From Bradyrhizobium nanningense (GTDB lineage Bacteria; Pseudomonadota; Alphaproteobacteria; Rhizobiales; Xanthobacteraceae): a stretch of DNA of 64,000 nucleotides. This document shows, in pieces, positions 1-64,000 of this stretch. Position numbers and translations under genes: made by a program. Where the stretch lies: NCBI RefSeq assembly GCF_004114535.1, contig NZ_LBJC01000033.1, positions 124,001-188,000 of the forward strand. The letters run 5' to 3'. Positions within the stretch are counted from its first letter, which is position 1. Every line of letters begins with the position of its first letter. The notes under the pieces were generated by a model, which was not told where the DNA came from, made no database searches, and saw only the letters and a list, made by a program, of their open reading frames with translations.

Positions 1-2049
1 CCGCGCGATGGCGTAGACGATGCTGCGCTCGACCTCGGGACCGATCGGCGCGAATTGCGGAATGCCGTTGACGGGGTAGGCGTAGAAGTCGAACGGCAAG
101 CCGCGATTGAGCGCGGCCTTGCCGACCAGCAGCATGCCGCGGGCATCGTTGTAGCGCTGGGCGAGCTCGCCGAGGCCGGCAAGCGCCTCGGGATCGCCGT
201 TCTCGCCCATGTCGGCGAGAACAGGCACGGCCATCTCGTGCTCGTCGAGCTCGTAGAGCAGGTGCGCAGCGCGCACGATCTCCAGCCGTTCGGCGCCACG
301 CCCGCGCGGCTGGCTATTGAGCTCGATCTGCGGCAGGCCGAGCTTGGCGCGGGCGAGCTGGCCATAATAGCTGGTCGATTGCTCGGCCGCGCGCGCATAG
401 GCATTGCGCGCCTCCTGCTGGCGGCCCATCGCCTCCGCAGCGCGGCCCTGCCAATAGCCGGCACGCGCCAGCGTGGTCGGATTGACGCTGCCGACCCCGA
501 TGCGGGCAAAATGCTGCGCGGCCGTGGCGGGATCGTTGAGGAAGCGGAGCGCGATCCACCCGGCGGTGAATTCCTGCTCGGTCTTGTAGATGTCACGCGA
601 GGGCAGCGCGGCGTCGCGCGCGATCAGATAGGCGCTGCGGAACTCCTCGGTGTCGATCATCTTGCGCGCCAGCAGACGCCGCTCGATCCACCATTCATCG
701 AGATTGTGGAGCCGGCCCGGGTCCTTCGGCGCCGACAGCATGAGCTGGGCCGCCTCGGCAAATTTCTCCTCGCGGCGCAACAGCTGGATCTTGCTGAAGA
801 TGAAGCCGGGATCACTGTGCAGCTCGTGCGGCACCGCATCGAGCAGCGCGCGCGCGTTCGGCGCTTTCTTGACGGCGGCGATGCGGGCCCTGGCGAGTGC
901 GACATAGCCGGCGCCGAGGCGCCTTGCGGCGCGCAGCGCGGCCTCGTTCTCGCTGCCGTAGAGCAGGGTGTCCATCCGCGCCTTCTGATCGCCCGGCGTC
1001 AGCAGGGCGCCGAACTGGTCGAGCGCGTTGTTCTCGGTCTCCTCGGACATCGGATCGCTGCGCCAGGCTTCGCGCACCAGCCGCTCGGCGTTGGCGCGGT
1101 CGCCGCGCGCCAGCATCGCCTTGGCGAGCGTGAAGCGGCCCTTGGCGGAGATCGGAGATTCGTTCTCGAACCACGACCACGCCACGGAATCGTCGCGCCT
1201 GTCGTCCCACATTGCAGCTTCGAGACGCCGGCGCAGGAAAGTCTGCGACGGCCAGCTCGGATTGGCGGAAAGGAAGGCGCGGTAGCGCTCCACGCTCGCG
1301 CCGTTGTCCTCGCTGCGCAGGATGATCCATTCCGCGAGTTTTCGCGCGACCGGATCCGAGATGCCGGCCGCGGCATTGGTGGCGTCACCCGCCTTGCGCT
1401 TCCGCACCAGCTCGATGACGCTCTCCAGGGTCTCCTTGTCGCCCTGCGAGGTCGACGACGTCGCTGCGACCGCGGCCGGCACGACCGGCTTGCGCGGCGC
1501 GGCATGCTGGCGGGTCGCCGGCGCCAGCACGGGAGCTGCGGCAGCGCGCGGGGGAGGGGCGGAAGGTTTGACGGTGGCCGTCACGGCCGGCGCGGGGGCC
1601 GCTTTCGGAGGCGAACCGCTGGCCGCCGGATGTGATTTCGGCGCTGGCGCCGCTGCGGCAGGCTTGGGCTTGTCCTTCGCGGCGTCTTTGCCGGCGCTCT
1701 TGTCGATGCTCTTGCCAGCGTTCCTGCCAGTGTCCTTGCCAATATCCTTGGCCGGCTTCTTCGCAGCGTCCTTGGCCGGGGCGGCAGCTGCGCCCTTGCT
1801 CGCGCCCTTGGCTGTCTCCTTGGCTGTATCCTTCGCGGTGTCCTTGCCAGGTCCTTTGCCGGTTCCCTTGGATGAGGCCTTCGCTGCATCCCTGGCCGCC
1901 GGCTTTGCGGTGTCCTTCGCCGTGTCCTTGGCGGTTTCCGCAGGCGTCTCATTGGACTTGGCCAGGGTGGCGCTGCCGACCGACAGCCCTGCCATCAGGC
2001 ACAGGACCAGGCCGGAGGATCGCCAAACGGTGCGAGGGATTGAGGTCAC
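1..2049 (-). CDS. Soluble lytic transglycosylase, N-terminal part (runs off left edge)
   Basis: This is a periplasmic Slt70-like murein lytic transglycosylase, which cleaves peptidoglycan glycan strands with formation of 1,6-anhydro ends. The frame is open for 683 codons from a GTG at 2049, with an in-frame stop seven codons upstream, so the start is well fixed. A signal peptide covers residues 1-30. A Lys/Ala/Asp low-complexity linker (about 38-130) and a Pro/Ala-rich stretch follow, then a helical superhelical U-domain with tetratricopeptide-like repeats. The last visible residues, IGPEVERSIVYAIAR, are the entry into the SLT domain; the catalytic Glu (normally in ARQES) lies just beyond the window. 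Family assignment is strong; completeness cannot be judged. It is divergent from dapA. Confidence 0.9.
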   Translation of the reverse strand, partial: MTSIPRTVWRSSGLVLCLMAGLSVGSATLAKSNETPAETAKDTAKDTAKPAARDAAKASSKGTGKGPGKDTAKDTAKETAKGASKGAAAAPAKDAAKKPAKDIGKDTGRNAGKSIDKSAGKDAAKDKPKPAAAAPAPKSHPAASGSPPKAAPAPAVTATVKPSAPPPRAAAAPVLAPATRQHAAPRKPVVPAAVAATSSTSQGDKETLESVIELVRKRKAGDATNAAAGISDPVARKLAEWIILRSEDNGASVERYRAFLSANPSWPSQTFLRRRLEAAMWDDRRDDSVAWSWFENESPISAKGRFTLAKAMLARGDRANAERLVREAWRSDPMSEETENNALDQFGALLTPGDQKARMDTLLYGSENEAALRAARRLGAGYVALARARIAAVKKAPNARALLDAVPHELHSDPGFIFSKIQLLRREEKFAEAAQLMLSAPKDPGRLHNLDEWWIERRLLARKMIDTEEFRSAYLIARDAALPSRDIYKTEQEFTAGWIALRFLNDPATAAQHFARIGVGSVNPTTLARAGYWQGRAAEAMGRQQEARNAYARAAEQSTSYYGQLARAKLGLPQIELNSQPRGRGAERLEIVRAAHLLYELDEHEMAVPVLADMGENGDPEALAGLGELAQRYNDARGMLLVGKAALNRGLPFDFYAYPVNGIPQFAPIGPEVERSIVYAIAR
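1660..1938 (-). repeat. Degenerate KDTAK-type coding repeat in the transglycosylase linker
   Basis: The linker of about 90 residues is built almost only of Lys, Ala, Asp, Gly and Thr, with repeated units of the form AKDTAK, AKDAAK and GKDTG. The DNA shows the matching imperfect array of the trinucleotides for Ala, Lys and Asp, seen on the plus strand as repeated tccttggc/tccttcgc words. It is likely a flexible, positively charged spacer that could sit in the peptidoglycan layer; that role is inferred. Such arrays can change length by slippage. Confidence 0.75.
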
Positions 2050-2274
2050 GGGTTTCGTCGCCCCGAATCAGTCAAGTGGCTCAAGATCTAGCTGTATTTG
2101 ATTGAATATGCGGACAAAATACCAACAGCCGCTTACTTCGGGCCCATTTGCACCATCACCACGGCAAAATCGCGGCCTAAACGGTGTGTCACCGGGCTGC
2201 GGGTCTTTTACCGGCGGGATAGACCCGATATGAATGGCGCTTGCTCAAGAGATAGCCGCGCACGGAGGAAGTCC

Positions 2275-3165
2275 ATGGCAGCCAAGACGAAATTCCGGGG
2301 GTCGTTCACCGCCTTGGTCACGCCGTTCAAGAACGGCTCGCTGGACGAGGCCGCCTTCCGCTCGCTGGTCAACTGGCAGATTTCCGAGGGCACCAACGGC
2401 CTTGTCCCGGTCGGCACCACCGGCGAGAGCCCGACGCTGAGCCATGACGAGCACAAGAAGGTGGTCGAATGGTGCATCGCTGAAGCCAAGGGCCGCGTGC
2501 CTGTTATCGCGGGGGCCGGCTCCAACTCGACCAAGGAGGCGATCGAGCTCTCCCAGCACGCCGAGAAGGCGGGCGCTGATGCCGTGCTGGTGGTGACGCC
2601 CTATTACAACAAGCCGACCCAGGAAGGCATGTACCAGCACTTCAAGGCGATCAACGACGCGATCGGGATTCCGATCATCATCTACAACATCCCGCCGCGC
2701 TCGGTGATCGACATGTCGGTCGATACCATGAAGCGGCTGTGGGAGCTGAAGAACATCGCCGGCGTCAAGGACGCCACCGCCAGCATGGTGCGCGTGTCGC
2801 AGCAGCGCGCAGCGATGGGCGAGGAGTTCAATCAGCTCTCCGGTGAGGACGCCACCATTCTCGGCTACATGGCTCATGGCGGCCACGGCTGCATCTCCGT
2901 CACCTCGAACGTCGCGCCGCGTCTGTGCTCGGAGTTCCACATCGCCTGGCAGAAGGGCGACCACGCCACCGCCTTGAAGCTGCACGACAAGCTGATGCCG
3001 CTGCACAACAACCTCTTCATCGAGAGCAATCCGGCGCCGATCAAGTATGCGATGTCGCTGCTCGGCAAGCTGGACGAGACGCTGCGGCTGCCGATGGTGC
3101 CGGTTTCCGAGCCGACCCGCGTTGCGGTGCGCAGCGCCATGGTCCACGCTGGCCTGATCAACTGA
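2275..3165 (+). CDS. dapA: 4-hydroxy-tetrahydrodipicolinate synthase
   Basis: DapA condenses pyruvate with aspartate semialdehyde in the cytoplasm, the first step of the diaminopimelate/lysine branch. The protein has 296 residues, the usual length, as one TIM barrel. The active site is visible: the VGTTGE loop around Thr48-Thr49, Tyr137 in IIYN and the Schiff-base Lys165 in AGVKDAT. The start at 2275 is chosen because GGAGGA lies six bases upstream and the protein begins at the family's usual N-terminus; the open frame extends further upstream, without support. Neighbours downstream on the same strand are mscL and smpB. Confidence 0.97.
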
Positions 3166-3191
3166 GGCGCCAGCTTATCGGGAGTCCGTTC

Positions 3192-3632
3192 ATGAGCGTC
3201 GACGACAAGGGTAGACTGATGCTCAGGGAGTTCCGTGAGTTCGCCATGAAGGGCAATGTCGTCGATCTCGCGGTCGGCGTCATCATCGGTGCGGCTTTCG
3301 GCGCCATCGTCACGTCGCTGGTCGGCGACGTCATCATGCCGATCATCGGCGCCGTCACCGGTGGTCTCGACTTCTCGAACCACTTCATCCCCTTGTCGAA
3401 GGCGGTTACCGCCACCAACTTAGCGGATGCGAAAAAGCAAGGCGCCGTCCTTGCTTACGGCAGCTTCCTGACGCTGACGATCAACTTCGTCATCGTCGCC
3501 TTCGTGCTGTTCCTGGTGATCCGCGCCATGAATGCGCTGAAGCGCAAGGAGGAGGCGGCACCTGTCGCGCCGCCGAAGCCATCGGCCGAGGTCGAGCTGC
3601 TGACCGAAATTCGCGACCTCCTCAAGAAGTGA
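3192..3632 (+). CDS. mscL: Large-conductance mechanosensitive channel
   Basis: MscL forms a homopentameric inner-membrane pore that opens under membrane tension and releases solutes during hypo-osmotic shock. The protein has 146 residues. It shows the short amphipathic N-terminus ([20 protein letters not shown]), the Gly/Ala-rich pore helix TM1, a periplasmic loop with a conserved PLS segment, TM2 around residues 90-110 and the charged cytoplasmic helix ending in [11 protein letters not shown]. The start at 3192 has GGGAG upstream; an internal ATG at 3219 would also keep the whole channel. It sits 26 bases after dapA and may be co-transcribed with it. Confidence 0.96.
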
Positions 3633-3691
3633 CGCGCGCGCTTCATCCGAACTGTTAGCTTTGCTGCGCATCTCGATCGGGTTTGCTTCTC

Positions 3692-4165
3692 ATGGCCGAT
3701 AAAAACGAACGTCCAATCAAGGTCATGGCAGAGAATCGCAAGGCCCGCTTCAACTATGCGATCGAGGACACGATCGAGGCGGGCATCGCGCTGACCGGCA
3801 CCGAGGTCAAGTCGATCCGTAACGGCAAGAGCACGATCGCGGAATCCTACGCCGATTCCAAGGACGGCGAGATCTGGCTGATCAACGCCACCATTCCCGA
3901 ATATCTCCAGGGCAATCGCTTCAATCACGAGCCCAAGCGGCCGCGGAAACTGCTGCTCCATCGCCGGCAGATCAACAAGCTGATGGGCGCCGTCGATCGC
4001 GAGGGGATGACGCTGATCCCGCTCAAGCTCTATTTCAACGAGCGCGGTCGAGCCAAATTGCAGCTGGCGGTTGCAAAGGGCAAGAAGCTGCACGACAAGC
4101 GCGAGACCGAGAAGAAGCGCGACTGGAGTCGCGAGAAGGGCCGCCTGATGCGGGCGAGGGGATAG
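3692..4165 (+). CDS. smpB: SsrA-binding protein SmpB
   Basis: SmpB binds tmRNA and delivers it to stalled ribosomes for trans-translation. At 157 residues it has the family length, with the hallmark GTEVKSIR strand, the INATIPEY segment, the [12 protein letters not shown] strand and the basic tail [15 protein letters not shown], which folds into a helix in the mRNA channel. The ATG at 3692 gives the standard N-terminus; a TTG nine bases upstream in frame is less likely. The peroxiredoxin gene follows after four bases, so the two are probably one transcript. Confidence 0.97.
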
Positions 4166-4169
4166 CGCG

Positions 4170-4751
4170 ATGTCTCAGAAGAACCTGCTCGAGGTCGACT
4201 GGAGCCAGATTCCGGCGCCCGCCGATGATGGCGGTGCGGCGCATCTGACGGGCATGAAGCTGCCCCCGATCGGCCTGCTCGCGACCAACGACACCTCGGT
4301 GACGCTGTCGGCGCTGCGCGGCCGGACCGTGGTGTTCGCCTATCCGCGCACGGGCGAGCCCGGCAAGATCTCGCTGGTGGACGATTGGGACATGATCCCG
4401 GGCGCGCGGGGTTGCACGCCGCAGACATGTGCGTATCGCGATCTGTTCGCCGAGCTGAAGGCCGCCGGCGCCGCCCACGTGTTCGGCCTCTCGACCCAGA
4501 GCAACGACTACCAGACCGAGATGGCCTCACGGCTGCATCTGCCGTTCCCGGTGCTGTCGGACGACAAGCTGGCGCTGACGCACGCGTTGAAGCTGCCGAC
4601 CATGGCGGTCGCGGGCCTGACGCTGATCAAGCGCCTCGCGCTGATCATCGACGACGCCAGCATCACGCATGTGTTCTATCCGGTGTTTCCGCCCGACCGG
4701 AACGCCGGCGACGTCCTGGACTGGCTGAAGGCCAATCCGGCCAAGGCCTGA
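4170..4751 (+). CDS. Peroxiredoxin (AhpC/TSA, BCP-like)
   Basis: This 193-residue thioredoxin-fold protein is a thiol peroxidase that reduces hydrogen peroxide or organic hydroperoxides. The strand VVFAYPRTG is followed by GCTPQTCAYRD, placing the peroxidatic Cys82 and a likely resolving Cys87 five residues apart as in alpha-type bacterioferritin comigratory proteins. The later SDDKLAL and VFYPVFPP segments also fit the family. It starts four bases after smpB. The electron donor (thioredoxin or other) is not shown by the sequence. Confidence 0.9.
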   Translation: MSQKNLLEVDWSQIPAPADDGGAAHLTGMKLPPIGLLATNDTSVTLSALRGRTVVFAYPRTGEPGKISLVDDWDMIPGARGCTPQTCAYRDLFAELKAAGAAHVFGLSTQSNDYQTEMASRLHLPFPVLSDDKLALTHALKLPTMAVAGLTLIKRLALIIDDASITHVFYPVFPPDRNAGDVLDWLKANPAKA

Positions 4752-4760
4752 ACCAGAGCG

Positions 4761-5435
4761 CTAATCGAGGTCCGCCTTCACCTTCGCGAACACCGACCGG
4801 AACATGTCCGGCGTCAGCACGCCGGTGTTCGTGTTGTAGCGCGAGCAGTGGTAGCTGTCGTAGAGCTTGAACGCGCCGGCCTGATGCACGGCGCCATGGC
4901 CGAAGGGGGCCTGAGAGGCCTTCAGCTTCAGCGGCTTGAGCACGCTGTCGTGCGCAATTCGCCCGAGCGCGATGATCGCGCGCAGCTTCGGCATCGTCTC
5001 GAGATTCGCGACCAGAAACCGCCGGCAGGTGTTGATCTCGACCGGTAGCGGCTTGTTCTGCGGCGGCACGCAATGCACGGCATTGGCGATCCGGCAGTCG
5101 ATCAGCTTCAGGCCATCATCGGGACGCGCCTGATAGGTGCCTTTGGCAAATCCGTATTCGAGCAGCGTGGCGTAGAGCAGATCGCCGGCATAATCGCCGG
5201 TGAACGGCCGTCCCGTGCGGTTGGCGCCCTGCATCCCCGGCGCGAGGCCGACGATCAAAAGGCGCGCCTTGATGTCGCCGAAGGGCGCGACCGGGGCATT
5301 GTGCCACAGGGGCTCGCGTGCGCGGTTAGCCTCGCGAAAGGCCACCAGGCGCGGACAGAGCGGACAATCGCGGTCGGGAACGACGGTGGGGAGCTGGCGG
5401 CTGGACCGAACCGCCTCACTCCTCGAAGTCGTCAT
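4761..5435 (-). CDS. Uracil-DNA glycosylase, type 5 (UdgB-like)
   Basis: This 224-residue protein belongs to the iron-sulfur uracil-DNA glycosylase group and should remove uracil and some other deaminated bases from DNA. Motif A, GLAPGMQGANRTGRPFTGD, has the Ala-Pro-Gly typical of type 5 rather than the GEAPG of type 4. Motif B is HCSRYNTNTG. Cys24, Cys27, Cys122 and Cys137 are placed to bind the 4Fe-4S cluster. The start at 5435 lies inside the 3' end of the upstream NYN gene, a 20-base overlap that suggests translational coupling. It converges on the peroxiredoxin gene with a nine-base gap, with no room for a terminator. Confidence 0.92.
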   Translation of the reverse strand: MTTSRSEAVRSSRQLPTVVPDRDCPLCPRLVAFREANRAREPLWHNAPVAPFGDIKARLLIVGLAPGMQGANRTGRPFTGDYAGDLLYATLLEYGFAKGTYQARPDDGLKLIDCRIANAVHCVPPQNKPLPVEINTCRRFLVANLETMPKLRAIIALGRIAHDSVLKPLKLKASQAPFGHGAVHQAGAFKLYDSYHCSRYNTNTGVLTPDMFRSVFAKVKADLD

Positions 5436-6060
5436 CGCCCCTCGGCGCCATCGTGGTTGCGCGCTGGAGGAATTGCGGGGCGTGGTGGCGGGCCTCGCGC
5501 TCGCCGCGGTCGCGCGGGGCGGGGCGTTCGGACGGATCACGGCCAAGCTTGGACTGCAGCTCGACGAGGTCGGTGAAGACGTCGGCCTGGCGGCGCAACT
5601 CGTCGGCGATCATGGGCGGCTGGCTGGCGATGGTGGAGATCACCGTGACCCGCACGCCGCGGCGCTGCACGGCCTCGACCAGGGAGCGGAAGTCGCCGTC
5701 GCCGGAGAACAGCACCATCTGGTCGATGTGCTCGGCGAGCTCCATCGCGTCCACGGCGAGCTCGATGTCCATGTTGCCCTTGACCTTGCGGCGGCCGGAG
5801 GCGTCGATGAACTCCTTGGTCGCCTTGGTGACGACGGTGTAGCCATTGTAGTCCAGCCAGTCGATCAGCGGGCGGATCGAGGAGTATTCCTGATCCTCGA
5901 TGATGGCGGTGTAGTAGAACGCCCGGAGCAGCGTCCCGCGGCCCTGAAACTCCTTCAGCAGGCGCTTGTAATCGATGTCGAAGCCCAGAGTTTTCGCCGT
6001 CGCGTAGAGATTGGCCCCATCGATGAAGAGCGCGATCTTGTTGGTAGGAGAAGGTGACAT
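5416..6060 (-). CDS. NYN domain (LabA/DUF88 family) putative nuclease
   Basis: The 214-residue protein is an NYN-domain member of the PIN-like nuclease superfamily. The acidic metal site is visible as IALFIDGANLY near residue 14, KGNMDIELAVDAM near 95 and LFSGDGDFRSLVEA near 120. A low-complexity tail rich in Arg, Glu and Pro follows from about residue 175. Relatives act on RNA, but no substrate can be named. It overlaps the uracil-DNA glycosylase gene by 20 bases, so the pair is probably one operon transcribed away from rpoZ. Confidence 0.88.
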   Translation of the reverse strand: MSPSPTNKIALFIDGANLYATAKTLGFDIDYKRLLKEFQGRGTLLRAFYYTAIIEDQEYSSIRPLIDWLDYNGYTVVTKATKEFIDASGRRKVKGNMDIELAVDAMELAEHIDQMVLFSGDGDFRSLVEAVQRRGVRVTVISTIASQPPMIADELRRQADVFTDLVELQSKLGRDPSERPAPRDRGEREARHHAPQFLQRATTMAPRGDDDFEE

Positions 6061-6392
6061 TCAGTTTGCTCGCGTAGTGTTCGTGATTGATCGTTTTATT
6101 GTTGGCGCGGCGGCAGCTGGCCGCGCATTTCTCTAGAGTGCCGCTGAGACCCGTCGAAACCGCAAATCCGGAGAAGTCGGGGCAATCAAGGTATAGTTAT
6201 GGCCGACTTGCAAAGATCCGGCGCTGCCCTCGATGGCAGCCCGGGAAACCACCCATCCCAGCCCCAATGTGGGGGTAGCAGAGCCGTTTGGCGAGGCCAA
6301 ATCACAAATTGGCCTTGCGAAACCGGCCCCGTCCCTATAACTAGCCCCAATCATCCACATATTTCGTCCCACCCACAACGGAGCGACAGTCC
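6061..6392. other. Divergent intergenic region between the NYN gene and rpoZ
   Basis: This gap must hold the promoters of both divergent units. An AT-rich patch (around 6087-6105, tgatcgttttattgttgg) lies close to the NYN gene start, and another (6340-6375) precedes rpoZ. I see no convincing gene, RNA or long repeat. Short open frames on both strands lack ribosome binding sites. Confidence 0.5.
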
Positions 6393-6785
6393 ATGGCTCG
6401 CGTCACCGTAGAAGATTGTATCGACAAGGTCGACAACCGGTTTGACTTGGTCCTGCTGGCCGCCCACCGAGCCCGCATGATTTCGTCCGGTTCACAACTA
6501 ACGGTTGACCGCGATAACGACAAGAACCCTGTTGTGTCGTTGCGCGAAATTGCCGACACGACGATTTCGCCGGAGGACCTCCGCGAGGAGCTGGTGCACT
6601 CGCTCCAGAAGTTCGTCGAGGTCGACGAGCCCGAGCCGGATACGGTGCCGCTGATCGGTTCCGCGGGCGCGAGCGTCGATGCGGACGATACCGAGGTCGC
6701 CGTCGAGCGCATGACCGAAGAGGAGCTCCTGAAGGGTCTCGAAGGCCTCGCGCCGCCCGAGGAGCAGCCCGAGGAAGACGAGTAA
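6393..6785 (+). CDS. rpoZ: RNA polymerase omega subunit
   Basis: Omega helps fold and hold the beta' subunit of RNA polymerase. The N-terminus [20 protein letters not shown] and the following ARQ-like helix ([11 protein letters not shown]) are the conserved omega core. The 130-residue length, with a long acidic C-terminal tail (EEQPEEDE), is typical of alphaproteobacteria. It lies upstream of the (p)ppGpp synthetase gene, the classic rpoZ-spoT/rsh linkage, but is separated from it by an intrinsic terminator. Confidence 0.97.
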
Positions 6786-6823
6786 ATCGTCCGTCGCGAT
6801 CGTCGACTTCTTGTGATCTTATC

Positions 6824-6857
6824 AAAGGCCCGAACCGTTGTTCGGGCCTTTGCTTTT
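6824..6857 (+). terminator. Rho-independent terminator after rpoZ
   Basis: A perfect 12-base stem (aaaggcccgaac / gttcgggccttt) with a four-base loop is followed by gctttt. It lies 38 bases after the rpoZ stop. Confidence 0.85.
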
Positions 6858-6989
6858 GCTGACGTTTTCGTGGTTACCATAGCGTTGTGGTTGGCGATGC
6901 GTCCTGTCACTGAATTGATCGGACACAAGCGCGATCGGAGCTAAGATGTATACAACGGGCAGGCCCAGGCTCGTTTGAAGGCAGGACGG

Positions 6990-9275
6990 ATGGTATATCG
7001 GCGCCGCAGATCCACGCAGATGCAGGCCGCAACCGAATCGGTTGCCGTGGCCCCGACTGCGCCGGTCGCGCGCCCGGCCAAGCCGCGCGCGCGCATGATG
7101 CGTCAATATGACCTCGTCGAGCGCGTCAGGTCCTACAATCCCAACACCAACGAAGACCTGCTGAACCGCGCCTATGTCTACGCCATGAAGGCGCATGGCT
7201 CGCAGACCCGCGCCTCGGGCGATCCGTATTTCTCGCACCCGCTCGAAGTGGCGGCGATTCTCACCGACCTGAAGCTCGACGACGCCACCATCGTGGCCGC
7301 GCTGCTCCACGACACGATCGAGGACACCGAGGCGACGCGGGCCGAGATCGATCAGATTTTCGGGCCGGAGATCGGCGCGCTGGTCGAGGGCCTGACCAAG
7401 CTGAAGCGGCTGGAACTGGTGTCGCGGGAGGCCAAGCAGGCCGAGAACCTGCGCAAATTGTTGCTGGCCATTGCCGACGATGTCCGCGTGCTTCTGGTCA
7501 AGCTCGCCGACCGTCTGCACAACATGCGTACGCTGGACTTCGTGCCGACGGAATCGCGCAGGCGCATCGCGGAGGAGACGCTCGACATCTATGCGCCGCT
7601 CGCGGGGCGCATGGGCATGCAGGAAATGCGCGAGGAGCTGGAGGATTTGTCCTTCCGCACCCTCGATCCCGAAGCCTATTCGGTGGTGATGCAGCGCCTG
7701 GACGCGCTCGCCGAACGCAACCGCAATCTGATCGGCGAGATCGAGGACCAACTGTCCAATAATTTGCGTCACAGGGGCTTGGGGGCGCGGGTCTATGGCC
7801 GCCGCAAGAAGCCGTTCTCGATCTGGACCAAGATGGAGCGCAAGTCGGTCGGCTTCGAGCAATTGTCCGACATCTTCGGCTTCCGGCTCGTCGTCAACGA
7901 CATCGAGGCCTGCTATCGCGCGCTCGGCATCGTCCACACCACCTGGCCGGTCGTGCCGGGGCGCTTCAAGGACTACATCTCGACGCCGAAGCAGAACGAC
8001 TACCGCTCGATCCACACCACGGTGATCGGCCCAGGCAACCAGCGCGTCGAGCTGCAGATCCGCACCGAGGCGATGGACCAGATCGCCGAGCGGGGTATCG
8101 CCGCGCACGTCTTCTACAAGGAAGACGTCGGCTCGCCGACCGAATTCCTCAAGCGCGAGTCGACTGCGTTCGCCTGGCTGCGCCACACCATTGGCATCCT
8201 CTCGGAGAGCGCCAATCCGGAGGAATTCCTCGAGCACACCAAGCTCGAACTGTTCCACGACCAGGTGTTCTGCTTCACCCCGAAGGGCAAGCTGATCGCG
8301 CTGCCGCGCCATGCCAACGTGATCGACTTCGCCTATGCCGTGCACACCGACGTCGGTAACAGCGCGGTCGGCTGCAAGATCAACGGCCAGTTCGCGCCGC
8401 TGTCCTCGGAGCTCCAGAACGGCGACGAGGTCGAGGTGCTGACCTCGGAAGCGCAATCGGCGCCGCCCTCGGCCTGGGAAACGCTTGCGGTCACCGGCAA
8501 GGCACGCGCCGCGATCCGCCGCGCCACGCGAACCGCGGTGCGCGATCAATATGCCGGTCTCGGCCGGCGCATCGTGGAGCGCCTGTTCGAGCGCGCCAAG
8601 ATCGAATATGCCGACGACAAGCTCAAGGGCGCGCTGCCGCGACTCGCACGGACCTCGATCGACGACGTGATGGCAGCCGTGGGGCGCGGCGAGATCAAGG
8701 CCTCCCACGTCGCACGTGCGATGTACCCCGACTACAAAGAGGAGCGCATCGCGCGCTACGGCGTCAAGAAAGGGCTTGCTGCCAAGCTCAAGGAAAAGTC
8801 GTCGGAGCAGCCGCGCAGCCCGGTCGCGATTCCGATCCGCGGCATCAATTCCGACCTGCCGATCAAGTTCGCGCCGAACGGCGGCGCCGTGCCGGGCGAT
8901 CGCATCGTCGGCATCGTCACGCCGGGCGAGGGCATTACGATCTACCCGATCCAGGCGCCGGCCCTGAAGGATTTCGAGGAGGAGCCCGAGCGCTGGCTCG
9001 ACGTCCGCTGGGACATCGAGGACTCCGCACCGCAGCGCTTCCCGGCCCGCATCAAGGTCGAGAACGTCAACGAGCCCGGCGCGCTGGCACAGATCGCGAC
9101 CGTGATCGCCGAGCATGACGGCAACATCGACAACATCAGCATGCAGCGCCGCTCACCGGACTTCACGGAAACGACGATCGATCTCGAAGTCTACGATCTG
9201 AAGCATTTGAGCGCGATTCTGGCCCAGCTGCGCGCGAAGGCGGTCGTCGCCAAAGTCGAACGTGTTAATGGATAG
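6990..9275 (+). CDS. rsh: Bifunctional (p)ppGpp synthetase/hydrolase (RelA/SpoT homologue)
   Basis: Rsh makes and degrades the alarmone (p)ppGpp. The 761-residue protein has all family domains in order: an HD hydrolase with His83 and the His107-Asp108 pair (LLHDTIED), a synthetase with PKQNDYRSIHT, a TGS domain (FCFTPKGKLIALP) and a C-terminal ACT domain. The synthetase carries RFKD (GRFKDYI), the RxKD version linked to bifunctional enzymes, rather than the ExDD of monofunctional RelA. An intact HD motif agrees with hydrolase activity. ATG 6990 is chosen for its upstream AGGA; an ATG at 7020 is possible. pdxJ follows. Confidence 0.96.
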   Translation: MVYRRRRSTQMQAATESVAVAPTAPVARPAKPRARMMRQYDLVERVRSYNPNTNEDLLNRAYVYAMKAHGSQTRASGDPYFSHPLEVAAILTDLKLDDATIVAALLHDTIEDTEATRAEIDQIFGPEIGALVEGLTKLKRLELVSREAKQAENLRKLLLAIADDVRVLLVKLADRLHNMRTLDFVPTESRRRIAEETLDIYAPLAGRMGMQEMREELEDLSFRTLDPEAYSVVMQRLDALAERNRNLIGEIEDQLSNNLRHRGLGARVYGRRKKPFSIWTKMERKSVGFEQLSDIFGFRLVVNDIEACYRALGIVHTTWPVVPGRFKDYISTPKQNDYRSIHTTVIGPGNQRVELQIRTEAMDQIAERGIAAHVFYKEDVGSPTEFLKRESTAFAWLRHTIGILSESANPEEFLEHTKLELFHDQVFCFTPKGKLIALPRHANVIDFAYAVHTDVGNSAVGCKINGQFAPLSSELQNGDEVEVLTSEAQSAPPSAWETLAVTGKARAAIRRATRTAVRDQYAGLGRRIVERLFERAKIEYADDKLKGALPRLARTSIDDVMAAVGRGEIKASHVARAMYPDYKEERIARYGVKKGLAAKLKEKSSEQPRSPVAIPIRGINSDLPIKFAPNGGAVPGDRIVGIVTPGEGITIYPIQAPALKDFEEEPERWLDVRWDIEDSAPQRFPARIKVENVNEPGALAQIATVIAEHDGNIDNISMQRRSPDFTETTIDLEVYDLKHLSAILAQLRAKAVVAKVERVNG

Positions 9276-9320
9276 GTGCATCTCGCATGCGCCGGTCCCT
9301 CTGATTCTGCGAGTCCTGAA

Positions 9321-10073
9321 ATGCCCGCTTCGAAGCTCCGCCTCGGCGTCAATATCGATCACGTCGCAACCGTGCGTAACGCGCGCGGCGGCCGCCATCC
9401 GGATCCGGTGCGGGCGGCGCTGCTGGCGATTGAGGCGGGCGCCGACGGCATCACCGCCCATTTGCGCGAGGATCGCCGCCACATCCGCGACGAGGACATG
9501 GCGAGGCTGAAGGCCGAGATCTCCAAGCCGCTCAATTTCGAGATGGCGGCGACCGACGACATGATGCGGATCTCGCTCGCCACCAAGCCGCACGCGGTGT
9601 GCCTGGTGCCGGAGCGCCGGCAGGAGGTGACCACCGAAGGCGGGCTGGACGTGGTCGGCCAGCATAACGCGCTCGCGCCCTATATCGCGCGGCTGACCGA
9701 CGCCGGCATTCGGGTCTCCCTGTTCATCGCCGCCGATCCCGCCCAGATCGAGATGGCGGCGCGGCTGCACGCGCCCGTGATCGAGATCCACACCGGCGCC
9801 TGGTGCGACGCCGTGGTCGACGGCCACACCGCCAAGGCCGAGACCGAATGGCAGCGGATCGTTGCGGGCGTGAAGCTGGCCACGGCCGCCGGGCTGGAGG
9901 TCCATGCCGGGCACGGGCTTGACTATACGACGGCGGAGACGATCGCGGCTCTGCCTGACATCATGGAGCTCAACATCGGCTACTACATGATCGGCGAAGC
10001 GCTGTTCGTCGGTCTTGCCGAGACGGTGCGCAGCATGCGCGCGGCGATGGACCGCGGCCGGAGCCGGGCGTGA
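9321..10073 (+). CDS. pdxJ: Pyridoxine 5'-phosphate synthase
   Basis: PdxJ closes the pyridine ring from 3-amino-1-hydroxyacetone phosphate and deoxyxylulose phosphate, the last step of the DXP-dependent vitamin B6 route. The 250-residue TIM barrel starts with [18 protein letters not shown], followed by [21 protein letters not shown] and the C-terminal VHAGHGLDY, all conserved active-site segments. The ATG at 9321 gives the family N-terminus; the frame is open back to 9276 without a good site. The stop overlaps the acpS start, so the two are coupled. Confidence 0.97.
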
Positions 10074-10489
10074 TCATCGGCATTGGCTCCGACCTCATCG
10101 ACATCACCCGCGTCGCCAAGGTGATCGAGCGCCATGGCGAGCGCTTCCTCGACCGCATCTTCACCGTGGCGGAGCGGGCCAAGGCGGAGCGCCGCGCCAA
10201 GAACGAGAAGATGGTGGTGGCGACCTACGCCAAGCGCTTCGCCGCCAAGGAGGCCTGCTCCAAGGCGCTCGGCACCGGGATCCGGCGCGGCGTGTGGTGG
10301 CGCGATATGGGGGTGGTCAATCTTCCGGGCGGCCGGCCGACCATGCAGCTGACCGGCGGCGCCCTGGCCCGGCTTCAGGCCCTGACGCCGGAAGGATTCG
10401 AGGCCCGGATCGACGTGTCGATCACCGATGACTGGCCGCTGGCGCAGGCCTTCGTCATCATTTCCGCCGTCCCGCTGGCCAAGTCCTGA
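10070..10489 (+). CDS. acpS: Holo-[acyl-carrier-protein] synthase
   Basis: AcpS transfers 4'-phosphopantetheine from CoA to apo-ACP. The 139-residue protein has the magnesium-binding Asp8 in [11 protein letters not shown] and the [14 protein letters not shown] helix with the second acidic ligand. The start is a GTG sharing bases with the pdxJ stop (GTGA). The lepB-rnc-era set follows after a 250-base gap, so acpS may be the last gene of its unit. Confidence 0.96.
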
Positions 10490-10504
10490 TCCTTACCGTG
10501 ATCG

Positions 10505-10535
10505 CTTTATAATTCTTATTTAAAATCAACGTCTT
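10505..10535 (+). promoter_or_regulatory. AT-rich patch, possible promoter region of lepB-rnc-era
   Basis: The gap between acpS and lepB opens with the only clearly AT-rich stretch nearby (gctttataattcttatttaa). It could be a promoter or UP-like element for the lepB operon. No clean -35/-10 pair is certain, and the remaining 200 bases hold no gene. Confidence 0.25.
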
Positions 10536-10739
10536 ACTCAGTTTGGGTGCGATCCTTGATTGCGTGGCCTCCGACAACCGTCTAAAAGTCCGCGGGCGCA
10601 AATCAGCCTGGGCGAATTCGGCTTTACGCCGGAATTGGCCCTCACTATCAGAATCAGGACAATCTCCTTGCGCCGCGAACCGGTGGGCTCTTCGCGGGAG
10701 GAGGGCGCTCTGTGACCGCCGGCCGGAATTGAGAGAGCA

Positions 10740-11504
10740 ATGAGCGTGACTTCGGGAACGAAAACTGAGAGCGGCGTCGGCGAAACGATCCGGGTTGTGA
10801 TCCACGCTCTCCTGATCGCGCTGGTGATCCGCACATTCCTGTTCCAGCCCTTCAATATCCCGTCCGGCTCGATGAAGGCGACGCTGCTGGTCGGCGACTA
10901 TCTGTTTGTCTCGAAATATTCTTACGGCTACAGCCACTATTCGATCCCGTTCTCGCCGCCGCTGTTCTCCGGGCGGATCTGGGGCTCGGACCCGGCCCGC
11001 GGCGACATCGTCGTGTTTCGCCTGCCGAAGGACGATTCCACCGACTACATCAAGCGCGTGATCGGCCTTCCCGGCGACCGCATCCAGATGCGGGATGGGC
11101 TGCTCTACATCAACGACACGCCGGTCGAGCGGCAGCGGATGAGCGAATATGTCGGCGAGGAGCCCTGCGGCTCGGAAGGCGGCGGCATCTCCCGGGTGAA
11201 GCGCTGGAAGGAGACACTGCCGAACGGCGTCTCCTATGAGACGCTCGACTGCGCCGACAACGGCTACGTCGACAACACCAACGTCTACACCGTCCCATCA
11301 GGCCATTTCTTCATGATGGGCGACAACCGCGACAACTCCACCGATAGCCGCTTTCTCGGCCAGGTCGGCTACGTGCCGAAGGAGAATCTGATCGGCCGCG
11401 CCCAGATGATCTTCTTCTCCATCGCCGAAGGCGAGCATGCCTGGATGTTCTGGCGCTGGCCGTGGGCGGTGCGCTGGAATCGCTTCTTCAAAATCGTCCG
11501 ATGA
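10740..11504 (+). CDS. lepB: Signal peptidase I
   Basis: LepB cleaves signal peptides at the outer face of the inner membrane. The 254-residue protein has one N-terminal membrane helix (about 17-35), then the catalytic Ser44 in PSGSM and Lys105 in YIKRVIGLPGD, and the later MGDNRDNSTDSR box. An insertion between the boxes contains two Cys residues. The start has GAGAG upstream. The stop overlaps the rnc start (ATGA). Confidence 0.96.
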   Translation: MSVTSGTKTESGVGETIRVVIHALLIALVIRTFLFQPFNIPSGSMKATLLVGDYLFVSKYSYGYSHYSIPFSPPLFSGRIWGSDPARGDIVVFRLPKDDSTDYIKRVIGLPGDRIQMRDGLLYINDTPVERQRMSEYVGEEPCGSEGGGISRVKRWKETLPNGVSYETLDCADNGYVDNTNVYTVPSGHFFMMGDNRDNSTDSRFLGQVGYVPKENLIGRAQMIFFSIAEGEHAWMFWRWPWAVRWNRFFKIVR

Positions 11505-12322
11505 AAGACGAAGCCAAGGACATCGCGATCCAACCGAACGAGGCGCAAGCCGCTCCTGAGAGCGAAGCTGCACCGAAGACGCCTGCCAAGAAGAAGCGGG
11601 CGCGGAGCAGCAAGGCCAAGGGCACCGATGCCAACGCGGCGCTCGAGGCGCGCATCGGCCACAGCTTCGCCGACCCAAATATGCTGATGCAGGCGATCAC
11701 GCATGTCTCGGCGCTGAAGTCCGGGCGCAAGCGGGGCGACAGCTATCAGCGGCTGGAATTCCTCGGCGACCACGTGCTCGGGCTCGTCGTCTCCGATATG
11801 CTCTATCACGCCTTCCCCAACGCCGATGAGGGCGAGCTCTCCAAGCGTCTTGCCGAGCTCGTGCGCAAGGAAAGCTGCGCCGACGTCGCCAAGTCGCTCG
11901 GCCTGCTCGACGACATCAAGCTCGGCTCGGTCGGCTCCAGCGCCGATGCCCGCCTGCGCAAGTCCATCCTCGGCGACATCTGCGAGGCCGTGATCGGCGC
12001 CGTCTTCCTCGACGGCGGCTACGCAGCGGCGTCCGAATTCGTCAAACGTAACTGGACCGAGCGCATGCACAAGCCGCGCCGTCCCTTGCGCGATCCCAAG
12101 ACCGTGCTGCAGGAATGGGCGCAAGGAAAGGGGCTGCCGACGCCGGTTTACCGCGAGGTCGAGCGCACCGGCCCGCATCACGATCCGCAGTTCCGCGTCG
12201 CCGTCGACCTGCCGGGGCTGGCGCCGGCCGAGGGCATCGGCGGCAGCAAGCGCGCGGCAGAGAAGGTAGCAGCATCGGTGATGATCGAACGCGAAGGCGT
12301 CGGCGGCGGCAATGACGGCTGA
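11501..12322 (+). CDS. rnc: Ribonuclease III
   Basis: RNase III cuts double-stranded RNA, including rRNA precursors. The catalytic domain carries RLEFLGDHVLGLV and the GELSKRLAELV segment, with His replacing the usual Ser in the signature. A dsRNA-binding domain ends the protein. A Lys/Ala-rich N-terminal extension of about 45 residues makes it 273 residues long, somewhat longer than the roughly 225 of E. coli. The ATG overlaps the lepB stop, and era overlaps the rnc 3' end by 11 bases. Confidence 0.96.
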   Translation: MKDEAKDIAIQPNEAQAAPESEAAPKTPAKKKRARSSKAKGTDANAALEARIGHSFADPNMLMQAITHVSALKSGRKRGDSYQRLEFLGDHVLGLVVSDMLYHAFPNADEGELSKRLAELVRKESCADVAKSLGLLDDIKLGSVGSSADARLRKSILGDICEAVIGAVFLDGGYAAASEFVKRNWTERMHKPRRPLRDPKTVLQEWAQGKGLPTPVYREVERTGPHHDPQFRVAVDLPGLAPAEGIGGSKRAAEKVAASVMIEREGVGGGNDG

Positions 12323-13238
12323 AGCAAGTGGCGAGATGCCTACCGCGACGCGTTGCGGCTTCGTTGCGCTGATCGGCGCGCCGAATGTCGGCAAGTCCAC
12401 GCTGGTCAATGCGCTGGTCGGGGCCAAGGTCACGATCGTCTCGCGCAAGGTGCAGACCACGCGTGCGCTGATCCGCGGCATCGTGATCGAGAATAACGCG
12501 CAGATCATCCTGGTCGACACGCCCGGCATCTTCCTGCCGAAGCGGCGGCTCGACCGTGCCATGGTCTCGACCGCCTGGAGCGGGGCGCATGACGCCGATC
12601 TCGTCTGCGTGCTGCTCGACGCCAAGACCGGGATCGACGAGGAAGCCGAGGCAATCCTCACCAAGGCTGCCAGCGTCAATCACGACAAGATCCTCGTCAT
12701 CAACAAGGTCGACCTGGTCCAGCGCGAGAAGCTGCTCGCCCTGGCGCAGGCTGCCAACGAGCGCATGAAGTTCGCGCGGACCTTCATGATCTCGGCGATC
12801 TCCGGCGACGGCGTCGACGACATCCGCAGGACGCTTGCGGAAATGGTGCCGCCGGGCCCGTACCTCTACCCTGAGGATCAGATGTCGGACGCGCCGATGC
12901 GGCAGCTGGCGGCCGAGATCACGCGCGAGAAGATCTATCAGAAGCTGCACCAGGAGCTGCCCTACCAGTCCACTGTCGAGACCGACAAGTGGGAGGAGCG
13001 CAAGGACAAGTCGGTGCGGATCGAGCAGACGATCTTCGTCGAGCGCGAAAGCCAGCGCAAGATCGTGCTCGGCAAGGGCGGCGCCACCATCAAGTCGATC
13101 GGCGCGGACTCGCGGAAAGAACTGATGCAGATCCTGGACGTGCCGGTGCATCTGTTCCTGTTCGTCAAGGTGCGCGAAAACTGGGGCGACGATCCCGATC
13201 GCTATCGCGAGATGGGTCTGGACTTCCCCAGGGAATAA
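12312..13238 (+). CDS. era: GTPase Era
   Basis: Era is an essential GTPase in 30S subunit assembly. The 308-residue protein has the Walker A GAPNVGKS (22-29), the switch region with TTRA, DTPG, the NKVD base-specificity motif and a C-terminal KH domain with VLGKGGATIKSIG, which binds the 3' end of 16S rRNA. It completes the compact lepB-rnc-era unit. Confidence 0.97.
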   Translation: MTAEASGEMPTATRCGFVALIGAPNVGKSTLVNALVGAKVTIVSRKVQTTRALIRGIVIENNAQIILVDTPGIFLPKRRLDRAMVSTAWSGAHDADLVCVLLDAKTGIDEEAEAILTKAASVNHDKILVINKVDLVQREKLLALAQAANERMKFARTFMISAISGDGVDDIRRTLAEMVPPGPYLYPEDQMSDAPMRQLAAEITREKIYQKLHQELPYQSTVETDKWEERKDKSVRIEQTIFVERESQRKIVLGKGGATIKSIGADSRKELMQILDVPVHLFLFVKVRENWGDDPDRYREMGLDFPRE

Positions 13239-13259
13239 CCAAGAAACGATCGGTATCCG

Positions 13260-13640
13260 ATGAGCGTGCCCAGTAACGTCCGGCGCTTCGAAGCGCTGCT
13301 CTATGCATCGTTGATGCTGGACGCCTTGTCCGTTGCCGTACAGGACCGCACGCCGAGCGCCGAGACGACCGAACAGATGATCATGGCGGGGACCTTGCTC
13401 GCCGGCGGCATGATCCTGCTCCTCGTTTATTTCGTTAGGCTGGCCGCACATCATCGCAAGAATTGGCCGCGTTGGGTGCTGGCGGCGGCGCTCGTGCTGT
13501 CAGTGATCTCGCTCGGCCAGATCATCGGCGAGAAGGGCCTGGAGCTCGACAGCGCCATCGAGATCGTCTCCTGCGTGCTGACGACAATGGGCCTGTACTT
13601 CTCCTTCACCGGCGACGCGCAGGGTTGGTTCAACGCGTAG
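13260..13640 (+). CDS. Small integral membrane protein, unknown function
   Basis: I do not recognise a named family. The 126-residue protein has four predicted membrane segments (about 10-27, 40-62, 70-88 and 100-118) separated by short loops. It starts 21 bases after era on the same strand and probably rides on that transcript. The stop is followed closely by a palindromic repeat. Confidence 0.7.
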   Translation: MSVPSNVRRFEALLYASLMLDALSVAVQDRTPSAETTEQMIMAGTLLAGGMILLLVYFVRLAAHHRKNWPRWVLAAALVLSVISLGQIIGEKGLELDSAIEIVSCVLTTMGLYFSFTGDAQGWFNA

Positions 13641-13652
13641 CGTCTTGCACGG

Positions 13653-13747
13653 TGCCGTAGGGTGGGCAAAGGCGCGCACCTTGCGCGCCGTGTGCCCACC
13701 ACGTCGATCAAATCCGTGGGCACGCTTCGCTTTGCCCACCCTACGAC
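13653..13747. repeat. Palindromic intergenic repeat, family A, copy 1
   Basis: Perfect 16-base arms (13656-13671 and 13730-13745, cgtagggtgggcaaag and its complement) flank a GC-rich centre of about 58 bases with a second partial inversion (gtgccca/gtgggcac). A second copy lies at 41473-41573. It fills the gap between a small membrane protein gene and recO. Confidence 0.9.
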
Positions 13748-13774
13748 AGCGCGAAATGGGCTACACTTCACCCC

Positions 13775-14527
13775 ATGGAATGGACCGACGAAGGCATCGT
13801 CTTGGGCGTGCGGCGGCATGGCGAATCCAGCGCCATTGTCGAGCTCCTGACGCGCGCGCACGGCCGGCATCTCGGCCTTGTCCGCGGTGGAGCCGGCTCG
13901 CGGATGCGGCCGCTGCTGCAGCCTGGCAACAGCGTCAGCGCGGTGTGGCGGGCAAGGCTCGACGAGCATCTCGGCACCTATGCGATCGAGGGGCTGAAGC
14001 TGCGCGCGGCCACCTTGCTGGGATCGTCCCACGGCGTTTACGGGGTCACTCATCTCGCCTCGATTGCGCGGCTGCTGCCGGAGCGTGATCCGCACGAGGA
14101 TATCTTTGCGCGGCTCGAGCATTCGCTCGACGATTTCGACGACATCGGCAGCGCCGCCGTGCACCTCATCCATTTCGAGCTGGCGATGCTGGCCGAGCTC
14201 GGCTTCGGGCTGGCGCTGGAGAATTGCGCCGTCACCGGCGAGACCACCGACCTGATCTACGTCTCGCCGAAGTCCGGCGGGGCGGTGTCGCGCAATGCTG
14301 GCGAGCCGTGGCGCGACCGGCTGCTGCGGCTGCCGCCGTTTCTGCGACACGGCGAAGCCGCCAGCGAACTTTCCGAACAGGACCTTCAGGATGGCTTTCG
14401 GCTCACCGGCCTGTTCCTGCTGCGTCACGTGCTGGAGCCGCGCGGGCAGGGCCATTCCGACGCACGCGCGGGCTTCATCAACGCCCTGATCCGGCAACAG
14501 GCGAGGGCCGCGATTCCCGCGCCATGA
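13775..14527 (+). CDS. recO: DNA repair protein RecO
   Basis: RecO loads RecA with RecR onto SSB-coated DNA in gap repair. The 250-residue protein starts with the OB fold ([22 protein letters not shown]) and has the helical C-terminal half with ERDPHEDIF and the CAVTGE segment; only one Cys of the zinc site seen in some relatives is present. The position between era and parC agrees with alphaproteobacterial order. Confidence 0.95.
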
Positions 14528-14629
14528 GCGAAACGGGACTCTGCCTTGTCCTCCGACATGGAGTTCCCGGGAACGAAATCGGGGCGGTTGAATTGGCCTC
14601 GCTGGGTTCCACAACGGGGGACAGCCTAA

Positions 14630-14905
14630 ATGTTGATCAGGGGATTCGCCTTGTCCGCGGCGCTGCTCGCGTTCGCGCCCGATGCCATGGCCGGCGAGCC
14701 GCAGCCGGGCGTGTTTCGGCGCGCCTCCTGCACCGTCGTCCGGTACTACGTAGCCAAATATTCCGCTGCGGCTGCAGAGACATGGGCGCGGTCGAAGGGT
14801 GCGACGGAGGCCGAAATCGAGGCTGCCCGGCGGTGCCTGACCAATGTGCCGGCGCCGGCCCAGGCCACCACTCCGACCGTGACCGCCGGCTGGGCAGGGC
14901 AGTAG
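14630..14905 (+). CDS. Small secreted protein, unknown function
   Basis: The 91-residue product has a clear signal peptide (MLIRGFALSAALLAFAPDAMA, cleavage after AMA) and a mature part of about 70 residues with two Cys, suggesting one disulfide. The helix AAAETWARSKGATEAEIEAARRC is its most regular part. No family is recognised. It stands alone between recO and parC. Confidence 0.72.
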   Translation: MLIRGFALSAALLAFAPDAMAGEPQPGVFRRASCTVVRYYVAKYSAAAAETWARSKGATEAEIEAARRCLTNVPAPAQATTPTVTAGWAGQ

Positions 14906-14965
14906 CCGCCCACAGGGAACCAATCCATCCTTGCCCGATTCCCTTCCACGGTTTAACCGGGCGGC

Positions 14966-17224
14966 ATGGGAAAACGAATCGTTCCGCCGGAAGAACCGGC
15001 TGAAATTCACGAGGTCCGGCTGCAGGAAGCGCTGGAAGAGCGCTATCTCGCCTATGCGCTCTCCACCATCATGCACCGCGCGCTGCCCGACGCGCGCGAC
15101 GGCCTGAAGCCGGTCCACCGCCGCATCCTCTACGGCATGCGCCTGCTCAGGCTCGACCCCGGCACCGCTTTCAAAAAGTCCGCCAAGATCGTCGGCGACG
15201 TGATGGGCTCGTTCCATCCGCACGGCGACCAGGCGATCTACGACGCCATGGTGCGCCTGGCGCAGGATTTCTCCTCGCGCTACCCGCTGGTCGACGGCCA
15301 GGGCAATTTTGGCAATATCGACGGCGATAACCCCGCCGCCTACCGCTACACCGAAGCGCGCATGACCGACGTCGCGCGGCTTCTGCTCGACGGCATCGAT
15401 GAGGATGGCGTCGAATTTCGCGCCAATTACGACGGCCAGTCGAAGGAGCCGGTCGTGCTGCCCGGCGGCTTCCCGAACCTGCTCGCCAACGGCGCACAGG
15501 GCATCGCCGTCGGCATGGCGACCTCGATCCCGCCGCACAACGCCGCCGAGCTTTGCGACGCGGCGCTGCACCTGATCGAGAAGCCCGACGCGAAATCCAA
15601 GGCCCTGCTGAAATGGGTGAAGGGGCCGGACTTCCCGACCGGCGGCATCTGCGTGGATTCCAAGCAGGCCATCGCTGAAGCCTACACCACCGGCCGCGGC
15701 TCGTTCCGCGTCCGTGCGCGGTGGACGCAGGAGGAGGGCGCGCGCGGCACCTGGGTCGTCGTCGTCACCGAGATCCCGTTCCTGGTGCAGAAGTCGCGGC
15801 TGATCGAGAAGGTCGCCGAGCTGCTGGACCAGAAGAAGCTGCCGCTGGTCGGCGACATCAGGGACGAGTCGGCCGAAGACGTCCGCATCGTGATCGAGCC
15901 GAAATCGAAGAACGTCGATCCCGCGCTGATGATGGAATCGCTGTTCAGGCTCACCGAGCTCGAGAACAAGATTCCGCTGAACCTCAACGTCCTGATCAAG
16001 GGCCGTGTCCCCAAGGTGGTGGGGCTCGCGGAGTGCCTGCGCGAATGGCTCGACCATCTGCGCGACGTCCTGATCCGCCGCAGCAATTACCGCAAGGCGC
16101 AGATCGAGCACCGGCTGGAAGTGCTCGGCGGCCATCTGGTCGCCTATCTGAACCTCGACAAGGTGATCAAGATCATCCGCACCGAGGACGAGCCGAAGCC
16201 GGCCTTGATCAAGGCATTCAAGCTCACCGAGGTCCAGGCCGAAGCCATCCTCAACATGCGTTTGCGCAATCTGCGCAGGCTCGAGGAAATGGAGATCCGG
16301 AATGAAGACAGGGATCTGCGCAAGGAGCTGAAGGGCATCGAGGGCGTGCTCGCCTCCGAAGCCGAGCAGTGGAAGAAGGTCGGCGAGCAGGTCGGCAAGG
16401 TCCGCGACATGTTCGGGCCGAAGACGCCGCTCGGCAAGCGCCGCACCACCTTCGCCGACGCGCCCGAGCACGATCTCGCCGCGATGGAGGAAGCCCTCGT
16501 CGAGCGCGAGCCGGTGACGGTCGTCGTGTCCGACAAGGGCTGGATTCGCACCATGAAGGGCCATGTCGAGGACCTCTCGGGGCTCGCCTTCAAGCAGGAC
16601 GACAAGCTCGGCTTCGCCTTCTTCGCCGAGACGACCTCGAAGCTCCTGCTGTTCGCCACCAACGGCAAGTTCTACACGCTGGATGTCGCCAAGCTCCCGG
16701 GCGGGCGCGGACATGGCGAGCCGATCCGCCTGTTCATCGACCTCGAGCAGGAGGCGGCGCCCGTCGCGCTGTTCGTCAACAAGGGCGGACGCAAATTCCT
16801 GGTCGCGAGCCATGAGGGCCAGGGTTTCGTCGTCAACGAGGACGATTGCGTCGGCACCACCAAGAAGGGCAAGCAGGTCCTCAATGTCGACATGCCGAAC
16901 GAGGCGCGCGCGATCACCGAGGTGATGGGCGATACCGTCGCCGTCATCGGCGAGAACCGCAAAATGCTGGTCTTCCCGCTCGACCAGGTGCCGGAGATGG
17001 CCCGTGGCCGCGGCGTGCGCTTGCAGAAGTACAAGGACGGCGGCCTCTCGGACGTCGCCGTGTTCGAGGCCAAGGCCGGCCTGACCTGGAAGGACTCCGC
17101 GGGCCGCGAATTCTCCGCGACCATTAAGGAGCTCAGCGAATGGCAAGGCACCCGCGCCGACGCCGGCCGCTTGCCGCCGAAGGGTTTCCCGAAGTCGAAC
17201 AAGTTCGGCAGGGTGATCGGGTAG
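14966..17224 (+). CDS. parC: DNA topoisomerase IV subunit A
   Basis: ParC is the DNA-cleaving subunit of topoisomerase IV, which decatenates daughter chromosomes together with ParE. In 752 residues the winged-helix region ([19 protein letters not shown]) is followed by the catalytic Tyr128 in AAYRYTE, a coiled-coil gate and a C-terminal beta-propeller. The propeller lacks the QRRGGKG GyrA box, which separates it from gyrase. The quinolone-pocket positions equal to E. coli Ser80 and Glu84 read Gln89 and Asp93. Confidence 0.95.
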
Positions 17225-17254
17225 GGCAGCTGGACGCGCTGTTACCATAACGGT

Positions 17255-17362
17255 GGTGTCATGCCCCGGCTTGACCGGGGCATCCAGTACGCCGCGGCCT
17301 CTCTTTTCAATCACGACCGTCTCGGAGTACTGGATCGCCCGGTCAAGCCGGGCGATGACACC
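17255..17362. repeat. Palindromic intergenic repeat, family B, copy 1
   Basis: Outer arms ggtgtcatgccccggcttga and tcaagccgggcgatgacacc are near-complementary, with inner catccagtac/gtactggatc. Copy 2 at 50041-50145 shares the outer and inner arms. It begins about 30 bases after parC and may act as a bidirectional terminator or mRNA stabiliser. Confidence 0.88.
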
Positions 17363-17397
17363 GAGAGTGAGGCTGGACGGGTCGTAGCTCCGATACA

Positions 17398-18070
17398 CAT
17401 CTCAAACAGCAGACACAGCATCGCCTTCTCGCGGCGCGGCTCGCCCGAGTTTTGCTTCTCGTTCGCCCTCGAAAATGACGAGGGCGCAGGGAAGGCCGGG
17501 CGCCGGCGGCACCCGAGATCCGTGCGCTGTGAAAGATGCACACGGGGTGGACCACAGGTGATGCCGGTCGCCCGGCCTTCCCTGCGCGAATGGTTTTAAC
17601 GGTGTCCTTCGTGCTCTCCTCGGGGAGCGTTGCACTATTGCCCCCGTCGCCTTGCGGCGGGTTGATGCGCGCACCGGTTGGCCGCCGCATCACCGCAAAG
17701 GCTTGACGCCAGAACCCCGGGCGTCGGGACCACACGACTTCTCCGTCCGCGCGCGTCCTCGCTGGGAATCCGGGGGGTGGCGTGTGCTCGCCCCCGAAAC
17801 CATGCGAAGACGCTGTCAGCGCCGTGTCGTTCACGCGAAAGCCATTGCTCACGGCGTCCCGCCCTGCAATGCCTGTCGCGCCGGCGCCGTCGCGTCCATC
17901 GCTGCCCAGCCCGCGGTTCGTGACGATCGCGATCCGCCCCTTGTGACGGGCCAGGGTGTTTCGTGTGTACGATAAATCCGAATTTCGGTAAAGTGGAATA
18001 TTTTGTCGGACTGGGCTTGACAGGCGGTGTGGTCAAACTGACCGGGCTATTTTGCCCGACGGGCAACGGC
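17398..18070. repeat. Gene-free, possibly repetitive segment
   Basis: Between the parC-side palindrome and the histidine kinase gene lies a segment with no credible gene: open frames on both strands are short, overlap each other, are Arg-rich and lack ribosome binding sites. It contains nested inverted words such as gggaaggccgggcg (17489-17502) against cgcccggccttccc (17569-17582), enclosing an 80-base arm, and ends near a short palindrome ttgcccgacgggcaa (18052-18066). From memory of Bradyrhizobium genomes I suspect a dispersed repeat; only a genome search can confirm it. The remaining 200 bases to 18268 are the promoter region of the kinase gene, with nothing certain in it. Confidence 0.5.
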
Positions 18071-18268
18071 CTCTCTGAATTAGCTGATCCGGGCCCAGAA
18101 TTGCCCTTTATCTCAAGCGCCTGAATGTCGGCTTACGGGCGGTGACCGAGCCAGGATCCGACAGCGGTGGGATGGCCGCTTGTGAGCCCAAAGCGGACGA
18201 TGCCCCCATGGCGTGAAAGCCAGCTTTTCGCCTAGAATTGAATATCGGTGGAACGGTAGAGTGCGACC

Positions 18269-20845
18269 ATGCGGCAACGCGGTGACAAGGTTCGACCTGG
18301 GAAGGGGCGACGTCAGCAGAGAAGCAAGGCTGGCAAGTTGCCTGCGTCGGTCCTATCTAACGACGCTCTAAATTATCGACTTCGCCAAAGGACCAGAGAA
18401 CTCAACGAGGCACTTCAGCAACAGGCTGCCACCAGCGAAGTGCTGAGCATCATTCGCAAGTCGCCGGTGGATGCCCAACCTGTATTCGAGGCGATCGTTG
18501 AGAGCGCTGCGCGTCTCTGCGGTGCCATATTCAGCGTTGTATATTTACACGACAACGATCGTCTTCGCTTCGCCGCTACGAAGAATTTTTCCGCCACGGC
18601 CTTAAATCAAATTAAGGAGCGTCAGGACCTCAGGCAGATCAATCGTTCCTTCGTCGGCGGGCGCGCCATCCTCGACCGTGCGATCGTCCAGATCCCCGAC
18701 GTGCTTGCGGATCCCGAGTATTCGCGGGAGTTCGCGCTGGCCGGAGGATGGCGGGCGGTGCTCGCGGTTCCTCTGCTTCACGAGGGAAAATCTGTCGGGG
18801 CCATAACGGTCGGCAAAGCGGAGCCGACGGCATTTTCAGAGCAGCAAATTCGACTCTTGCAAACATTCGCCGACCAGGCCGTGATCGCGATCGAGAATGC
18901 GCGGCTTTTCGACGAGGTGCAGGCCAGAACCCGCGACCTGGAGACGTCCTTGCAACAGCAGACCGCGACCGCCGATGTGCTGAAGGTGATCAGCCGCTCG
19001 ACGTTTGACTTGCAACCCGTGCTTAACACGTTGCTCTCGTCGGCATGTCGCTTATGCGAAGCCGATATCGGAACTGTCCGATATCAAGATGGCTCAACCT
19101 ACCGTCTTGCCGCGGACTATGGCTGTACTCCTGAGTGGCGCGACCATTTAGCGCGCCAATCGCCCAAACCGGACCGAGGCACGATTTTTGGGCGAACGAT
19201 TGTCGAAGGGCGTACTGTCCATATCCCTGACGTCCTTGTTGATCCTGAATTTACCCGGTTGGCAGCGCAAAGGCTGATGGGCTTCCGGGCGGCGCTCGGT
19301 GTTCCTCTCATACGAGAAGGTCGGGTTTTTGGAGTATTAAGTCTGCTTGGGCGAAGCTCCTTCACCGCGAAACAAATCGAGTTAGTCGAGACTTTTGCAG
19401 ACCAGGCGGTGATCGCCATCGAGAACGCGCGGCTGTTCAATGAAACGAGGGAAGCGCTGGAGCGGCAAACCGCGACGTCGGAAGTGCTACAAGTCATATC
19501 CAGTTCGCCTGGCGGACTTGGGCCGGTGTTCGAGGCCATGCTGGAAAATGCAGTGCGCATCTGCCGTGCCAGTTTTGGGACGCTGCTCCTATACGAGGGC
19601 GACAGGTTGCGGCGGGTGGCGCGAATGGCCGCGCAAAACGTGCCGCAATTGTACGCGCCCGACCAGGAAACGCCGCCACACTTCATCGCGCCGTTTGATG
19701 GGGCGCCTTCGCTGGGGCGCCTCGTCGAGACCAAGGCGCTGGTTCACATTGCCGATATCGCCACAGAGCATCCCGACGATCTGATCTACAAGGTCGCCGG
19801 AGCCCGCACCATTCTGATTGTGCCGATGCTCAAGGAGAGCGAGCTTGTCGGTGGCTTTGCTGTCTACCGCAAGGAAGTGCAAGAGTTCAGCGACAAGCAG
19901 GTCGAGTTGCTGGAAAATTTTGCGGCACAAGCGGTGATCGCCATCGAAAACACACGATTGCTCAAGGAGCTGCGGCAGCGAACCGACGATCTCTCGCAAT
20001 CCCTCGACGACCTCCGCACCGCACAGGACCGCCTGGTGCAGACCGAAAAGCTTGCCTCGCTCGGCCAGCTCACCGCGGGCATCGCGCACGAGATCAAGAA
20101 CCCGCTCAACTTCGTCAATAATTTTGCCGCCCTTTCGGTCGAGCTGACGGATGAACTGAAGGGTGCACTCGAGCCTGCCGCGCTGGACCAGACGCTTCGT
20201 GCCGACGTTGACGAGATCACCGGCCTGTTGAAGGACAATCTCGGCAAGGTGGTGCAGCACGGCAAACGCGCTGACTCCATCGTCAGGAATATGCTGCTTC
20301 ACTCGCGCGAGGGCTCTGGCGAACGTCGGTCGGCCGAGATCAACAGGCTGGTCGAGGAGAGTCTTAGCCTCGCCTTTCATGGTGCACGCGCCGAGAAGCC
20401 CGGCTTTACAATAACTCTCAGGCACGACCTCGATCTCAACGCAGGCGCGCTCGACCTGTATCCGCAGGAAATCATCCGGGCGCTATTAAACCTCATCTCG
20501 AATGGGTTTTATGCGGCGGCGCGACGAAAGATCGAACTAAACGACGACAGCTTTGAGCCTCTCCTCAGTGCCGCCACGAGGGACCTCGGCGATGCTGTCG
20601 AAATCCGGATTCGCGATAACGGCACCGGCATCCCGCCTGAAGTGAAGGAAAAGATGTTCAATCCCTTCTTTACCACCAAACCGAGCGGGGAAGGGACGGG
20701 CCTCGGCCTCTCGATGACGCATGATATCATCGTCAAGCAGCATGGCGGCAGGATCGACGTGGAGACCGAACCCGGGGTATTTACTGAGGTCATCATTACC
20801 CTGCCGCGCGGCAACGTCCCTGTCATTGGCGAGAAGCCGGAATGA
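18269..20845 (+). CDS. Soluble sensor histidine kinase with three tandem GAF domains
   Basis: The 858-residue protein has no membrane segment, so it should sense a cytoplasmic signal. Three GAF domains lie at about 65-215, 245-395 and 430-570, each preceded by a related helix (ATSEVLSII, ATADVLKVI, ATSEVLQVI) and each ending with QAVIAIENARLF or a close copy. A short coiled coil leads to the phosphoacceptor His607 in GIAHEIKNP, and the HATPase domain carries NLISNGFYAA, DNGTGIPP and GEGTGLGLSM. No response regulator gene is adjacent. Ligands of the GAFs cannot be told; no obvious phytochrome Cys is seen. Confidence 0.93.
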   Translation: MRQRGDKVRPGKGRRQQRSKAGKLPASVLSNDALNYRLRQRTRELNEALQQQAATSEVLSIIRKSPVDAQPVFEAIVESAARLCGAIFSVVYLHDNDRLRFAATKNFSATALNQIKERQDLRQINRSFVGGRAILDRAIVQIPDVLADPEYSREFALAGGWRAVLAVPLLHEGKSVGAITVGKAEPTAFSEQQIRLLQTFADQAVIAIENARLFDEVQARTRDLETSLQQQTATADVLKVISRSTFDLQPVLNTLLSSACRLCEADIGTVRYQDGSTYRLAADYGCTPEWRDHLARQSPKPDRGTIFGRTIVEGRTVHIPDVLVDPEFTRLAAQRLMGFRAALGVPLIREGRVFGVLSLLGRSSFTAKQIELVETFADQAVIAIENARLFNETREALERQTATSEVLQVISSSPGGLGPVFEAMLENAVRICRASFGTLLLYEGDRLRRVARMAAQNVPQLYAPDQETPPHFIAPFDGAPSLGRLVETKALVHIADIATEHPDDLIYKVAGARTILIVPMLKESELVGGFAVYRKEVQEFSDKQVELLENFAAQAVIAIENTRLLKELRQRTDDLSQSLDDLRTAQDRLVQTEKLASLGQLTAGIAHEIKNPLNFVNNFAALSVELTDELKGALEPAALDQTLRADVDEITGLLKDNLGKVVQHGKRADSIVRNMLLHSREGSGERRSAEINRLVEESLSLAFHGARAEKPGFTITLRHDLDLNAGALDLYPQEIIRALLNLISNGFYAAARRKIELNDDSFEPLLSAATRDLGDAVEIRIRDNGTGIPPEVKEKMFNPFFTTKPSGEGTGLGLSMTHDIIVKQHGGRIDVETEPGVFTEVIITLPRGNVPVIGEKPE

Positions 20846-20967
20846 TCGCTTATGGCCCGAACACGAAGTCCGGGCGGGCGCCCCAGACTGTCGGCTCATT
20901 GGGTAGACCGGAAGCGCATGGCTGCGGATCGATCTGGCGCTTACGACCAAAGCCGGCCCGCCCAAGA

Positions 20968-21447
20968 CTATTTCGGAATGCCGGCCGGATTGACGAACTT
21001 GCGTCCACTCGGTCCTGTGCCACTGACTTGGATCAACACAGCCTCGCGTACTTCGACGAAGTGGGCGACGTTTGCGGGCTCGGTGTAAAAGCTTCCAGCG
21101 GGAAGTTCTTTCAGCGATACCGGATCGAACTTTTCACCGTAACCAGTATACCAAGTCCCCGACAGAATCGTCACTTCCCGGGAATCCGGGTGCGTATGTG
21201 GGGCAAGCTTGTACCCGGCGGGAAACTTTAAACGGACCGTGTAGGGTCCGGGCTTGGTTGGATCGCCCACCAGGTTTGTTTGCTCCATTCCTGGAAGTAC
21301 CAAGCCACCTTGCGGCATCCATTTCATTTCGGACGGCGCGAGCGCCATTACTCCAGGAGCGGAAGTTTGGGCTCCAGCAAGTGTGCTGATGCCCGCGATT
21401 GCCAGAAGGCAGACCGAGGATACAAACATGTGAAGAGGCTTCCTCAT
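20968..21447 (-). CDS. Secreted cupin-domain protein
   Basis: The 159-residue protein has a signal peptide (residues 1-26, ending AGA) and one small cupin barrel. The metal-site strand is LAPHTHPDSREVTILSGTWYTG, with two His and one Glu, and the second motif is PAGSFYTEPANVAHFVE with its His. It is thus likely a periplasmic metal-binding cupin; enzyme activity is not shown. It is separated from chrA by a 242-base gap with an AT-rich patch that may hold its promoter. Confidence 0.85.
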   Translation of the reverse strand: MRKPLHMFVSSVCLLAIAGISTLAGAQTSAPGVMALAPSEMKWMPQGGLVLPGMEQTNLVGDPTKPGPYTVRLKFPAGYKLAPHTHPDSREVTILSGTWYTGYGEKFDPVSLKELPAGSFYTEPANVAHFVEVREAVLIQVSGTGPSGRKFVNPAGIPK

Positions 21448-21689
21448 AGGCTGCTCCTGTAACGCTGCATTTCGTCAATAGGCCATCGACATACGACGCG
21501 GAGCAAAAACACGAATTGTCTAATCCGCATTGATTTTTATCAGTCAACGTTGTTGACCGTCGGCTCATAGTGATGGCCTGAGGCCGTGGGCATTTATTAC
21601 GATGTCGCTGTTTGGCCCAAAGCTGCCCTGAAGCGCCTGAATTTCATCGCCGCCTTCAATGGCAAACCGGACGTGGCGAACGATCTGCC

Positions 21690-23075
21690 CTAAATCACCC
21701 CCGCCAGCCTTAGCACCACGCCCGCGGCACAGCTTGCCCCCAGCACCGTCAGCATCCCCAGCTTGAACCGGAAGATCGCAGTCGCCGCCGCGATCGACAG
21801 CACCAGCGCGGGGATGTCTACGCTGGTCAGCACCGGCATGTCGAAGTTCAGCGCAAACGCATGCACCGGCACCGTCTCTCGGAACAGCGTGTGCAGGGCG
21901 AACCAGATCGAGAGGTTGAGGATCACGCCGACCACGGCGGCGGTGATCGCGCTGAGCGCGCCGGCAAGGCCGGTGTTGCCGCGCAGGCGCTCGATATAGG
22001 GGGCGCCGACGAAGATCCAGAGGAAGCAGGGCGTGAAGGTGACCCAGGTCGCGAGCAATCCGCCGAGCGTGGCTGCGAGCATCGGCGACAGCCCACTCGG
22101 GTCGCGATAGGCCGCCATGAAGCCCACGAACTGCAGCACCATGATCAGCGGGCCCGGCGTTGTCTCGGCCATGCCGAGACCGTCCAGCATTTCGTGCGGC
22201 TTCAGCCAGTGATAGTGCTCGACCGCCTGTTGGGCAACGTAGGCCAGCACCGCATAGGCGCCGCCGAAGGTGACGAGGGACATTTTCGAGAAGAACAGCG
22301 CGATCTGGCTGAACACGTTGTCTTGCCCAAGCGCGAGCAACAACACGATCACCGGCACCAGCCAGAGCGCGAGCCACAACGCGCCGACGCGGATCGTGCG
22401 CGCGGTGTTGGGTTTGACGTGTTCGGGCACGGCTTCGCCGAGCATGCTGTCGATCGCGGCGCCGCTGCCGCCATGGCCGTGACCGGTCGGGGCGAATTCG
22501 GCGCGGCCGCTGCGTGCGCCGGCATAGCCAATGAGGCCGGCGGCGATGATGATGATCGGGAAGGGCACCGCGAAGAAGAAGATCGCGACGAAGGCGATGG
22601 CCGCGAGCGCGATCATGATGCGATTCTTCAGCGCGCGCTTGCCGACGCGCACCACGGCCTCGACCACGATGGCGAGCACCGCGGCCTTGAGGCCGAAGAA
22701 CAGCGCCTCGACGAAGCTGACATTGCCGAAAGCCGCGTAGACGTAGCTGAGGGCCATGATGGCGATGATGCCGGGCAGGATGAACAGGCCGCCCGCCATC
22801 AGCCCGCCGGCGGTGCGGTGCATCAGCCAGCCGACATAGGTGGCGAGCTGCTGCGCCTCCGGGCCCGGCAACAGCATGCAATAGTTCAGCGCATGCAGGA
22901 AGCGGCCTTCGGAGATCCACTTCTTCTCCTCGACCAGGATGCGGTGCATCACCGCGATCTGGCCCGCGGGCCCGCCGAAGCTCAGACAGGCGACGCGAAG
23001 CCAGACGCGGAAGGCTTCGTTGAAGCTGATGCCGTGACCGGCATCAGCTCCTGCTTGAACGTTACGGCTATCCAT
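21690..23075 (-). CDS. chrA: Chromate efflux transporter ChrA
   Basis: ChrA exports chromate from the cytoplasm in exchange for or with protons. The 461-residue protein is of the long, two-domain CHR type: each half starts with an amphipathic segment and a conserved FGGPAGQIA or FGGAYAVLAY motif, and both have the PGPEAQQ/TPGPLIM pocket signature. About ten to twelve membrane helices are visible. A His/Gly-rich loop (GHGHGGSG) joins the halves. Its start codon overlaps the upstream stop by one base (TAATG), so it is co-translated with the rhodanese-ChrB gene. Confidence 0.94.
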   Translation of the reverse strand: MDSRNVQAGADAGHGISFNEAFRVWLRVACLSFGGPAGQIAVMHRILVEEKKWISEGRFLHALNYCMLLPGPEAQQLATYVGWLMHRTAGGLMAGGLFILPGIIAIMALSYVYAAFGNVSFVEALFFGLKAAVLAIVVEAVVRVGKRALKNRIMIALAAIAFVAIFFFAVPFPIIIIAAGLIGYAGARSGRAEFAPTGHGHGGSGAAIDSMLGEAVPEHVKPNTARTIRVGALWLALWLVPVIVLLLALGQDNVFSQIALFFSKMSLVTFGGAYAVLAYVAQQAVEHYHWLKPHEMLDGLGMAETTPGPLIMVLQFVGFMAAYRDPSGLSPMLAATLGGLLATWVTFTPCFLWIFVGAPYIERLRGNTGLAGALSAITAAVVGVILNLSIWFALHTLFRETVPVHAFALNFDMPVLTSVDIPALVLSIAAATAIFRFKLGMLTVLGASCAAGVVLRLAGVI

Positions 23076-23893
23076 TACGCCTTCACCTTGTTGGTCGGCC
23101 AGTTGTGGGTCTCGGCCGTGGCATCGCGACACCAACGATAGAAGGCATCGTACAGCAACATGCCGGCCTCGAGCTGTTCGAGGTCGTCGTCATACATGCG
23201 CGACAGCCCGAGCGAGGCCGCGAGCAGGCCTGGCGCCTCCGGCGCGAGATCCGGCCGCGCAGTGTCGGCACCGCGCACCAGCGTCGCAAGCCGGAGCAGG
23301 GCCGGGGTGGCAATGCCGAACTCCTCGATCATGACGTCGAAGGTGCAGAGCTCACCGCGGTGGCTCCAGAACACGTTCTCGATGTCGAAAGGTGCGGCGC
23401 CAAAGCGCTCGCCGACGGCGACCACCTCGGACGGCGCTACATACAGGAACACCGCCTTGGGATCGACGAAGCGGCGGATCAGCCAGGGGCAGGCGATGCG
23501 ATCGACCTTCGGTCGCGCCCGCGTGACCCAGACGGTGCGGCCCTTGGCATCGCGCGGCGGCAGCTTGCGGGCGTCGACCAGCGGCAGCTTGGCCGCCTTC
23601 CAGCCCTCGAAGCCCCCCTCCAGCGTTTCGGCCTCCACGCCGAGCTGGCGGAGCCAGGCCGCGGTGCCCTGGGCAAGCTTCTCACCGCGGAAGCACGAAA
23701 CGACGGCCCGGCGGCCGGCGAAGTCGCCGCCCCATTCCGTCACATTCTCGTGGCTGAGCTTGATGGAGCCGGGGATCAGCCGCCGGTCGGCAGCAAAATC
23801 CTCCTCGGTGCGCACGTCGATCAGGACTGGGCCGTTCGCCGTGCCGATCAGCCGTGCCAATTTGTCAGATGATATGGTCGTGAATGTAGACAT
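23075..23893 (-). CDS. Rhodanese-ChrB fusion, chromate resistance protein
   Basis: The 272-residue protein has two domains. Residues 1-110 form a rhodanese with DVRTEEDF and the active-site loop VVSCFRGEKLAQG, keeping the catalytic Cys. Residues 118-260 match the ChrB C-terminal domain (TVWVTRARPKVDRIACPWLIRRF and FDIENVFWSHRGELCTFDVMI). ChrB-type proteins help chromate resistance and in some species regulate chrA. ATG 23893 is chosen as the family N-terminus. It is the first gene of a two-gene operon with chrA. Confidence 0.9.
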   Translation of the reverse strand: MSTFTTISSDKLARLIGTANGPVLIDVRTEEDFAADRRLIPGSIKLSHENVTEWGGDFAGRRAVVSCFRGEKLAQGTAAWLRQLGVEAETLEGGFEGWKAAKLPLVDARKLPPRDAKGRTVWVTRARPKVDRIACPWLIRRFVDPKAVFLYVAPSEVVAVGERFGAAPFDIENVFWSHRGELCTFDVMIEEFGIATPALLRLATLVRGADTARPDLAPEAPGLLAASLGLSRMYDDDLEQLEAGMLLYDAFYRWCRDATAETHNWPTNKVKA

Positions 23894-24091
23894 GATGCGT
23901 CCTCGCAAGAACCGAACGGGACGCGATGCTTGGGCTTGTCGCCTCGTGGGGAGATCGCTCAAATCCCCATGGCTCAGATTACACCGAAACTAAGAAGCAC
24001 TGTCAATCCGAAGGGACGATTGAGCCTTCGAAAAGTGCAGCCGGCCGGGCTATACTGAACCCCGACAGACCTGAATCCCCTGGAGAATTCG

Positions 24092-25063
24092 ATGCATTCC
24101 GATTCCATCGAACAATGGACCCACGACCACGCCTTCCTGGGCGAGAAACACGACGAGAACGAGCGGCGCACCTGGCTCGTGGTCGTGCTGACGCTGGTCA
24201 TGATGGTCGGTGAGATCGTCGCCGGCTCGCTGTTCGGTTCGATGGCGCTGCTCGCCGACGGCTGGCACATGGGCACCCATGCGGCCGCGCTCGGCATCGC
24301 CGCCTTCGCCTACCGCTTCGCGCGCCGGCATCTGGGGAATGCGCATTTCACCTTCGGCACCGGCAAGTTCGGCGATCTCGCGGCGTTCGCCAGCGCGATC
24401 ATCCTGGGCCTGATCGCGGTCGAGATCGCCTATGAGAGCGTGCTGCGGCTGATCAATCCGGTGTCGATCGTCTATGGCGAAGCCATGGCGGTCGCCGTCC
24501 TCGGCCTCGGCGTCAACCTCCTCAGCGCGTGGCTGCTGCGCGACAGCCATGATCACCATCACGGCCATGAGCACGGCCACAGCCATGCGCATGATGACGA
24601 CGATCATGACCACGACCACCCCGGCCATCACCACCATCATCACGACAACAATCTGCGCGCGGCCTATGTCCATGTCATGACCGATGCCGCGACCTCGGTG
24701 CTGGCGATCGCCGCGCTCGCGGTGGCGATGTATTCGGGATGGGTCTGGGCCGATCCCGCGGTCGGCCTGATCGGCAGCGTGGTGATCGCGAGCTGGGCGT
24801 TCGGCCTGGTCAAGTCATCAGGCGCGGTGCTGCTCGACGTGCGTGCCGACGAGAAGCTGGAGCGGGTGATCCGGGCGCGCATGGAGGTCGGCGACGACCG
24901 CGTCACTGATCTGCATCTGTGGCAGGTCGGCCCCGGCCATTGTGCCGTGCTGCTCTCGGTGGTGTCGGACAAGCCGAGGCAGCCGGCGGTCTACAAGCGG
25001 CGGCTCGCCGGACTGAAGGGCCTCAGCCATGTCACGGTGGAGGTCGAGACCTGCCCGCATTGA
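24092..25063 (+). CDS. dmeF: DmeF-type cation diffusion facilitator (Co/Ni efflux)
   Basis: This 323-residue CDF transporter should export divalent metals, with cobalt and nickel the known substrates of DmeF. It has the DmeF-like N-terminus WTHDHAFLGEKHDENERRTW, six membrane helices with the HMGTHAAAL and HVMTDAATS metal-site motifs, and between helices IV and V a very His/Asp-rich loop of about 35 residues (148-185). A cytoplasmic ferredoxin-like domain ends the protein. GGAG lies upstream of the start. In rhizobia dmeF is often preceded by a dmeR repressor gene; none is here. Confidence 0.9.
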   Translation: MHSDSIEQWTHDHAFLGEKHDENERRTWLVVVLTLVMMVGEIVAGSLFGSMALLADGWHMGTHAAALGIAAFAYRFARRHLGNAHFTFGTGKFGDLAAFASAIILGLIAVEIAYESVLRLINPVSIVYGEAMAVAVLGLGVNLLSAWLLRDSHDHHHGHEHGHSHAHDDDDHDHDHPGHHHHHHDNNLRAAYVHVMTDAATSVLAIAALAVAMYSGWVWADPAVGLIGSVVIASWAFGLVKSSGAVLLDVRADEKLERVIRARMEVGDDRVTDLHLWQVGPGHCAVLLSVVSDKPRQPAVYKRRLAGLKGLSHVTVEVETCPH

Positions 25064-25142
25064 CGCGGGGCCTTGCGGAATTCTGTGAACGGGCCGGGGT
25101 TGATCCTCGGTCACGGCCTGCATGGCTGTACGGGAGAACAAC

Positions 25143-25973
25143 ATGATGCCCAGGATCACGCTCGCGTTCGCCATCGCAGCACTCGCTCTGTCCGGTTTTG
25201 CGGCGCACGCGCAATCGGACAAGACCGGCGTCGAAAAGCTCTACGTGCTCAATTGCGGGGAGGGCACCGCGGGCGACATCTCGCGCTGGTCGCCCGGGGT
25301 GAACGAAGGCAAGACGATGGATTTCGTCGACACCTGCTATCTCATCAAGCACGCCAAGGGCTGGTTCCTGTGGGACACCGGCATCCCCGATGCCGTCGCG
25401 GCGATGCCGAACGGTCTCGCGCCCGCCGATCCCAAGGCGGTCACCTGGCGCCGGCCAAAGACGCTGGCCGCCCAGCTCGAGCAGCTCGGCGTCAAGCCCG
25501 ACGACATCAAGGCGATGGCGGTCTCGCACACGCATCCGGACCATATCGGCAATGTCGAACTGTTCCCGCAGTCGGTGCTCTATGTGCAGAAGGCCGAATA
25601 TGACTGGCCCGGCGCCAACAACGCGCCGCGGTTCAAGCCCTCGCATCCGGCCGAGCTGCTCAATGGCGACAAGGATGTTTTCGGCGACGGCAGCATGACC
25701 ATCCTGTCGACACCCGGCCACACGCCCGGGCACCAGTCGCTCCTGGTGAAATTGCCGAAGACCGGGGCGGTGGTGCTGTCAGGCGATGCCGTGCACTTCA
25801 AAGACAATTGGGACCATCGCCGCGTGCCCAGCATGAATGTCGACAAGGACCAGACCGCGGCCTCGATGCAGAAGATCGCCGACATCCTCGCCAAGGAGAA
25901 GGCGCAGCTCTGGATCAACCACGACAAGGCCCAGCGCGACAGCCAGAAGTTGGCGCCGGAGTTTTACGACTGA
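25143..25973 (+). CDS. Secreted metallo-beta-lactamase-fold hydrolase (lactonase-like)
   Basis: The 276-residue protein has a signal peptide (cleavage near AAHAQS, residue 24) and a metallo-beta-lactamase fold with SHTHPDHIGN, TPGHTPGH and SGDAVH, giving a full two-metal site. The layout resembles AttM/AiiA-type N-acyl-homoserine lactonases, but these are usually cytoplasmic; the export signal makes a different or extracellular substrate possible. GGGAGAAC precedes ATG 25143. Confidence 0.88.
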   Translation: MMPRITLAFAIAALALSGFAAHAQSDKTGVEKLYVLNCGEGTAGDISRWSPGVNEGKTMDFVDTCYLIKHAKGWFLWDTGIPDAVAAMPNGLAPADPKAVTWRRPKTLAAQLEQLGVKPDDIKAMAVSHTHPDHIGNVELFPQSVLYVQKAEYDWPGANNAPRFKPSHPAELLNGDKDVFGDGSMTILSTPGHTPGHQSLLVKLPKTGAVVLSGDAVHFKDNWDHRRVPSMNVDKDQTAASMQKIADILAKEKAQLWINHDKAQRDSQKLAPEFYD

Positions 25974-25980
25974 AGGCGGA

Positions 25981-26172
25981 TCAGCTTTTCGGTGCGCTCG
26001 CGGCAGGCGGGCTCGCTTCCGGCGTCTTCTTCGGCTTGAGCGTGCCGGCATAGAACGAGAGCAGCCAGACCAAGAGGACGGCGAGGAGATAGACGCCCCA
26101 GGCCTGTGGCGGCGTGGTCGCCCAGCGCAGCAGGCCTTTGAAGGTGCGGGGCGGGCTGTGGTCGTCGGTCAT
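25981..26172 (-). CDS. Small single-pass membrane protein
   Basis: The 63-residue product has one clear membrane helix (about 25-43, GVYLLAVLLVWLLSFYAG) and a Pro/Ala/Lys-rich tail. It begins 31 bases after the MFS gene on the same strand and may be co-transcribed with it. It converges on the lactonase-like gene. No family is recognised. Confidence 0.6.
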   Translation of the reverse strand: MTDDHSPPRTFKGLLRWATTPPQAWGVYLLAVLLVWLLSFYAGTLKPKKTPEASPPAASAPKS

Positions 26173-26203
26173 GGCCCGCTTGTGCGCGAAAGCGGCAGCG
26201 CGG

Positions 26204-27361
26204 TCAATCCGGCCGCGGCTTGGTGCGGATCAGGAACAGCGCCGCCAGCGCCGAGAGGCTGAGCGCGGAGGAGACGATCAGCACCTTGGCGCCCATGAGG
26301 TCGATCAGCAGCCCGAAGGCCAGCGGCGCCACCGCCTGCGCCATGCGTGCGGGGGCGCCGATGATGCCGAGACGGTAGCCGAAATCCTTCGGACCGAAGA
26401 TCGACAGCGGCAGCGTGCCGCGCGCGATCGTCAGGATGCCGTTGCCCGAGCCGTGGAACAGCGCGAACGCGCTCGCCGCGGCGCCGCCGAAGATCGCCAC
26501 GATCACCGCCCCGATCGGATGGGTGAGGCAGGCAAGCCGCGTCGACCACAGCGGATGGAAGCGGCTGAGGAAGCCGGCCTCGAGCATGCGTGCGCCGACT
26601 TGCGCCGGGCCGATCAGGGCGCCGGCCGCGATCGCTTCGGCAGGCGTCGCGCCTGTCGTCTCCAGGATACGCGGGAAATGGGCGGCCATTGCGCCGGTGA
26701 CGGTCCAGACCGCCGCGAAGATGAAGGCGAGCAGCAGCATGGTGCGGTCAAGAGGGAGATGCGGCTTCTCGGCCGCGGCCGCCGCCTGCTTGGCGCCCTT
26801 GATCACCGGCAGCATGAAGAAGTTGAGAGGCAGGCCGATCAGGATATTGGCGGCCGCCCAGGCAAAGCAGGTCTCGCGCCAGCCGATATGGGCGAGGCCC
26901 CAGGCGGTGAGCGGCCAGCCGACGGTGGAGGCAAAGCCCGCCATCAGCGTGATGCCGGTGATGGGTCTGCGCGCCTCGGTGCCGTAGATGCGCCCCAGCG
27001 CAGCGAAGGCGGCGTCGTAGAGTCCCATCGCCATGCCGATGCCGAGCACGAGCCAGGCGAGCACCATCACTGGGATGGAGTGTGCGAAGCCAAGCAGCGC
27101 AAGGCCGCCGGCAATGGTCAGGTTCGAGGCCGACAGCACCTGCCGGCCGCCGACGAGGTCGATCTGCCGCCCGATGCGCGGGCCGAGCATCGCCGAGATC
27201 ACCAGCGAGGCCGAGAACGCGCCGAAAATCCAGTTGGAGGAGACGCCGAGCTCGCGCGCCATGGGATCGGCGAGCAGCGCCGGCAAATAATAGCTCGAAG
27301 CCCAGGCCAGCGTCTGCGTGGTGCCGAGTGCCAGGATGATCGGAAGCTGGCGCTGGCTCAT
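26204..27361 (-). CDS. MFS transporter, unknown substrate
   Basis: The 385-residue protein has about twelve membrane helices and the MFS loop signature GRQIDLVGGRQVL between helices 2 and 3. It begins MSQRQLPIILALGTTQT, typical of this family; the frame is open for 56 further codons upstream with no good start. The start region is divergent from the cyclase gene at 27524. The substrate cannot be told. Confidence 0.87.
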   Translation of the reverse strand: MSQRQLPIILALGTTQTLAWASSYYLPALLADPMARELGVSSNWIFGAFSASLVISAMLGPRIGRQIDLVGGRQVLSASNLTIAGGLALLGFAHSIPVMVLAWLVLGIGMAMGLYDAAFAALGRIYGTEARRPITGITLMAGFASTVGWPLTAWGLAHIGWRETCFAWAAANILIGLPLNFFMLPVIKGAKQAAAAAEKPHLPLDRTMLLLAFIFAAVWTVTGAMAAHFPRILETTGATPAEAIAAGALIGPAQVGARMLEAGFLSRFHPLWSTRLACLTHPIGAVIVAIFGGAAASAFALFHGSGNGILTIARGTLPLSIFGPKDFGYRLGIIGAPARMAQAVAPLAFGLLIDLMGAKVLIVSSALSLSALAALFLIRTKPRPD

Positions 27362-27523
27362 ATCACCGTATTTCTGGTCGTCTGTATCATCGATTGCATT
27401 TGCCCCCTGCAGCGAGAGCGCGTCAACAGCGCCTGCGGCATATTCGATCTGCTGCGGGCGGGAGCCTTGGTTGCCATGTCCGCGCGGCCTTTCGTTCGTC
27501 ACGAATGCGCGCCATAATGGCGC

Positions 27524-28783
27524 ATGCAAATAACTTCGCGCCTTTCATTGACGAACTGGCTCGCCAGCCAGGGCCTTACGGGCCTGCCCGAACCCGAGCT
27601 GCTGCGCGGCTTCTGCGAGCGATGCCGCGCCGAGGGGCTCGCATTGTCGCGCGGCCTCGTCGTCATCGACACGCTGCATCCGATCTATGAGGGCCGCGCG
27701 TTCCGCTGGAGCGATACGCCGAGCAACGAGAGCGACGTCGTCGAGTACGGCTCGACGGCAGAGGGCGATGCGGCCAAGAACTGGCGCCGCTCGGTGTTCT
27801 ATCATTTGCTCGAGCATGGCCACGACGAGATGGTGATCGATCTCGCCGATGCGCCGTCGCTCGATTTCTCGCAGATCGGCGACCTCGCCGAACATGGCCA
27901 CCGGCATTTCCTGGCTTTCGTGCACCGCTTCGGCGAGAGCGGAGCGCTCGGGCAGATGGACTGCCTCTACTCCTATTGGACGACGCGGCGGGACGATGGC
28001 TTTACCGAAGCCGAACTTGCCGCGCTGCGCGATCTCGTGCCGGTGCTGGGTCTTGCGATCAAGTCGGCCCAGCAGGTCGACATCGTGCGCACGCTCGGCC
28101 GCGTCTATCTCGGCCGCGACGCCTCCGAGCAGGTGCTGCGCGGGCGGATCTCGCGCGGCGTCACCGAGCGCATCAACGCCGTGCTCTGGTACTCGGATCT
28201 GCGCGGCTCGACCGGGATCAGCGAAAGCATCGGCCCCGACGAGATCATCCCGTTCCTCAATGACTATGCGCAAGCCGTGATCGACGCGATTCACGAGGCC
28301 GGCGGCGATGTGCTCAAGCTGATCGGCGACGGCGTGCTTGCGATGTTCTGGGGCGAGGACATGGCGGATGCGCGGCGCGCGGCGCTACGCGCCGAGCACC
28401 TGTTCCGCAAGAATATCGCGGCGCTGAATGCCCGCCGGGCGGCGGAGGGGCGGCCGACGACGTCAGCCTATATCGGCCTGCATGTCGGGCAGGTTTTCTA
28501 CGGCAATATCGGCAGCGAGGACCGGCTCGACTTCACCGTGGTCGGTCCGACCGTGAACGAGGTCAGCCGTATCGCCTCGATGAGCCGCTCGGTCGACCGC
28601 GAATTGCTGGCGTCATCCGAGTTCTACAAGGGCCTCGATGCCACCGGGCGCCGTTATCTCGTCTCCACCGGCCGCTACGCGCTGCGCGGCATCGGCCGTG
28701 CGCAGGATCTCTACACGCTCGATCCTGATGTCGACGCGAGCGAGCCCGTGACGGGGAGCTACGAGCGGTACCTGGCGAATTAG
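27524..28783 (+). CDS. Class III adenylate/guanylate cyclase
   Basis: The 419-residue protein joins an N-terminal sensory-like region (1-190, no membrane helix) to a class III catalytic domain (about 215-400). The metal ligands Asp225 (YSDLRGST) and Asp269 (IGDGVLAMF) are present, and NEVSRIASMSR follows in the catalytic half. It should make cAMP from ATP as a homodimer; substrate choice is inferred from family only. The first 190 residues resemble the N-terminal part of other rhizobial cyclases of this layout. Confidence 0.9.
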   Translation: MQITSRLSLTNWLASQGLTGLPEPELLRGFCERCRAEGLALSRGLVVIDTLHPIYEGRAFRWSDTPSNESDVVEYGSTAEGDAAKNWRRSVFYHLLEHGHDEMVIDLADAPSLDFSQIGDLAEHGHRHFLAFVHRFGESGALGQMDCLYSYWTTRRDDGFTEAELAALRDLVPVLGLAIKSAQQVDIVRTLGRVYLGRDASEQVLRGRISRGVTERINAVLWYSDLRGSTGISESIGPDEIIPFLNDYAQAVIDAIHEAGGDVLKLIGDGVLAMFWGEDMADARRAALRAEHLFRKNIAALNARRAAEGRPTTSAYIGLHVGQVFYGNIGSEDRLDFTVVGPTVNEVSRIASMSRSVDRELLASSEFYKGLDATGRRYLVSTGRYALRGIGRAQDLYTLDPDVDASEPVTGSYERYLAN

Positions 28784-28825
28784 CTTCCGCTGTTTCAACG
28801 GTGTGGGAGCAGTGCGTACTCTCTC

Positions 28826-28886
28826 CTCGTGCCCCGGACGCACTGCAGCGCTCTTCAGCGCTGCACTGCAGAGCCGGGACACGGAT
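28826..28886. repeat. Palindromic intergenic repeat, family C, copy 1
   Basis: Arms gtgccccggacgca and agccgggacacgg enclose an inner palindrome around ctgcagcgct/agcgctgcactgcag. It lies between the convergent cyclase and MFS genes, a usual site for such elements. A longer relative lies at 43270-43425. Confidence 0.75.
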
Positions 28887-28894
28887 GGTTGTGG

Positions 28895-30139
28895 CTAGCA
28901 CCGCGCCGGCACTTCGTCCCCCACCATGTCCGGCTGCCGGTCCAGCGCCACGGCCGGTGACAGCCAGATCACCAGGGCCTGCACGCCGAACACGGCGGTC
29001 GCCAGGTACAGGCACGCTTCCGCGCTCCAGAGCCCGCCGACCACCGCGCCCAGCGCAGAGCCGAGCGGGCGCGCGCCGTAGCTCATGATGTTGATGGCGG
29101 AGACGCGTCCCAACAGGCGTGGCGGCGTCACCGACTGGCGCAGCGTCGTGGTCGAAATCACCCACAGGATCGGCCCGACGCCGAGCAGGAAGAAACTCAA
29201 GGCCGCGAGCCACGGCGAGGGGACCAGCACCGTCAGCGCCATGACCAGTGCGGCGATGAAGCCGGTGACCGGGCCGAGGCCGACCACCGTGCCGAAGCTG
29301 ATGCGCTGCATCACGCGGGTGGCGAGCAGCGCGCCGATCACCATGCCGACGCCGTACATCGTCAGCACCGTGCCGACGCCCGCGGCGGTGAGGCCGAGAT
29401 GGCGCACGGCGTAGGGCACGAACACGGCGATCTGCAGGAACCAGCCGGTGTTGAAGATGAACTGGGTGATGAACACCGGCCGCAGCAGCGGATGGTGAAA
29501 CACGAAAGCCGCGCCTTCGCGAATGTCCTGCAACGGATGGCGGCGGGGCGCTGGCGCGCGGGCGGGTTCAAAGATGCCGGCCAGCAGCACCACCGCAATC
29601 GCCGAGAGCGCCGCGGCGAAGCCGAAGGCCGGGCTTGCGCCCCACCAGCCCACCAGCGCGCCGCCGAGCGCAGGTCCGCTGGCAAAGGCGATGGTGCGCG
29701 CAAGCTCGATCCGCGCATTCGCCGCCGGCAACAGCTCCGCGCTCACCAGCGAGGGCACCAGGGCCGGCGCGGCCACGCTGTAGACGACGGTGCCGCACAC
29801 CGCAGCGAAGCCGAGCAGCGCCAGCAGCGGCAGGTTGAGCGCGCCGAGCGCGAGCAGTAGCACGATGGCGGCGAGCGCCGCGGCCCGCAGCGCCTCGGCT
29901 CCTGCCATCAGCGAGCGGCGCGAGATGCGGTCGGCGAGCAGGCCGGCCGGAATCGCGAACAGCACGAAGGGCAGGGTCAGTGCGGTCTGCAACAGGCCGG
30001 TCTGGCCTTCCGCGACCCCGAGGGTGAGCACCGCGACGATGGGAGCCGCCGCCAATGCGATCTGTTCGGCCGACTGCGCTGCGAGGTTGGACCAGGCAAG
30101 GCGGCTAAAGGTGTCGGGAAGGCGAGGCGGGTTTGACAT
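28895..30139 (-). CDS. MFS transporter (MFS_3/EntS-like)
   Basis: The 414-residue protein has twelve predicted helices and the loop motif GLLADRISRRSLM after helix 2; this shape fits the enterobactin-exporter-like MFS_3 group. It starts MSNPPRLPDTFSRLAWSN, and longer in-frame starts are unsupported. It is divergent from mntH, with 167 bases between the starts. The substrate is unknown; efflux is the likely direction. Confidence 0.87.
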   Translation of the reverse strand: MSNPPRLPDTFSRLAWSNLAAQSAEQIALAAAPIVAVLTLGVAEGQTGLLQTALTLPFVLFAIPAGLLADRISRRSLMAGAEALRAAALAAIVLLLALGALNLPLLALLGFAAVCGTVVYSVAAPALVPSLVSAELLPAANARIELARTIAFASGPALGGALVGWWGASPAFGFAAALSAIAVVLLAGIFEPARAPAPRRHPLQDIREGAAFVFHHPLLRPVFITQFIFNTGWFLQIAVFVPYAVRHLGLTAAGVGTVLTMYGVGMVIGALLATRVMQRISFGTVVGLGPVTGFIAALVMALTVLVPSPWLAALSFFLLGVGPILWVISTTTLRQSVTPPRLLGRVSAINIMSYGARPLGSALGAVVGGLWSAEACLYLATAVFGVQALVIWLSPAVALDRQPDMVGDEVPARC

Positions 30140-30261
30140 GGCGCATTTCCTGCAAAGTCGGGTTGGCGCCAATATTCGGCGCCGAGGGGCGCCAAACCCA
30201 CCCGCTTCCCGACAGGGCGGCGAACAACGGCCCGGGCGGGAACCCATGCCACTAGATGCAG

Positions 30262-30278
30262 TTGCAAATGAGTTGCAA
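30262..30278 (+). promoter_or_regulatory. Direct TTGCAA repeats upstream of mntH, possible Mur/Fur-family operator
   Basis: Two ttgcaa words start 11 bases apart, one helical turn (30262 and 30273), and end 28 bases before the mntH ATG. Rhizobial mntH genes are repressed by the Fur-family manganese regulator Mur, whose sites contain TGCAA-type words. The match is suggestive, not exact. Confidence 0.4.
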
Positions 30279-30306
30279 TAAGCCTCGACATCGGTATTCT
30301 CGTCGT

Positions 30307-31659
30307 ATGGATGCCCGATCGCCTGATTTGACCCCCGACACCGCTGGCTGGCGCACTGACGCGCCCGCCACCAAGAGCCTCCCCGAGGTCAACGCCACGG
30401 TCGCCATTCCGGCCGCGGGCCGCTGGTGGCGCCGGATGCTCGCTTTCGTCGGCCCGGGCTATCTCGTCTCCGTCGGCTATATGGACCCCGGCAACTGGGC
30501 GACCGACCTCGCCGGCGGTTCGAAGTTCGGCTACACGCTGCTCTCGGTCATCCTGCTCTCGAATTTGATGGCGATCCTGCTGCAATCGCTGGCGGCACGG
30601 CTCGGCATCGTCACCGACCGCGATCTCGCGCAGGCCTGCCGCGCCACCTATTCGCCGGCGGTGAACTTCCTGTTGTGGCTCGCCTGCGAGGCGGCGATCA
30701 TCGCCTGCGATCTCGCCGAAGTCATTGGCACCGCGATCGCACTGAAACTCCTGTTCGGCATTCCCCTGATCGGAGGCGCGCTGCTCGCCGCGCTCGATGC
30801 CTTCCTGCTGCTGCTCCTGATGAACCGCGGCTTCCGTTTCCTCGAAGCCTTCGTCATCGCGCTGCTGGCCGTGATCGCGGTCTGCTTTGCGGTCCAGATC
30901 GTGGCCGCCGCGCCGCCGGTCGCGGAGGTCGTGCACGGCTTCATGCCGAAGGCCGAGATCTTCACCAACCCCGAGATGCTCTACATCGCGATCGGCATCA
31001 TCGGCGCGACCGTGATGCCGCATAATCTCTATCTGCACTCGTCGATCGTGCAGACGCGCGCCTATGAGCGCAACGATGAAGGCCGGCGCGAAGCAATCAA
31101 ATGGGCGACGACTGACTCGACCATCGCGCTGATGCTGGCGTTGTTCATCAACGCTGCGATCCTCGTCGTCGCCGCGGCGACATTCCACAAGAGCGGCCAT
31201 TCGGATGTCGCCGAGATCGGGCAAGCGTTCGAGCTGTTGTCGCCGCTCCTGGGCCTCGGCATCGCCTCGACGCTGTTCGCGGTGGCGCTGCTCGCCTCCG
31301 GCCTGAACTCGACGGTGACGGCGACGCTCGCCGGCCAGATCGTGATGGAGGGCTTTCTCGATCTGCGCCTGCCGAGCTGGGCGCGCCGCCTGCTCACGCG
31401 CGGCATCGCCATCGTCCCCGTGATCGTCGTCACCGCGATCTATGGCGAGCGCGGCACGGCGGATTTGCTGGTGTTCAGCCAGGTCGTGCTGTCGATGCAG
31501 TTGCCCTTCGCCGTCATCCCGCTGGTCCGCTTCGTCTCCGACCGCCGCAAGATGGGAAAGTTTGCGATTCCCGCCTACGTCGCCGCGATCGCGTGGATCG
31601 TCGCTGGCGTGATCGTGATCCTGAACGTGAAGCTGTTGTCCGATACATTGTTTGGATAA
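30307..31659 (+). CDS. mntH: Nramp-family manganese/iron transporter MntH
   Basis: MntH imports Mn2+ (and Fe2+) with protons. The 450-residue protein has eleven membrane helices, the metal-binding DPGN of helix 1 ([11 protein letters not shown]) and MPHN of helix 6 ([12 protein letters not shown]). The start at 30307 places a 45-residue soluble N-terminus before helix 1; an in-frame start at 30256 would overlap the possible operator and is less likely. Confidence 0.95.
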
Positions 31660-32080
31660 GCGGCTGCCGCTCTGTCTGTACCGAGCACCCTGCGACCGAT
31701 TGGTCCTGCGCAAGCCCGGCCGTACAAGTTTCGCGCGAACCCTGTTCGGTCCTTTCGGAAATCCGCGCCATTCGGGGCGACGGCTTTCGTCGGAACCCAT
31801 GAACTACGGCTTTTCAATTGGTGCGAAGAGGGTATACTACCTTCAATTGCTGATAGGCCGCATATTGCAAATAGGCCCTGTTATGACAATGCGTTTTTCA
31901 GGATTGGTTTTTCTCCCGGCGGGATAATCGGCGGTCCCGCGCCGGATTAAGTGCGCCGATCGCATTTTCTCCGGATACGTCTATGAGTTGTGCGCGACGT
32001 CGGCGCGCGGAGCCAGTGGTGAGACCGTTGGCTTGATGGATTGATTTTGAACTGCGCGGGTTCACGTCCGGGAGGGGACG
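31660..32080. other. Intergenic region upstream of the cyclase-P450-DyP cluster
   Basis: No gene is seen. The middle is AT-rich for this DNA and has two pairs of short direct repeats: ttcaattg at 31813 and 31842 (29 bases apart) and ataggcc at 31853 and 31871 (18 bases apart). They lie 205-270 bases before the leader ORF and could be regulator sites or chance. The promoter of the cluster must lie here. Confidence 0.45.
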
Positions 32081-32143
32081 ATGATCAAGCCAGAAAGCGT
32101 TGATTGCTGCGTTGAAATCATTGATGAGCGTGTCCTGCCGTGA
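32081..32143 (+). CDS. Leader ORF of 20 codons coupled to the cyclase gene
   Basis: ATG 32081 has a very strong ribosome binding site (gggagggg, 3 bases upstream). It encodes MIKPESVDCCVEIIDERVLP and ends in TGA sharing bases with the GTG start of the next gene (GTGA). The cyclase start itself has no good site of its own, so ribosomes arriving from the leader may start it. Two adjacent Cys and a run of acidic residues are the only features. Whether the peptide has a function is unknown. Confidence 0.55.
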   Translation: MIKPESVDCCVEIIDERVLP

Positions 32144-35100
32144 CCAAGTGTCCCGCATGTTCAGCCCGTGTTGCTCGCGAGCATCGCTTCTGCTCTCAGT
32201 GCGGCGCGCGCCTCGATCACGCCGTGGAGCAGCTCTCCGCTTCATCGATTGCCAGCCCAATCGACCGCGAGGCGCGGGTTGTTCCGCTGCACGATCATGC
32301 GACGGTTCGGTCACAGATGTTGACCGAAAACAAGCAGGTCAGCGTTCTCTTTGTCGACGTCTGCGACTCCACATCACTGCTCCAGCACTCCGACCCCGAG
32401 GAATCCCGCAACTATCTCGGCAAGGCGCTGAACCACTTGGCCGAAGCGGTCGGGACCTATGGCGGCACGGTGAGCCAGTTGCTCGGCGACGGGCTCGTCG
32501 CCTTGTTCGGCGCGCCCGTGGCGCAGGAGGATCACGCCCTGCGGGCGTGCCTTGCCGCTCTCAAGATGCAGCGAGCAAGCATTCCCGGCCACGCGGTTCA
32601 GGGCGTGGCCAGCCCGACGCTGCGCATCGGCATCAATTCGGGCGAAGTCCTGGTCGGCGTCGTCGGACAATACGGCTGGTCGCACTACGGTGCGGACGGC
32701 AAGACGATTCACCTTGCATCGCGGCTCGAAAAGATGGCTCCGCCCGGCGGCATTCTGATCAGTGCCGCGACGCAGCGCCTCGTCGCGCAGCAGATCGACA
32801 CGCGGCCGGTCGGGACCCGATCGATACGAGGGCTGGATGATCCGGTCGAACTCCATGAGGTCATGGTCGCCACCGAAAGTTCAGCTGCGGCGCCGCTGAC
32901 GCGCAAGCAACGCTGGGCGCCCCTGGTCGGCCGCGAAGATTCCTTGCGGATCCTGGCCGGGGATCTCGACATCGTTCGAACCGGTGCGATGCGGACGATC
33001 GGTCTGTGCGGCGATGCCGGGATCGGGAAGTCACGCTTGATCGCCGACTGGATCGCCGCGCTTGCAAGTCAGGGCATGGAGGTCTGCCTTTCGCAGGCGA
33101 GAGGTTATGCGAGCGCGCGCGCCTACAGCACCGCCGCGGACCTGATCGCAAGCCTGGCCGGGTTGCCGCAAGCAAGCGTGACGGATGCGCAATCCGTCAG
33201 GCAGTCCCTGGTCGCCGAATGGGCCGCCGAGGGCGCCGCGCATCTTGCGGCGATCAATGACTTGTTGGGTCTGGCGGCGCCGGACCAGGCTTGGCTGGAG
33301 CTCAACCCGGTCCAGCGGCGGCGCCGAATTGGCGACGCATTGCTGTGGCTCGTGCGCAGGCGCGCCCAAGCGGGCCCGTTCGTGCTCGTGCTAGAGGACG
33401 TTTTCCTGGCTGACCGCGAGAGCCGGCGGTTGTTCGAGGCTCTGCTTCCAAAGCTTCAGGGACTACCGATCCTCGTTTGTGTCAGCTATCGACCCGATTT
33501 CGACCATCAGTGGCGCCAGGCCTCCTGGTTTGCGGAGCGTGTGATCGAGCCTCTCCGCGACGGCGAGATGCTCAGGCTCGCGCGTGCCTTGCTGGGGGAT
33601 GATCTGTCCGTGCTCGGCGTCATGAGCGAATTGGTCGCGCGCGCCGACGGCAATCCCTTCTTCCTGGAGCAACTGGTCATTACGCTGATCGACGAGGGAT
33701 CGCTCGAAGGAACGCCGGGTGCGTACCGCCTGCAGAGGCCGCTCGGAGAGCTGCGCGTGCCGGGCTCGATCGCCGCGGTGATCGGCGCGCGCGTCGACAG
33801 GCTGCCCGAAGCTGCCAAGTCCGCGCTCGAGGCCGCGGCAATCCTCGGCGATCCCATCACGCGCGAACTGATCGCGGCGATGCAGGCCGTGGACCTTGGG
33901 CGTGCGGAAGAATTGCTGGGTCTGTGCGTTGCATCCGGATTGTTGACGGGGCCGGATCAGGCGCGCGGTCCGCTCGAGCAGCACACGTTCGCGTTTCGCC
34001 ACGCATTGGTGCGCGATGTCGTGCTCGGCGCGCTCACGCGCGCACGGCTCAAGGCGCTGCATCGACAGGCCTTCCTGGCCCTGCATGCGCGGCCAGGGGC
34101 GGTCGAGGCGGATGTCGCGCCGGCGCTGGCGCACCATGCTTTCAAGGGAGAGGAATGGGAGCAGGCGGCGAGATTCACCGTCAAGTCGATGGCCCGGGCC
34201 ATCTCGCGCTCGGCCAACCAGGAAGCCCTGCAGCTGTTCGAGAGGGGTCTTCAGGCAGCCCGCCGTGTGGATGACGCCTCGGTCGCGCAGACCTTGGAGC
34301 TTGCGCTTCGCCTGGAAGCCATCGGGGCGATGCTGGCTCTCGGGCAGATCGACGAGATCTTCAGCAATATGGAGCGTGCGGAAGCCATCGCGGTGCAGCT
34401 GAACGATCAGCGCGCACGAGCGGCGGTGTCGACCGAGACGGCGGTGTTCCTGTGGATGCGCGGACGCTTCGAGCAAGGGCTGCGTTATGCTTCACGGGGT
34501 CTCGAGGCGGCCTGCCTCGCGCAGCGCCGCCACATGATGATGGCGGCGCATCAGACCCGCCTGATGAACCTCCACGCGCTCGGTCGATATGCAGAGGCCG
34601 CGGTGGAAGGCCAGGTTCTGCTCTCCGACTACGGACCGGAGCTGTCGGCGCATGTCGTGCAACCCGGATGGGCCGCGATCCCCATCATCAATCTCTATGC
34701 GTTTCATGCCAGCACGCTCTGGCGGCTGGGCGACGGTGCAACCGCACACGCGTTCTGTGCCAAGGCCTATCAGATCTTATCGAACATCAACCATCCTTAT
34801 TCCCGTCTGCTGATCGACACCGTCCAGTCGCAGATCTGGATCGAGAGCGGGGAGCTCGATCGTGCCGAGACCTTGATGCGCACGGGCGTGCAGCAATGCA
34901 TGACGCACAACGTTCCGACCATGCTTTCGGTTTGCACCGGCGTTTTGGGCAGCGCGCTCACGCACAACGGCAAGGCCGCCGAGGCGGCGGCGATGCTGGA
35001 GAAAGGATTCGCCGATCGCATCTACGAGGCGGCCGGACCCTACGGCAGGACGTTCATGCGCGTGAGCCTGGGCGTCGCTTATCGCAAGCTCGATCGGCTC

Positions 35101-35337
35101 GACGATGCTATCGCGGTCGGTCGCAAGGCCGTCGAGGACGCCGCCGAAGAATACGGCCACCAGACCGAAGCCCTGTACGAGCTTGCGGAAACCTTGCGGC
35201 GTGCCGGCGATCTGGCAGGCGCCGAAGCGCATTTCAAGCGAGCGGCCGAGGCCGCGGAGCGTCTGGGCATGCCTCACTATCAAGGACGGGTCGCCGCGGC
35301 CCTCGCGGATTGGCGGAAGGACGGGTATGCAGCATGA
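32140..35337 (+). CDS. Zinc-ribbon/class III cyclase/NTPase/TPR multidomain protein
   Basis: The 1065-residue protein starts with a zinc ribbon (Cys4, Cys7, Cys18, Cys21). A class III nucleotide cyclase domain (about 62-240) has metal-binding Asp73 (FVDVCDST) and Asp117 (LLGDGLVALFG). A STAND/AAA-like NTPase follows with Walker A GDAGIGKS (291-298) and a Walker B-like VLVLEDV. The C-terminal 400 residues are helical repeats of TPR type, likely the sensing part. No membrane segment is seen. The first product of the cluster, it is joined to the P450 gene by an ATGA overlap, so it may sense a signal and regulate the haem enzymes. GTG 32140 keeps the whole zinc ribbon. Confidence 0.9.
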   Translation: MTKCPACSARVAREHRFCSQCGARLDHAVEQLSASSIASPIDREARVVPLHDHATVRSQMLTENKQVSVLFVDVCDSTSLLQHSDPEESRNYLGKALNHLAEAVGTYGGTVSQLLGDGLVALFGAPVAQEDHALRACLAALKMQRASIPGHAVQGVASPTLRIGINSGEVLVGVVGQYGWSHYGADGKTIHLASRLEKMAPPGGILISAATQRLVAQQIDTRPVGTRSIRGLDDPVELHEVMVATESSAAAPLTRKQRWAPLVGREDSLRILAGDLDIVRTGAMRTIGLCGDAGIGKSRLIADWIAALASQGMEVCLSQARGYASARAYSTAADLIASLAGLPQASVTDAQSVRQSLVAEWAAEGAAHLAAINDLLGLAAPDQAWLELNPVQRRRRIGDALLWLVRRRAQAGPFVLVLEDVFLADRESRRLFEALLPKLQGLPILVCVSYRPDFDHQWRQASWFAERVIEPLRDGEMLRLARALLGDDLSVLGVMSELVARADGNPFFLEQLVITLIDEGSLEGTPGAYRLQRPLGELRVPGSIAAVIGARVDRLPEAAKSALEAAAILGDPITRELIAAMQAVDLGRAEELLGLCVASGLLTGPDQARGPLEQHTFAFRHALVRDVVLGALTRARLKALHRQAFLALHARPGAVEADVAPALAHHAFKGEEWEQAARFTVKSMARAISRSANQEALQLFERGLQAARRVDDASVAQTLELALRLEAIGAMLALGQIDEIFSNMERAEAIAVQLNDQRARAAVSTETAVFLWMRGRFEQGLRYASRGLEAACLAQRRHMMMAAHQTRLMNLHALGRYAEAAVEGQVLLSDYGPELSAHVVQPGWAAIPIINLYAFHASTLWRLGDGATAHAFCAKAYQILSNINHPYSRLLIDTVQSQIWIESGELDRAETLMRTGVQQCMTHNVPTMLSVCTGVLGSALTHNGKAAEAAAMLEKGFADRIYEAAGPYGRTFMRVSLGVAYRKLDRLDDAIAVGRKAVEDAAEEYGHQTEALYELAETLRRAGDLAGAEAHFKRAAEAAERLGMPHYQGRVAAALADWRKDGYAA

Positions 35338-36620
35338 AACTCTCGACCTATGAACCCGACGCGTTGCCGCCGGGAGCGCGCAGTCTCTCCTACGGTGTGT
35401 TCTGCTGGCTCAACCGTCACGTTACGGTGTTGCGCGCGCTCGGTGCGCTGCTTCGGCGCTGGCCCGCTATAGGCGGTCGGTTCGGCTTGGTGGCACGCGC
35501 CAGCGCGGTGAAGGATGTGCTGATGCGCACGCGCAGCTTTTCCAATACCGCGCATGCGGCCAACATGGTCTCGGGAGACTACCTCATCGGGATGGATCCG
35601 GGCCCGACCTATTCAGCCGATCGGGATCTGGTCCATGCGCGGTTGGCGGCTCTGGACGTCCCCGCCGATTCCGACGTCGAGGCGCAGCGGCGCATCAAGG
35701 CTCTGCGCGGGCGCGGAGCGGCCGGATTCGATCTGATCGACGAGTACCTGATGTGGGTCGTATTCCGCGCCATGCGGCCGCTGTTCGGCGCGGCAACGGG
35801 GGCGGTGGTGGCGGGATCAGTGACCGACGCTTCAAAGGGCGATGTCGACGAAGATTTGCAACGACAGTACATGCTCGAGATCCGCTATGTCGCAGGGCAG
35901 CTCCTGGCCGGCAGCCTCGCGACACTCGATCTTCGCCGGCGAGCCGAGGCCTGCGGGGATGCGCTGCAGGCGCGGATCGATCGTGTAACCGGCACCATCG
36001 GCGCCGCGTGGGGTGTCAAGAGCTCCTCGGCGGACATTGAACGGAACGCTGTCGGCCTTGCCTGGATCTCGCATCCGGTCACCGTCCAGTCGGGGGCCCT
36101 CGTCGTCCAGGAGCTGTTGGGACGACAGAAGGTCTATGACGAATTGTGGTCGCTGGCCGACAAACTCGGCGAGCCCGCCGTCTGGGCCGATCCCGAGTTC
36201 CGCAAGATCGTGCGCAACCATGTGCTCGAACTGATGCGCTTCCGGCCGATCTTTCCGCTGCTGGCGCGCGACGTGCCGCGCGACACGGAAATGACGACCG
36301 GGGCGCGACAAAACGCCGGATGTCCAGGCGGCGGCAAGGTTTCGCTGCTGTCGATCGCTGCTCTGTTCGATTCCCGCGTGGTTCCACAGAGCGGGCGCTA
36401 TTGCCCGGACCGCGATTGGGGCAACGAAGATGCCTTGCGGTATCTCATGTTCGGATATGGCTACCGCCAATGTCCGGCGCGGGATTACGCGGTGGAGATC
36501 CTGACAAGCGCCCTAATCGGCCTGCTTACCTTGCCGCGGCTGCAACTGGCGCGCGGTGAAGGCAAGGCCATCGCGTATGACGGCCCGCTGATGCTGTGCA
36601 TGCGCATGCGTACCACTTGA
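35334..36620 (+). CDS. Divergent cytochrome P450
   Basis: The 428-residue protein is called a P450 from two invariant motifs: ExxR as Glu299-Leu-Met-Arg302 in the K helix, and the haem loop FGYGYRQC with thiolate Cys380, Arg378 and Gly376 at canonical spacing. The I helix (about 236-262) reads GLAWISHPVT where common P450s have AGx(D/E)T, so the proton-relay acid is missing. Peroxide-using or isomerising P450s (CYP152, CYP74) also lack that pair. Overall similarity to common bacterial P450s looks weak. The start overlaps the cyclase stop. No ferredoxin or reductase gene is nearby. Confidence 0.8.
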   Translation: MKLSTYEPDALPPGARSLSYGVFCWLNRHVTVLRALGALLRRWPAIGGRFGLVARASAVKDVLMRTRSFSNTAHAANMVSGDYLIGMDPGPTYSADRDLVHARLAALDVPADSDVEAQRRIKALRGRGAAGFDLIDEYLMWVVFRAMRPLFGAATGAVVAGSVTDASKGDVDEDLQRQYMLEIRYVAGQLLAGSLATLDLRRRAEACGDALQARIDRVTGTIGAAWGVKSSSADIERNAVGLAWISHPVTVQSGALVVQELLGRQKVYDELWSLADKLGEPAVWADPEFRKIVRNHVLELMRFRPIFPLLARDVPRDTEMTTGARQNAGCPGGGKVSLLSIAALFDSRVVPQSGRYCPDRDWGNEDALRYLMFGYGYRQCPARDYAVEILTSALIGLLTLPRLQLARGEGKAIAYDGPLMLCMRMRTT

Positions 36621-36639
36621 GCGAGCGGAGAACACGGCC

Positions 36640-38451
36640 ATGCTCGAGATCGTCCGGCAGCAGATGATCTGCATCGTTGCGCCAGGCTGGACCGGCGGCG
36701 CTGAGGTTTCAAAGCAACTTCACGATGCCTTGGATGCCCTGCTGGACGACGTCGCAATGGTGCACTTCGCCTCGATCGGGCTGCTCCCGGCCTTGGCTGG
36801 TGCGCCGAACCAGCAGCCGGTGCTCGTGCTCGAGCTCGCGGTGGAGGAGGGCTTCCGCCCTTACGACCTGTTGTATCGCCTCGTCTACCATCACGACGGC
36901 GCGATGTGGGCGCTGTTCGGCTCCATGGTCGCTCCGGGCGTCGCCGTGCCCACGGCCAAGGACAAGCAGCAATTGCTGAGCCAATTGATGAGCTGGCACA
37001 GCATCGCCGACGGCGGCTTCGTCGGCGCCCGGGACCGGTCGGTCCGGCAGATCAAGATGGAGAGCGACCTGCTGGAGCAGACGCGCATCGAAGCGCGGAA
37101 GCTGAAGCCGAAATACGGCAACGACCGCACCGCCTTCGCGCTGGCGCTGGCACGTTGGGCTTATACCAATCCCCGCTTCGGATGGGCGGCCACGCCTGCG
37201 CCGCGATCCTATTGGCGCGGGAAGGGGGCGAGCATCGGTGCGAAGCTCGCTTATCCCGTGGCGGCGATCGTGCTGTGGTTCGTCGTACTCGGGATCGTCT
37301 GGACACTTCCGCGCGCCTATAACTGGTTCTTCGGCGAACCGGGGCACGTGGGGCGGGCCATCGAAGACGCCGTCACCAAGACGAGTGAATGCCTGCTGAC
37401 GATCAGCTGGCACGGGTTGCTGGCGTTCGCGGTCATTGCATTCCTTGTCTGGCTGTTCCTGGTGCCGCTGCCCGCTCAATTCGTGTCCTGGAGGCGCTGG
37501 CTCAACAGCGTTCAGCAAGAGCTCGATCGGCCGACGGACACGCTCTCGTCGCTGGCCACCTATGCGGGCGGCTGGATCATCGGCGTGCCGCTGCTGCTGG
37601 CCATCGCCGCGTGCGCGATCGCCTACACTTTCGCTCCATTGGCCTATGCGCTGGCTCCGGATTATATGCACACTGTCATCGAACCGAAGCTGCCAAAGCT
37701 GACCGGATTGCAGATCACGGGGATCGCGGTCGTCGCGATCGCCGCGGTGCTTGGCATCGGCACGCTGTTCTACTGGCTCAATCGCTATTTCACGGGGCTG
37801 AGCAAAAAGTTCTTTCATCCGCTCGAAGAGGACGTCCCGCGGGCCCAGCAGATTCATCCGTCGGTCGAACGATGCGAGGCCGACCTGGTCGGTGGCACCC
37901 AGCACATGTTCAGCCTCACCGAGCTGCGCGGTCCGCAATGGTGGAGCGCGTGGTGCATTCGACAGGCGCTGCGCATCGTGACCTTTGCCGGACGGGTGTT
38001 CTTCACGCAAGGCTGGCTCGGCAATGCGCCGGGCATCCATTTCGGCCATTGGCACATCATCGACAACGGTCGCCGCTTTCTGTTCTGCTCGAACTATGAC
38101 GGCAATTTCGGCGGCTATCTCGACGACTTCATCAACGGCGCGGCCGTCGGCACCACGCTGGCCTGGCGCTGGACCGAGCTTCATCCGCGCGCCCCGGCCC
38201 TGGAGGGACAGCCCGGCATTGCAAAGGCCCGTAGTTTTCCGCCGACGCGCTTTGTCATCTTCCGCGGCGTGAAGTGCGAGCTGAGATTCAAATCCTATGC
38301 GCGCGACAGCATGCTGCCGCATCTCTACCGTTTCGACGCCTGCAACCGGACGGTCGACCAGATCAACCTCGCCACGGGGCTGCGTGACGCCTTGTTCGGC
38401 GAGCGCAACGAGAAGAACGACGATCTGATCATGAGGGCCATCGAGACATGA
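36640..38451 (+). CDS. Four-helix membrane protein with two soluble domains, unknown function
   Basis: The 603-residue protein has a soluble N-terminal region (1-195), four membrane helices (about 204-222, 257-276, 312-332 and 357-380) and a C-terminal soluble region (390-603). The C-terminal part holds HWHIIDNGRRFLFCSNYDG and GGYLDDFI; the N-terminal part has a looser version (VHFASIGLLPAL ... PVLVLELAVEEG), so the two may be related alpha/beta domains. From memory such segments occur in proteins near peroxidases and may share the DyP-type ferredoxin fold; that is inference. GGAG precedes the ATG. It lies between a P450 and a DyP gene in one operon. Confidence 0.75.
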   Translation: MLEIVRQQMICIVAPGWTGGAEVSKQLHDALDALLDDVAMVHFASIGLLPALAGAPNQQPVLVLELAVEEGFRPYDLLYRLVYHHDGAMWALFGSMVAPGVAVPTAKDKQQLLSQLMSWHSIADGGFVGARDRSVRQIKMESDLLEQTRIEARKLKPKYGNDRTAFALALARWAYTNPRFGWAATPAPRSYWRGKGASIGAKLAYPVAAIVLWFVVLGIVWTLPRAYNWFFGEPGHVGRAIEDAVTKTSECLLTISWHGLLAFAVIAFLVWLFLVPLPAQFVSWRRWLNSVQQELDRPTDTLSSLATYAGGWIIGVPLLLAIAACAIAYTFAPLAYALAPDYMHTVIEPKLPKLTGLQITGIAVVAIAAVLGIGTLFYWLNRYFTGLSKKFFHPLEEDVPRAQQIHPSVERCEADLVGGTQHMFSLTELRGPQWWSAWCIRQALRIVTFAGRVFFTQGWLGNAPGIHFGHWHIIDNGRRFLFCSNYDGNFGGYLDDFINGAAVGTTLAWRWTELHPRAPALEGQPGIAKARSFPPTRFVIFRGVKCELRFKSYARDSMLPHLYRFDACNRTVDQINLATGLRDALFGERNEKNDDLIMRAIET

Positions 38452-39884
38452 AGCACGCTCCGCGACTCTCCGAGCAAAGTCACGACGTCCAGGGCATGTT
38501 GAAGAGCGGCTTCGGCTGGCTCAAATCCAGCCGTTTCTGGCTGCTGACGATCCGCGACGGCTGCGAGGACCAGGCGCGAGCCTGGCTCTCGCGTCTGGTC
38601 GACAGCAAGCTGGTCGTCAGTGCCAAATGCATCGCGAAGGGCAAGACCAAGCCGGAAGCGTCGATCGAAGAAGCCGTGTCGGTCGCTTTCAGCTTCGCAG
38701 GGCTCAAGAAACTCGGCTGCACCGAGGCCGAAACGCATCCGTTTCCGACGGCTTTCAGCAGCGGCATGGGGAGCGCATTGCGCCAAGATCTGTTGAGAGA
38801 CGCTCCGCGGGATGAATGGCGCTGGTCGGATGTCGAGGGCGCCGACGGCCGCCAGACTGTTCACATTCTCGTTGCGCAATGGTGGGTGCTCGGCGCAACC
38901 GCGCGAATGGAGGAGCCGGATCCGGCTGTGTTCGTCGTCAGGACCGTCGAGAACAATCCCTGCTCGTTTGCAGATAAGGACGGCGGATTGCGTGAGCCGT
39001 TCGGCTTCCGCGACGGCCTCGCGCAACCCGTGATCCGCGATCTCAGGGAAGAGGAGGGAGCCGCGCTGCGTCAGGCGCGAAAAGACGCCGGTCAGTTCTA
39101 TGAGGATCGTGTCGTCGAGCCCGGCGAATTCATTCTGGGCTATCGCAACGAGTATGACGAACTCACCTACTGCCCCAACGTGAATGAGTGGCCGCAATCG
39201 GGAGACCGCTTCACGCTGAACGGGAGCTACTTGGCGGTGCGGCAGATCGAGCAGTATGTCGATGCGTTCAGGCAGTTCGAAGCCGCAAATGACCAACAGA
39301 CCTGCGAAAGACTGATGGGACGTCGGAAGGACGGCATGCCGCTCGGATGGCAAGGTCCTCTGGGGTCGAATTCGGCGGCGGACGCCTTCCGTTATCGCGT
39401 CGAGGACGCAAATGGCTTCGTCTGTCCGAAGGGCGCGCATATCCGCCGATCCAACCCGCGCGACTCCTTGGGGATCGATGTGCAATCGAGCATCAAATCA
39501 TCGAAGCTGCACAGGCTGCTCCGCCGCGGGCGGCCTTATCGCGAGAAGACCGAGGCAGGAGATCGCGAAGGCATATTCTTCATCGCGTGCAATGCCGATC
39601 TCGAGCGCCAGTTCGAATTCATCCACCAGCGCTGGCTGCAAAACCCTCGTTTCGGCGCTCTCGACAAGCAGGACGATCCGATCGTGGGGTCACAGCCCAG
39701 CGGCAGGACCTTCACCGTTCCGGGATCGCCGAGCGGCAGCGAGGTCACACTGGCTTCGTTTACAGGCGCGCGTGGAGGCGGCTACTTCTTCCTGCCCGGG
39801 ATCGCGGCGCTCAAATTCATCGCCGAAGGTCGCGCCGGCGCGAAGCTCGGCCCAATGCACCGCCTTGAGGCGGCCGCCTCCTGA
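38448..39884 (+). CDS. DyP-type peroxidase (long form)
   Basis: This 478-residue haem peroxidase uses hydrogen peroxide to oxidise organic substrates. The key residues are seen: GFRDG with catalytic Asp189, proximal haem ligand His331 in GAHIRRSNPR, distal Arg359 in LLRRG, and IFFIACNADLERQFEFI. It is longer than the roughly 300-residue bacterial class A/B enzymes and nearer to the long class C/D forms. No Tat or Sec signal is present, so it should stay in the cytoplasm. Its start overlaps the upstream stop (ATGA), and it ends the four-gene unit, facing bpt with a 20-base gap. Confidence 0.92.
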   Translation: MKHAPRLSEQSHDVQGMLKSGFGWLKSSRFWLLTIRDGCEDQARAWLSRLVDSKLVVSAKCIAKGKTKPEASIEEAVSVAFSFAGLKKLGCTEAETHPFPTAFSSGMGSALRQDLLRDAPRDEWRWSDVEGADGRQTVHILVAQWWVLGATARMEEPDPAVFVVRTVENNPCSFADKDGGLREPFGFRDGLAQPVIRDLREEEGAALRQARKDAGQFYEDRVVEPGEFILGYRNEYDELTYCPNVNEWPQSGDRFTLNGSYLAVRQIEQYVDAFRQFEAANDQQTCERLMGRRKDGMPLGWQGPLGSNSAADAFRYRVEDANGFVCPKGAHIRRSNPRDSLGIDVQSSIKSSKLHRLLRRGRPYREKTEAGDREGIFFIACNADLERQFEFIHQRWLQNPRFGALDKQDDPIVGSQPSGRTFTVPGSPSGSEVTLASFTGARGGGYFFLPGIAALKFIAEGRAGAKLGPMHRLEAAAS

Positions 39885-39904
39885 AAGGCACGATTCCGGA
39901 AGTC

Positions 39905-40681
39905 TTAGTCCTGCGGCTCGGACGCTGCATCGCCCTGCGCGTCGATGCGCAGCCAGCCCGAGGGCGCGAGGCGCTGCTGCGGCAGGAAGCGGGCCTTGTA
40001 GTCCATCTTCTTGGAGCCCTCGATCCAGTAGCCGAGATAGACGTAAGGCAGCCCTTGCCGGCGGGCGCGGGCAATGTGGTCGAGGATCATGAAGGTGCCC
40101 ATCGAGCGGCTGACCTGGCTCGGCTCGAAGAACGAATAGACCATCGACAGGCCGTCGCTGAGCACATCGGTCAGCGCCACCGCGATCAGCTCCTCGCCGC
40201 GGCCGGTGAGACCGCTGTCGGGGCCGCGCTTGCGGTATTCGATGATGCGGGTCTCGACGTGGCTGTCCTCGACCATCATGGCGTAGTCGAGCACGGTCAT
40301 GTCTGCCATGCCGCCGTGGCGATGGCGGGCGTCGAGATAGGCCCGGAATACGGAATATTGCTCGGAGGTCGGCACCGCGCTGCGCTGCTCGCCGATGATG
40401 TCGGCATTGCGCGCCATCACCTTCCGGAAGTTGCGGGAGGGGCGGAACTCATTGGCGATGACCCGGACCGAGACGCAGGCGCGGCACTGGTCGCAGGCCG
40501 GCCGGTAGGCGATTGACTGGCTGCGGCGGAAGCCGCCATGGGTCAGGAGGTCATTGAGGTCGCCGGCCCGGTCCCCGACCAGATGCGTGAACACCTTCCG
40601 CTCGTGCCGGCCCGGCAGATAGGGGCAGGGGGAGGGCGCCGTAAGGTAAAACTGTGGGGTGTCGCGCGAGTGCTGGGTCAA
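39905..40681 (-). CDS. bpt: Aspartate/glutamate leucyltransferase (arginyltransferase-like)
   Basis: Bpt transfers leucine from tRNA to N-terminal Asp or Glu, marking proteins for ClpS/ClpAP. The 258-residue protein has [14 protein letters not shown] with its Cys, the [23 protein letters not shown] cluster of Cys residues and the C-terminal GNAT-like half with YVYLGYWI. The start is a TTG at 40681, which gives the usual N-terminus; AGG lies upstream. Confidence 0.93.
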
Positions 40682-40799
40682 GGGACGTCGTGGGCCTCCG
40701 AAGTGAATGTCAGCATCGCGCTACGGAGGCCCCTGGTCAATCGGTCTGCTGGGCGGGTCAGATCAGCCAGCGTAGTCGGTCCTGGTTGAGAATCCTTGA

Positions 40800-41342
40800 T
40801 CACCAGCTTCTGGCGCCCTGCGGCACCGGCGCGCGCACGGAATTGTTGATCACGACCGTCCCCAGCACGAAATCGTGCAGCAGCCGCCGGCGTCCGTTGA
40901 ACAGGCCGACCAGGACCACGAAGGGCGACAGGAACGAAACCGTCACCCAGAACAGCACGGCATGGGTGGCGCCAAGCACGAAATAGCCAGGCGCGCCGTA
41001 CCAGGTGCGCAGCTCCAGATCCATGATCCGCATGCCGATGGTCGCGGAAGACGGGCCGCCGATGCAGGCGCCGTAATAGACGATGGCCCAGATGACAGAG
41101 GCTGGCCAGGCCAGCCAGAATAGCGCCCAGCCGAGGCCGAGCGTGACCACGCCGAACAATGCGATGAAGAGGTAGCCGAGGATGACCGGCACCGAGATCA
41201 CGACCATGTCGATCAGGAAGGCGAACACCCGCCGCGTCGCAACGCCCCGGAATAGCTCCGGATGCAGATAGGGGTCGTAGGCGTGCGGCTGCACCCCGCC
41301 GTCATTGCGCCAGGCGCCTGAATTATCCGAATCGTACGACAT
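40800..41342 (-). CDS. RDD family membrane protein
   Basis: The 180-residue protein has the RDD domain: TRRVFAFLIDMVVIS with Arg and Asp in helix 1, then GPSSATIGMRIMDLEL and RRRLLHDFVLGTVVI. Three to four membrane helices are seen. Some RDD proteins act in sodium/proton exchange, but most are unassigned. ATG 41342 has GGAGGA upstream. It is on the same strand as bpt, 118 bases away. Confidence 0.9.
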   Translation of the reverse strand: MSYDSDNSGAWRNDGGVQPHAYDPYLHPELFRGVATRRVFAFLIDMVVISVPVILGYLFIALFGVVTLGLGWALFWLAWPASVIWAIVYYGACIGGPSSATIGMRIMDLELRTWYGAPGYFVLGATHAVLFWVTVSFLSPFVVLVGLFNGRRRLLHDFVLGTVVINNSVRAPVPQGARSW

Positions 41343-41472
41343 CGTCCGTCCTCCCAAGAGGAAAACCCCGTGGCAGGACATGGGAACAGGCCAGGCCCGT
41401 GCCAAGGGCGCGCGGCATTAACAAGCCGAAATATTCCGGCGATTCGGGGGCGGAGGCAGCCGTTCACGCAGC

Positions 41473-41573
41473 TGCCGTAGGGTGGGCAAAGGCGCGTAGC
41501 GCCGTGCCCAGCATTGCGCGCCGTTCTGCACGATGGATTGGTGGGCACGCTTCGCTTTGCCCACCCTACGGCA
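41473..41573. repeat. Palindromic intergenic repeat, family A, copy 2
   Basis: The outer arms are 19-base perfect complements (41473-41491 and 41555-41573), containing the same cgtagggtgggcaaag word as the copy at 13653. The right edge lies two bases from the hemB stop codon. Confidence 0.92.
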
Positions 41574-41575
41574 CC

Positions 41576-43247
<1,672 letters not shown>

Positions 43248-43774
43248 CGACAACGTCGCGGTCTACGATATTCTCGGGCCCCCGGACGCAGCGCAGCGCT
43301 GCCGGCGATGCGAAGCATTGTCCGCTGCGGTGCGCTGCCGAGCCGGGGCCCATGTCTCCGAAATCTGGCTTTGAAACATCTGGGTCCCGGCGCTCCGCTT
43401 CGCGGCGCTGGTCCGGGACACGAGAGTGTTTGGTCTTGGTTGACCGCTGGTTGCCTAAAATTTGCGGTAAGTTTTCGTTGACCAGCCGGTTTCGCCACAG
43501 CTCTTACGCGCCCGTTTCGAAACGAAGCGGGCCTGTTCTGGAATGCGACAACAGGGGCGGACGGAGGGTGAACAAGACCTTGCGAAGGTCAACAGAGGCT
43601 TTCGAAAAGTGCTTGTGGCACAGGCTTAATCCGCAATTCACTGTCTTAAATTCATGATCTCTTTATTCTCTTATTTAAGCCGATCTTCAAACGAGCCCCT
43701 TAAGTTGCACCTATCAGGCGGGACACAAGTTTCGTCGAATAAGTGTCGATAAAAACGACAACAGGGGAAGTGTC
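43248..43774. other. Intergenic region with family C palindromes upstream of the MarR-type gene
   Basis: The first half (43270-43425) is a GC-rich compound palindrome: gggcccccggacgcagcgcagcgct against gcggtgcgctgccgagccggggccc, then cgctccgcttcgcggcg. The second half is AT-richer (43640-43760) and holds no gene; it probably contains the promoter of the regulator gene, near agcgacttaaat-like words. Confidence 0.55.
43270..43425. repeat. Palindromic intergenic repeat, family C, long copy
   Basis: Outer words ccccggacgcagcgcagcgct and gctgcggtgcgctgccgagccgggg can pair, followed by a second hairpin (tcccggcgctccgcttcgcggcgctggtccggga). It shares ccccggacgca and ccgggacac with the element at 28826. 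Confidence 0.75.
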
Positions 43775-44293
43775 ATGATGAAAGCCGTCGCAACTGCGGC
43801 AGATACCGCAGAGCGCGTCTCCGGCCAGCAGGGTTCGGTGCAGTCGCTCTATCTGGAAGCTTTGACTCTGGTGGAGCGGCTGCATCGCCGGCTCCTCGAC
43901 GTGATCAAGGACGAATTCGATCGCCGCGGCCGTGCGGACATCAACTCGGTGCAGGCGCTCCTGCTCTACAACATCGGCGACAAGGAGCTGACCGCGGGCG
44001 AGCTGCGCACGCGCGGTTACTATCTCGGCTCCAACGTCTCCTACAATCTGAAGAAGCTCGTCGAGCTCGGCTTCCTCGATCATCAGCGCTCGCGCGTCGA
44101 TCGCCGCTCGGTGCGCATCCGCCTGACCCCGCAGGGTCAGGAAGTCCGCCGCATCGTCGATGCGCTCTACCAGAAGCACGTCAAGACGGTGGAGCAGGTC
44201 GGCGGCATCTCGGGCGAGGAATTCTCGACCCTCAACAAGTCGCTGCATCGCCTCGAGCGGTTCTGGACCGACCAGATCCTGTATCGGCTCTGA
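43775..44293 (+). CDS. MarR-type winged-helix regulator (LdtR-like)
   Basis: The 172-residue protein has a MarR winged helix: VQALLLYNIGDKELTAGELRTRGYYLGSNVSYNLKKLVELGFL and the wing HQRSRVDRRSVRIRLT. It resembles the LdtR family of rhizobiales, which in Liberibacter and Sinorhizobium controls an L,D-transpeptidase gene. AGGGGAAG suits ATG 43778 slightly better than 43775; the two differ by one Met. The target here is not seen. Confidence 0.88.
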   Translation: MMKAVATAADTAERVSGQQGSVQSLYLEALTLVERLHRRLLDVIKDEFDRRGRADINSVQALLLYNIGDKELTAGELRTRGYYLGSNVSYNLKKLVELGFLDHQRSRVDRRSVRIRLTPQGQEVRRIVDALYQKHVKTVEQVGGISGEEFSTLNKSLHRLERFWTDQILYRL

Positions 44294-44492
44294 TTTCTAG
44301 GGGATAAGGCCAAGCCGGCCCGCAACAAGACCGGCAAGCCTGCCCGAACGTGCCCGACTTCCCCAAGCGCGCCGGCCCGGAGTTGCCCCCGGGCCGGTGC
44401 GTTTACATTTTTTGCACCTGCGAAAAAATTCGCGGATGCGAGGAACCAGTTCCCGGCTCGACGCTTATCTCCTTCGGATTGGAGACAGGGCG

Positions 44493-44729
44493 ATGCTGGT
44501 CGAGCGCGGGCTTCAGGCGATGAACGTGGAACTCGTGAGCGAGGCCTACGCCATCGCCGCGAACTACCTTCGCCGTTCCGGCGCGATCCCCGATACGCTC
44601 GTCACCGACGAACGCCTGCTCGGGGTCATCATCAAGCTGCTCCAGCAAGGCGAATTCAACAAGATCAGGCTCGCCAACAAGGCGATCACGTGGTTCGAGA
44701 CCCAGTCCGAGGCCCGCGCGGTTGCCTGA
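44493..44729 (+). CDS. Small conserved-looking protein, unknown function
   Basis: The 78-residue product MLVERGLQAMNVELVSEA... is mostly helical, with the segment VTDERLLGVIIKLLQQGEFNKIRLANKAI. It starts after GGAGACAGGG; the frame is open further upstream, but an earlier start has no site. It is followed after 37 bases by another small gene. No domain is recognised. Confidence 0.65.
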   Translation: MLVERGLQAMNVELVSEAYAIAANYLRRSGAIPDTLVTDERLLGVIIKLLQQGEFNKIRLANKAITWFETQSEARAVA

Positions 44730-44766
44730 TCAACAATCCCAATACGTCGACCAACCAGAGGGTGCC

Positions 44767-44988
44767 ATGGAAGCCGCCATCGACCGCATCATGCAGACCT
44801 ATGACCTGCTCGCCAACCGCACCGCCGCGGCCAGCGAGGAGGCGAGGGCCAAGGTCACGAACTATCTCAACACATTGATGGAGGCCGGCGAGAAGGACCC
44901 GCACAGGTTGACCGTGTGCGGCCTAACCTATTTGCGCCAGCTCGATGGCAGCGTGGACCCGGTGAAGGCGGGGTATACGGGGTTGTGA
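44767..44988 (+). CDS. Small protein, unknown function
   Basis: The 73-residue product MEAAIDRIMQTYDLLANRTAAASEEARAKVTNYLNTLMEAGEKDPHRLTVCGLTYLRQLDG... is helical with a Cys near the end. AGAGGG precedes the ATG. It pairs with the small gene just upstream. Confidence 0.65.
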   Translation: MEAAIDRIMQTYDLLANRTAAASEEARAKVTNYLNTLMEAGEKDPHRLTVCGLTYLRQLDGSVDPVKAGYTGL

Positions 44989-45257
44989 TGCGACTTCTGC
45001 CGCAGCCGGCAGCTCCAGGCATGAGCAGTTAAGGCCCGAAGCGGCCCCATTCCGGATGAGGCGAACGGGCGGTTCCCTCCAACCGGCCCGATCCCCGAAA
45101 ACCTCCACTCTCCACCATATCTTGCATAAATATCAGGCCCGACCCGCAAATGCTTGGCCTGTTGCGGGCGATGTGGTAGATCGCGCGTGCTTCCGACCGC
45201 CACACCAGACCCGCCCGCAGCCCGCCAAAAGGCTGCGGCGGTGGAGATATTCGCAAG

Positions 45258-46556
45258 ATGACCGCACCCAAGACCGCCTCCGCGCCCGATTCGTTTTTCA
45301 CCGCCTCGCTTGAGCAGGCCGACCCCGAAATCGCCGCCGCCATCAGGGGCGAGCTCGGCCGGCAGCGCCATGAGGTCGAGCTGATCGCCTCCGAGAACAT
45401 CGTCAGCCGGGCCGTGCTGGAAGCGCAGGGTTCGGTGATGACCAACAAGTACGCAGAGGGTTATCCGGGCGCGCGCTACTACGGCGGTTGTGAGTGGGTC
45501 GACGTCGCCGAGAACCTCGCGATCGATCGCGCCAAGAAGCTGTTCGGCGCCGGTTTCGCCAACGTGCAGCCGAACTCCGGCAGCCAGATGAACCAGGCGG
45601 TGTTTCTGGCGCTGCTGCAGCCCGGCGACACCTTCATGGGCCTCGACCTCGCCGCCGGCGGCCATCTCACCCACGGCTCGCCCGTCAACATGAGCGGCAA
45701 GTGGTTCAAGGCCGCGCACTACACCGTGCGCCGCGAAGACCAGATCATCGACATGGATGCGGTGGCCAAGCAGGCCGAGCAGGTCAAGCCGAAGCTGATC
45801 ATCGCCGGTGGCTCGGCCTATTCGCGAGCGTGGGACTTCAAGCGCTTCCGCGAGATTGCGGACAGCGTCGGCGCCTACCTCCTGGTGGACATGGCGCACT
45901 TTGCCGGGCTCGTCGCCGGCGGCGTGCATGCCTCGCCGGTGCCGTACGCGCACGTCACCACCACCACGACGCACAAGTCGCTGCGCGGTCCGCGCGGCGG
46001 CCTCATGCTGTGGAATGACGAGACGCTGACCAAGAAGCTCAACTCGGCGATCTTCCCGGGCCTGCAGGGCGGTCCCCTGATGCACGTGATCGCGGCGAAG
46101 GCGGTTGCCTTCGGCGAGGCCCTGCGTCCGGACTTCAAGGTCTATGCCAAGAACGTCGTCGAGAACGCCAAGGCGCTGGCTGAGACCTTGAAGGGCCATG
46201 GTCTCGATATCGTCTCCGGCGGCACCGACAATCATCTGATGCTGGTCGATCTCCGGCCGAAGGGCCTGAAGGGCAATGTCTCGGAGAAGGCGCTGGTCCG
46301 CGCGGCCATCACCTGCAACAAGAACGGCATCCCGTTCGACCCGGAGTCGCCCTTCGTCACGTCAGGCATTCGGCTCGGCACGCCGGCCGCGACCAGCCGC
46401 GGGTTCGGCGTCGCCGAATTCCAGCAGGTCGGCGGCATGATCGCCGAGGTCCTCAATGCGATCGCGCAGTCCGCCGACGGCAAGGCGCCGCTGGTGGAAG
46501 CCGCGATCAAGGAACGGGTCAAGGCACTCACCGATCGGTTCCCGATCTATCAGTAA
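45258..46556 (+). CDS. glyA: Serine hydroxymethyltransferase
   Basis: GlyA converts serine and tetrahydrofolate to glycine and 5,10-methylene-THF, the main source of one-carbon units. The 432-residue protein has [10 protein letters not shown], the PLP lysine in [14 protein letters not shown] and the [16 protein letters not shown] box. It begins the glyA-nrdR-ribD-ribE block; nrdR starts 12 bases on. No riboswitch is evident in the 269-base gap upstream. Confidence 0.97.
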
Positions 46557-46568
46557 GGCCTCAAGCGG

Positions 46569-47051
46569 ATGCGCTGTCCGAACTGCAACAGTCTCGATAC
46601 GCAGGTAAAGGACTCGCGTCCGACCGAGGACTCGTCCGTGATCCGCAGGCGGCGCGTATGCGTCGCCTGCAATTTCCGCTTTACCACCTTCGAGCGCGTG
46701 CAGCTGCGCGAGCTCACGGTGATCAAGCGCAACGGCCGCCGCGTGCCGTTCGATCGCGACAAGCTGATGCGCTCGGTGCAGATCTCGTTGCGCAAGCGGC
46801 AGGTCGAGCCGGAGCGCGTGGAGAAGATGGTCTCCACCATCGTGCGCGAGCTCGAGACCGGGGGCGAGGCCGAGATCTCGTCCGAGGTGATCGGCGAGAC
46901 CGTGATGGAGCATCTGCGGACGCTCGACGACGTCGCCTATGTGCGCTTCGCCTCGGTCTACCGCAATTTCCGCGAGGCCAAGGATTTCGCCGAGGTGCTC
47001 GGCGAGCTCTCCGGTGAGGAGGAAGCGCGGCTCGCCGCGATCCGCAAATGA
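46569..47051 (+). CDS. nrdR: Transcriptional repressor NrdR
   Basis: NrdR represses ribonucleotide reductase genes, sensing ATP/dATP through its ATP-cone. The 160-residue protein has the zinc ribbon Cys3, Cys6, Cys31, Cys34 and the ATP-cone starting [16 protein letters not shown]. The stop overlaps the ribD start (ATGA). The nrdR-rib linkage is common in bacteria. Confidence 0.97.
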
Positions 47052-48196
47052 TCTTCCGTATCCTGGAAGATCAGTTCGCGCAGAAGGCCCGCGAGGCCAA
47101 GGACGCCGATATCCGCTTCATGCAGCTTGCGCTGGCGCTGGGCAAGCGCGGGCAGGGACGCACCTGGCCCAATCCGGCCGTCGGTGCCGTCGTCGTCAGG
47201 GATGGCGTGATCGTCGGGCGCGGCTGGACGCAAGCAGGCGGGCGTCCGCATGCCGAGCCTGAAGCCTTGCTCCGGGCCGGCGAAGCTGCTCGCGGTGCCA
47301 CGCTCTACGTCACGTTGGAGCCCTGCTCGCATTTCGGCAAATCGCCGCCTTGTGCCGACGCGGTGATTGCCGCCGGCATCAAACGAGTGGTGGCGGCGAT
47401 CGAGGATCCCAATCCTGAGGTGGCAGGCCAGGGGCATGCGCGCCTGCGCGCCGCCGGCATCAATGTGGACGTCGGCCTGTGCGCGGCGGAGGCCGCCTTC
47501 GACCATGCCGGGCATTTCCGCCGTATCAGGGATCACCGTCCGCATGTGATCCTGAAACTCGCGGTTTCCCCCGACGGCAAGATCGGTGCGGCCGGCGGCA
47601 AGCCGGTCGCGATCACGGGGGAGGCTGTGCGCAATCGGGTGCATCTCCTGCGTGCGCAAAGCGATGCGATCCTGGTCGGCATCGGCACGGTGCTGGCCGA
47701 CGATCCGCTTCTCACCTGCCGCCTGCCGGGCATGGCGGCGCGCTCGCCGGTGCGCGTGGTGCTCGATCAGAGCCTGCGGATTCCCGGCCCGAGCAGGCTG
47801 ATAGGCTCCGCGCGCGAGACGCCGCTCTGGGTGATGGGTTCTGAGCTTGCGGAGGCCGCAGCAGCGACCCGGCTTGGTGCGACCGGCGCGCAAGTGATCC
47901 GCGTCCCGCCGGCAGGCGCCTCCGGGCTCGATTTGCCGGCCGTGCTGCATGCGCTGGCCGGAAAGGGCATCACCCGCCTGATGGTCGAGGGCGGTAGCCG
48001 GGTGGCGTCCTCGTTCGTCGCGGCCGACCTCGTCGACGAGATCTGGCTGTTCCGCGGCGTGGAAGCGGTGGGCAGAGGCGGCGTCGATGCACTCGATGCA
48101 TTGCCCCTGTCGAAAATCACGCAGTCGCAGGCCTACAAGGTTCATGCTAGCGAAACATTCGACAAGGATACTCTCACCATCTACGAGCGCGCGTAA
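47048..48196 (+). CDS. ribD: Bifunctional riboflavin deaminase/reductase RibD
   Basis: RibD deaminates and then reduces the pyrimidine intermediate of riboflavin synthesis. The 382-residue protein has a zinc deaminase domain with His68-Ala-Glu70 (PHAEPE), Cys93 and Cys102, and a C-terminal reductase with [27 protein letters not shown] and LMVEGGSRV. It overlaps nrdR (ATGA) and ribE (TAATG), so these are one translation unit. Confidence 0.96.
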
Positions 48197-48819
48197 TGTT
48201 CACCGGCATTGTCACCGATATCGGCGAGGTCGTCAGCTTCACGCCTGTGGCGCAGGGGCAGTTGCACCGCCTGCGCATCGCCTGCCGCTATGATCAGACC
48301 ACCATTGCCGACGGCGCCTCGATCGCCTGCAACGGCGTCTGCCTGACGGTCGTCGCCTCCGGCGTTGCCGACGGCAGGGATTCTTCTCAAAAGACCTGGT
48401 TCGATGTCGATACCGCGGCCGAGACGCTGGCGCTGACCACCGCAAAACACTGGAAGGTCGGAACCAAGCTCAATCTCGAGCGCGCCCTCAAGATCGGCGA
48501 TGAGCTCGGCGGCCACATCGTCGCAGGCCATGCCGACGGCATCGCGACCCTCCTGAGCCGCGAGGACCTGCCTGATATGGCGCGGTTCGAGCTCTCGACC
48601 ACGCGGGAGCTGGCACGGTTCATCGCCACCAAGGGCTCGATCACGCTCGACGGCGTCTCGCTGACGGTCAATACGGTGAAGGATGTGACCTTTTCGGTGC
48701 TGATCATCCCGCACACGCTGACGGTCACGACAATCGGCGGCTGGAAGGCGGGCAGTGAGGTCAATATCGAAGTCGATCTGATGGCCCGCTATGCGGCGCG
48801 GCTGACGGAAATGAAGTGA
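48196..48819 (+). CDS. ribE: Riboflavin synthase, alpha subunit
   Basis: This enzyme dismutates two 6,7-dimethyl-8-ribityllumazine to riboflavin. The 207-residue protein has two similar beta-barrel halves: [12 protein letters not shown] with IACNGVCLTV, and the second with GSITLDGVSLTV. It follows ribD with a one-base overlap. ribH lies 177 bases downstream, across a palindromic repeat. Confidence 0.96.
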   Translation: MFTGIVTDIGEVVSFTPVAQGQLHRLRIACRYDQTTIADGASIACNGVCLTVVASGVADGRDSSQKTWFDVDTAAETLALTTAKHWKVGTKLNLERALKIGDELGGHIVAGHADGIATLLSREDLPDMARFELSTTRELARFIATKGSITLDGVSLTVNTVKDVTFSVLIIPHTLTVTTIGGWKAGSEVNIEVDLMARYAARLTEMK

Positions 48820-48830
48820 CGGCGAAGCCG

Positions 48831-48923
48831 TCATTCCGGGGCGGCTCGAAGAGCCGAACTACGGTGCGCAATTGCGCACCTGAGAATCTCGAGATTCCGG
48901 GTTCGCTTCGCGCCCCGGAATGA
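48831..48923. repeat. Palindromic intergenic repeat, family D
   Basis: Perfect 13-base outer arms tcattccggggcg (48831-48843) and cgccccggaatga (48911-48923) flank inner small inversions (ggctcgaagagcc, ggtgcgcaattgcgcacc, ctcgag). It lies inside the rib gene order between ribE and ribH. Confidence 0.92.
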
Positions 48924-48996
48924 CAGTGTCTTTGAACTTGGCTTACCAGCCTGTGGCGACTACATAACGCGCCAACCTCTAGAATGGATCTTAACG

Positions 48997-49488
48997 ATGG
49001 CAGACGCGCGGCGCGCACCCCTGAAGGACCAGACCGACATTTCCGGCGCGCGCGCGCTGATTGTCGAGGCGCGGTTCTATGACGATCTCCAGGACGCGCT
49101 TCTGGACGGCGCGGTGACCGAGCTGAAGGCAGCCGGCCTGACCCATGACGTCATCACGGTTCCTGGCGCGCTGGAGATTCCGGCCGCGGTGGCCATTGCG
49201 GTGGATGCCGCGGCGGCGAACGGCAAGCCCTATGACGCCGTGATCGCGCTCGGCTGCGTGATCCGTGGCGACACCATTCATTTCGAGATCGTCTCGCAGG
49301 AATCCTCGCGGGCGCTGATGGACCTCGCGGTTTCGCGCAAGCTGCCGCTCGGCAACGGCATCCTCACCGTCAACAATGAGGACCAAGCCTGGGCGCGGGC
49401 GCGCGCCAGCGAGCTCAACAAGGGCGGCGATGCCGCGCGCGCCGCGCTTGCGATGCTGCGCATCAAACGCCGCCTGGCGCGGGCCTGA
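48997..49488 (+). CDS. ribH: 6,7-dimethyl-8-ribityllumazine synthase
   Basis: RibH makes lumazine from the RibD product and a four-carbon phosphate, as a pentamer or icosahedral shell. The 163-residue protein has [11 protein letters not shown], the [16 protein letters not shown] loop with the catalytic His and [13 protein letters not shown]. nusB begins four bases after the stop. Confidence 0.96.
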
Positions 49489-49492
49489 AGCC

Positions 49493-49990
49493 ATGGCTGA
49501 CAACAGCAACAAAAAGCCGGCGGGGCTTGCGGAGAAGAAGGCGAACCGGCGCGGTGCGGCGCGGCTCGCGGCCGTGCAGGCGCTGTACCAGATGGATATC
49601 GCGGGCGCCGGCATCAACGACATCTTTGCCGAGTTCGAGAGCCATTGGCTCGGCAACGAGGTCGAGGGCGACACGTATCTACCGGCGGAAGCTGCGTTCT
49701 TCCGCGACGTCGTCTCGGGCGTCGTGCGCGACCAGAAGAAGCTGGATCCCCTGATCGACGAGGCGCTGTCGAAGGGCTGGCCCTTGAAGCGGATCGAGGC
49801 GATCCTGCGTGCGGTGCTGCGGGCGGGGGCCTACGAATTGGAGCATCGCAAGGACGTGCCGGGCCGCGTCGTCGTCTCCGAATATGTCGACGTCGCCAAC
49901 GCGTTTGTCGACCGCGAGGAGACCGGCATGGTGAACGCCGTGCTCGACCAGATCGGCCGCCAGTTTCGCGGCGACGAGTTCGGGCGGTAG
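49493..49990 (+). CDS. nusB: Transcription antitermination factor NusB
   Basis: NusB binds BoxA RNA with NusE in rRNA antitermination. The 165-residue protein has the all-helical fold with RRGAARLAAVQALYQMDIAG and the C-terminal ILRAGAYEL and VSEYVDVANAF helices. The ATG 49493 follows the ribH stop by four bases; the frame continues into ribH but only as an overlap. ribH-nusB is a standard pair. Confidence 0.96.
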   Translation: MADNSNKKPAGLAEKKANRRGAARLAAVQALYQMDIAGAGINDIFAEFESHWLGNEVEGDTYLPAEAAFFRDVVSGVVRDQKKLDPLIDEALSKGWPLKRIEAILRAVLRAGAYELEHRKDVPGRVVVSEYVDVANAFVDREETGMVNAVLDQIGRQFRGDEFGR

Positions 49991-50040
49991 TCGTGCTGAG
50001 GGGCGTCGCATTGAAGCAATACGCCAGCCCCATTCTCCAC

Positions 50041-50145
50041 TGTCATCACCCGCGAAGGCGGGTGATCCAGTACGCCGCGGCCTATCGATTGTTCGCAGCC
50101 GTCTGTGGAATACTGGATCGCCCGGTCGAGCCGGGCGATGACACC
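50041..50145. repeat. Palindromic intergenic repeat, family B, copy 2
   Basis: Outer tgtcatcacccgcgaagg and inner gatccagtacgccgcggcct correspond to the copy at 17255; the right half atactggatcgcccggtcga and gccgggcgatgacacc is almost identical in both. It lies between nusB and thiL. Confidence 0.9.
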
Positions 50146-50164
50146 TGTTTGTGGGGTTAAGCCG

Positions 50165-51163
50165 GTGGCAGACCCGAAACCCCTCTCCGCCGAAGACTCC
50201 CTCATCGCGCGCTATTTCAAGCCGCTGGCGACCGATCCCGGTGCGTTCGGGCTGGTCGACGACGCCGCGGTGCTGTCGTCGTCCGGCGACGACATCGTGG
50301 TCACCACCGACGCCGTCGTCGAGGGCGTGCACTATCTTGCCAACGATCCGCCTGACACCATCGCGCGCAAGGCGTTGCGGGTGAACCTGTCGGATCTCGC
50401 CGCCAAGGGCGCGGTGCCGGCCGGCTTCGTGCTGACGCTGGCGCTGCGCAGCAAGGAGGACGCCTGGCTGCGGCCCTTTGCGGACGCGCTCGGCGAAGAC
50501 GCAAGAGAGTTCGCTTGTCCGCTGCTCGGCGGCGACACGGTCTCGACGCCGGGTCCGCAGATGATCTCGATCACCGCCTTCGGCCGCGTGCCGAAGGGGC
50601 GGATGGTCGGCCGGACCGGCGCGAAGCCGGGCGATCGCATTCTGGTGACGGGCACGATCGGCGATGCTGCGCTCGGCCTCGACGTGCTCAAGGGCGGCGC
50701 TGCTGCGGCCGCGCTCGCGAGCAGTCCCGCCGCAAAGGACGCCCTGGTCTCGCGCTATCGCGAGCCGCAGCCGCGCAATGTGCTGGCGCGGGCCGTGCGC
50801 GATCATGCGACCGCGGCGATGGATGTCTCCGACGGGCTTGCCGGCGATCTGGCGAAGCTCTGCGCGGCGTCCGCCGTCTCGGCCAGTGTCGACGTGGCGA
50901 GCGTGCCGCTCTCGGCCGCGGCGGCAAGCCTGGTCGCCCGCAACGTCGTTGGCGTCGAGACGCTGCTTGCGGGGGGCGACGATTACGAGGTGCTGTGCAC
51001 CGTCCCGCCGGCGCAAGCCGATGCGCTGATTGCCGCGGGGCGGACGGCCGGCCTTGCCGTCACGGCGATCGGCACGATCGTGCCGGGGAAGGAGAGGCCG
51101 CGCTTCCTGGACGGACACGGCCAGGAACTGGCTTTGACGCGGCTGTCCTACAGCCACTTCTAG
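50165..51163 (+). CDS. thiL: Thiamine-monophosphate kinase
   Basis: ThiL phosphorylates thiamine monophosphate to the diphosphate cofactor. The 332-residue protein begins ADPKPLSAEDSLIARYF after a GTG at 50165; the metal-site motifs are GLVDDAAVL, VTTDAVVEGVHY, GGDTVSTPG, AAMDVSDGLAGDL and GGDDYEVL. The frame extends upstream into the repeat, without a better start. An intrinsic terminator follows. Confidence 0.95.
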   Translation: MADPKPLSAEDSLIARYFKPLATDPGAFGLVDDAAVLSSSGDDIVVTTDAVVEGVHYLANDPPDTIARKALRVNLSDLAAKGAVPAGFVLTLALRSKEDAWLRPFADALGEDAREFACPLLGGDTVSTPGPQMISITAFGRVPKGRMVGRTGAKPGDRILVTGTIGDAALGLDVLKGGAAAAALASSPAAKDALVSRYREPQPRNVLARAVRDHATAAMDVSDGLAGDLAKLCAASAVSASVDVASVPLSAAAASLVARNVVGVETLLAGGDDYEVLCTVPPAQADALIAAGRTAGLAVTAIGTIVPGKERPRFLDGHGQELALTRLSYSHF

Positions 51164-51289
51164 GAATCGCTCCAAACCGGCATGTTAGTTCTCAGCACTT
51201 GGTTCTAAATACCTGCCGAGATCGGCGTTTTCGGCCTTATCCGGCGTTGCACCCTCAATTTGATTTTGGCAAGCTCGCGGCTGACTAAG

Positions 51290-51319
51290 GCCGCCCCTTT
51301 TGGGCAAGGGGCGGCTTTG
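51290..51319 (+). terminator. Rho-independent terminator between thiL and hppA
   Basis: A perfect 10-base stem gccgcccctt / aaggggcggc with a six-base loop is followed by tttgtt. It lies 127 bases after thiL and ends about 80 bases before hppA. Confidence 0.8.
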
Positions 51320-51396
51320 TTCGAAATCAAGGCGCCGCACCGCACAACGGACAATAAGGCGCCGGGGGTACATCAAGGATCTGAGGCAAACATCAC

Positions 51397-53517
<2,121 letters not shown>

Positions 53518-53537
53518 GCGGCGCCGACGTGAAAGAC

Positions 53538-53568
53538 AAAACCCCGCGGCGTGAGCCGCGGGGTTTTT
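53538..53568 (+). terminator. Rho-independent terminator after hppA
   Basis: The stem aaaaccccgcggc / gccgcggggtttt with a gtga loop ends in a run of six T. It lies 20 bases after the hppA stop; being near symmetric it could also serve the opposite strand. Confidence 0.92.
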
Positions 53569-53595
53569 TATTTGACGGAATACGAGCTCTTACCG

Positions 53596-53682
53596 CGTCA
53601 TTGCGAGGAGCTCTTGCGACGAAGCAATCCAGGGTCTCTGCGCGGAGACGGGCTGGATTGCTTCGCTTCACTCGCAATGACG
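53596..53682. repeat. Palindromic intergenic repeat, family E
   Basis: Outer arms cgtcattgcgag and ctcgcaatgacg (12 bases, perfect) and inner arms gaagcaatccag and ctggattgcttc are both inverted. It sits between the convergent hppA and Bug-protein genes. Confidence 0.93.
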
Positions 53683-53710
53683 GAGGCGGTGGCGGGCGTT
53701 CTTGCGAACC

Positions 53711-54724
53711 CTACTGCACGTCCATCTGCAAGCCTTCCTTCTGGATGATGGCGGCGAACTTCTTCGTCTCGGCGTCCACGAAGGCGGCGAATTGCTGCGG
53801 CGTGCCGTAGTCGGCGCGGGCGCCCATGGCGGCGATCTGCTTCTTGACGTCGTCGCGCTCCAGCATCGCCTTGACCTGGAGATTGAGCGCGTTCAGCACC
53901 TCGGGCGAGACGCCCTTCGGCAGGAACACCGAGAACCACGACGAGACGTCGAAATTCGCGAGCTCCGGTGCGCTCTCGCGCATGGTCGGCAAGTTCGGCG
54001 CGAGCTCGCTGCGCTCGGTCGTGGTGACGCAGAGACCGTTGAGCGTGCCGTTCTGCACCTGGGGCAGGCTCGGGTAGAGGTTGTCGAACAGGATCTGGAT
54101 GTCGCCGGCGAGCGCGGCCTGGAGCGCGGGGCCGGCGCCGCGGAACGGGATGTGCGTCATCTTCAGGCCCGTGAGCTGCAGGAACCAGGCGCCGGTGAGG
54201 TGAGGGCTCTGGCCGACGCCGGAGGAGGCGTAGCTGAGCTTGTCCGGATTGGCCTTGAGATAGGCGATCAGCTCAGCAACCGACTTGATGCCGGTCTTCG
54301 GATGCGCCGACACGATGTTCGGGATCCGGATCATGTTGGTCACAGGCTGAAGCTGGTCCGGCTTGTAGGTGAGATTCTTGAAGATGCTGTAGGCGATCGC
54401 GTTCGGGCCCGGATTGCCGACCAGGATGGTATGGCCATCAGGCTTGGCGCGGACCACCTCGGCGGTGCCGATGGTGCCGCCGCCGCCGGAGCGGTTTTCC
54501 ACGACGGCCGACTGGCCCCATGCGGTTTGCAGATGTGCGGCCAGAAGCCGGCCCATCACGTCGGTCGAGCCGCCGGCTGCGGCTGGCACGACGAGACGGA
54601 CGTTTTCGGTCGGCTTCCAGTCGGCGAGGCTTGATCGCGGCAGGATCGCTGCGGCCGAAAGGCCGGCAGCGGCGGTGAGCACGCGACGGCGGGACAACAA
54701 GGTATTCTGAAGTTTCTTGGACAC
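53711..54724 (-). CDS. Bug-family (TctC-like) periplasmic binding protein
   Basis: The 337-residue protein is a solute-binding protein of the tripartite tricarboxylate transporter type, with a twin-arginine-like signal (SRRRVLTAAAGLSAAA, residues 11-26) and the Bug core: VRLVVPAAAGGSTDVMGRLLA, VVENRSGGGGTIGTAEV and HIPFRGAGPALQAALAGDI. The ligand is usually a small carboxylate. No membrane subunit genes are adjacent, so it may be an orphan receptor. The start is a GTG at 54724. Confidence 0.93.
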   Translation of the reverse strand: MSKKLQNTLLSRRRVLTAAAGLSAAAILPRSSLADWKPTENVRLVVPAAAGGSTDVMGRLLAAHLQTAWGQSAVVENRSGGGGTIGTAEVVRAKPDGHTILVGNPGPNAIAYSIFKNLTYKPDQLQPVTNMIRIPNIVSAHPKTGIKSVAELIAYLKANPDKLSYASSGVGQSPHLTGAWFLQLTGLKMTHIPFRGAGPALQAALAGDIQILFDNLYPSLPQVQNGTLNGLCVTTTERSELAPNLPTMRESAPELANFDVSSWFSVFLPKGVSPEVLNALNLQVKAMLERDDVKKQIAAMGARADYGTPQQFAAFVDAETKKFAAIIQKEGLQMDVQ

Positions 54725-54889
54725 GAATCCGCTCCCAGCTTCTTGCTTTGCAGGGAGCCTAGGGAACGCGGCTTGCGGCGGCAAGTCGCACGCCACGGCA
54801 AAGGCCGCGCGGAGGGCGGCACGACGCCGCAGGCGACAGCCATTTGCCTTCCGGCGGAATTGGCGTCGCTCGAAAACGCTTTTGGAGAC

Positions 54890-55375
54890 TCAGTTGAAGC
54901 TGAGCAGCTTGAACAGCGGCGCGAGGTAGCTCATCTCCTGACCCGACGTCGGCGTGGTGCGGCTGATGAAGTCGAAGATCTTGCCGTCCTGCAGGCCGTA
55001 ATTCGCCAGCCGCCGCACGCGCCGGTTCTTGTCGAAATAGATCGCGATCACGCGCTGGTCGACCACCTTCTGATTCATGAAAGCGACCATGCGCTCCGAG
55101 CGCTGCGAGATGTAATAGAACACTTCGCCATCAAGGGTGGCGACGGTGGAGGGGGTGCCCATCACGATCAGCACCTGATCCTGGCTCGCGCCGATCGGAA
55201 TCTGCTCCAGCGCGCCGGGTGGCAGGATGTAACCCTTCTGGAATTGCTCGCCGGTGCAGCCCGCAAGCGCAGCGCCGATCAGGGTGACGGCCGCGAGCAT
55301 GCGCAAGCCGCGCCAGCGTGCATGAAGGCCGCGCCGCTTACCTGCGCGCGGGCTGGTCTCAATCGTTGTGGTCAT
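54890..55375 (-). CDS. bamE: Outer membrane assembly lipoprotein BamE
   Basis: BamE is a lipoprotein of the beta-barrel assembly complex. The 161-residue protein has an N-terminal basic stretch, a hydrophobic segment and the lipobox LAGC with Cys40, then the SmpA/OmlA domain (IPIGASQDQVLIVMGTPS, VFYYISQR). ATG 55375 is chosen over upstream frames. It is divergent from the bc1 chaperone gene, with 98 bases between the starts as in other rhizobia. Confidence 0.93.
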   Translation of the reverse strand: MTTTIETSPRAGKRRGLHARWRGLRMLAAVTLIGAALAGCTGEQFQKGYILPPGALEQIPIGASQDQVLIVMGTPSTVATLDGEVFYYISQRSERMVAFMNQKVVDQRVIAIYFDKNRRVRRLANYGLQDGKIFDFISRTTPTSGQEMSYLAPLFKLLSFN

Positions 55376-55473
55376 AGCGGAACTGATTCCGTCCCCTTGC
55401 GTCGCGCGAGGCGCTGAAGTACCGGGCAGGGCGTCTGAATGCAACTCGCGCGCGCCCGCTTGCGGAAACCACA

Positions 55474-56025
55474 ATGCTTTGGCCGTTCAATCACTTCAGG
55501 AAACCCCGGCGAACCCCGAGCGGCACCATTGAAGCCATCTATGGCATGATCGTGACGCAGGCGCGAGAACCCATATTTTACCGGGACTTGGGCGTGCCTG
55601 ATACCGTTAACGGGCGTTTCGACCTGTTGCTGCTGCATCTGTGGCTGTTGCTGCGACGCCTGCGCACGGTTCAAAGCGCCACCGAGCTGTCGCAGGCGCT
55701 GTTCGACCGATTCTGCGAGGATATGGACGACAATCTGCGCGAGATGGGGGTCGGCGACCAGACCGTGCCGAAGCGGATGCGGGCCTTCGGCGAGGCCTTT
55801 TACGGCCGCGTCCAGGCCTATGATCAGGCCATGGAGGCCGGCGGTGAGGCCCTGGCAGAGGCGATCTGCAAGAATATCTTGAATGGGACCGGCCTGGACC
55901 AGGCGAAGCGGCTGGCGGCCTACGCCCGGGCCAGCGAGGCCGCTCTCGGCCAGGCCGGCGAGGCCGCGCTGCTGCGGGCCTCGTTTCGGTTTCCTCCAGC
56001 GCTCCCTGAGGATGTCACGCCATGA
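55474..56025 (+). CDS. Ubiquinol-cytochrome c chaperone (CBP3/UQCC1 family)
   Basis: The 183-residue protein matches the CBP3-type chaperone that assists assembly of the cytochrome bc1 complex: IYGMIVTQAREPIFYRDLGVPDTVNGRFDLLLLHLWLLL (first part) and RFCEDMDDNLREMGVGDQTVPKRMR. It overlaps the next gene (ATGA), so both are co-expressed. Confidence 0.92.
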   Translation: MLWPFNHFRKPRRTPSGTIEAIYGMIVTQAREPIFYRDLGVPDTVNGRFDLLLLHLWLLLRRLRTVQSATELSQALFDRFCEDMDDNLREMGVGDQTVPKRMRAFGEAFYGRVQAYDQAMEAGGEALAEAICKNILNGTGLDQAKRLAAYARASEAALGQAGEAALLRASFRFPPALPEDVTP

Positions 56026-56591
56026 GCCGACCAACGACCGGATCCGTGCCCGATCCCTGGCGGGCGCCTGTCATCGTCGCCCAGATCCCCGACACCGGCC
56101 TGCATCGCAAGCTCGAGGCCTCGGCCGCCGAGCGGAAGGCCATCGCTGAGGTCGGCGGCGTACGGGAGGTCCTGTCCGCCCGGGCCGACCTCGACGTCAT
56201 GCCCAGGAGCGGCGGCCGGGTTCAGGTGACCGGCATCGTCCGGGCCCGAATCGGCCAGACCTGCGTGGTCACGCTGGATCCGATCGAGAGTGAGATCGAG
56301 GAGGAGGTGGACCTGATGTTCGCCCCCGAGGCCGAGGCGCGGCGCCTCGCCGACCTGATCGAGGAGGGGCAGGACGATGCGGAGACGCCTGAGGTCGCAG
56401 ATCCACCGGAAGCGATCGTGGGTGGCATCATCGACCTCGGCCGGATCGCCACCGATGCCCTGTTCCTGGCGATCGATCCCTATCCGCGCAAGGAGGGGGC
56501 CGTTTTCGAGGCGGAGGTCACCGCGCCCGATCCGGAGGACCATCCCTTCGCCGCGTTGAAGGCGCTGCAGGACAACAAGAAGGGCCAGTAG
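56022..56591 (+). CDS. DUF177 (YceD-like) protein
   Basis: The 189-residue protein has the DUF177 core, with VTGIVRARIGQTCVVTLDPIE around the single Cys and the late LGRIATDALFLAIDPYPRK. YceD relatives act in 23S rRNA maturation and often precede rpmF; here plsX follows, with no rpmF between them. It overlaps the bc1 chaperone gene by four bases. Confidence 0.9.
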   Translation: MSRPTTGSVPDPWRAPVIVAQIPDTGLHRKLEASAAERKAIAEVGGVREVLSARADLDVMPRSGGRVQVTGIVRARIGQTCVVTLDPIESEIEEEVDLMFAPEAEARRLADLIEEGQDDAETPEVADPPEAIVGGIIDLGRIATDALFLAIDPYPRKEGAVFEAEVTAPDPEDHPFAALKALQDNKKGQ

Positions 56592-56748
56592 CCGGGCCGT
56601 TCCACGCCGGATCGCCTGCAAGGGCGCGCGAAGCATCTGCCGGGACGGTTTCAAAGAAGCCCTTATCTAACTGATTTCAATGTATTTCCTGCAAATTCCG
56701 GGATTCGCGGCCGGATCACCCCAAAAGCAAAAGGCTGGGGGCAAGAGG

Positions 56749-56776
56749 TTGTTTCGGGATAACAAAACGCTATTGT
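56749..56776 (+). promoter_or_regulatory. Possible promoter of plsX-fabH
   Basis: ttgttt at 56749 and tattgt at 56771 are 16 bases apart, about 115 bases before plsX in the 299-base gap after the DUF177 gene. The match to a vegetative promoter is fair only. Confidence 0.3.
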
Positions 56777-56890
56777 CGCGCCCCGGTCCGGGCGCGGCGT
56801 GGCGCCTGACCGGTCGCCATGTCCATGGCGGACCCATTCTGCGGCTCCGCTCGTTCAAGACCGCACCAGACCAGGTTTTCCAGGACTTTT

Positions 56891-57952
56891 ATGCCAAGCA
56901 AGGTTCGCATTGCGCTTGACGCCATGGGGGGCGACGCCGGCGCCGCCGTGGTCATTCCGGGCGCTGCCATCTCGCTCGGTAGGCACCGCGAGATCGAGTT
57001 CCTGCTGGTCGGGGACCGCGCCAAGATCGAGCCCGAGCTCGACCGGCACCCCCAGCTCAAGGCCGCCTCGAAGATCATCCATACCGACGTTGCCGTCAGT
57101 GGTTCGGACAAGCCGAGCCAGGCGCTGCGGCGCGGCCGCAAGACGTCCTCGATGTGGCTTGCGATCGACGCGGTGAAGAAGGGAGAGGCGGATGTCGCGG
57201 TCTCCGCCGGCAATACCGGCGCGCTGATGGCGATGTCGCGCTTCCATCTGCGCACGCTGAAGGGAATCGACCGCCCGGCGATTGCGGGGATATGGCCGAC
57301 CAGGCGCGGAGAATCCGTCGTGCTCGACCTCGGTGCCACCATCGGCGGCGACGCACACCACCTGGTGTTACTCGCCGTCATGGGCGCCGCGATGGCGAGC
57401 GTGCTGTTCGACAAGCCCCGGCCCACGCTCGGCCTGCTCAATATCGGGACCGAGGAGATCAAGGGGCACGAGGAGATCCGCGAGGCCGGCGAAATCCTGC
57501 GCGCCAGGAACCTGCCGGAGCTCGACTATCTCGGCTTCGTCGAGGGCGACGGCATCGGCAAGGGGGTGGCGGACGTCATTGTGACCGAAGGCTACAGCGG
57601 CAACATTGCGCTGAAAGCCGCCGAGGGAACCGCCAGGCAGATGGCGGAATTGCTCCGCAACGAGATGAAACGGAGCTGGTTGTCCAAGCTCGGCTATCTC
57701 TTTGCCCGCAGCGCCTTCCAGGCCCTGCGCGACAAGATGGACCCGAACAAGTCCAATGGCGGCGTGTTCCTGGGATTGAACGGGATCGTGGTCAAGAGCC
57801 ATGGCGGAATCAGTGCCGAAGGCTTTGCCTATGCAATCGATGTTGGCTATGAGATGGCTCACTACGATCTCCTGAACAAGATCAATCAGATGCTCAACCG
57901 CGAGGGTGGTGCACTCAATTCGGTGCAGGCCGCGCAGGAGGCTGTTTCGTGA
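56891..57952 (+). CDS. plsX: Phosphate acyltransferase PlsX
   Basis: PlsX makes acyl-phosphate from acyl-ACP at the start of phospholipid synthesis. The 353-residue protein begins [19 protein letters not shown], the family signature, and has SAGNTGALM and [14 protein letters not shown]. The frame opens at 56819 but ATG 56891 is the family start. The stop overlaps the fabH start (GTGA). Confidence 0.96.
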
Positions 57953-58929
57953 CTCAAATTCGTTCGGTCGTGCTCGGCTGCGGCTCCTATCTGCCGGAGC
58001 AGGTGGTGACCAACGCCCAATTGGCGGCGCGCATCGATACCTCCGACGAGTGGATCGTGCAGCGCACCGGCATTCGCGAGCGGCACATCGCGGCCGAGGG
58101 CGAGTTCACCTCGCATCTGGCGATCAGAGCAGCCCAGGCCGCGCTCACTGACGCCGGCATGGATGCGCAGTCGATCGACCTCATCGTGCTGGCGACCTCG
58201 ACGCCGGACAACACCTTTCCCGCGACCGCCGTCGCCGTGCAGAACGCGCTCGGCATCAACCACGGCGCGGCCTTCGACCTGCAGGCGGTCTGTTCGGGCT
58301 TCGTGTTCGCGCTCGCCACTGCCGACAATTTCCTGCGCACCGGCGCCTTCAAGCGCGCGCTGGTGATCGGCGCCGAGACCTTCTCGCGCATCCTCGACTG
58401 GAACGACCGCGGCACCTGCGTGCTGTTCGGCGACGGAGCCGGCGCGGTCGTGCTCGAGGCGCAGGAGCAGCCGGGCAAGGCCGCCACCGACCGCGGCGTC
58501 GTGACCACGCATTTGCGCTCCGACGGCCGCCACAAGGCAAAATTGTTCGTCGACGGAGGGCCGTCCTCGACCCAGACCGTCGGCCATCTGCGTATGGAGG
58601 GCCGCGAGGTCTTCAAGCATGCGGTCGGCATGATCACCGACGTCATCGTCGATGCCTTCCAGGCCACCGGGCTCAATGCCGACAGCATCGACTGGTTCGT
58701 GCCGCACCAGGCCAACAAGCGAATCATCGACGCTTCCGCCCACAAGCTCCATATCGCCCCCGAAAAGGTGGTGCTGACGGTGGACCGTCACGGCAACACC
58801 TCGGCGGCCTCGATCCCGCTGGCGCTGTCGGTGGCCCGCAAGGACGGCCGCATCAAGAAGGGCGACCTCGTTCTGCTGGAAGCGATGGGCGGGGGCTTCA
58901 CCTGGGGCTCCGCGCTGGTGCGCTGGTAG
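57949..58929 (+). CDS. fabH: Beta-ketoacyl-ACP synthase III
   Basis: FabH starts fatty acid synthesis by condensing acetyl-CoA with malonyl-ACP. The 326-residue thiolase-fold protein has the Cys115-His-Asn triad: [17 protein letters not shown] and RHGNTSAAS. The start is a GTG overlapping the plsX stop. ihfA lies 133 bases downstream. Confidence 0.97.
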
Positions 58930-59062
58930 AGCCACACTCGATAAAATTTAGCCGGAATCCGCCGCGATATCGATGCGCCTGCATTGATGAGCGCTGTTGA
59001 CCGGCGTATCGTAACCTCATAATTTCAGACAACAATTGTTCGCCGTGATGTGGGGCAGGGCG

Positions 59063-59407
59063 ATGACCGATCAAAGTAAAACCGTAACGCGTGTCGATCT
59101 GTGCGAAGCCGTCTACCAGAAGGTGGGCCTGTCGCGCACGGAATCGTCCGCCTTCGTGGAACTCGTGCTGAAGGAGATCACCGACTGCCTGGAGAAGGGC
59201 GAGACGGTGAAGCTGTCCTCGTTCGGGTCCTTCATGGTGCGCAAGAAGGGTCAGCGCATCGGCCGTAACCCGAAGACCGGCACTGAGGTGCCGATCTCGC
59301 CGCGCCGCGTCATGGTGTTCAAGCCGTCGGCGATCCTGAAGCAGCGGATCAACGGCCAGCACCGCGCCAACGGCGACGCCACCAGCAAGGCTGCACAAGA
59401 GGCGTAA
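59063..59407 (+). CDS. ihfA: Integration host factor subunit alpha
   Basis: IhfA with IhfB bends DNA at promoters, origins and recombination sites. The 114-residue protein has the DNABII fold: [40 protein letters not shown] and the C-terminal [17 protein letters not shown] 59063 follows GGGGCAGGG. It is followed by a MerR gene, a conserved alphaproteobacterial neighbour. Confidence 0.95.
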
Positions 59408-59431
59408 CGCCTTCCGCAAAGGATTTGGCAT

Positions 59432-60013
59432 TTGGACAAGGCGCCGGATGCGTTCCGAACCATCAGCGAAGTAGCGCAGGAGCTCGACATCCCGCAGCAC
59501 GTGCTGCGGTTCTGGGAGACCCGCTTCTCGCAGATCAAGCCGATGAAGCGCAGCGGCGGCCGCCGCTATTACCGCCCCGACGACGTCGATCTGCTCAAGG
59601 GTATCCGCCGCCTGCTTTACGGCGAGGGCTACACCATCCGCGGGGTCCAGCGGATCCTGAAAGAGCACGGCGTCAAATCGGTGCAGGGCCTCGCCGACAG
59701 CGCCGCCGCGGTCTCGTTCGGCGCCATCGAGGATGCCATCGGCGCAAGCCTGATGGAGCCCGAGGACGAGGAGGCGCCGATCAAGGGCGTCACCGACACC
59801 GACGATGACGACTACCAGGGCGACGAGGCGGAAGGCATCGACTTCCGCTTCACGGAGGTCGACGACGAGGACATCCTCACCACCTTCCGCAAAGGCGGCA
59901 CCCCCGCCGCGCCCGCCGGCCCCAGCGCGCTCGATCGGGAGCGCTTGGGGCGGGCGCTCGCCGACCTCGTTGCAGCTAAGGAGATGCTGGATCAGGCGCT
60001 GAAGGACGGCTAG
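59432..60013 (+). CDS. MerR-family regulator (ihfA-linked)
   Basis: The 193-residue protein starts with a TTG at 59432, preceded by aaagga. The MerR helix-turn-helix ([25 protein letters not shown]) and wing ([17 protein letters not shown]) are clear, followed by a very acidic middle part and a short helix. No metal-binding Cys is seen, so it is not a metal sensor. Target unknown. Confidence 0.92.
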
Positions 60014-60125
60014 GGCGGTCTTCGGCCGGCTTTGCGGGCGGTTCCGGGGACTTAGGGTAAGGGCACCAAAATGGTGCGTGCCTCGCCTTGCGCATCGCGC
60101 CGATCCTAGCTAATGGAACGACGTT

Positions 60126-60203
60126 CGGAGCGTGGCGCAGCCCGGTTAGCGCACTAGTCTGGGAGACTAGGGGTCGGAGGTTCAAATCCTCTCGCTCCGA
60201 CCA
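60126..60203 (+). tRNA. tRNA-Pro (anticodon GGG)
   Basis: The acceptor cggagcg pairs with cgctccg, the anticodon arm ctagt-ctgggag-actag gives anticodon GGG, and the T arm ggagg-ttcaaat-cctct is standard. The CCA end is encoded (60201-60203) and a T run follows at once. Proline codons CCC/CCU are served. Confidence 0.96.
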
Positions 60204-60419
60204 TTTTTTCCAAAACATCTGTCTGTGGGTTGATCGTCGTGTTGGGGGCTCCCACCCGCGGCGACGGCCAGCGCGTGGCCGTGGATGGTCGGCAACTAAA
60301 ATGCCGAAAACGACCCCATGCACAGTAGCCAAGCTGGTGGAGAGATGCTGTCTTTCCGAATCAATTTCACGAGCCGGGAGGGGGTACGATGTTCATCCTA
60401 CCGGACCGTGAAACAGCCA

Positions 60420-61056
60420 TCAGCGCTTGTTTGCGAAATCTCGGAGGCGAGCGTCAGGACCTCTCCCGCCTCTTCGTGAGGACTTTCTCTGCGTCGCGAG
60501 CAGTGCCAGAACAATAGGATCTAGATCGATCTTGTCCAATTCTGTCTGCCGCGCGCGCGACAGCTGGCGCTCTTCGTGACGTAGATTGGCCGCTGGGTTG
60601 GAATGTCGAATGGCGGCGAGTCGTAATTCGTGCACGTCAAGTTGATGAACAACGATTTCACGATAGGTGTGCGCAACTTCTAGAGCAATTTCTTTCTGTC
60701 CCAAGCGAGAGGGTCTTGAGGCGCCGCCTGCGGCGATACTGGGAGGAAGTGCAGCTTGGAAGACATGAATAATACTATGAATGATGTCGTTGCGTCTTCC
60801 GGCGAGCGCCTTCGTTTCCTCGACACGGCGTTTAATAAGAACGTGGAGCGGTGACTCTATCCCAAGCGCGGCTGCAGGAACGTCCAAGATCAACTGCCGC
60901 TGTTGAGCTCCAGTCTTGTGACTATTGCTCCACCACCTTCCGGTCGGCAGCTAGCAAACAAGTGAAAATGAGGTACCATAGCATTTCCACTTCGCTGAAC
61001 TCTGTCGCAATTCTTCCGACGATCGTATGGATGCGATCAAGCTGTGATTTAATCAT
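60420..61056 (-). pseudogene. Frameshifted hypothetical gene beside tRNA-Pro
   Basis: An ATG at 61056 opens MIKSQLDRIHTIVGRIATEF..., which stops at a TAG (60922-60924) after 44 codons. The +1 frame continues with SHKTGAQQRQLILDV..., LAGRRNDIIHS and on to 60420. The two parts together read like one family of hypothetical proteins (helix with LWYLIF, then HKTGAQQR and RRNDIIHS), so a one- or two-base change near 60925 probably broke the gene, or the base calls are wrong there. The stretch is less GC-rich than its neighbours, which fits acquired DNA next to a tRNA gene. Confidence 0.6.
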
Positions 61057-61090
61057 TTTGAACACGAGCCCCCTGTTAGTTCGCGATCCG

Positions 61091-61714
61091 TTACCTCAAA
61101 TACCCCACCACCAACCGCGTCGTCTCGTCCACCAGGGTCCGCACCGTCTTCTCCGACAGCATCTCCGCCCCGTTCAGCACCGTATTATGCGCCACCGCTT
61201 CGATCGCGCTGACGCAGATGAAGGTTGCGACATCGAGGTCGACCTTCCGCATCTCCTTGCGGCGGCTTTCGAGATAGGTGCGCACGAGGGTTTGGACCTC
61301 GCGGTTGAAGGCTTCGATGTCCTTGAGCTGGCCGGTGCGCGGGATCTGTTCGGCGAGCACGCGATGCAGCTTCGGGTTGATGCGGTGGGCTTCGATCGCG
61401 ACGGTGACGAGTCTTCGTACGGCCTTGTCGATCGGGAGGTCGGCGACTTCGGTCAGCGCGGTGCGGACGATGCCCATGATCTCCTCGTTGTGACGCTCGA
61501 TCACGGCGGCGACGAGGGCTTCCTTGCTCGGAAAGTACTGGTAGAGCGAACCGACGCTGACGCCGGCGATCTCCGCGATGCGGTTGGTGCTCGCTTTCTC
61601 GAAACCGTCGTGGACCAGAATGCGAGCAGTCGCCTCGATCAGCGCGTCGACGGTGGCGCGCGATCGCGCCTGCAGGGCATTTTTCCGGGGTCTTGTCGGC
61701 GGCGTGCGCGCCAT
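61091..61714 (-). CDS. TetR/AcrR-family regulator
   Basis: The 207-residue protein has a TetR DNA-binding domain (ALIEATARILVHDGFEKASTNRIAEIAGVSVGSLYQYFPSKEALVA, first 65 residues) and a helical ligand domain with a predicted pocket. The start is ATG 61714; the frame is open far upstream without support. It is divergent from the esterase gene (123 bases), which it probably controls. Confidence 0.92.
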   Translation of the reverse strand: MARTPPTRPRKNALQARSRATVDALIEATARILVHDGFEKASTNRIAEIAGVSVGSLYQYFPSKEALVAAVIERHNEEIMGIVRTALTEVADLPIDKAVRRLVTVAIEAHRINPKLHRVLAEQIPRTGQLKDIEAFNREVQTLVRTYLESRRKEMRKVDLDVATFICVSAIEAVAHNTVLNGAEMLSEKTVRTLVDETTRLVVGYLR

Positions 61715-61837
61715 GGCCTTGCGATCCGAATGCGAGTAGGAAAAGCGAGCGAATGCTCGCATTATATCGGCCCATGGCGGCCTTCTCGCAAGCCTCTTGG
61801 TCGCTATATGGACTCCCGGCCAGGCGGAGAACGGATC

Positions 61838-62803
61838 ATGAGCGTCGCAAGACTTGTGTCGGCCTTGCAGTTTTGTCCTGTCATCTGCGCACCGCGCAGT
61901 CGCGATCCCGCGCCGAGTTTGCAGAGCCGCTTGTTCAATGCCATGCTGCGGCAGCTCCCCTACAAGCAGCAGCTCGCGTCCGCCGAAGCCGTGCAGGCGC
62001 ATGTGCAGAAGCTCGCCTTGCAGCCGGCCTCGTTCGAGCCGACGGGGCTGGGCCGCGGCGTCGAGGCGACGCTGACCAAGATGGGCGGCTGGCCGGTCTA
62101 TTACACCGCGCCATCGTTGGGCCATGAAGGCTGCAACTTCGTCATGTTCCTGCATGGCGGCGGCTACATCAACGAGATCGTGCCGGCGCATTGGCGCTTC
62201 GTCGGCGAGATGACGCGCAAGGCCGGCGTCGTCTGCGTCGTGCCGATCTATCCGCTGGCGCCGCGCGCCACCGCTAAGGACGTGGTGCCGGCGACGGCGG
62301 AGCTGCTGCGGATGTTGCTGGAAGACGCGGGGCCCGCAAAGGTCACGCTGGTCGGCAACTCGGCCGGCGCGGGACTCGCGCTCGCCGCCTGCCAATGGCT
62401 GCGCGATCACGGGCATCGGCAGCCGAACCAGATGGTGCTGATCTCACCCGCCGCCGATGCCTCGGTCAGCCGTCCGGAGCAAATCGAGATCGCGAAGCAC
62501 GATCCGATCCAGGACATTCCGGGCATCGTCGAGGCCGGGCGGCTCTATGCCGGCGAGCTCGATGTCGGCCATCCCTTCGTCAGCCCGCTCAACGGCGCCT
62601 TCCGCGCGCTGGCGCCGATGACGATCTTCGCAGGGACGCGCGATCTGCTTTACCCCGACAGTATCGATCTGGCGGCGCGGGCGAGGGCGGTGGGCGTGCC
62701 GGTCGAGCTGCATCTGCTCCGTGACCAGCCGCACAATTATGCGCTGATGCCGACGCCGGAGGGGCGGCGCGCGCGGGCGATGATCTTGCGGGCGGTGGCG
62801 TGA
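61838..62803 (+). CDS. Alpha/beta hydrolase of the hormone-sensitive-lipase type
   Basis: The 321-residue protein has the oxyanion-hole motif HGGG (FLHGGGYIN) and the nucleophile Ser in GNSAGAG, variant of GDSAG, then a catalytic Asp region (GTRDLLYPDS) and a His near DQPHNY. It should hydrolyse short acyl esters or amides. ATG 61838 has GGAG upstream; an earlier ATG at 61808 is in frame. The divergent TetR gene suggests induction by its substrate or a related ligand. Confidence 0.92.
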   Translation: MSVARLVSALQFCPVICAPRSRDPAPSLQSRLFNAMLRQLPYKQQLASAEAVQAHVQKLALQPASFEPTGLGRGVEATLTKMGGWPVYYTAPSLGHEGCNFVMFLHGGGYINEIVPAHWRFVGEMTRKAGVVCVVPIYPLAPRATAKDVVPATAELLRMLLEDAGPAKVTLVGNSAGAGLALAACQWLRDHGHRQPNQMVLISPAADASVSRPEQIEIAKHDPIQDIPGIVEAGRLYAGELDVGHPFVSPLNGAFRALAPMTIFAGTRDLLYPDSIDLAARARAVGVPVELHLLRDQPHNYALMPTPEGRRARAMILRAVA

Positions 62804-62925
62804 AGGGAAGGTGTGATCGTTGTCACAGAGCGCAGCGACTCAACGAGAGCGGCGCTATCGAGCCCATACGGAGGGAAGGGAGCGCGCCTCCGGGGCGTTT
62901 CCTCGATGCTCGTAGTTCTACGGGT

Positions 62926-63165
62926 CTACGCGTGGCTTTTGATCTCGTAATGACCCGGGACGCATTTGAAGCGCTCGAGGCGCCAGTTGGCGTGATAGAT
63001 CGGATGCTCGCCCATCCATTTCGCTAATGGTGCCTGTGCGCCGACCGCGCACTGCATCATCGAAATCTCGGGCGTCATGTTGCTGTCGGTCACGATTTCC
63101 TCGACGCAACTGCCTGAGCTAGCTGCGCTAAGCCGGCAGAGCACGGCTACGACGGTCACGAACAT
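62926..63165 (-). CDS. Small secreted protein, unknown function
   Basis: The 79-residue product has a short signal peptide-like start (MFVTVVAVLCRLSAAS) and a mature part with a Cys near the front (CVEEIVT), another in SMMQCAVG and a C-terminal KCVPGHYEIKSHA. The segment LAKWMGEHPIYHANWRLERFKCVPG resembles short secreted proteins common in Bradyrhizobium, from memory. ATG 63165 has a GAGG site; a GTG at 63174 is the alternative. It is on the opposite strand to its neighbours. Confidence 0.7.
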   Translation of the reverse strand: MFVTVVAVLCRLSAASSGSCVEEIVTDSNMTPEISMMQCAVGAQAPLAKWMGEHPIYHANWRLERFKCVPGHYEIKSHA

Positions 63166-63756
63166 TCCTGTCACCTCATCGGTCGTTTTGGACCACGAAG
63201 AGGATGCAAGCGGAGTGCCAGAGCCTGTGACACGCAAACAACACGCTGGCCTGGTCGACTCGACCCAACGTCCGGAGTCCATTTGACGATTCGGATTGTA
63301 AAAAAATTGCCCCTAAACCGAAGCCGGACAAATACGGGAACCGGGCACTTATGCCCGACTGTGGCACCAGCGCCGCGCTAACGGTGTTTCACGGCGACGA
63401 CGGAGCAAGCGCCTCGTCCTTCGAGACGACCGCTCTCAGCGGTCTCGTCAGGATGAGGCTGACGGGCATCGGTGCTTGTTGAAACTAGCGCAACGGACTC
63501 CGCCCTCATCCTGAGGGCCCGCCAATGGCGGGCGTCTCGAAGGATACGCCGCGGGCGTGGCTGCCTCCCATGTGCGGACCACGCGAGTGACCGCACTGGA
63601 ACGATCAATAGTCCGCGCGCCGAAATAACTGACGCCGAAGATCGCTATCGCCGATCCGCTTTTACCTGCGCATGCAGCGCTGCTACATTTTGCGCGCGCC
63701 GGCGGGCGGCGCGGTGACGAAGAAACATACCGACAAGGGAGGGGCCGAAAGTCCCA
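63166..63756. other. Intergenic region before the dehydrogenase gene, with a palindromic repeat
   Basis: Holds the promoter of the small secreted protein, an A-rich patch at 63300, the family F palindrome and then the promoter and site of the dehydrogenase gene. No further gene is credible. Confidence 0.5.
63416..63546. repeat. Palindromic intergenic repeat, family F
   Basis: cgtccttcgagacg pairs loosely with cgtctcgaaggatacg, and ctcgtcaggatgagg pairs with cctcatcctgagg; two small hairpins (accgctctcagcggt, gcccgccaatggcgggc) lie inside each half. Confidence 0.88.
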
Positions 63757-64000
63757 TGAAGGATTTTGCAGGAAAGATCGCGGTCATCACCGGCGGCGGC
63801 ACGGGAATGGGGCGCGAGCTCGCGCGGCAATTGGTGGCCGAGGGCTGCAACGTCGCGATATGCGACGTCTCGGAGGCCGCGATGGCCGAGACCAAGCGGC
63901 TGTGCGAGACCGAAAAGCTTCCGCAAGGCCTGCGCGTCACGACGCATGTCGCCGACGTCGCGATCGAGGATCAGCTGAACCGTTTTCGCGACGAGCTCGC
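63757..64000 (+). CDS. Short-chain dehydrogenase/reductase, N-terminal part (runs off right edge)
   Basis: The 81 visible residues start MKDFAGKIAVITGGGTGMGRELAR, with the SDR dinucleotide motif TGGGTGMG and the later cofactor-specific VAICDVSE (Asp after the second strand, favouring NAD over NADP). AGGGAGGGG lies upstream of the ATG. The rest lies outside the window. Confidence 0.93.

Follow-up and report, generated by a model that had tools for sequence, protein, structure and literature searches.

Gene content and layout of the locus

The window analysed is a 64,000 nt stretch of Bradyrhizobium nanningense DNA (assembly GCF_004114535.1, contig NZ_LBJC01000033.1, positions 124,001-188,000, forward strand), and all coordinates given here are positions within it. 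On its plus strand, which carries every feature described below, lie in order a short leader, a gene encoding a cyclase-NTPase-TPR protein (ORF1), one for a cytochrome P450 (ORF2), one for a membrane protein (ORF3) and one for a DyP-type peroxidase (ORF4). The layout given in the original prediction, four tightly linked genes with a leader, was borne out by direct reading of the sequence: three of the junctions are 4-base overlaps and the other is a 19-base gap. The leader ORF (32081-32143), of 20 codons with an ATG start, overlaps ORF1 by GTGA, the start codon of the latter being the GTG at 32140. ORF1 (32140-35337) and the P450 gene (35334-36620) share ATGA, as do the ORF3 gene (36640-38451) and the DyP gene (38448-39884), and the 19-base gap separates the end of the P450 gene at 36620 from the start of the ORF3 gene at 36640. 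The overlaps among ORF1 to ORF4 were read in the window only, that of the leader also being compared in relatives. Counting the window, 13 of 19 loci retain the 20-codon leader and its 4-base overlap; in the remaining six its frame or length is altered. The predicted coupling to a leader therefore stands for the window but is not constant, and the leader was dropped as a conserved element. Across positions 31500-40000 there was no Rfam match to a structured RNA, and scans for promoters and terminators gave counts not above those from shuffled sequence.

Conservation, gene fusion and the empty site

The loci compared are related to one another, so that the counts below are not independent. All four genes are found together in each of the 18 uncut loci of the near clade, the window included. 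Twelve distant loci, at around 30% identity, all contain the cyclase, ORF3 and DyP genes, the cyclase gene being turned round to a convergent orientation; the P450 gene is present in 11 of them, and the twelfth locus is truncated at a contig end. At 17 loci the P450, the ORF3 core and the DyP form one polypeptide, joined in the operon order, and different fusions are seen at L215 (DyP-P450) and L142 (DyP with a catalase-like protein). The original prediction was staked on the set recurring in other genomes, and the genes do recur together across genera.

In 10 of 12 relatives without the module the site is empty, an Nramp gene adjoining an ATE gene, and the DyP lies at this same Nramp/ATE site in four of four carriers, all hand-picked. 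Conserved, fused in relatives and missing all together where the surrounding site is intact, the genes behave as the single unit that had been proposed. Among ORFs of at least 110 amino acids, only those of the module recur in all 12 distant loci (the P450 in 11), followed by a CRP regulator in 6/12 and one unannotated cluster in 5/12; only two genes are common to every one of 12 fusion loci. No description of a DyP-P450 unit or of the ORF3 domain discussed below was found among the matches listed from the open-access literature, and the unit looks real and, apparently, undescribed.

A putative cyclase/NTPase sensor

ORF1 (1065 residues) combines a zinc ribbon, a class III cyclase domain, an AAA_16 NTPase domain and TPR repeats, and is a putative sensor. 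The zinc-ribbon segment (residues 3-25; 32146-32214) matches with an E-value of 4e-4, under the Pfam cut-off. Stronger matches are obtained for the cyclase domain (residues 64-233; 32329-32838; guanylate cyclase, E 4e-21), the AAA_16 domain (residues 261-446; 32920-33477; E 9e-14) and, in Pfam, TPR_12 (E 2e-10). A Walker A motif is present, as are the two metal-binding Asp residues characteristic of class III cyclases, in the motifs FVD and GDG. At the canonical positions of the substrate-defining Lys and the transition-state Asn and Arg, ORF1 has Gln for Lys and His for Asn but keeps the Arg, so that its cyclase activity is uncertain.

The domains of the predicted cyclase/NTPase sensor are thus as described, but the cyclase is not obligatory: it is absent from the TPR protein preceding 12 of the 17 one-polypeptide versions, and was accordingly dropped as a universal part. 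The N-terminal domain of these cyclase-less proteins matches EmbR weakly (E 0.0087; next AfsR, 0.17) and is possibly DNA-binding, to judge from sequence; Pfam scans of four of them gave only TPR and chance-level matches. A profile search found no CRP gene in the 64-kb window. CRP-type genes adjoin the unit in 6/12 distant loci, in 5/5 fusion loci that bear a cyclase and in 0/12 fusion loci that do not, the latter contrast being one that may reflect only one or two events among related loci. A transporter with a cNMP-binding domain (Pfam) follows the unit at L097, and a similar ORF at L099 matches the CRP profile. The cyclase gene of L077 appears to be frame-broken.

A divergent P450 lacking the acid-alcohol pair

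The Pfam P450 match of ORF2 (428 residues) has an E-value of 9e-4 and falls under the cut-off, marking the protein as truly divergent, while the profile of its family (A4) matches solved P450s, the best at 1e-38. Both P450 hallmarks are present: the EXXR motif (E299/R302, nearly invariant) and the haem-binding loop with the haem-thiolate Cys380 (36471-36473), which is invariant in the 25 sequences aligned. The P450 of L100 has lost both the Glu and the Arg of EXXR.

The I-helix acid-alcohol pair, (D/E)T, which marks conventional O2-activating monooxygenases, occurs in none of 56 module P450s examined, a set that leaves out L056, where no I-helix could be read, and five P450 loci of the 35-locus sample described below. 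In a control set drawn from the same genome, 10 of 12 other P450s have it, a 96-residue P450 fragment having been excluded and duplicate rows merged by eye. The window protein has HPVT in its place (36072-36083), an example of a P-x-T pattern seen as IPTT or VPTN in many relatives; P450s of the distant clade retain a Thr in a GGAT-like sequence without P-x-T. The pattern resembles the '(V/A)PxT' reported for a P450 that partners a fungal 9S-dioxygenase (PMC13049297). Absence of the pair fits use of peroxide rather than of O2 and a reductase; P450s can also lack it for other reasons. For hydroperoxide-processing (oxylipin) P450s such as CYP74, PGIS and fungal AOS/LDS, defined by turnover of a fatty-acid hydroperoxide with no reductase, the missing pair is the one observation that the sequences provide.

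The DyP-type peroxidase

ORF4 (478 residues) is a DyP-type peroxidase without a hydrophobic N-terminal segment. The DyP C-terminal domain is matched at 2e-11 (Dyp_perox_C, 44.6 bits against a cut-off of 20) and TIGR01413 just under its cut-off (92.6 against 100.5 bits). The distal Asp of the GxxDG motif, the proximal His and the distal Arg that define the group are all present, as D189, H331 and R359, and are invariant in the 28 DyP sequences of alignment A3, which omits pieces shorter than 350 residues (L020, L063, L023 and L099) and which, like A2 and A4, covers selected loci. For two fusions, L020 and L063, the profile match is confined to the second half of the DyP, with no distal Asp motif visible. 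The suggestion of two haem enzymes that could use peroxide, beside a membrane anchor, is supported. To our knowledge, the natural substrates of DyP peroxidases are mostly unknown, and we know of no citable fatty-acid dioxygenase activity for the family.

A partner domain that accompanies the DyP

ORF3 (603 residues) consists of N- and C-terminal copies of one domain, revealed by alignments, placed around four hydrophobic stretches (residues 197-381; 37228-37782) that hydropathy alone predicts to be transmembrane helices. The C-terminal copy (37873-38448) is delimited by alignments A2 and A5. No family scores above cut-off in Pfam or NCBIfam for ORF3, nor for standalone relatives of the domain (five scanned in Pfam, four in NCBIfam), and no convincing solved chain was found for the domain profile A2 or for ORF3. 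The AlphaFold model, with a pLDDT of 40 (32 for the C-terminal domain), is too poor for the fold to be read. The idea that the ORF3 core is a degenerate DyP was rejected, comparison of profiles A2 and A3 giving a probability of 0.8%.

In a sample of 35 loci containing the domain, it adjoins a DyP, with at most one gene between, in 34, the 35th lying at a contig end; it is called the DyP-partner domain here. The further haem enzyme at these loci is a P450 in 20 and a catalase-like protein in eight; seven have neither and none has both. The catalase-like proteins keep the distal His in 6/10 cases, and 2/9 of those scanned pass the Pfam catalase cut-off. Judged by length, the small relatives and those with two domains either lack the helix-bearing stretch or have a far shorter one, helices having been scanned in the window protein. 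Of the 'four-helix membrane protein' first described, the four hydrophobic stretches survive, but most of the protein is made up of two copies of a soluble domain found alongside the DyP. This domain, without a Pfam or NCBIfam model and found here beside a DyP almost wherever it occurs, offers DyP peroxidases a concrete partner and a testable pathway. Since the one-polypeptide versions could be assayed as a single enzyme, the cellular role of a DyP becomes directly testable.

Interpretation and alternatives

The reading that we favour, tentatively and at somewhat short of an even chance, is that the four genes encode a cytoplasmic two-haem oxidation module, anchored at the inner membrane and acting on a lipid-like substrate, together with its sensor. 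The chemistry, substrate, order of steps, complex formation, location and direction of regulation that follow are what we infer from the observations above. The partner domains of ORF3 would tether the DyP to the membrane, and the P450 by way of the DyP. The DyP might then oxidise a hydrophobic, probably lipid-like substrate or make an oxidised or hydroperoxide intermediate, after which the P450, devoid of O2-activating residues, would rearrange or consume a peroxide, a step modelled by analogy on fungal dioxygenase-linked P450s and catalase-related allene oxide synthases. ORF1 may sense a signal with its NTPase/TPR part and pass it on, by a cyclic nucleotide and a regulator of the CRP type, to set expression of the unit. 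Should the substrate indeed be a lipid, this would be a convergent bacterial route to oxidised lipids under second-messenger control.

The strongest alternative, itself unlikely, is peroxide defence, in which the DyP and a catalase-like protein or peroxide-using P450 would act at the membrane simply to clear H2O2 or organic peroxides, with the sensor turning the module on under oxidative stress. Replacement of the P450 by a catalase-like protein in 8/35 loci accords with this, as do the neighbouring Nramp transporter gene and the standalone form in Deinococcus radiodurans, which sits with a DyP and a catalase-family protein. However, a P450 is a poor scavenger, and a dedicated scavenger leaves the union of P450 and DyP in one chain unexplained; furthermore, the Nramp gene persists in 10/12 relatives without the module, making a functional link doubtful. 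We consider it improbable that the genes form an operon tailoring some small, hydrophobic natural product, with the P450 as an ordinary monooxygenase: among solved chains the P450 family profile does best match macrolide-modifying and other bacterial hydroxylases, but no scaffold-forming gene was seen to recur among ORFs of at least 110 amino acids and the acid-alcohol pair is absent.

Still harder to sustain is an anti-phage or self-damage (conflict) module whose cyclase/NTPase sensor would unleash oxidative damage against the membrane of the cell itself. In its favour, the best match of ORF1 to a Pycsar cyclase model of PADLOC reaches 1.6e-10, one fusion has a caspase-like gene at its flank, and Rhizobium relatives have genes for proteases, CHAT or PLD proteins or nucleases beside them. 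A match to these models would nevertheless be expected of a class III cyclase; the PycC matches of ORF1 are weak, and ORF2-4 match no PADLOC model, so that the cyclase is seen without the cognate effector model of a defence system. Moreover, the unit occupies the same chromosomal site in 4/4 carriers tested, and in 12/17 fusion loci a different domain, one that may bind DNA, takes the place of the cyclase in the sensor. Chance neighbourhood in a gene-dense genome, where short gaps are common as in bacteria generally, is rejected because the gene set is conserved across genera through rearrangement and fusion, and we regard it as next to impossible.

Comparison with known systems

ORF1 recalls the TOMM kinase/cyclase fusion proteins and cyclase-AAA-TPR proteins, aligning to residues 264-1264 of TIGR03903, but it scores 214 bits against a cut-off of 706 and no kinase domain was seen in it. 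Among known DyP systems are EfeB of EfeUOB and the DyP carried as encapsulin cargo. ORF4 has the DyP fold and haem residues in common with these, yet it scores only 42.2 bits against the cut-off of 428 for EfeB/deferrochelatase (TIGR01412) and, in contrast to both systems, no genes but the module's own are shared by every locus of the two clades compared.

Parallels are also found among lipid-mediator enzymes. Like the module, the fungal dioxygenase-P450 fusions (linoleate diol, allene oxide and epoxy alcohol synthases) and COX with PGIS or TXS place two haem domains in one chain or a tight pair and employ a P450 without the usual O2-activating pair, the I-helix P-x-T being present in one fungal subfamily (PMC13049297). 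The module differs from the fungal fusions in having a DyP rather than a COX-like enzyme, a partner domain in between, the P450 first and a bacterial host; Pfam scans of two of its fusions found no N-terminal COX-like domain, the DyP being C-terminal. The part of PMC11719350 that was searched holds no passage on DyP, catalase-related proteins or CYP152. In the coral lipoxygenase-catalase fusions AOS-LOX and HPL-LOX (PMC5617202), a catalase-related haem protein is joined to an oxidising enzyme, much as catalase-like proteins here alternate with the P450, although the module has a DyP instead of the lipoxygenase and its catalase-like proteins are divergent and putative.

A bolder proposal, which we think rather unlikely, is that the module is the bacterial equivalent, made of unrelated components, of these dioxygenase-P450 and lipoxygenase-catalase enzymes: the DyP would yield an oxidised intermediate for an interchangeable P450 or catalase-like converter, an unnamed partner domain would keep the two together at the membrane, and output would be governed by a switch consisting either of a cyclase with CRP or of a DNA-binding TPR protein. 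If this is true, the module would join the fungal and coral enzymes as a third architecture, assembled independently of them, by which oxylipin-like molecules for signalling or protection are made.

Organisation of the unit

In the window, a leader ORF (32081-32143) is followed on the same forward strand by ORF1 (32140-35337; Pfam cyclase, AAA_16 and TPR), a putative sensor, ORF2 (35334-36620; Pfam P450, below the cut-off), ORF3 (36640-38451; no Pfam match above the cut-off) and ORF4 (38448-39884; Pfam DyP). ORF1 overlaps the leader by GTGA, ORF2 overlaps ORF1 by ATGA and ORF4 overlaps ORF3 by ATGA, with a 19-base gap between ORF2 and ORF3; reading of the sequence thus reproduces exactly the arrangement of leader, four genes, overlaps and gap given in the original prediction. 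The B. nanningense genome gives a single match to the ORF4 DyP, and the named nearest relatives belong to Bradyrhizobium. A further class III cyclase gene, shorter than ORF1 (27524-28783, 419 aa), lies 3.3 kb ahead of the unit, with profile-matched copies at similar distance in many close orthologous loci (e.g. L068-L072).

ORF3 had been described as a four-helix membrane protein, and four hydrophobic stretches are indeed present (residues 197-381), the same scan giving none in ORF1, ORF2 or ORF4. However, alignment inspected by eye shows the N-terminal region repeating the C-terminal pattern of HF-x-S/R, a strand ending N-F/Y-D-G and a helix, so that ORF3 is rather a duplicated domain around the four helices.

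Conservation and the empty site

ORF3 matches were found in 41 of 195 genomes of the genus and 16 of 149 of the family, and their loci were dissected with profiles of all four proteins. Nineteen of the 41, the window's included, are orthologues at 56-100% identity (two split over contigs), the remainder being weaker. As to whether the gene set recurs in other genomes, a check proposed at the outset, it is kept together with order and direction unchanged in all 18 loci of this near clade (the window, L068-L072 and L076-L087), a count from which L073, L074 and L075 are omitted because contig ends interrupt them; the cyclase gene of L077 is apparently frame-broken close to its end. The distant clade comprises 12 loci from five genera, with ORF1 identities of 28-31% (27% for one truncated gene), in which P450, ORF3 and DyP lie in a row and the cyclase gene is convergent on the 3' side; a contig end removes the P450 from L091, and L056 has part of one. 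Clustering of ORFs of at least 110 aa from these 12 loci gave the module genes as common to the loci and, besides these, one gene in six, one unannotated cluster in five and smaller clusters; judging by position, other widely shared clusters are taken to be frames overlapping the module genes themselves. Loci L097 and L099 have a cyclase, then a P450, then an ORF3-DyP fusion, the last split in L099. An Hsp90-family gene (L058, 6086-8218) is divergent from an ORF3-DyP-P450 row.

The unit is preceded in the window by an Nramp transporter gene (30256-31659) and followed by an arginyltransferase (ATE) gene (39908-40681). The region beside ATE was inspected in 16 hand-picked Bradyrhizobium genomes, four with the unit and 12 without. 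DyP adjoins ATE in all four carriers; in 10 of the 12 others the neighbour of ATE, at a distance of no more than about 0.5 kb, is Nramp, and neither Nramp nor DyP is beside it in the remaining two. Genomes without the unit thus lack it as a block.

The partner domain and its neighbours

The domain duplicated in ORF3, here called the partner domain, also occurs as a small protein no more than one gene from DyP (Deinococcus radiodurans, Streptomyces, several proteobacteria). Other loci (e.g. L130, L145, L148, L150, L151) have two such small genes in tandem, and in L139, L141, L142 and L212 one protein of 435-502 residues contains two copies. The standalone relatives scanned have no Pfam or NCBIfam match above cut-off; from the strand-helix pattern a ferredoxin-like fold is expected. 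On a D. radiodurans plasmid record (L129, NZ_OV024759.1, 4806-8039), the small form of the partner domain makes up a compact trio with DyP and a catalase-family protein, a free-standing form of the partner/DyP system that lends itself to study.

Across a phylum sample the partner domain was present in 26 of 398 genomes, with DyP adjoining in all 26 (two loci being short), and across a class sample in 12 of 385, yielding nine new loci, of which eight have DyP and one lies at the edge of its contig. These 35 loci have a P450 nearby in 20 (in L209 just a fragment with a broken frame where the contig ends; in L212 encoded on the opposite strand), a catalase-like protein in eight, both in none and neither detected in seven, three of them short or cut. 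Were the two independent, the zero overlap would arise by chance about 3 times in 10,000 (hypergeometric), but the loci share descent and the profiles used for searching derive from module loci. The Tyr of the presumed haem-ligand motif is found in all ten catalase-like proteins and the presumed distal His in six. Two of nine scanned reach the Pfam catalase cut-off and four give no match to that model whatever; the other assignments rest on similarity to two founding sequences.

When otherwise separate genes are joined in a single chain, this is conventionally taken as evidence that their products work together. P450, partner domain and DyP form a single polypeptide in 17 loci, with open frames of 1410-1694 codons (Pararhizobium qamdonense, 1423 aa; Sulfitobacter sp. 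SK025, 1620 aa) and domains in the order of the operon genes; for L063 and the Sulfitobacter locus L020, the profile match is confined to the second half of DyP. L215 encodes a DyP-P450 fusion; in L142 DyP is joined to a catalase-like domain, and another catalase-like gene lies close by (3182-4423 and 8655-11387). On Rhizobium plasmids (L022, L024, L021, L023), ORF3-DyP fusions or pairs, for which no P450 was found, neighbour DNA/RNA non-specific endonuclease, S8 or serine protease, PLD-like and CHAT genes.

Putative sensor and regulators

ORF1 retains the metal-binding Asp motifs and Walker A, with Gln and His at what we take to be the Lys and Asn places of canonical cyclases. It has 24 matches in the genome, mostly to the cyclase domain, six of which, ORF1 included, span most or much of its length. 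In a small tree, near- and distant-clade ORF1 proteins separate from five paralogues, all from B. nanningense, and the cyclases of L097/L099 and L150 sit on other branches, so that such modules may have acquired cyclase-NTPase-TPR sensors on more than one occasion. A further sensor of this kind is present in L216.

A TPR protein of one family precedes all 17 P450-partner-DyP fusions. In L096 it is broken in two, with about 1.4 kb between the parts (11713-14926), probably a decayed gene next to an open fusion frame; in L100 a caspase-domain (Peptidase_C14) protein (13797-15599) is divergent from it. Five of these TPR proteins carry a cyclase domain, and all five loci have a CRP-type regulator gene in convergent orientation at the fusion 3' end; the other 12 have a different N-terminal domain, weakly matching the EmbR DNA-binding domain, and in none of their loci was a CRP gene found. 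The five loci of the cyclase type probably share close ancestry, and the CRP pattern may therefore represent a single evolutionary change. CRP-type genes flank six of the 12 distant-clade loci (two Pfam-confirmed, the others by profile), and none was found in the 64-kb window. A transporter gene whose product has a cNMP-binding domain lies after the unit in L097, as does a similar ORF in L099. Taken together, these arrangements suggest transcriptional control by the sensor, either directly or by way of cNMP and CRP.

Possible function and comparison with known P450s

DyP residues D189, H331 and R359 are invariant in 28 aligned sequences; when 57 pieces were aligned more broadly, no distal Asp motif was seen in L020, L063 or the separated halves of split genes. 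The window DyP is probably active and, its N-terminus having no hydrophobic segment, probably cytoplasmic.

P450 and catalase families both use lipid hydroperoxides in oxylipin routes. Since they also alternate beside the partner domain, we favour a hydroperoxide intermediate, which would pass between the peroxidase and the P450 or catalase-like protein. It is quite possible, if short of probable, that the unit pairs a membrane-held peroxidase with a hydroperoxide-processing haem enzyme; the main rival is plain peroxide removal. By analogy with oxylipin routes and from the membrane anchor, the substrate of the proposed pair may be lipid-like.

Module P450s retain EXXR and Cys, with one exception seen (L100, without Glu and Arg). 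The I-helix acid-alcohol pair is present in none of 56 (44 readable plus 12 added), the motif being HPVT in the window and near clade, GGAT-like in the distant clade, PPQP-like in Skermanella-like P450s and elsewhere mostly (I/V/A)PT(T/N)-like. As a control, the same genome contains 12 further distinct P450 genes, of which 10 have the pair, the remaining two giving no motif by the search used and an unconvincing match, respectively. A study of dioxygenase-fused P450s (PMC13049297, 2026) ties the acid-alcohol Thr of conventional P450s to O2 activation, and describes nonpolar residues at the distal position in TXS and 8S/9S-AOS and '(V/A)PxT' in the same helix of a fungal 9S subfamily. Given the missing pair and the I-helix comparison in that study, the module P450s look more like peroxide-processing P450s than monooxygenases, a matter of resemblance and not of membership.
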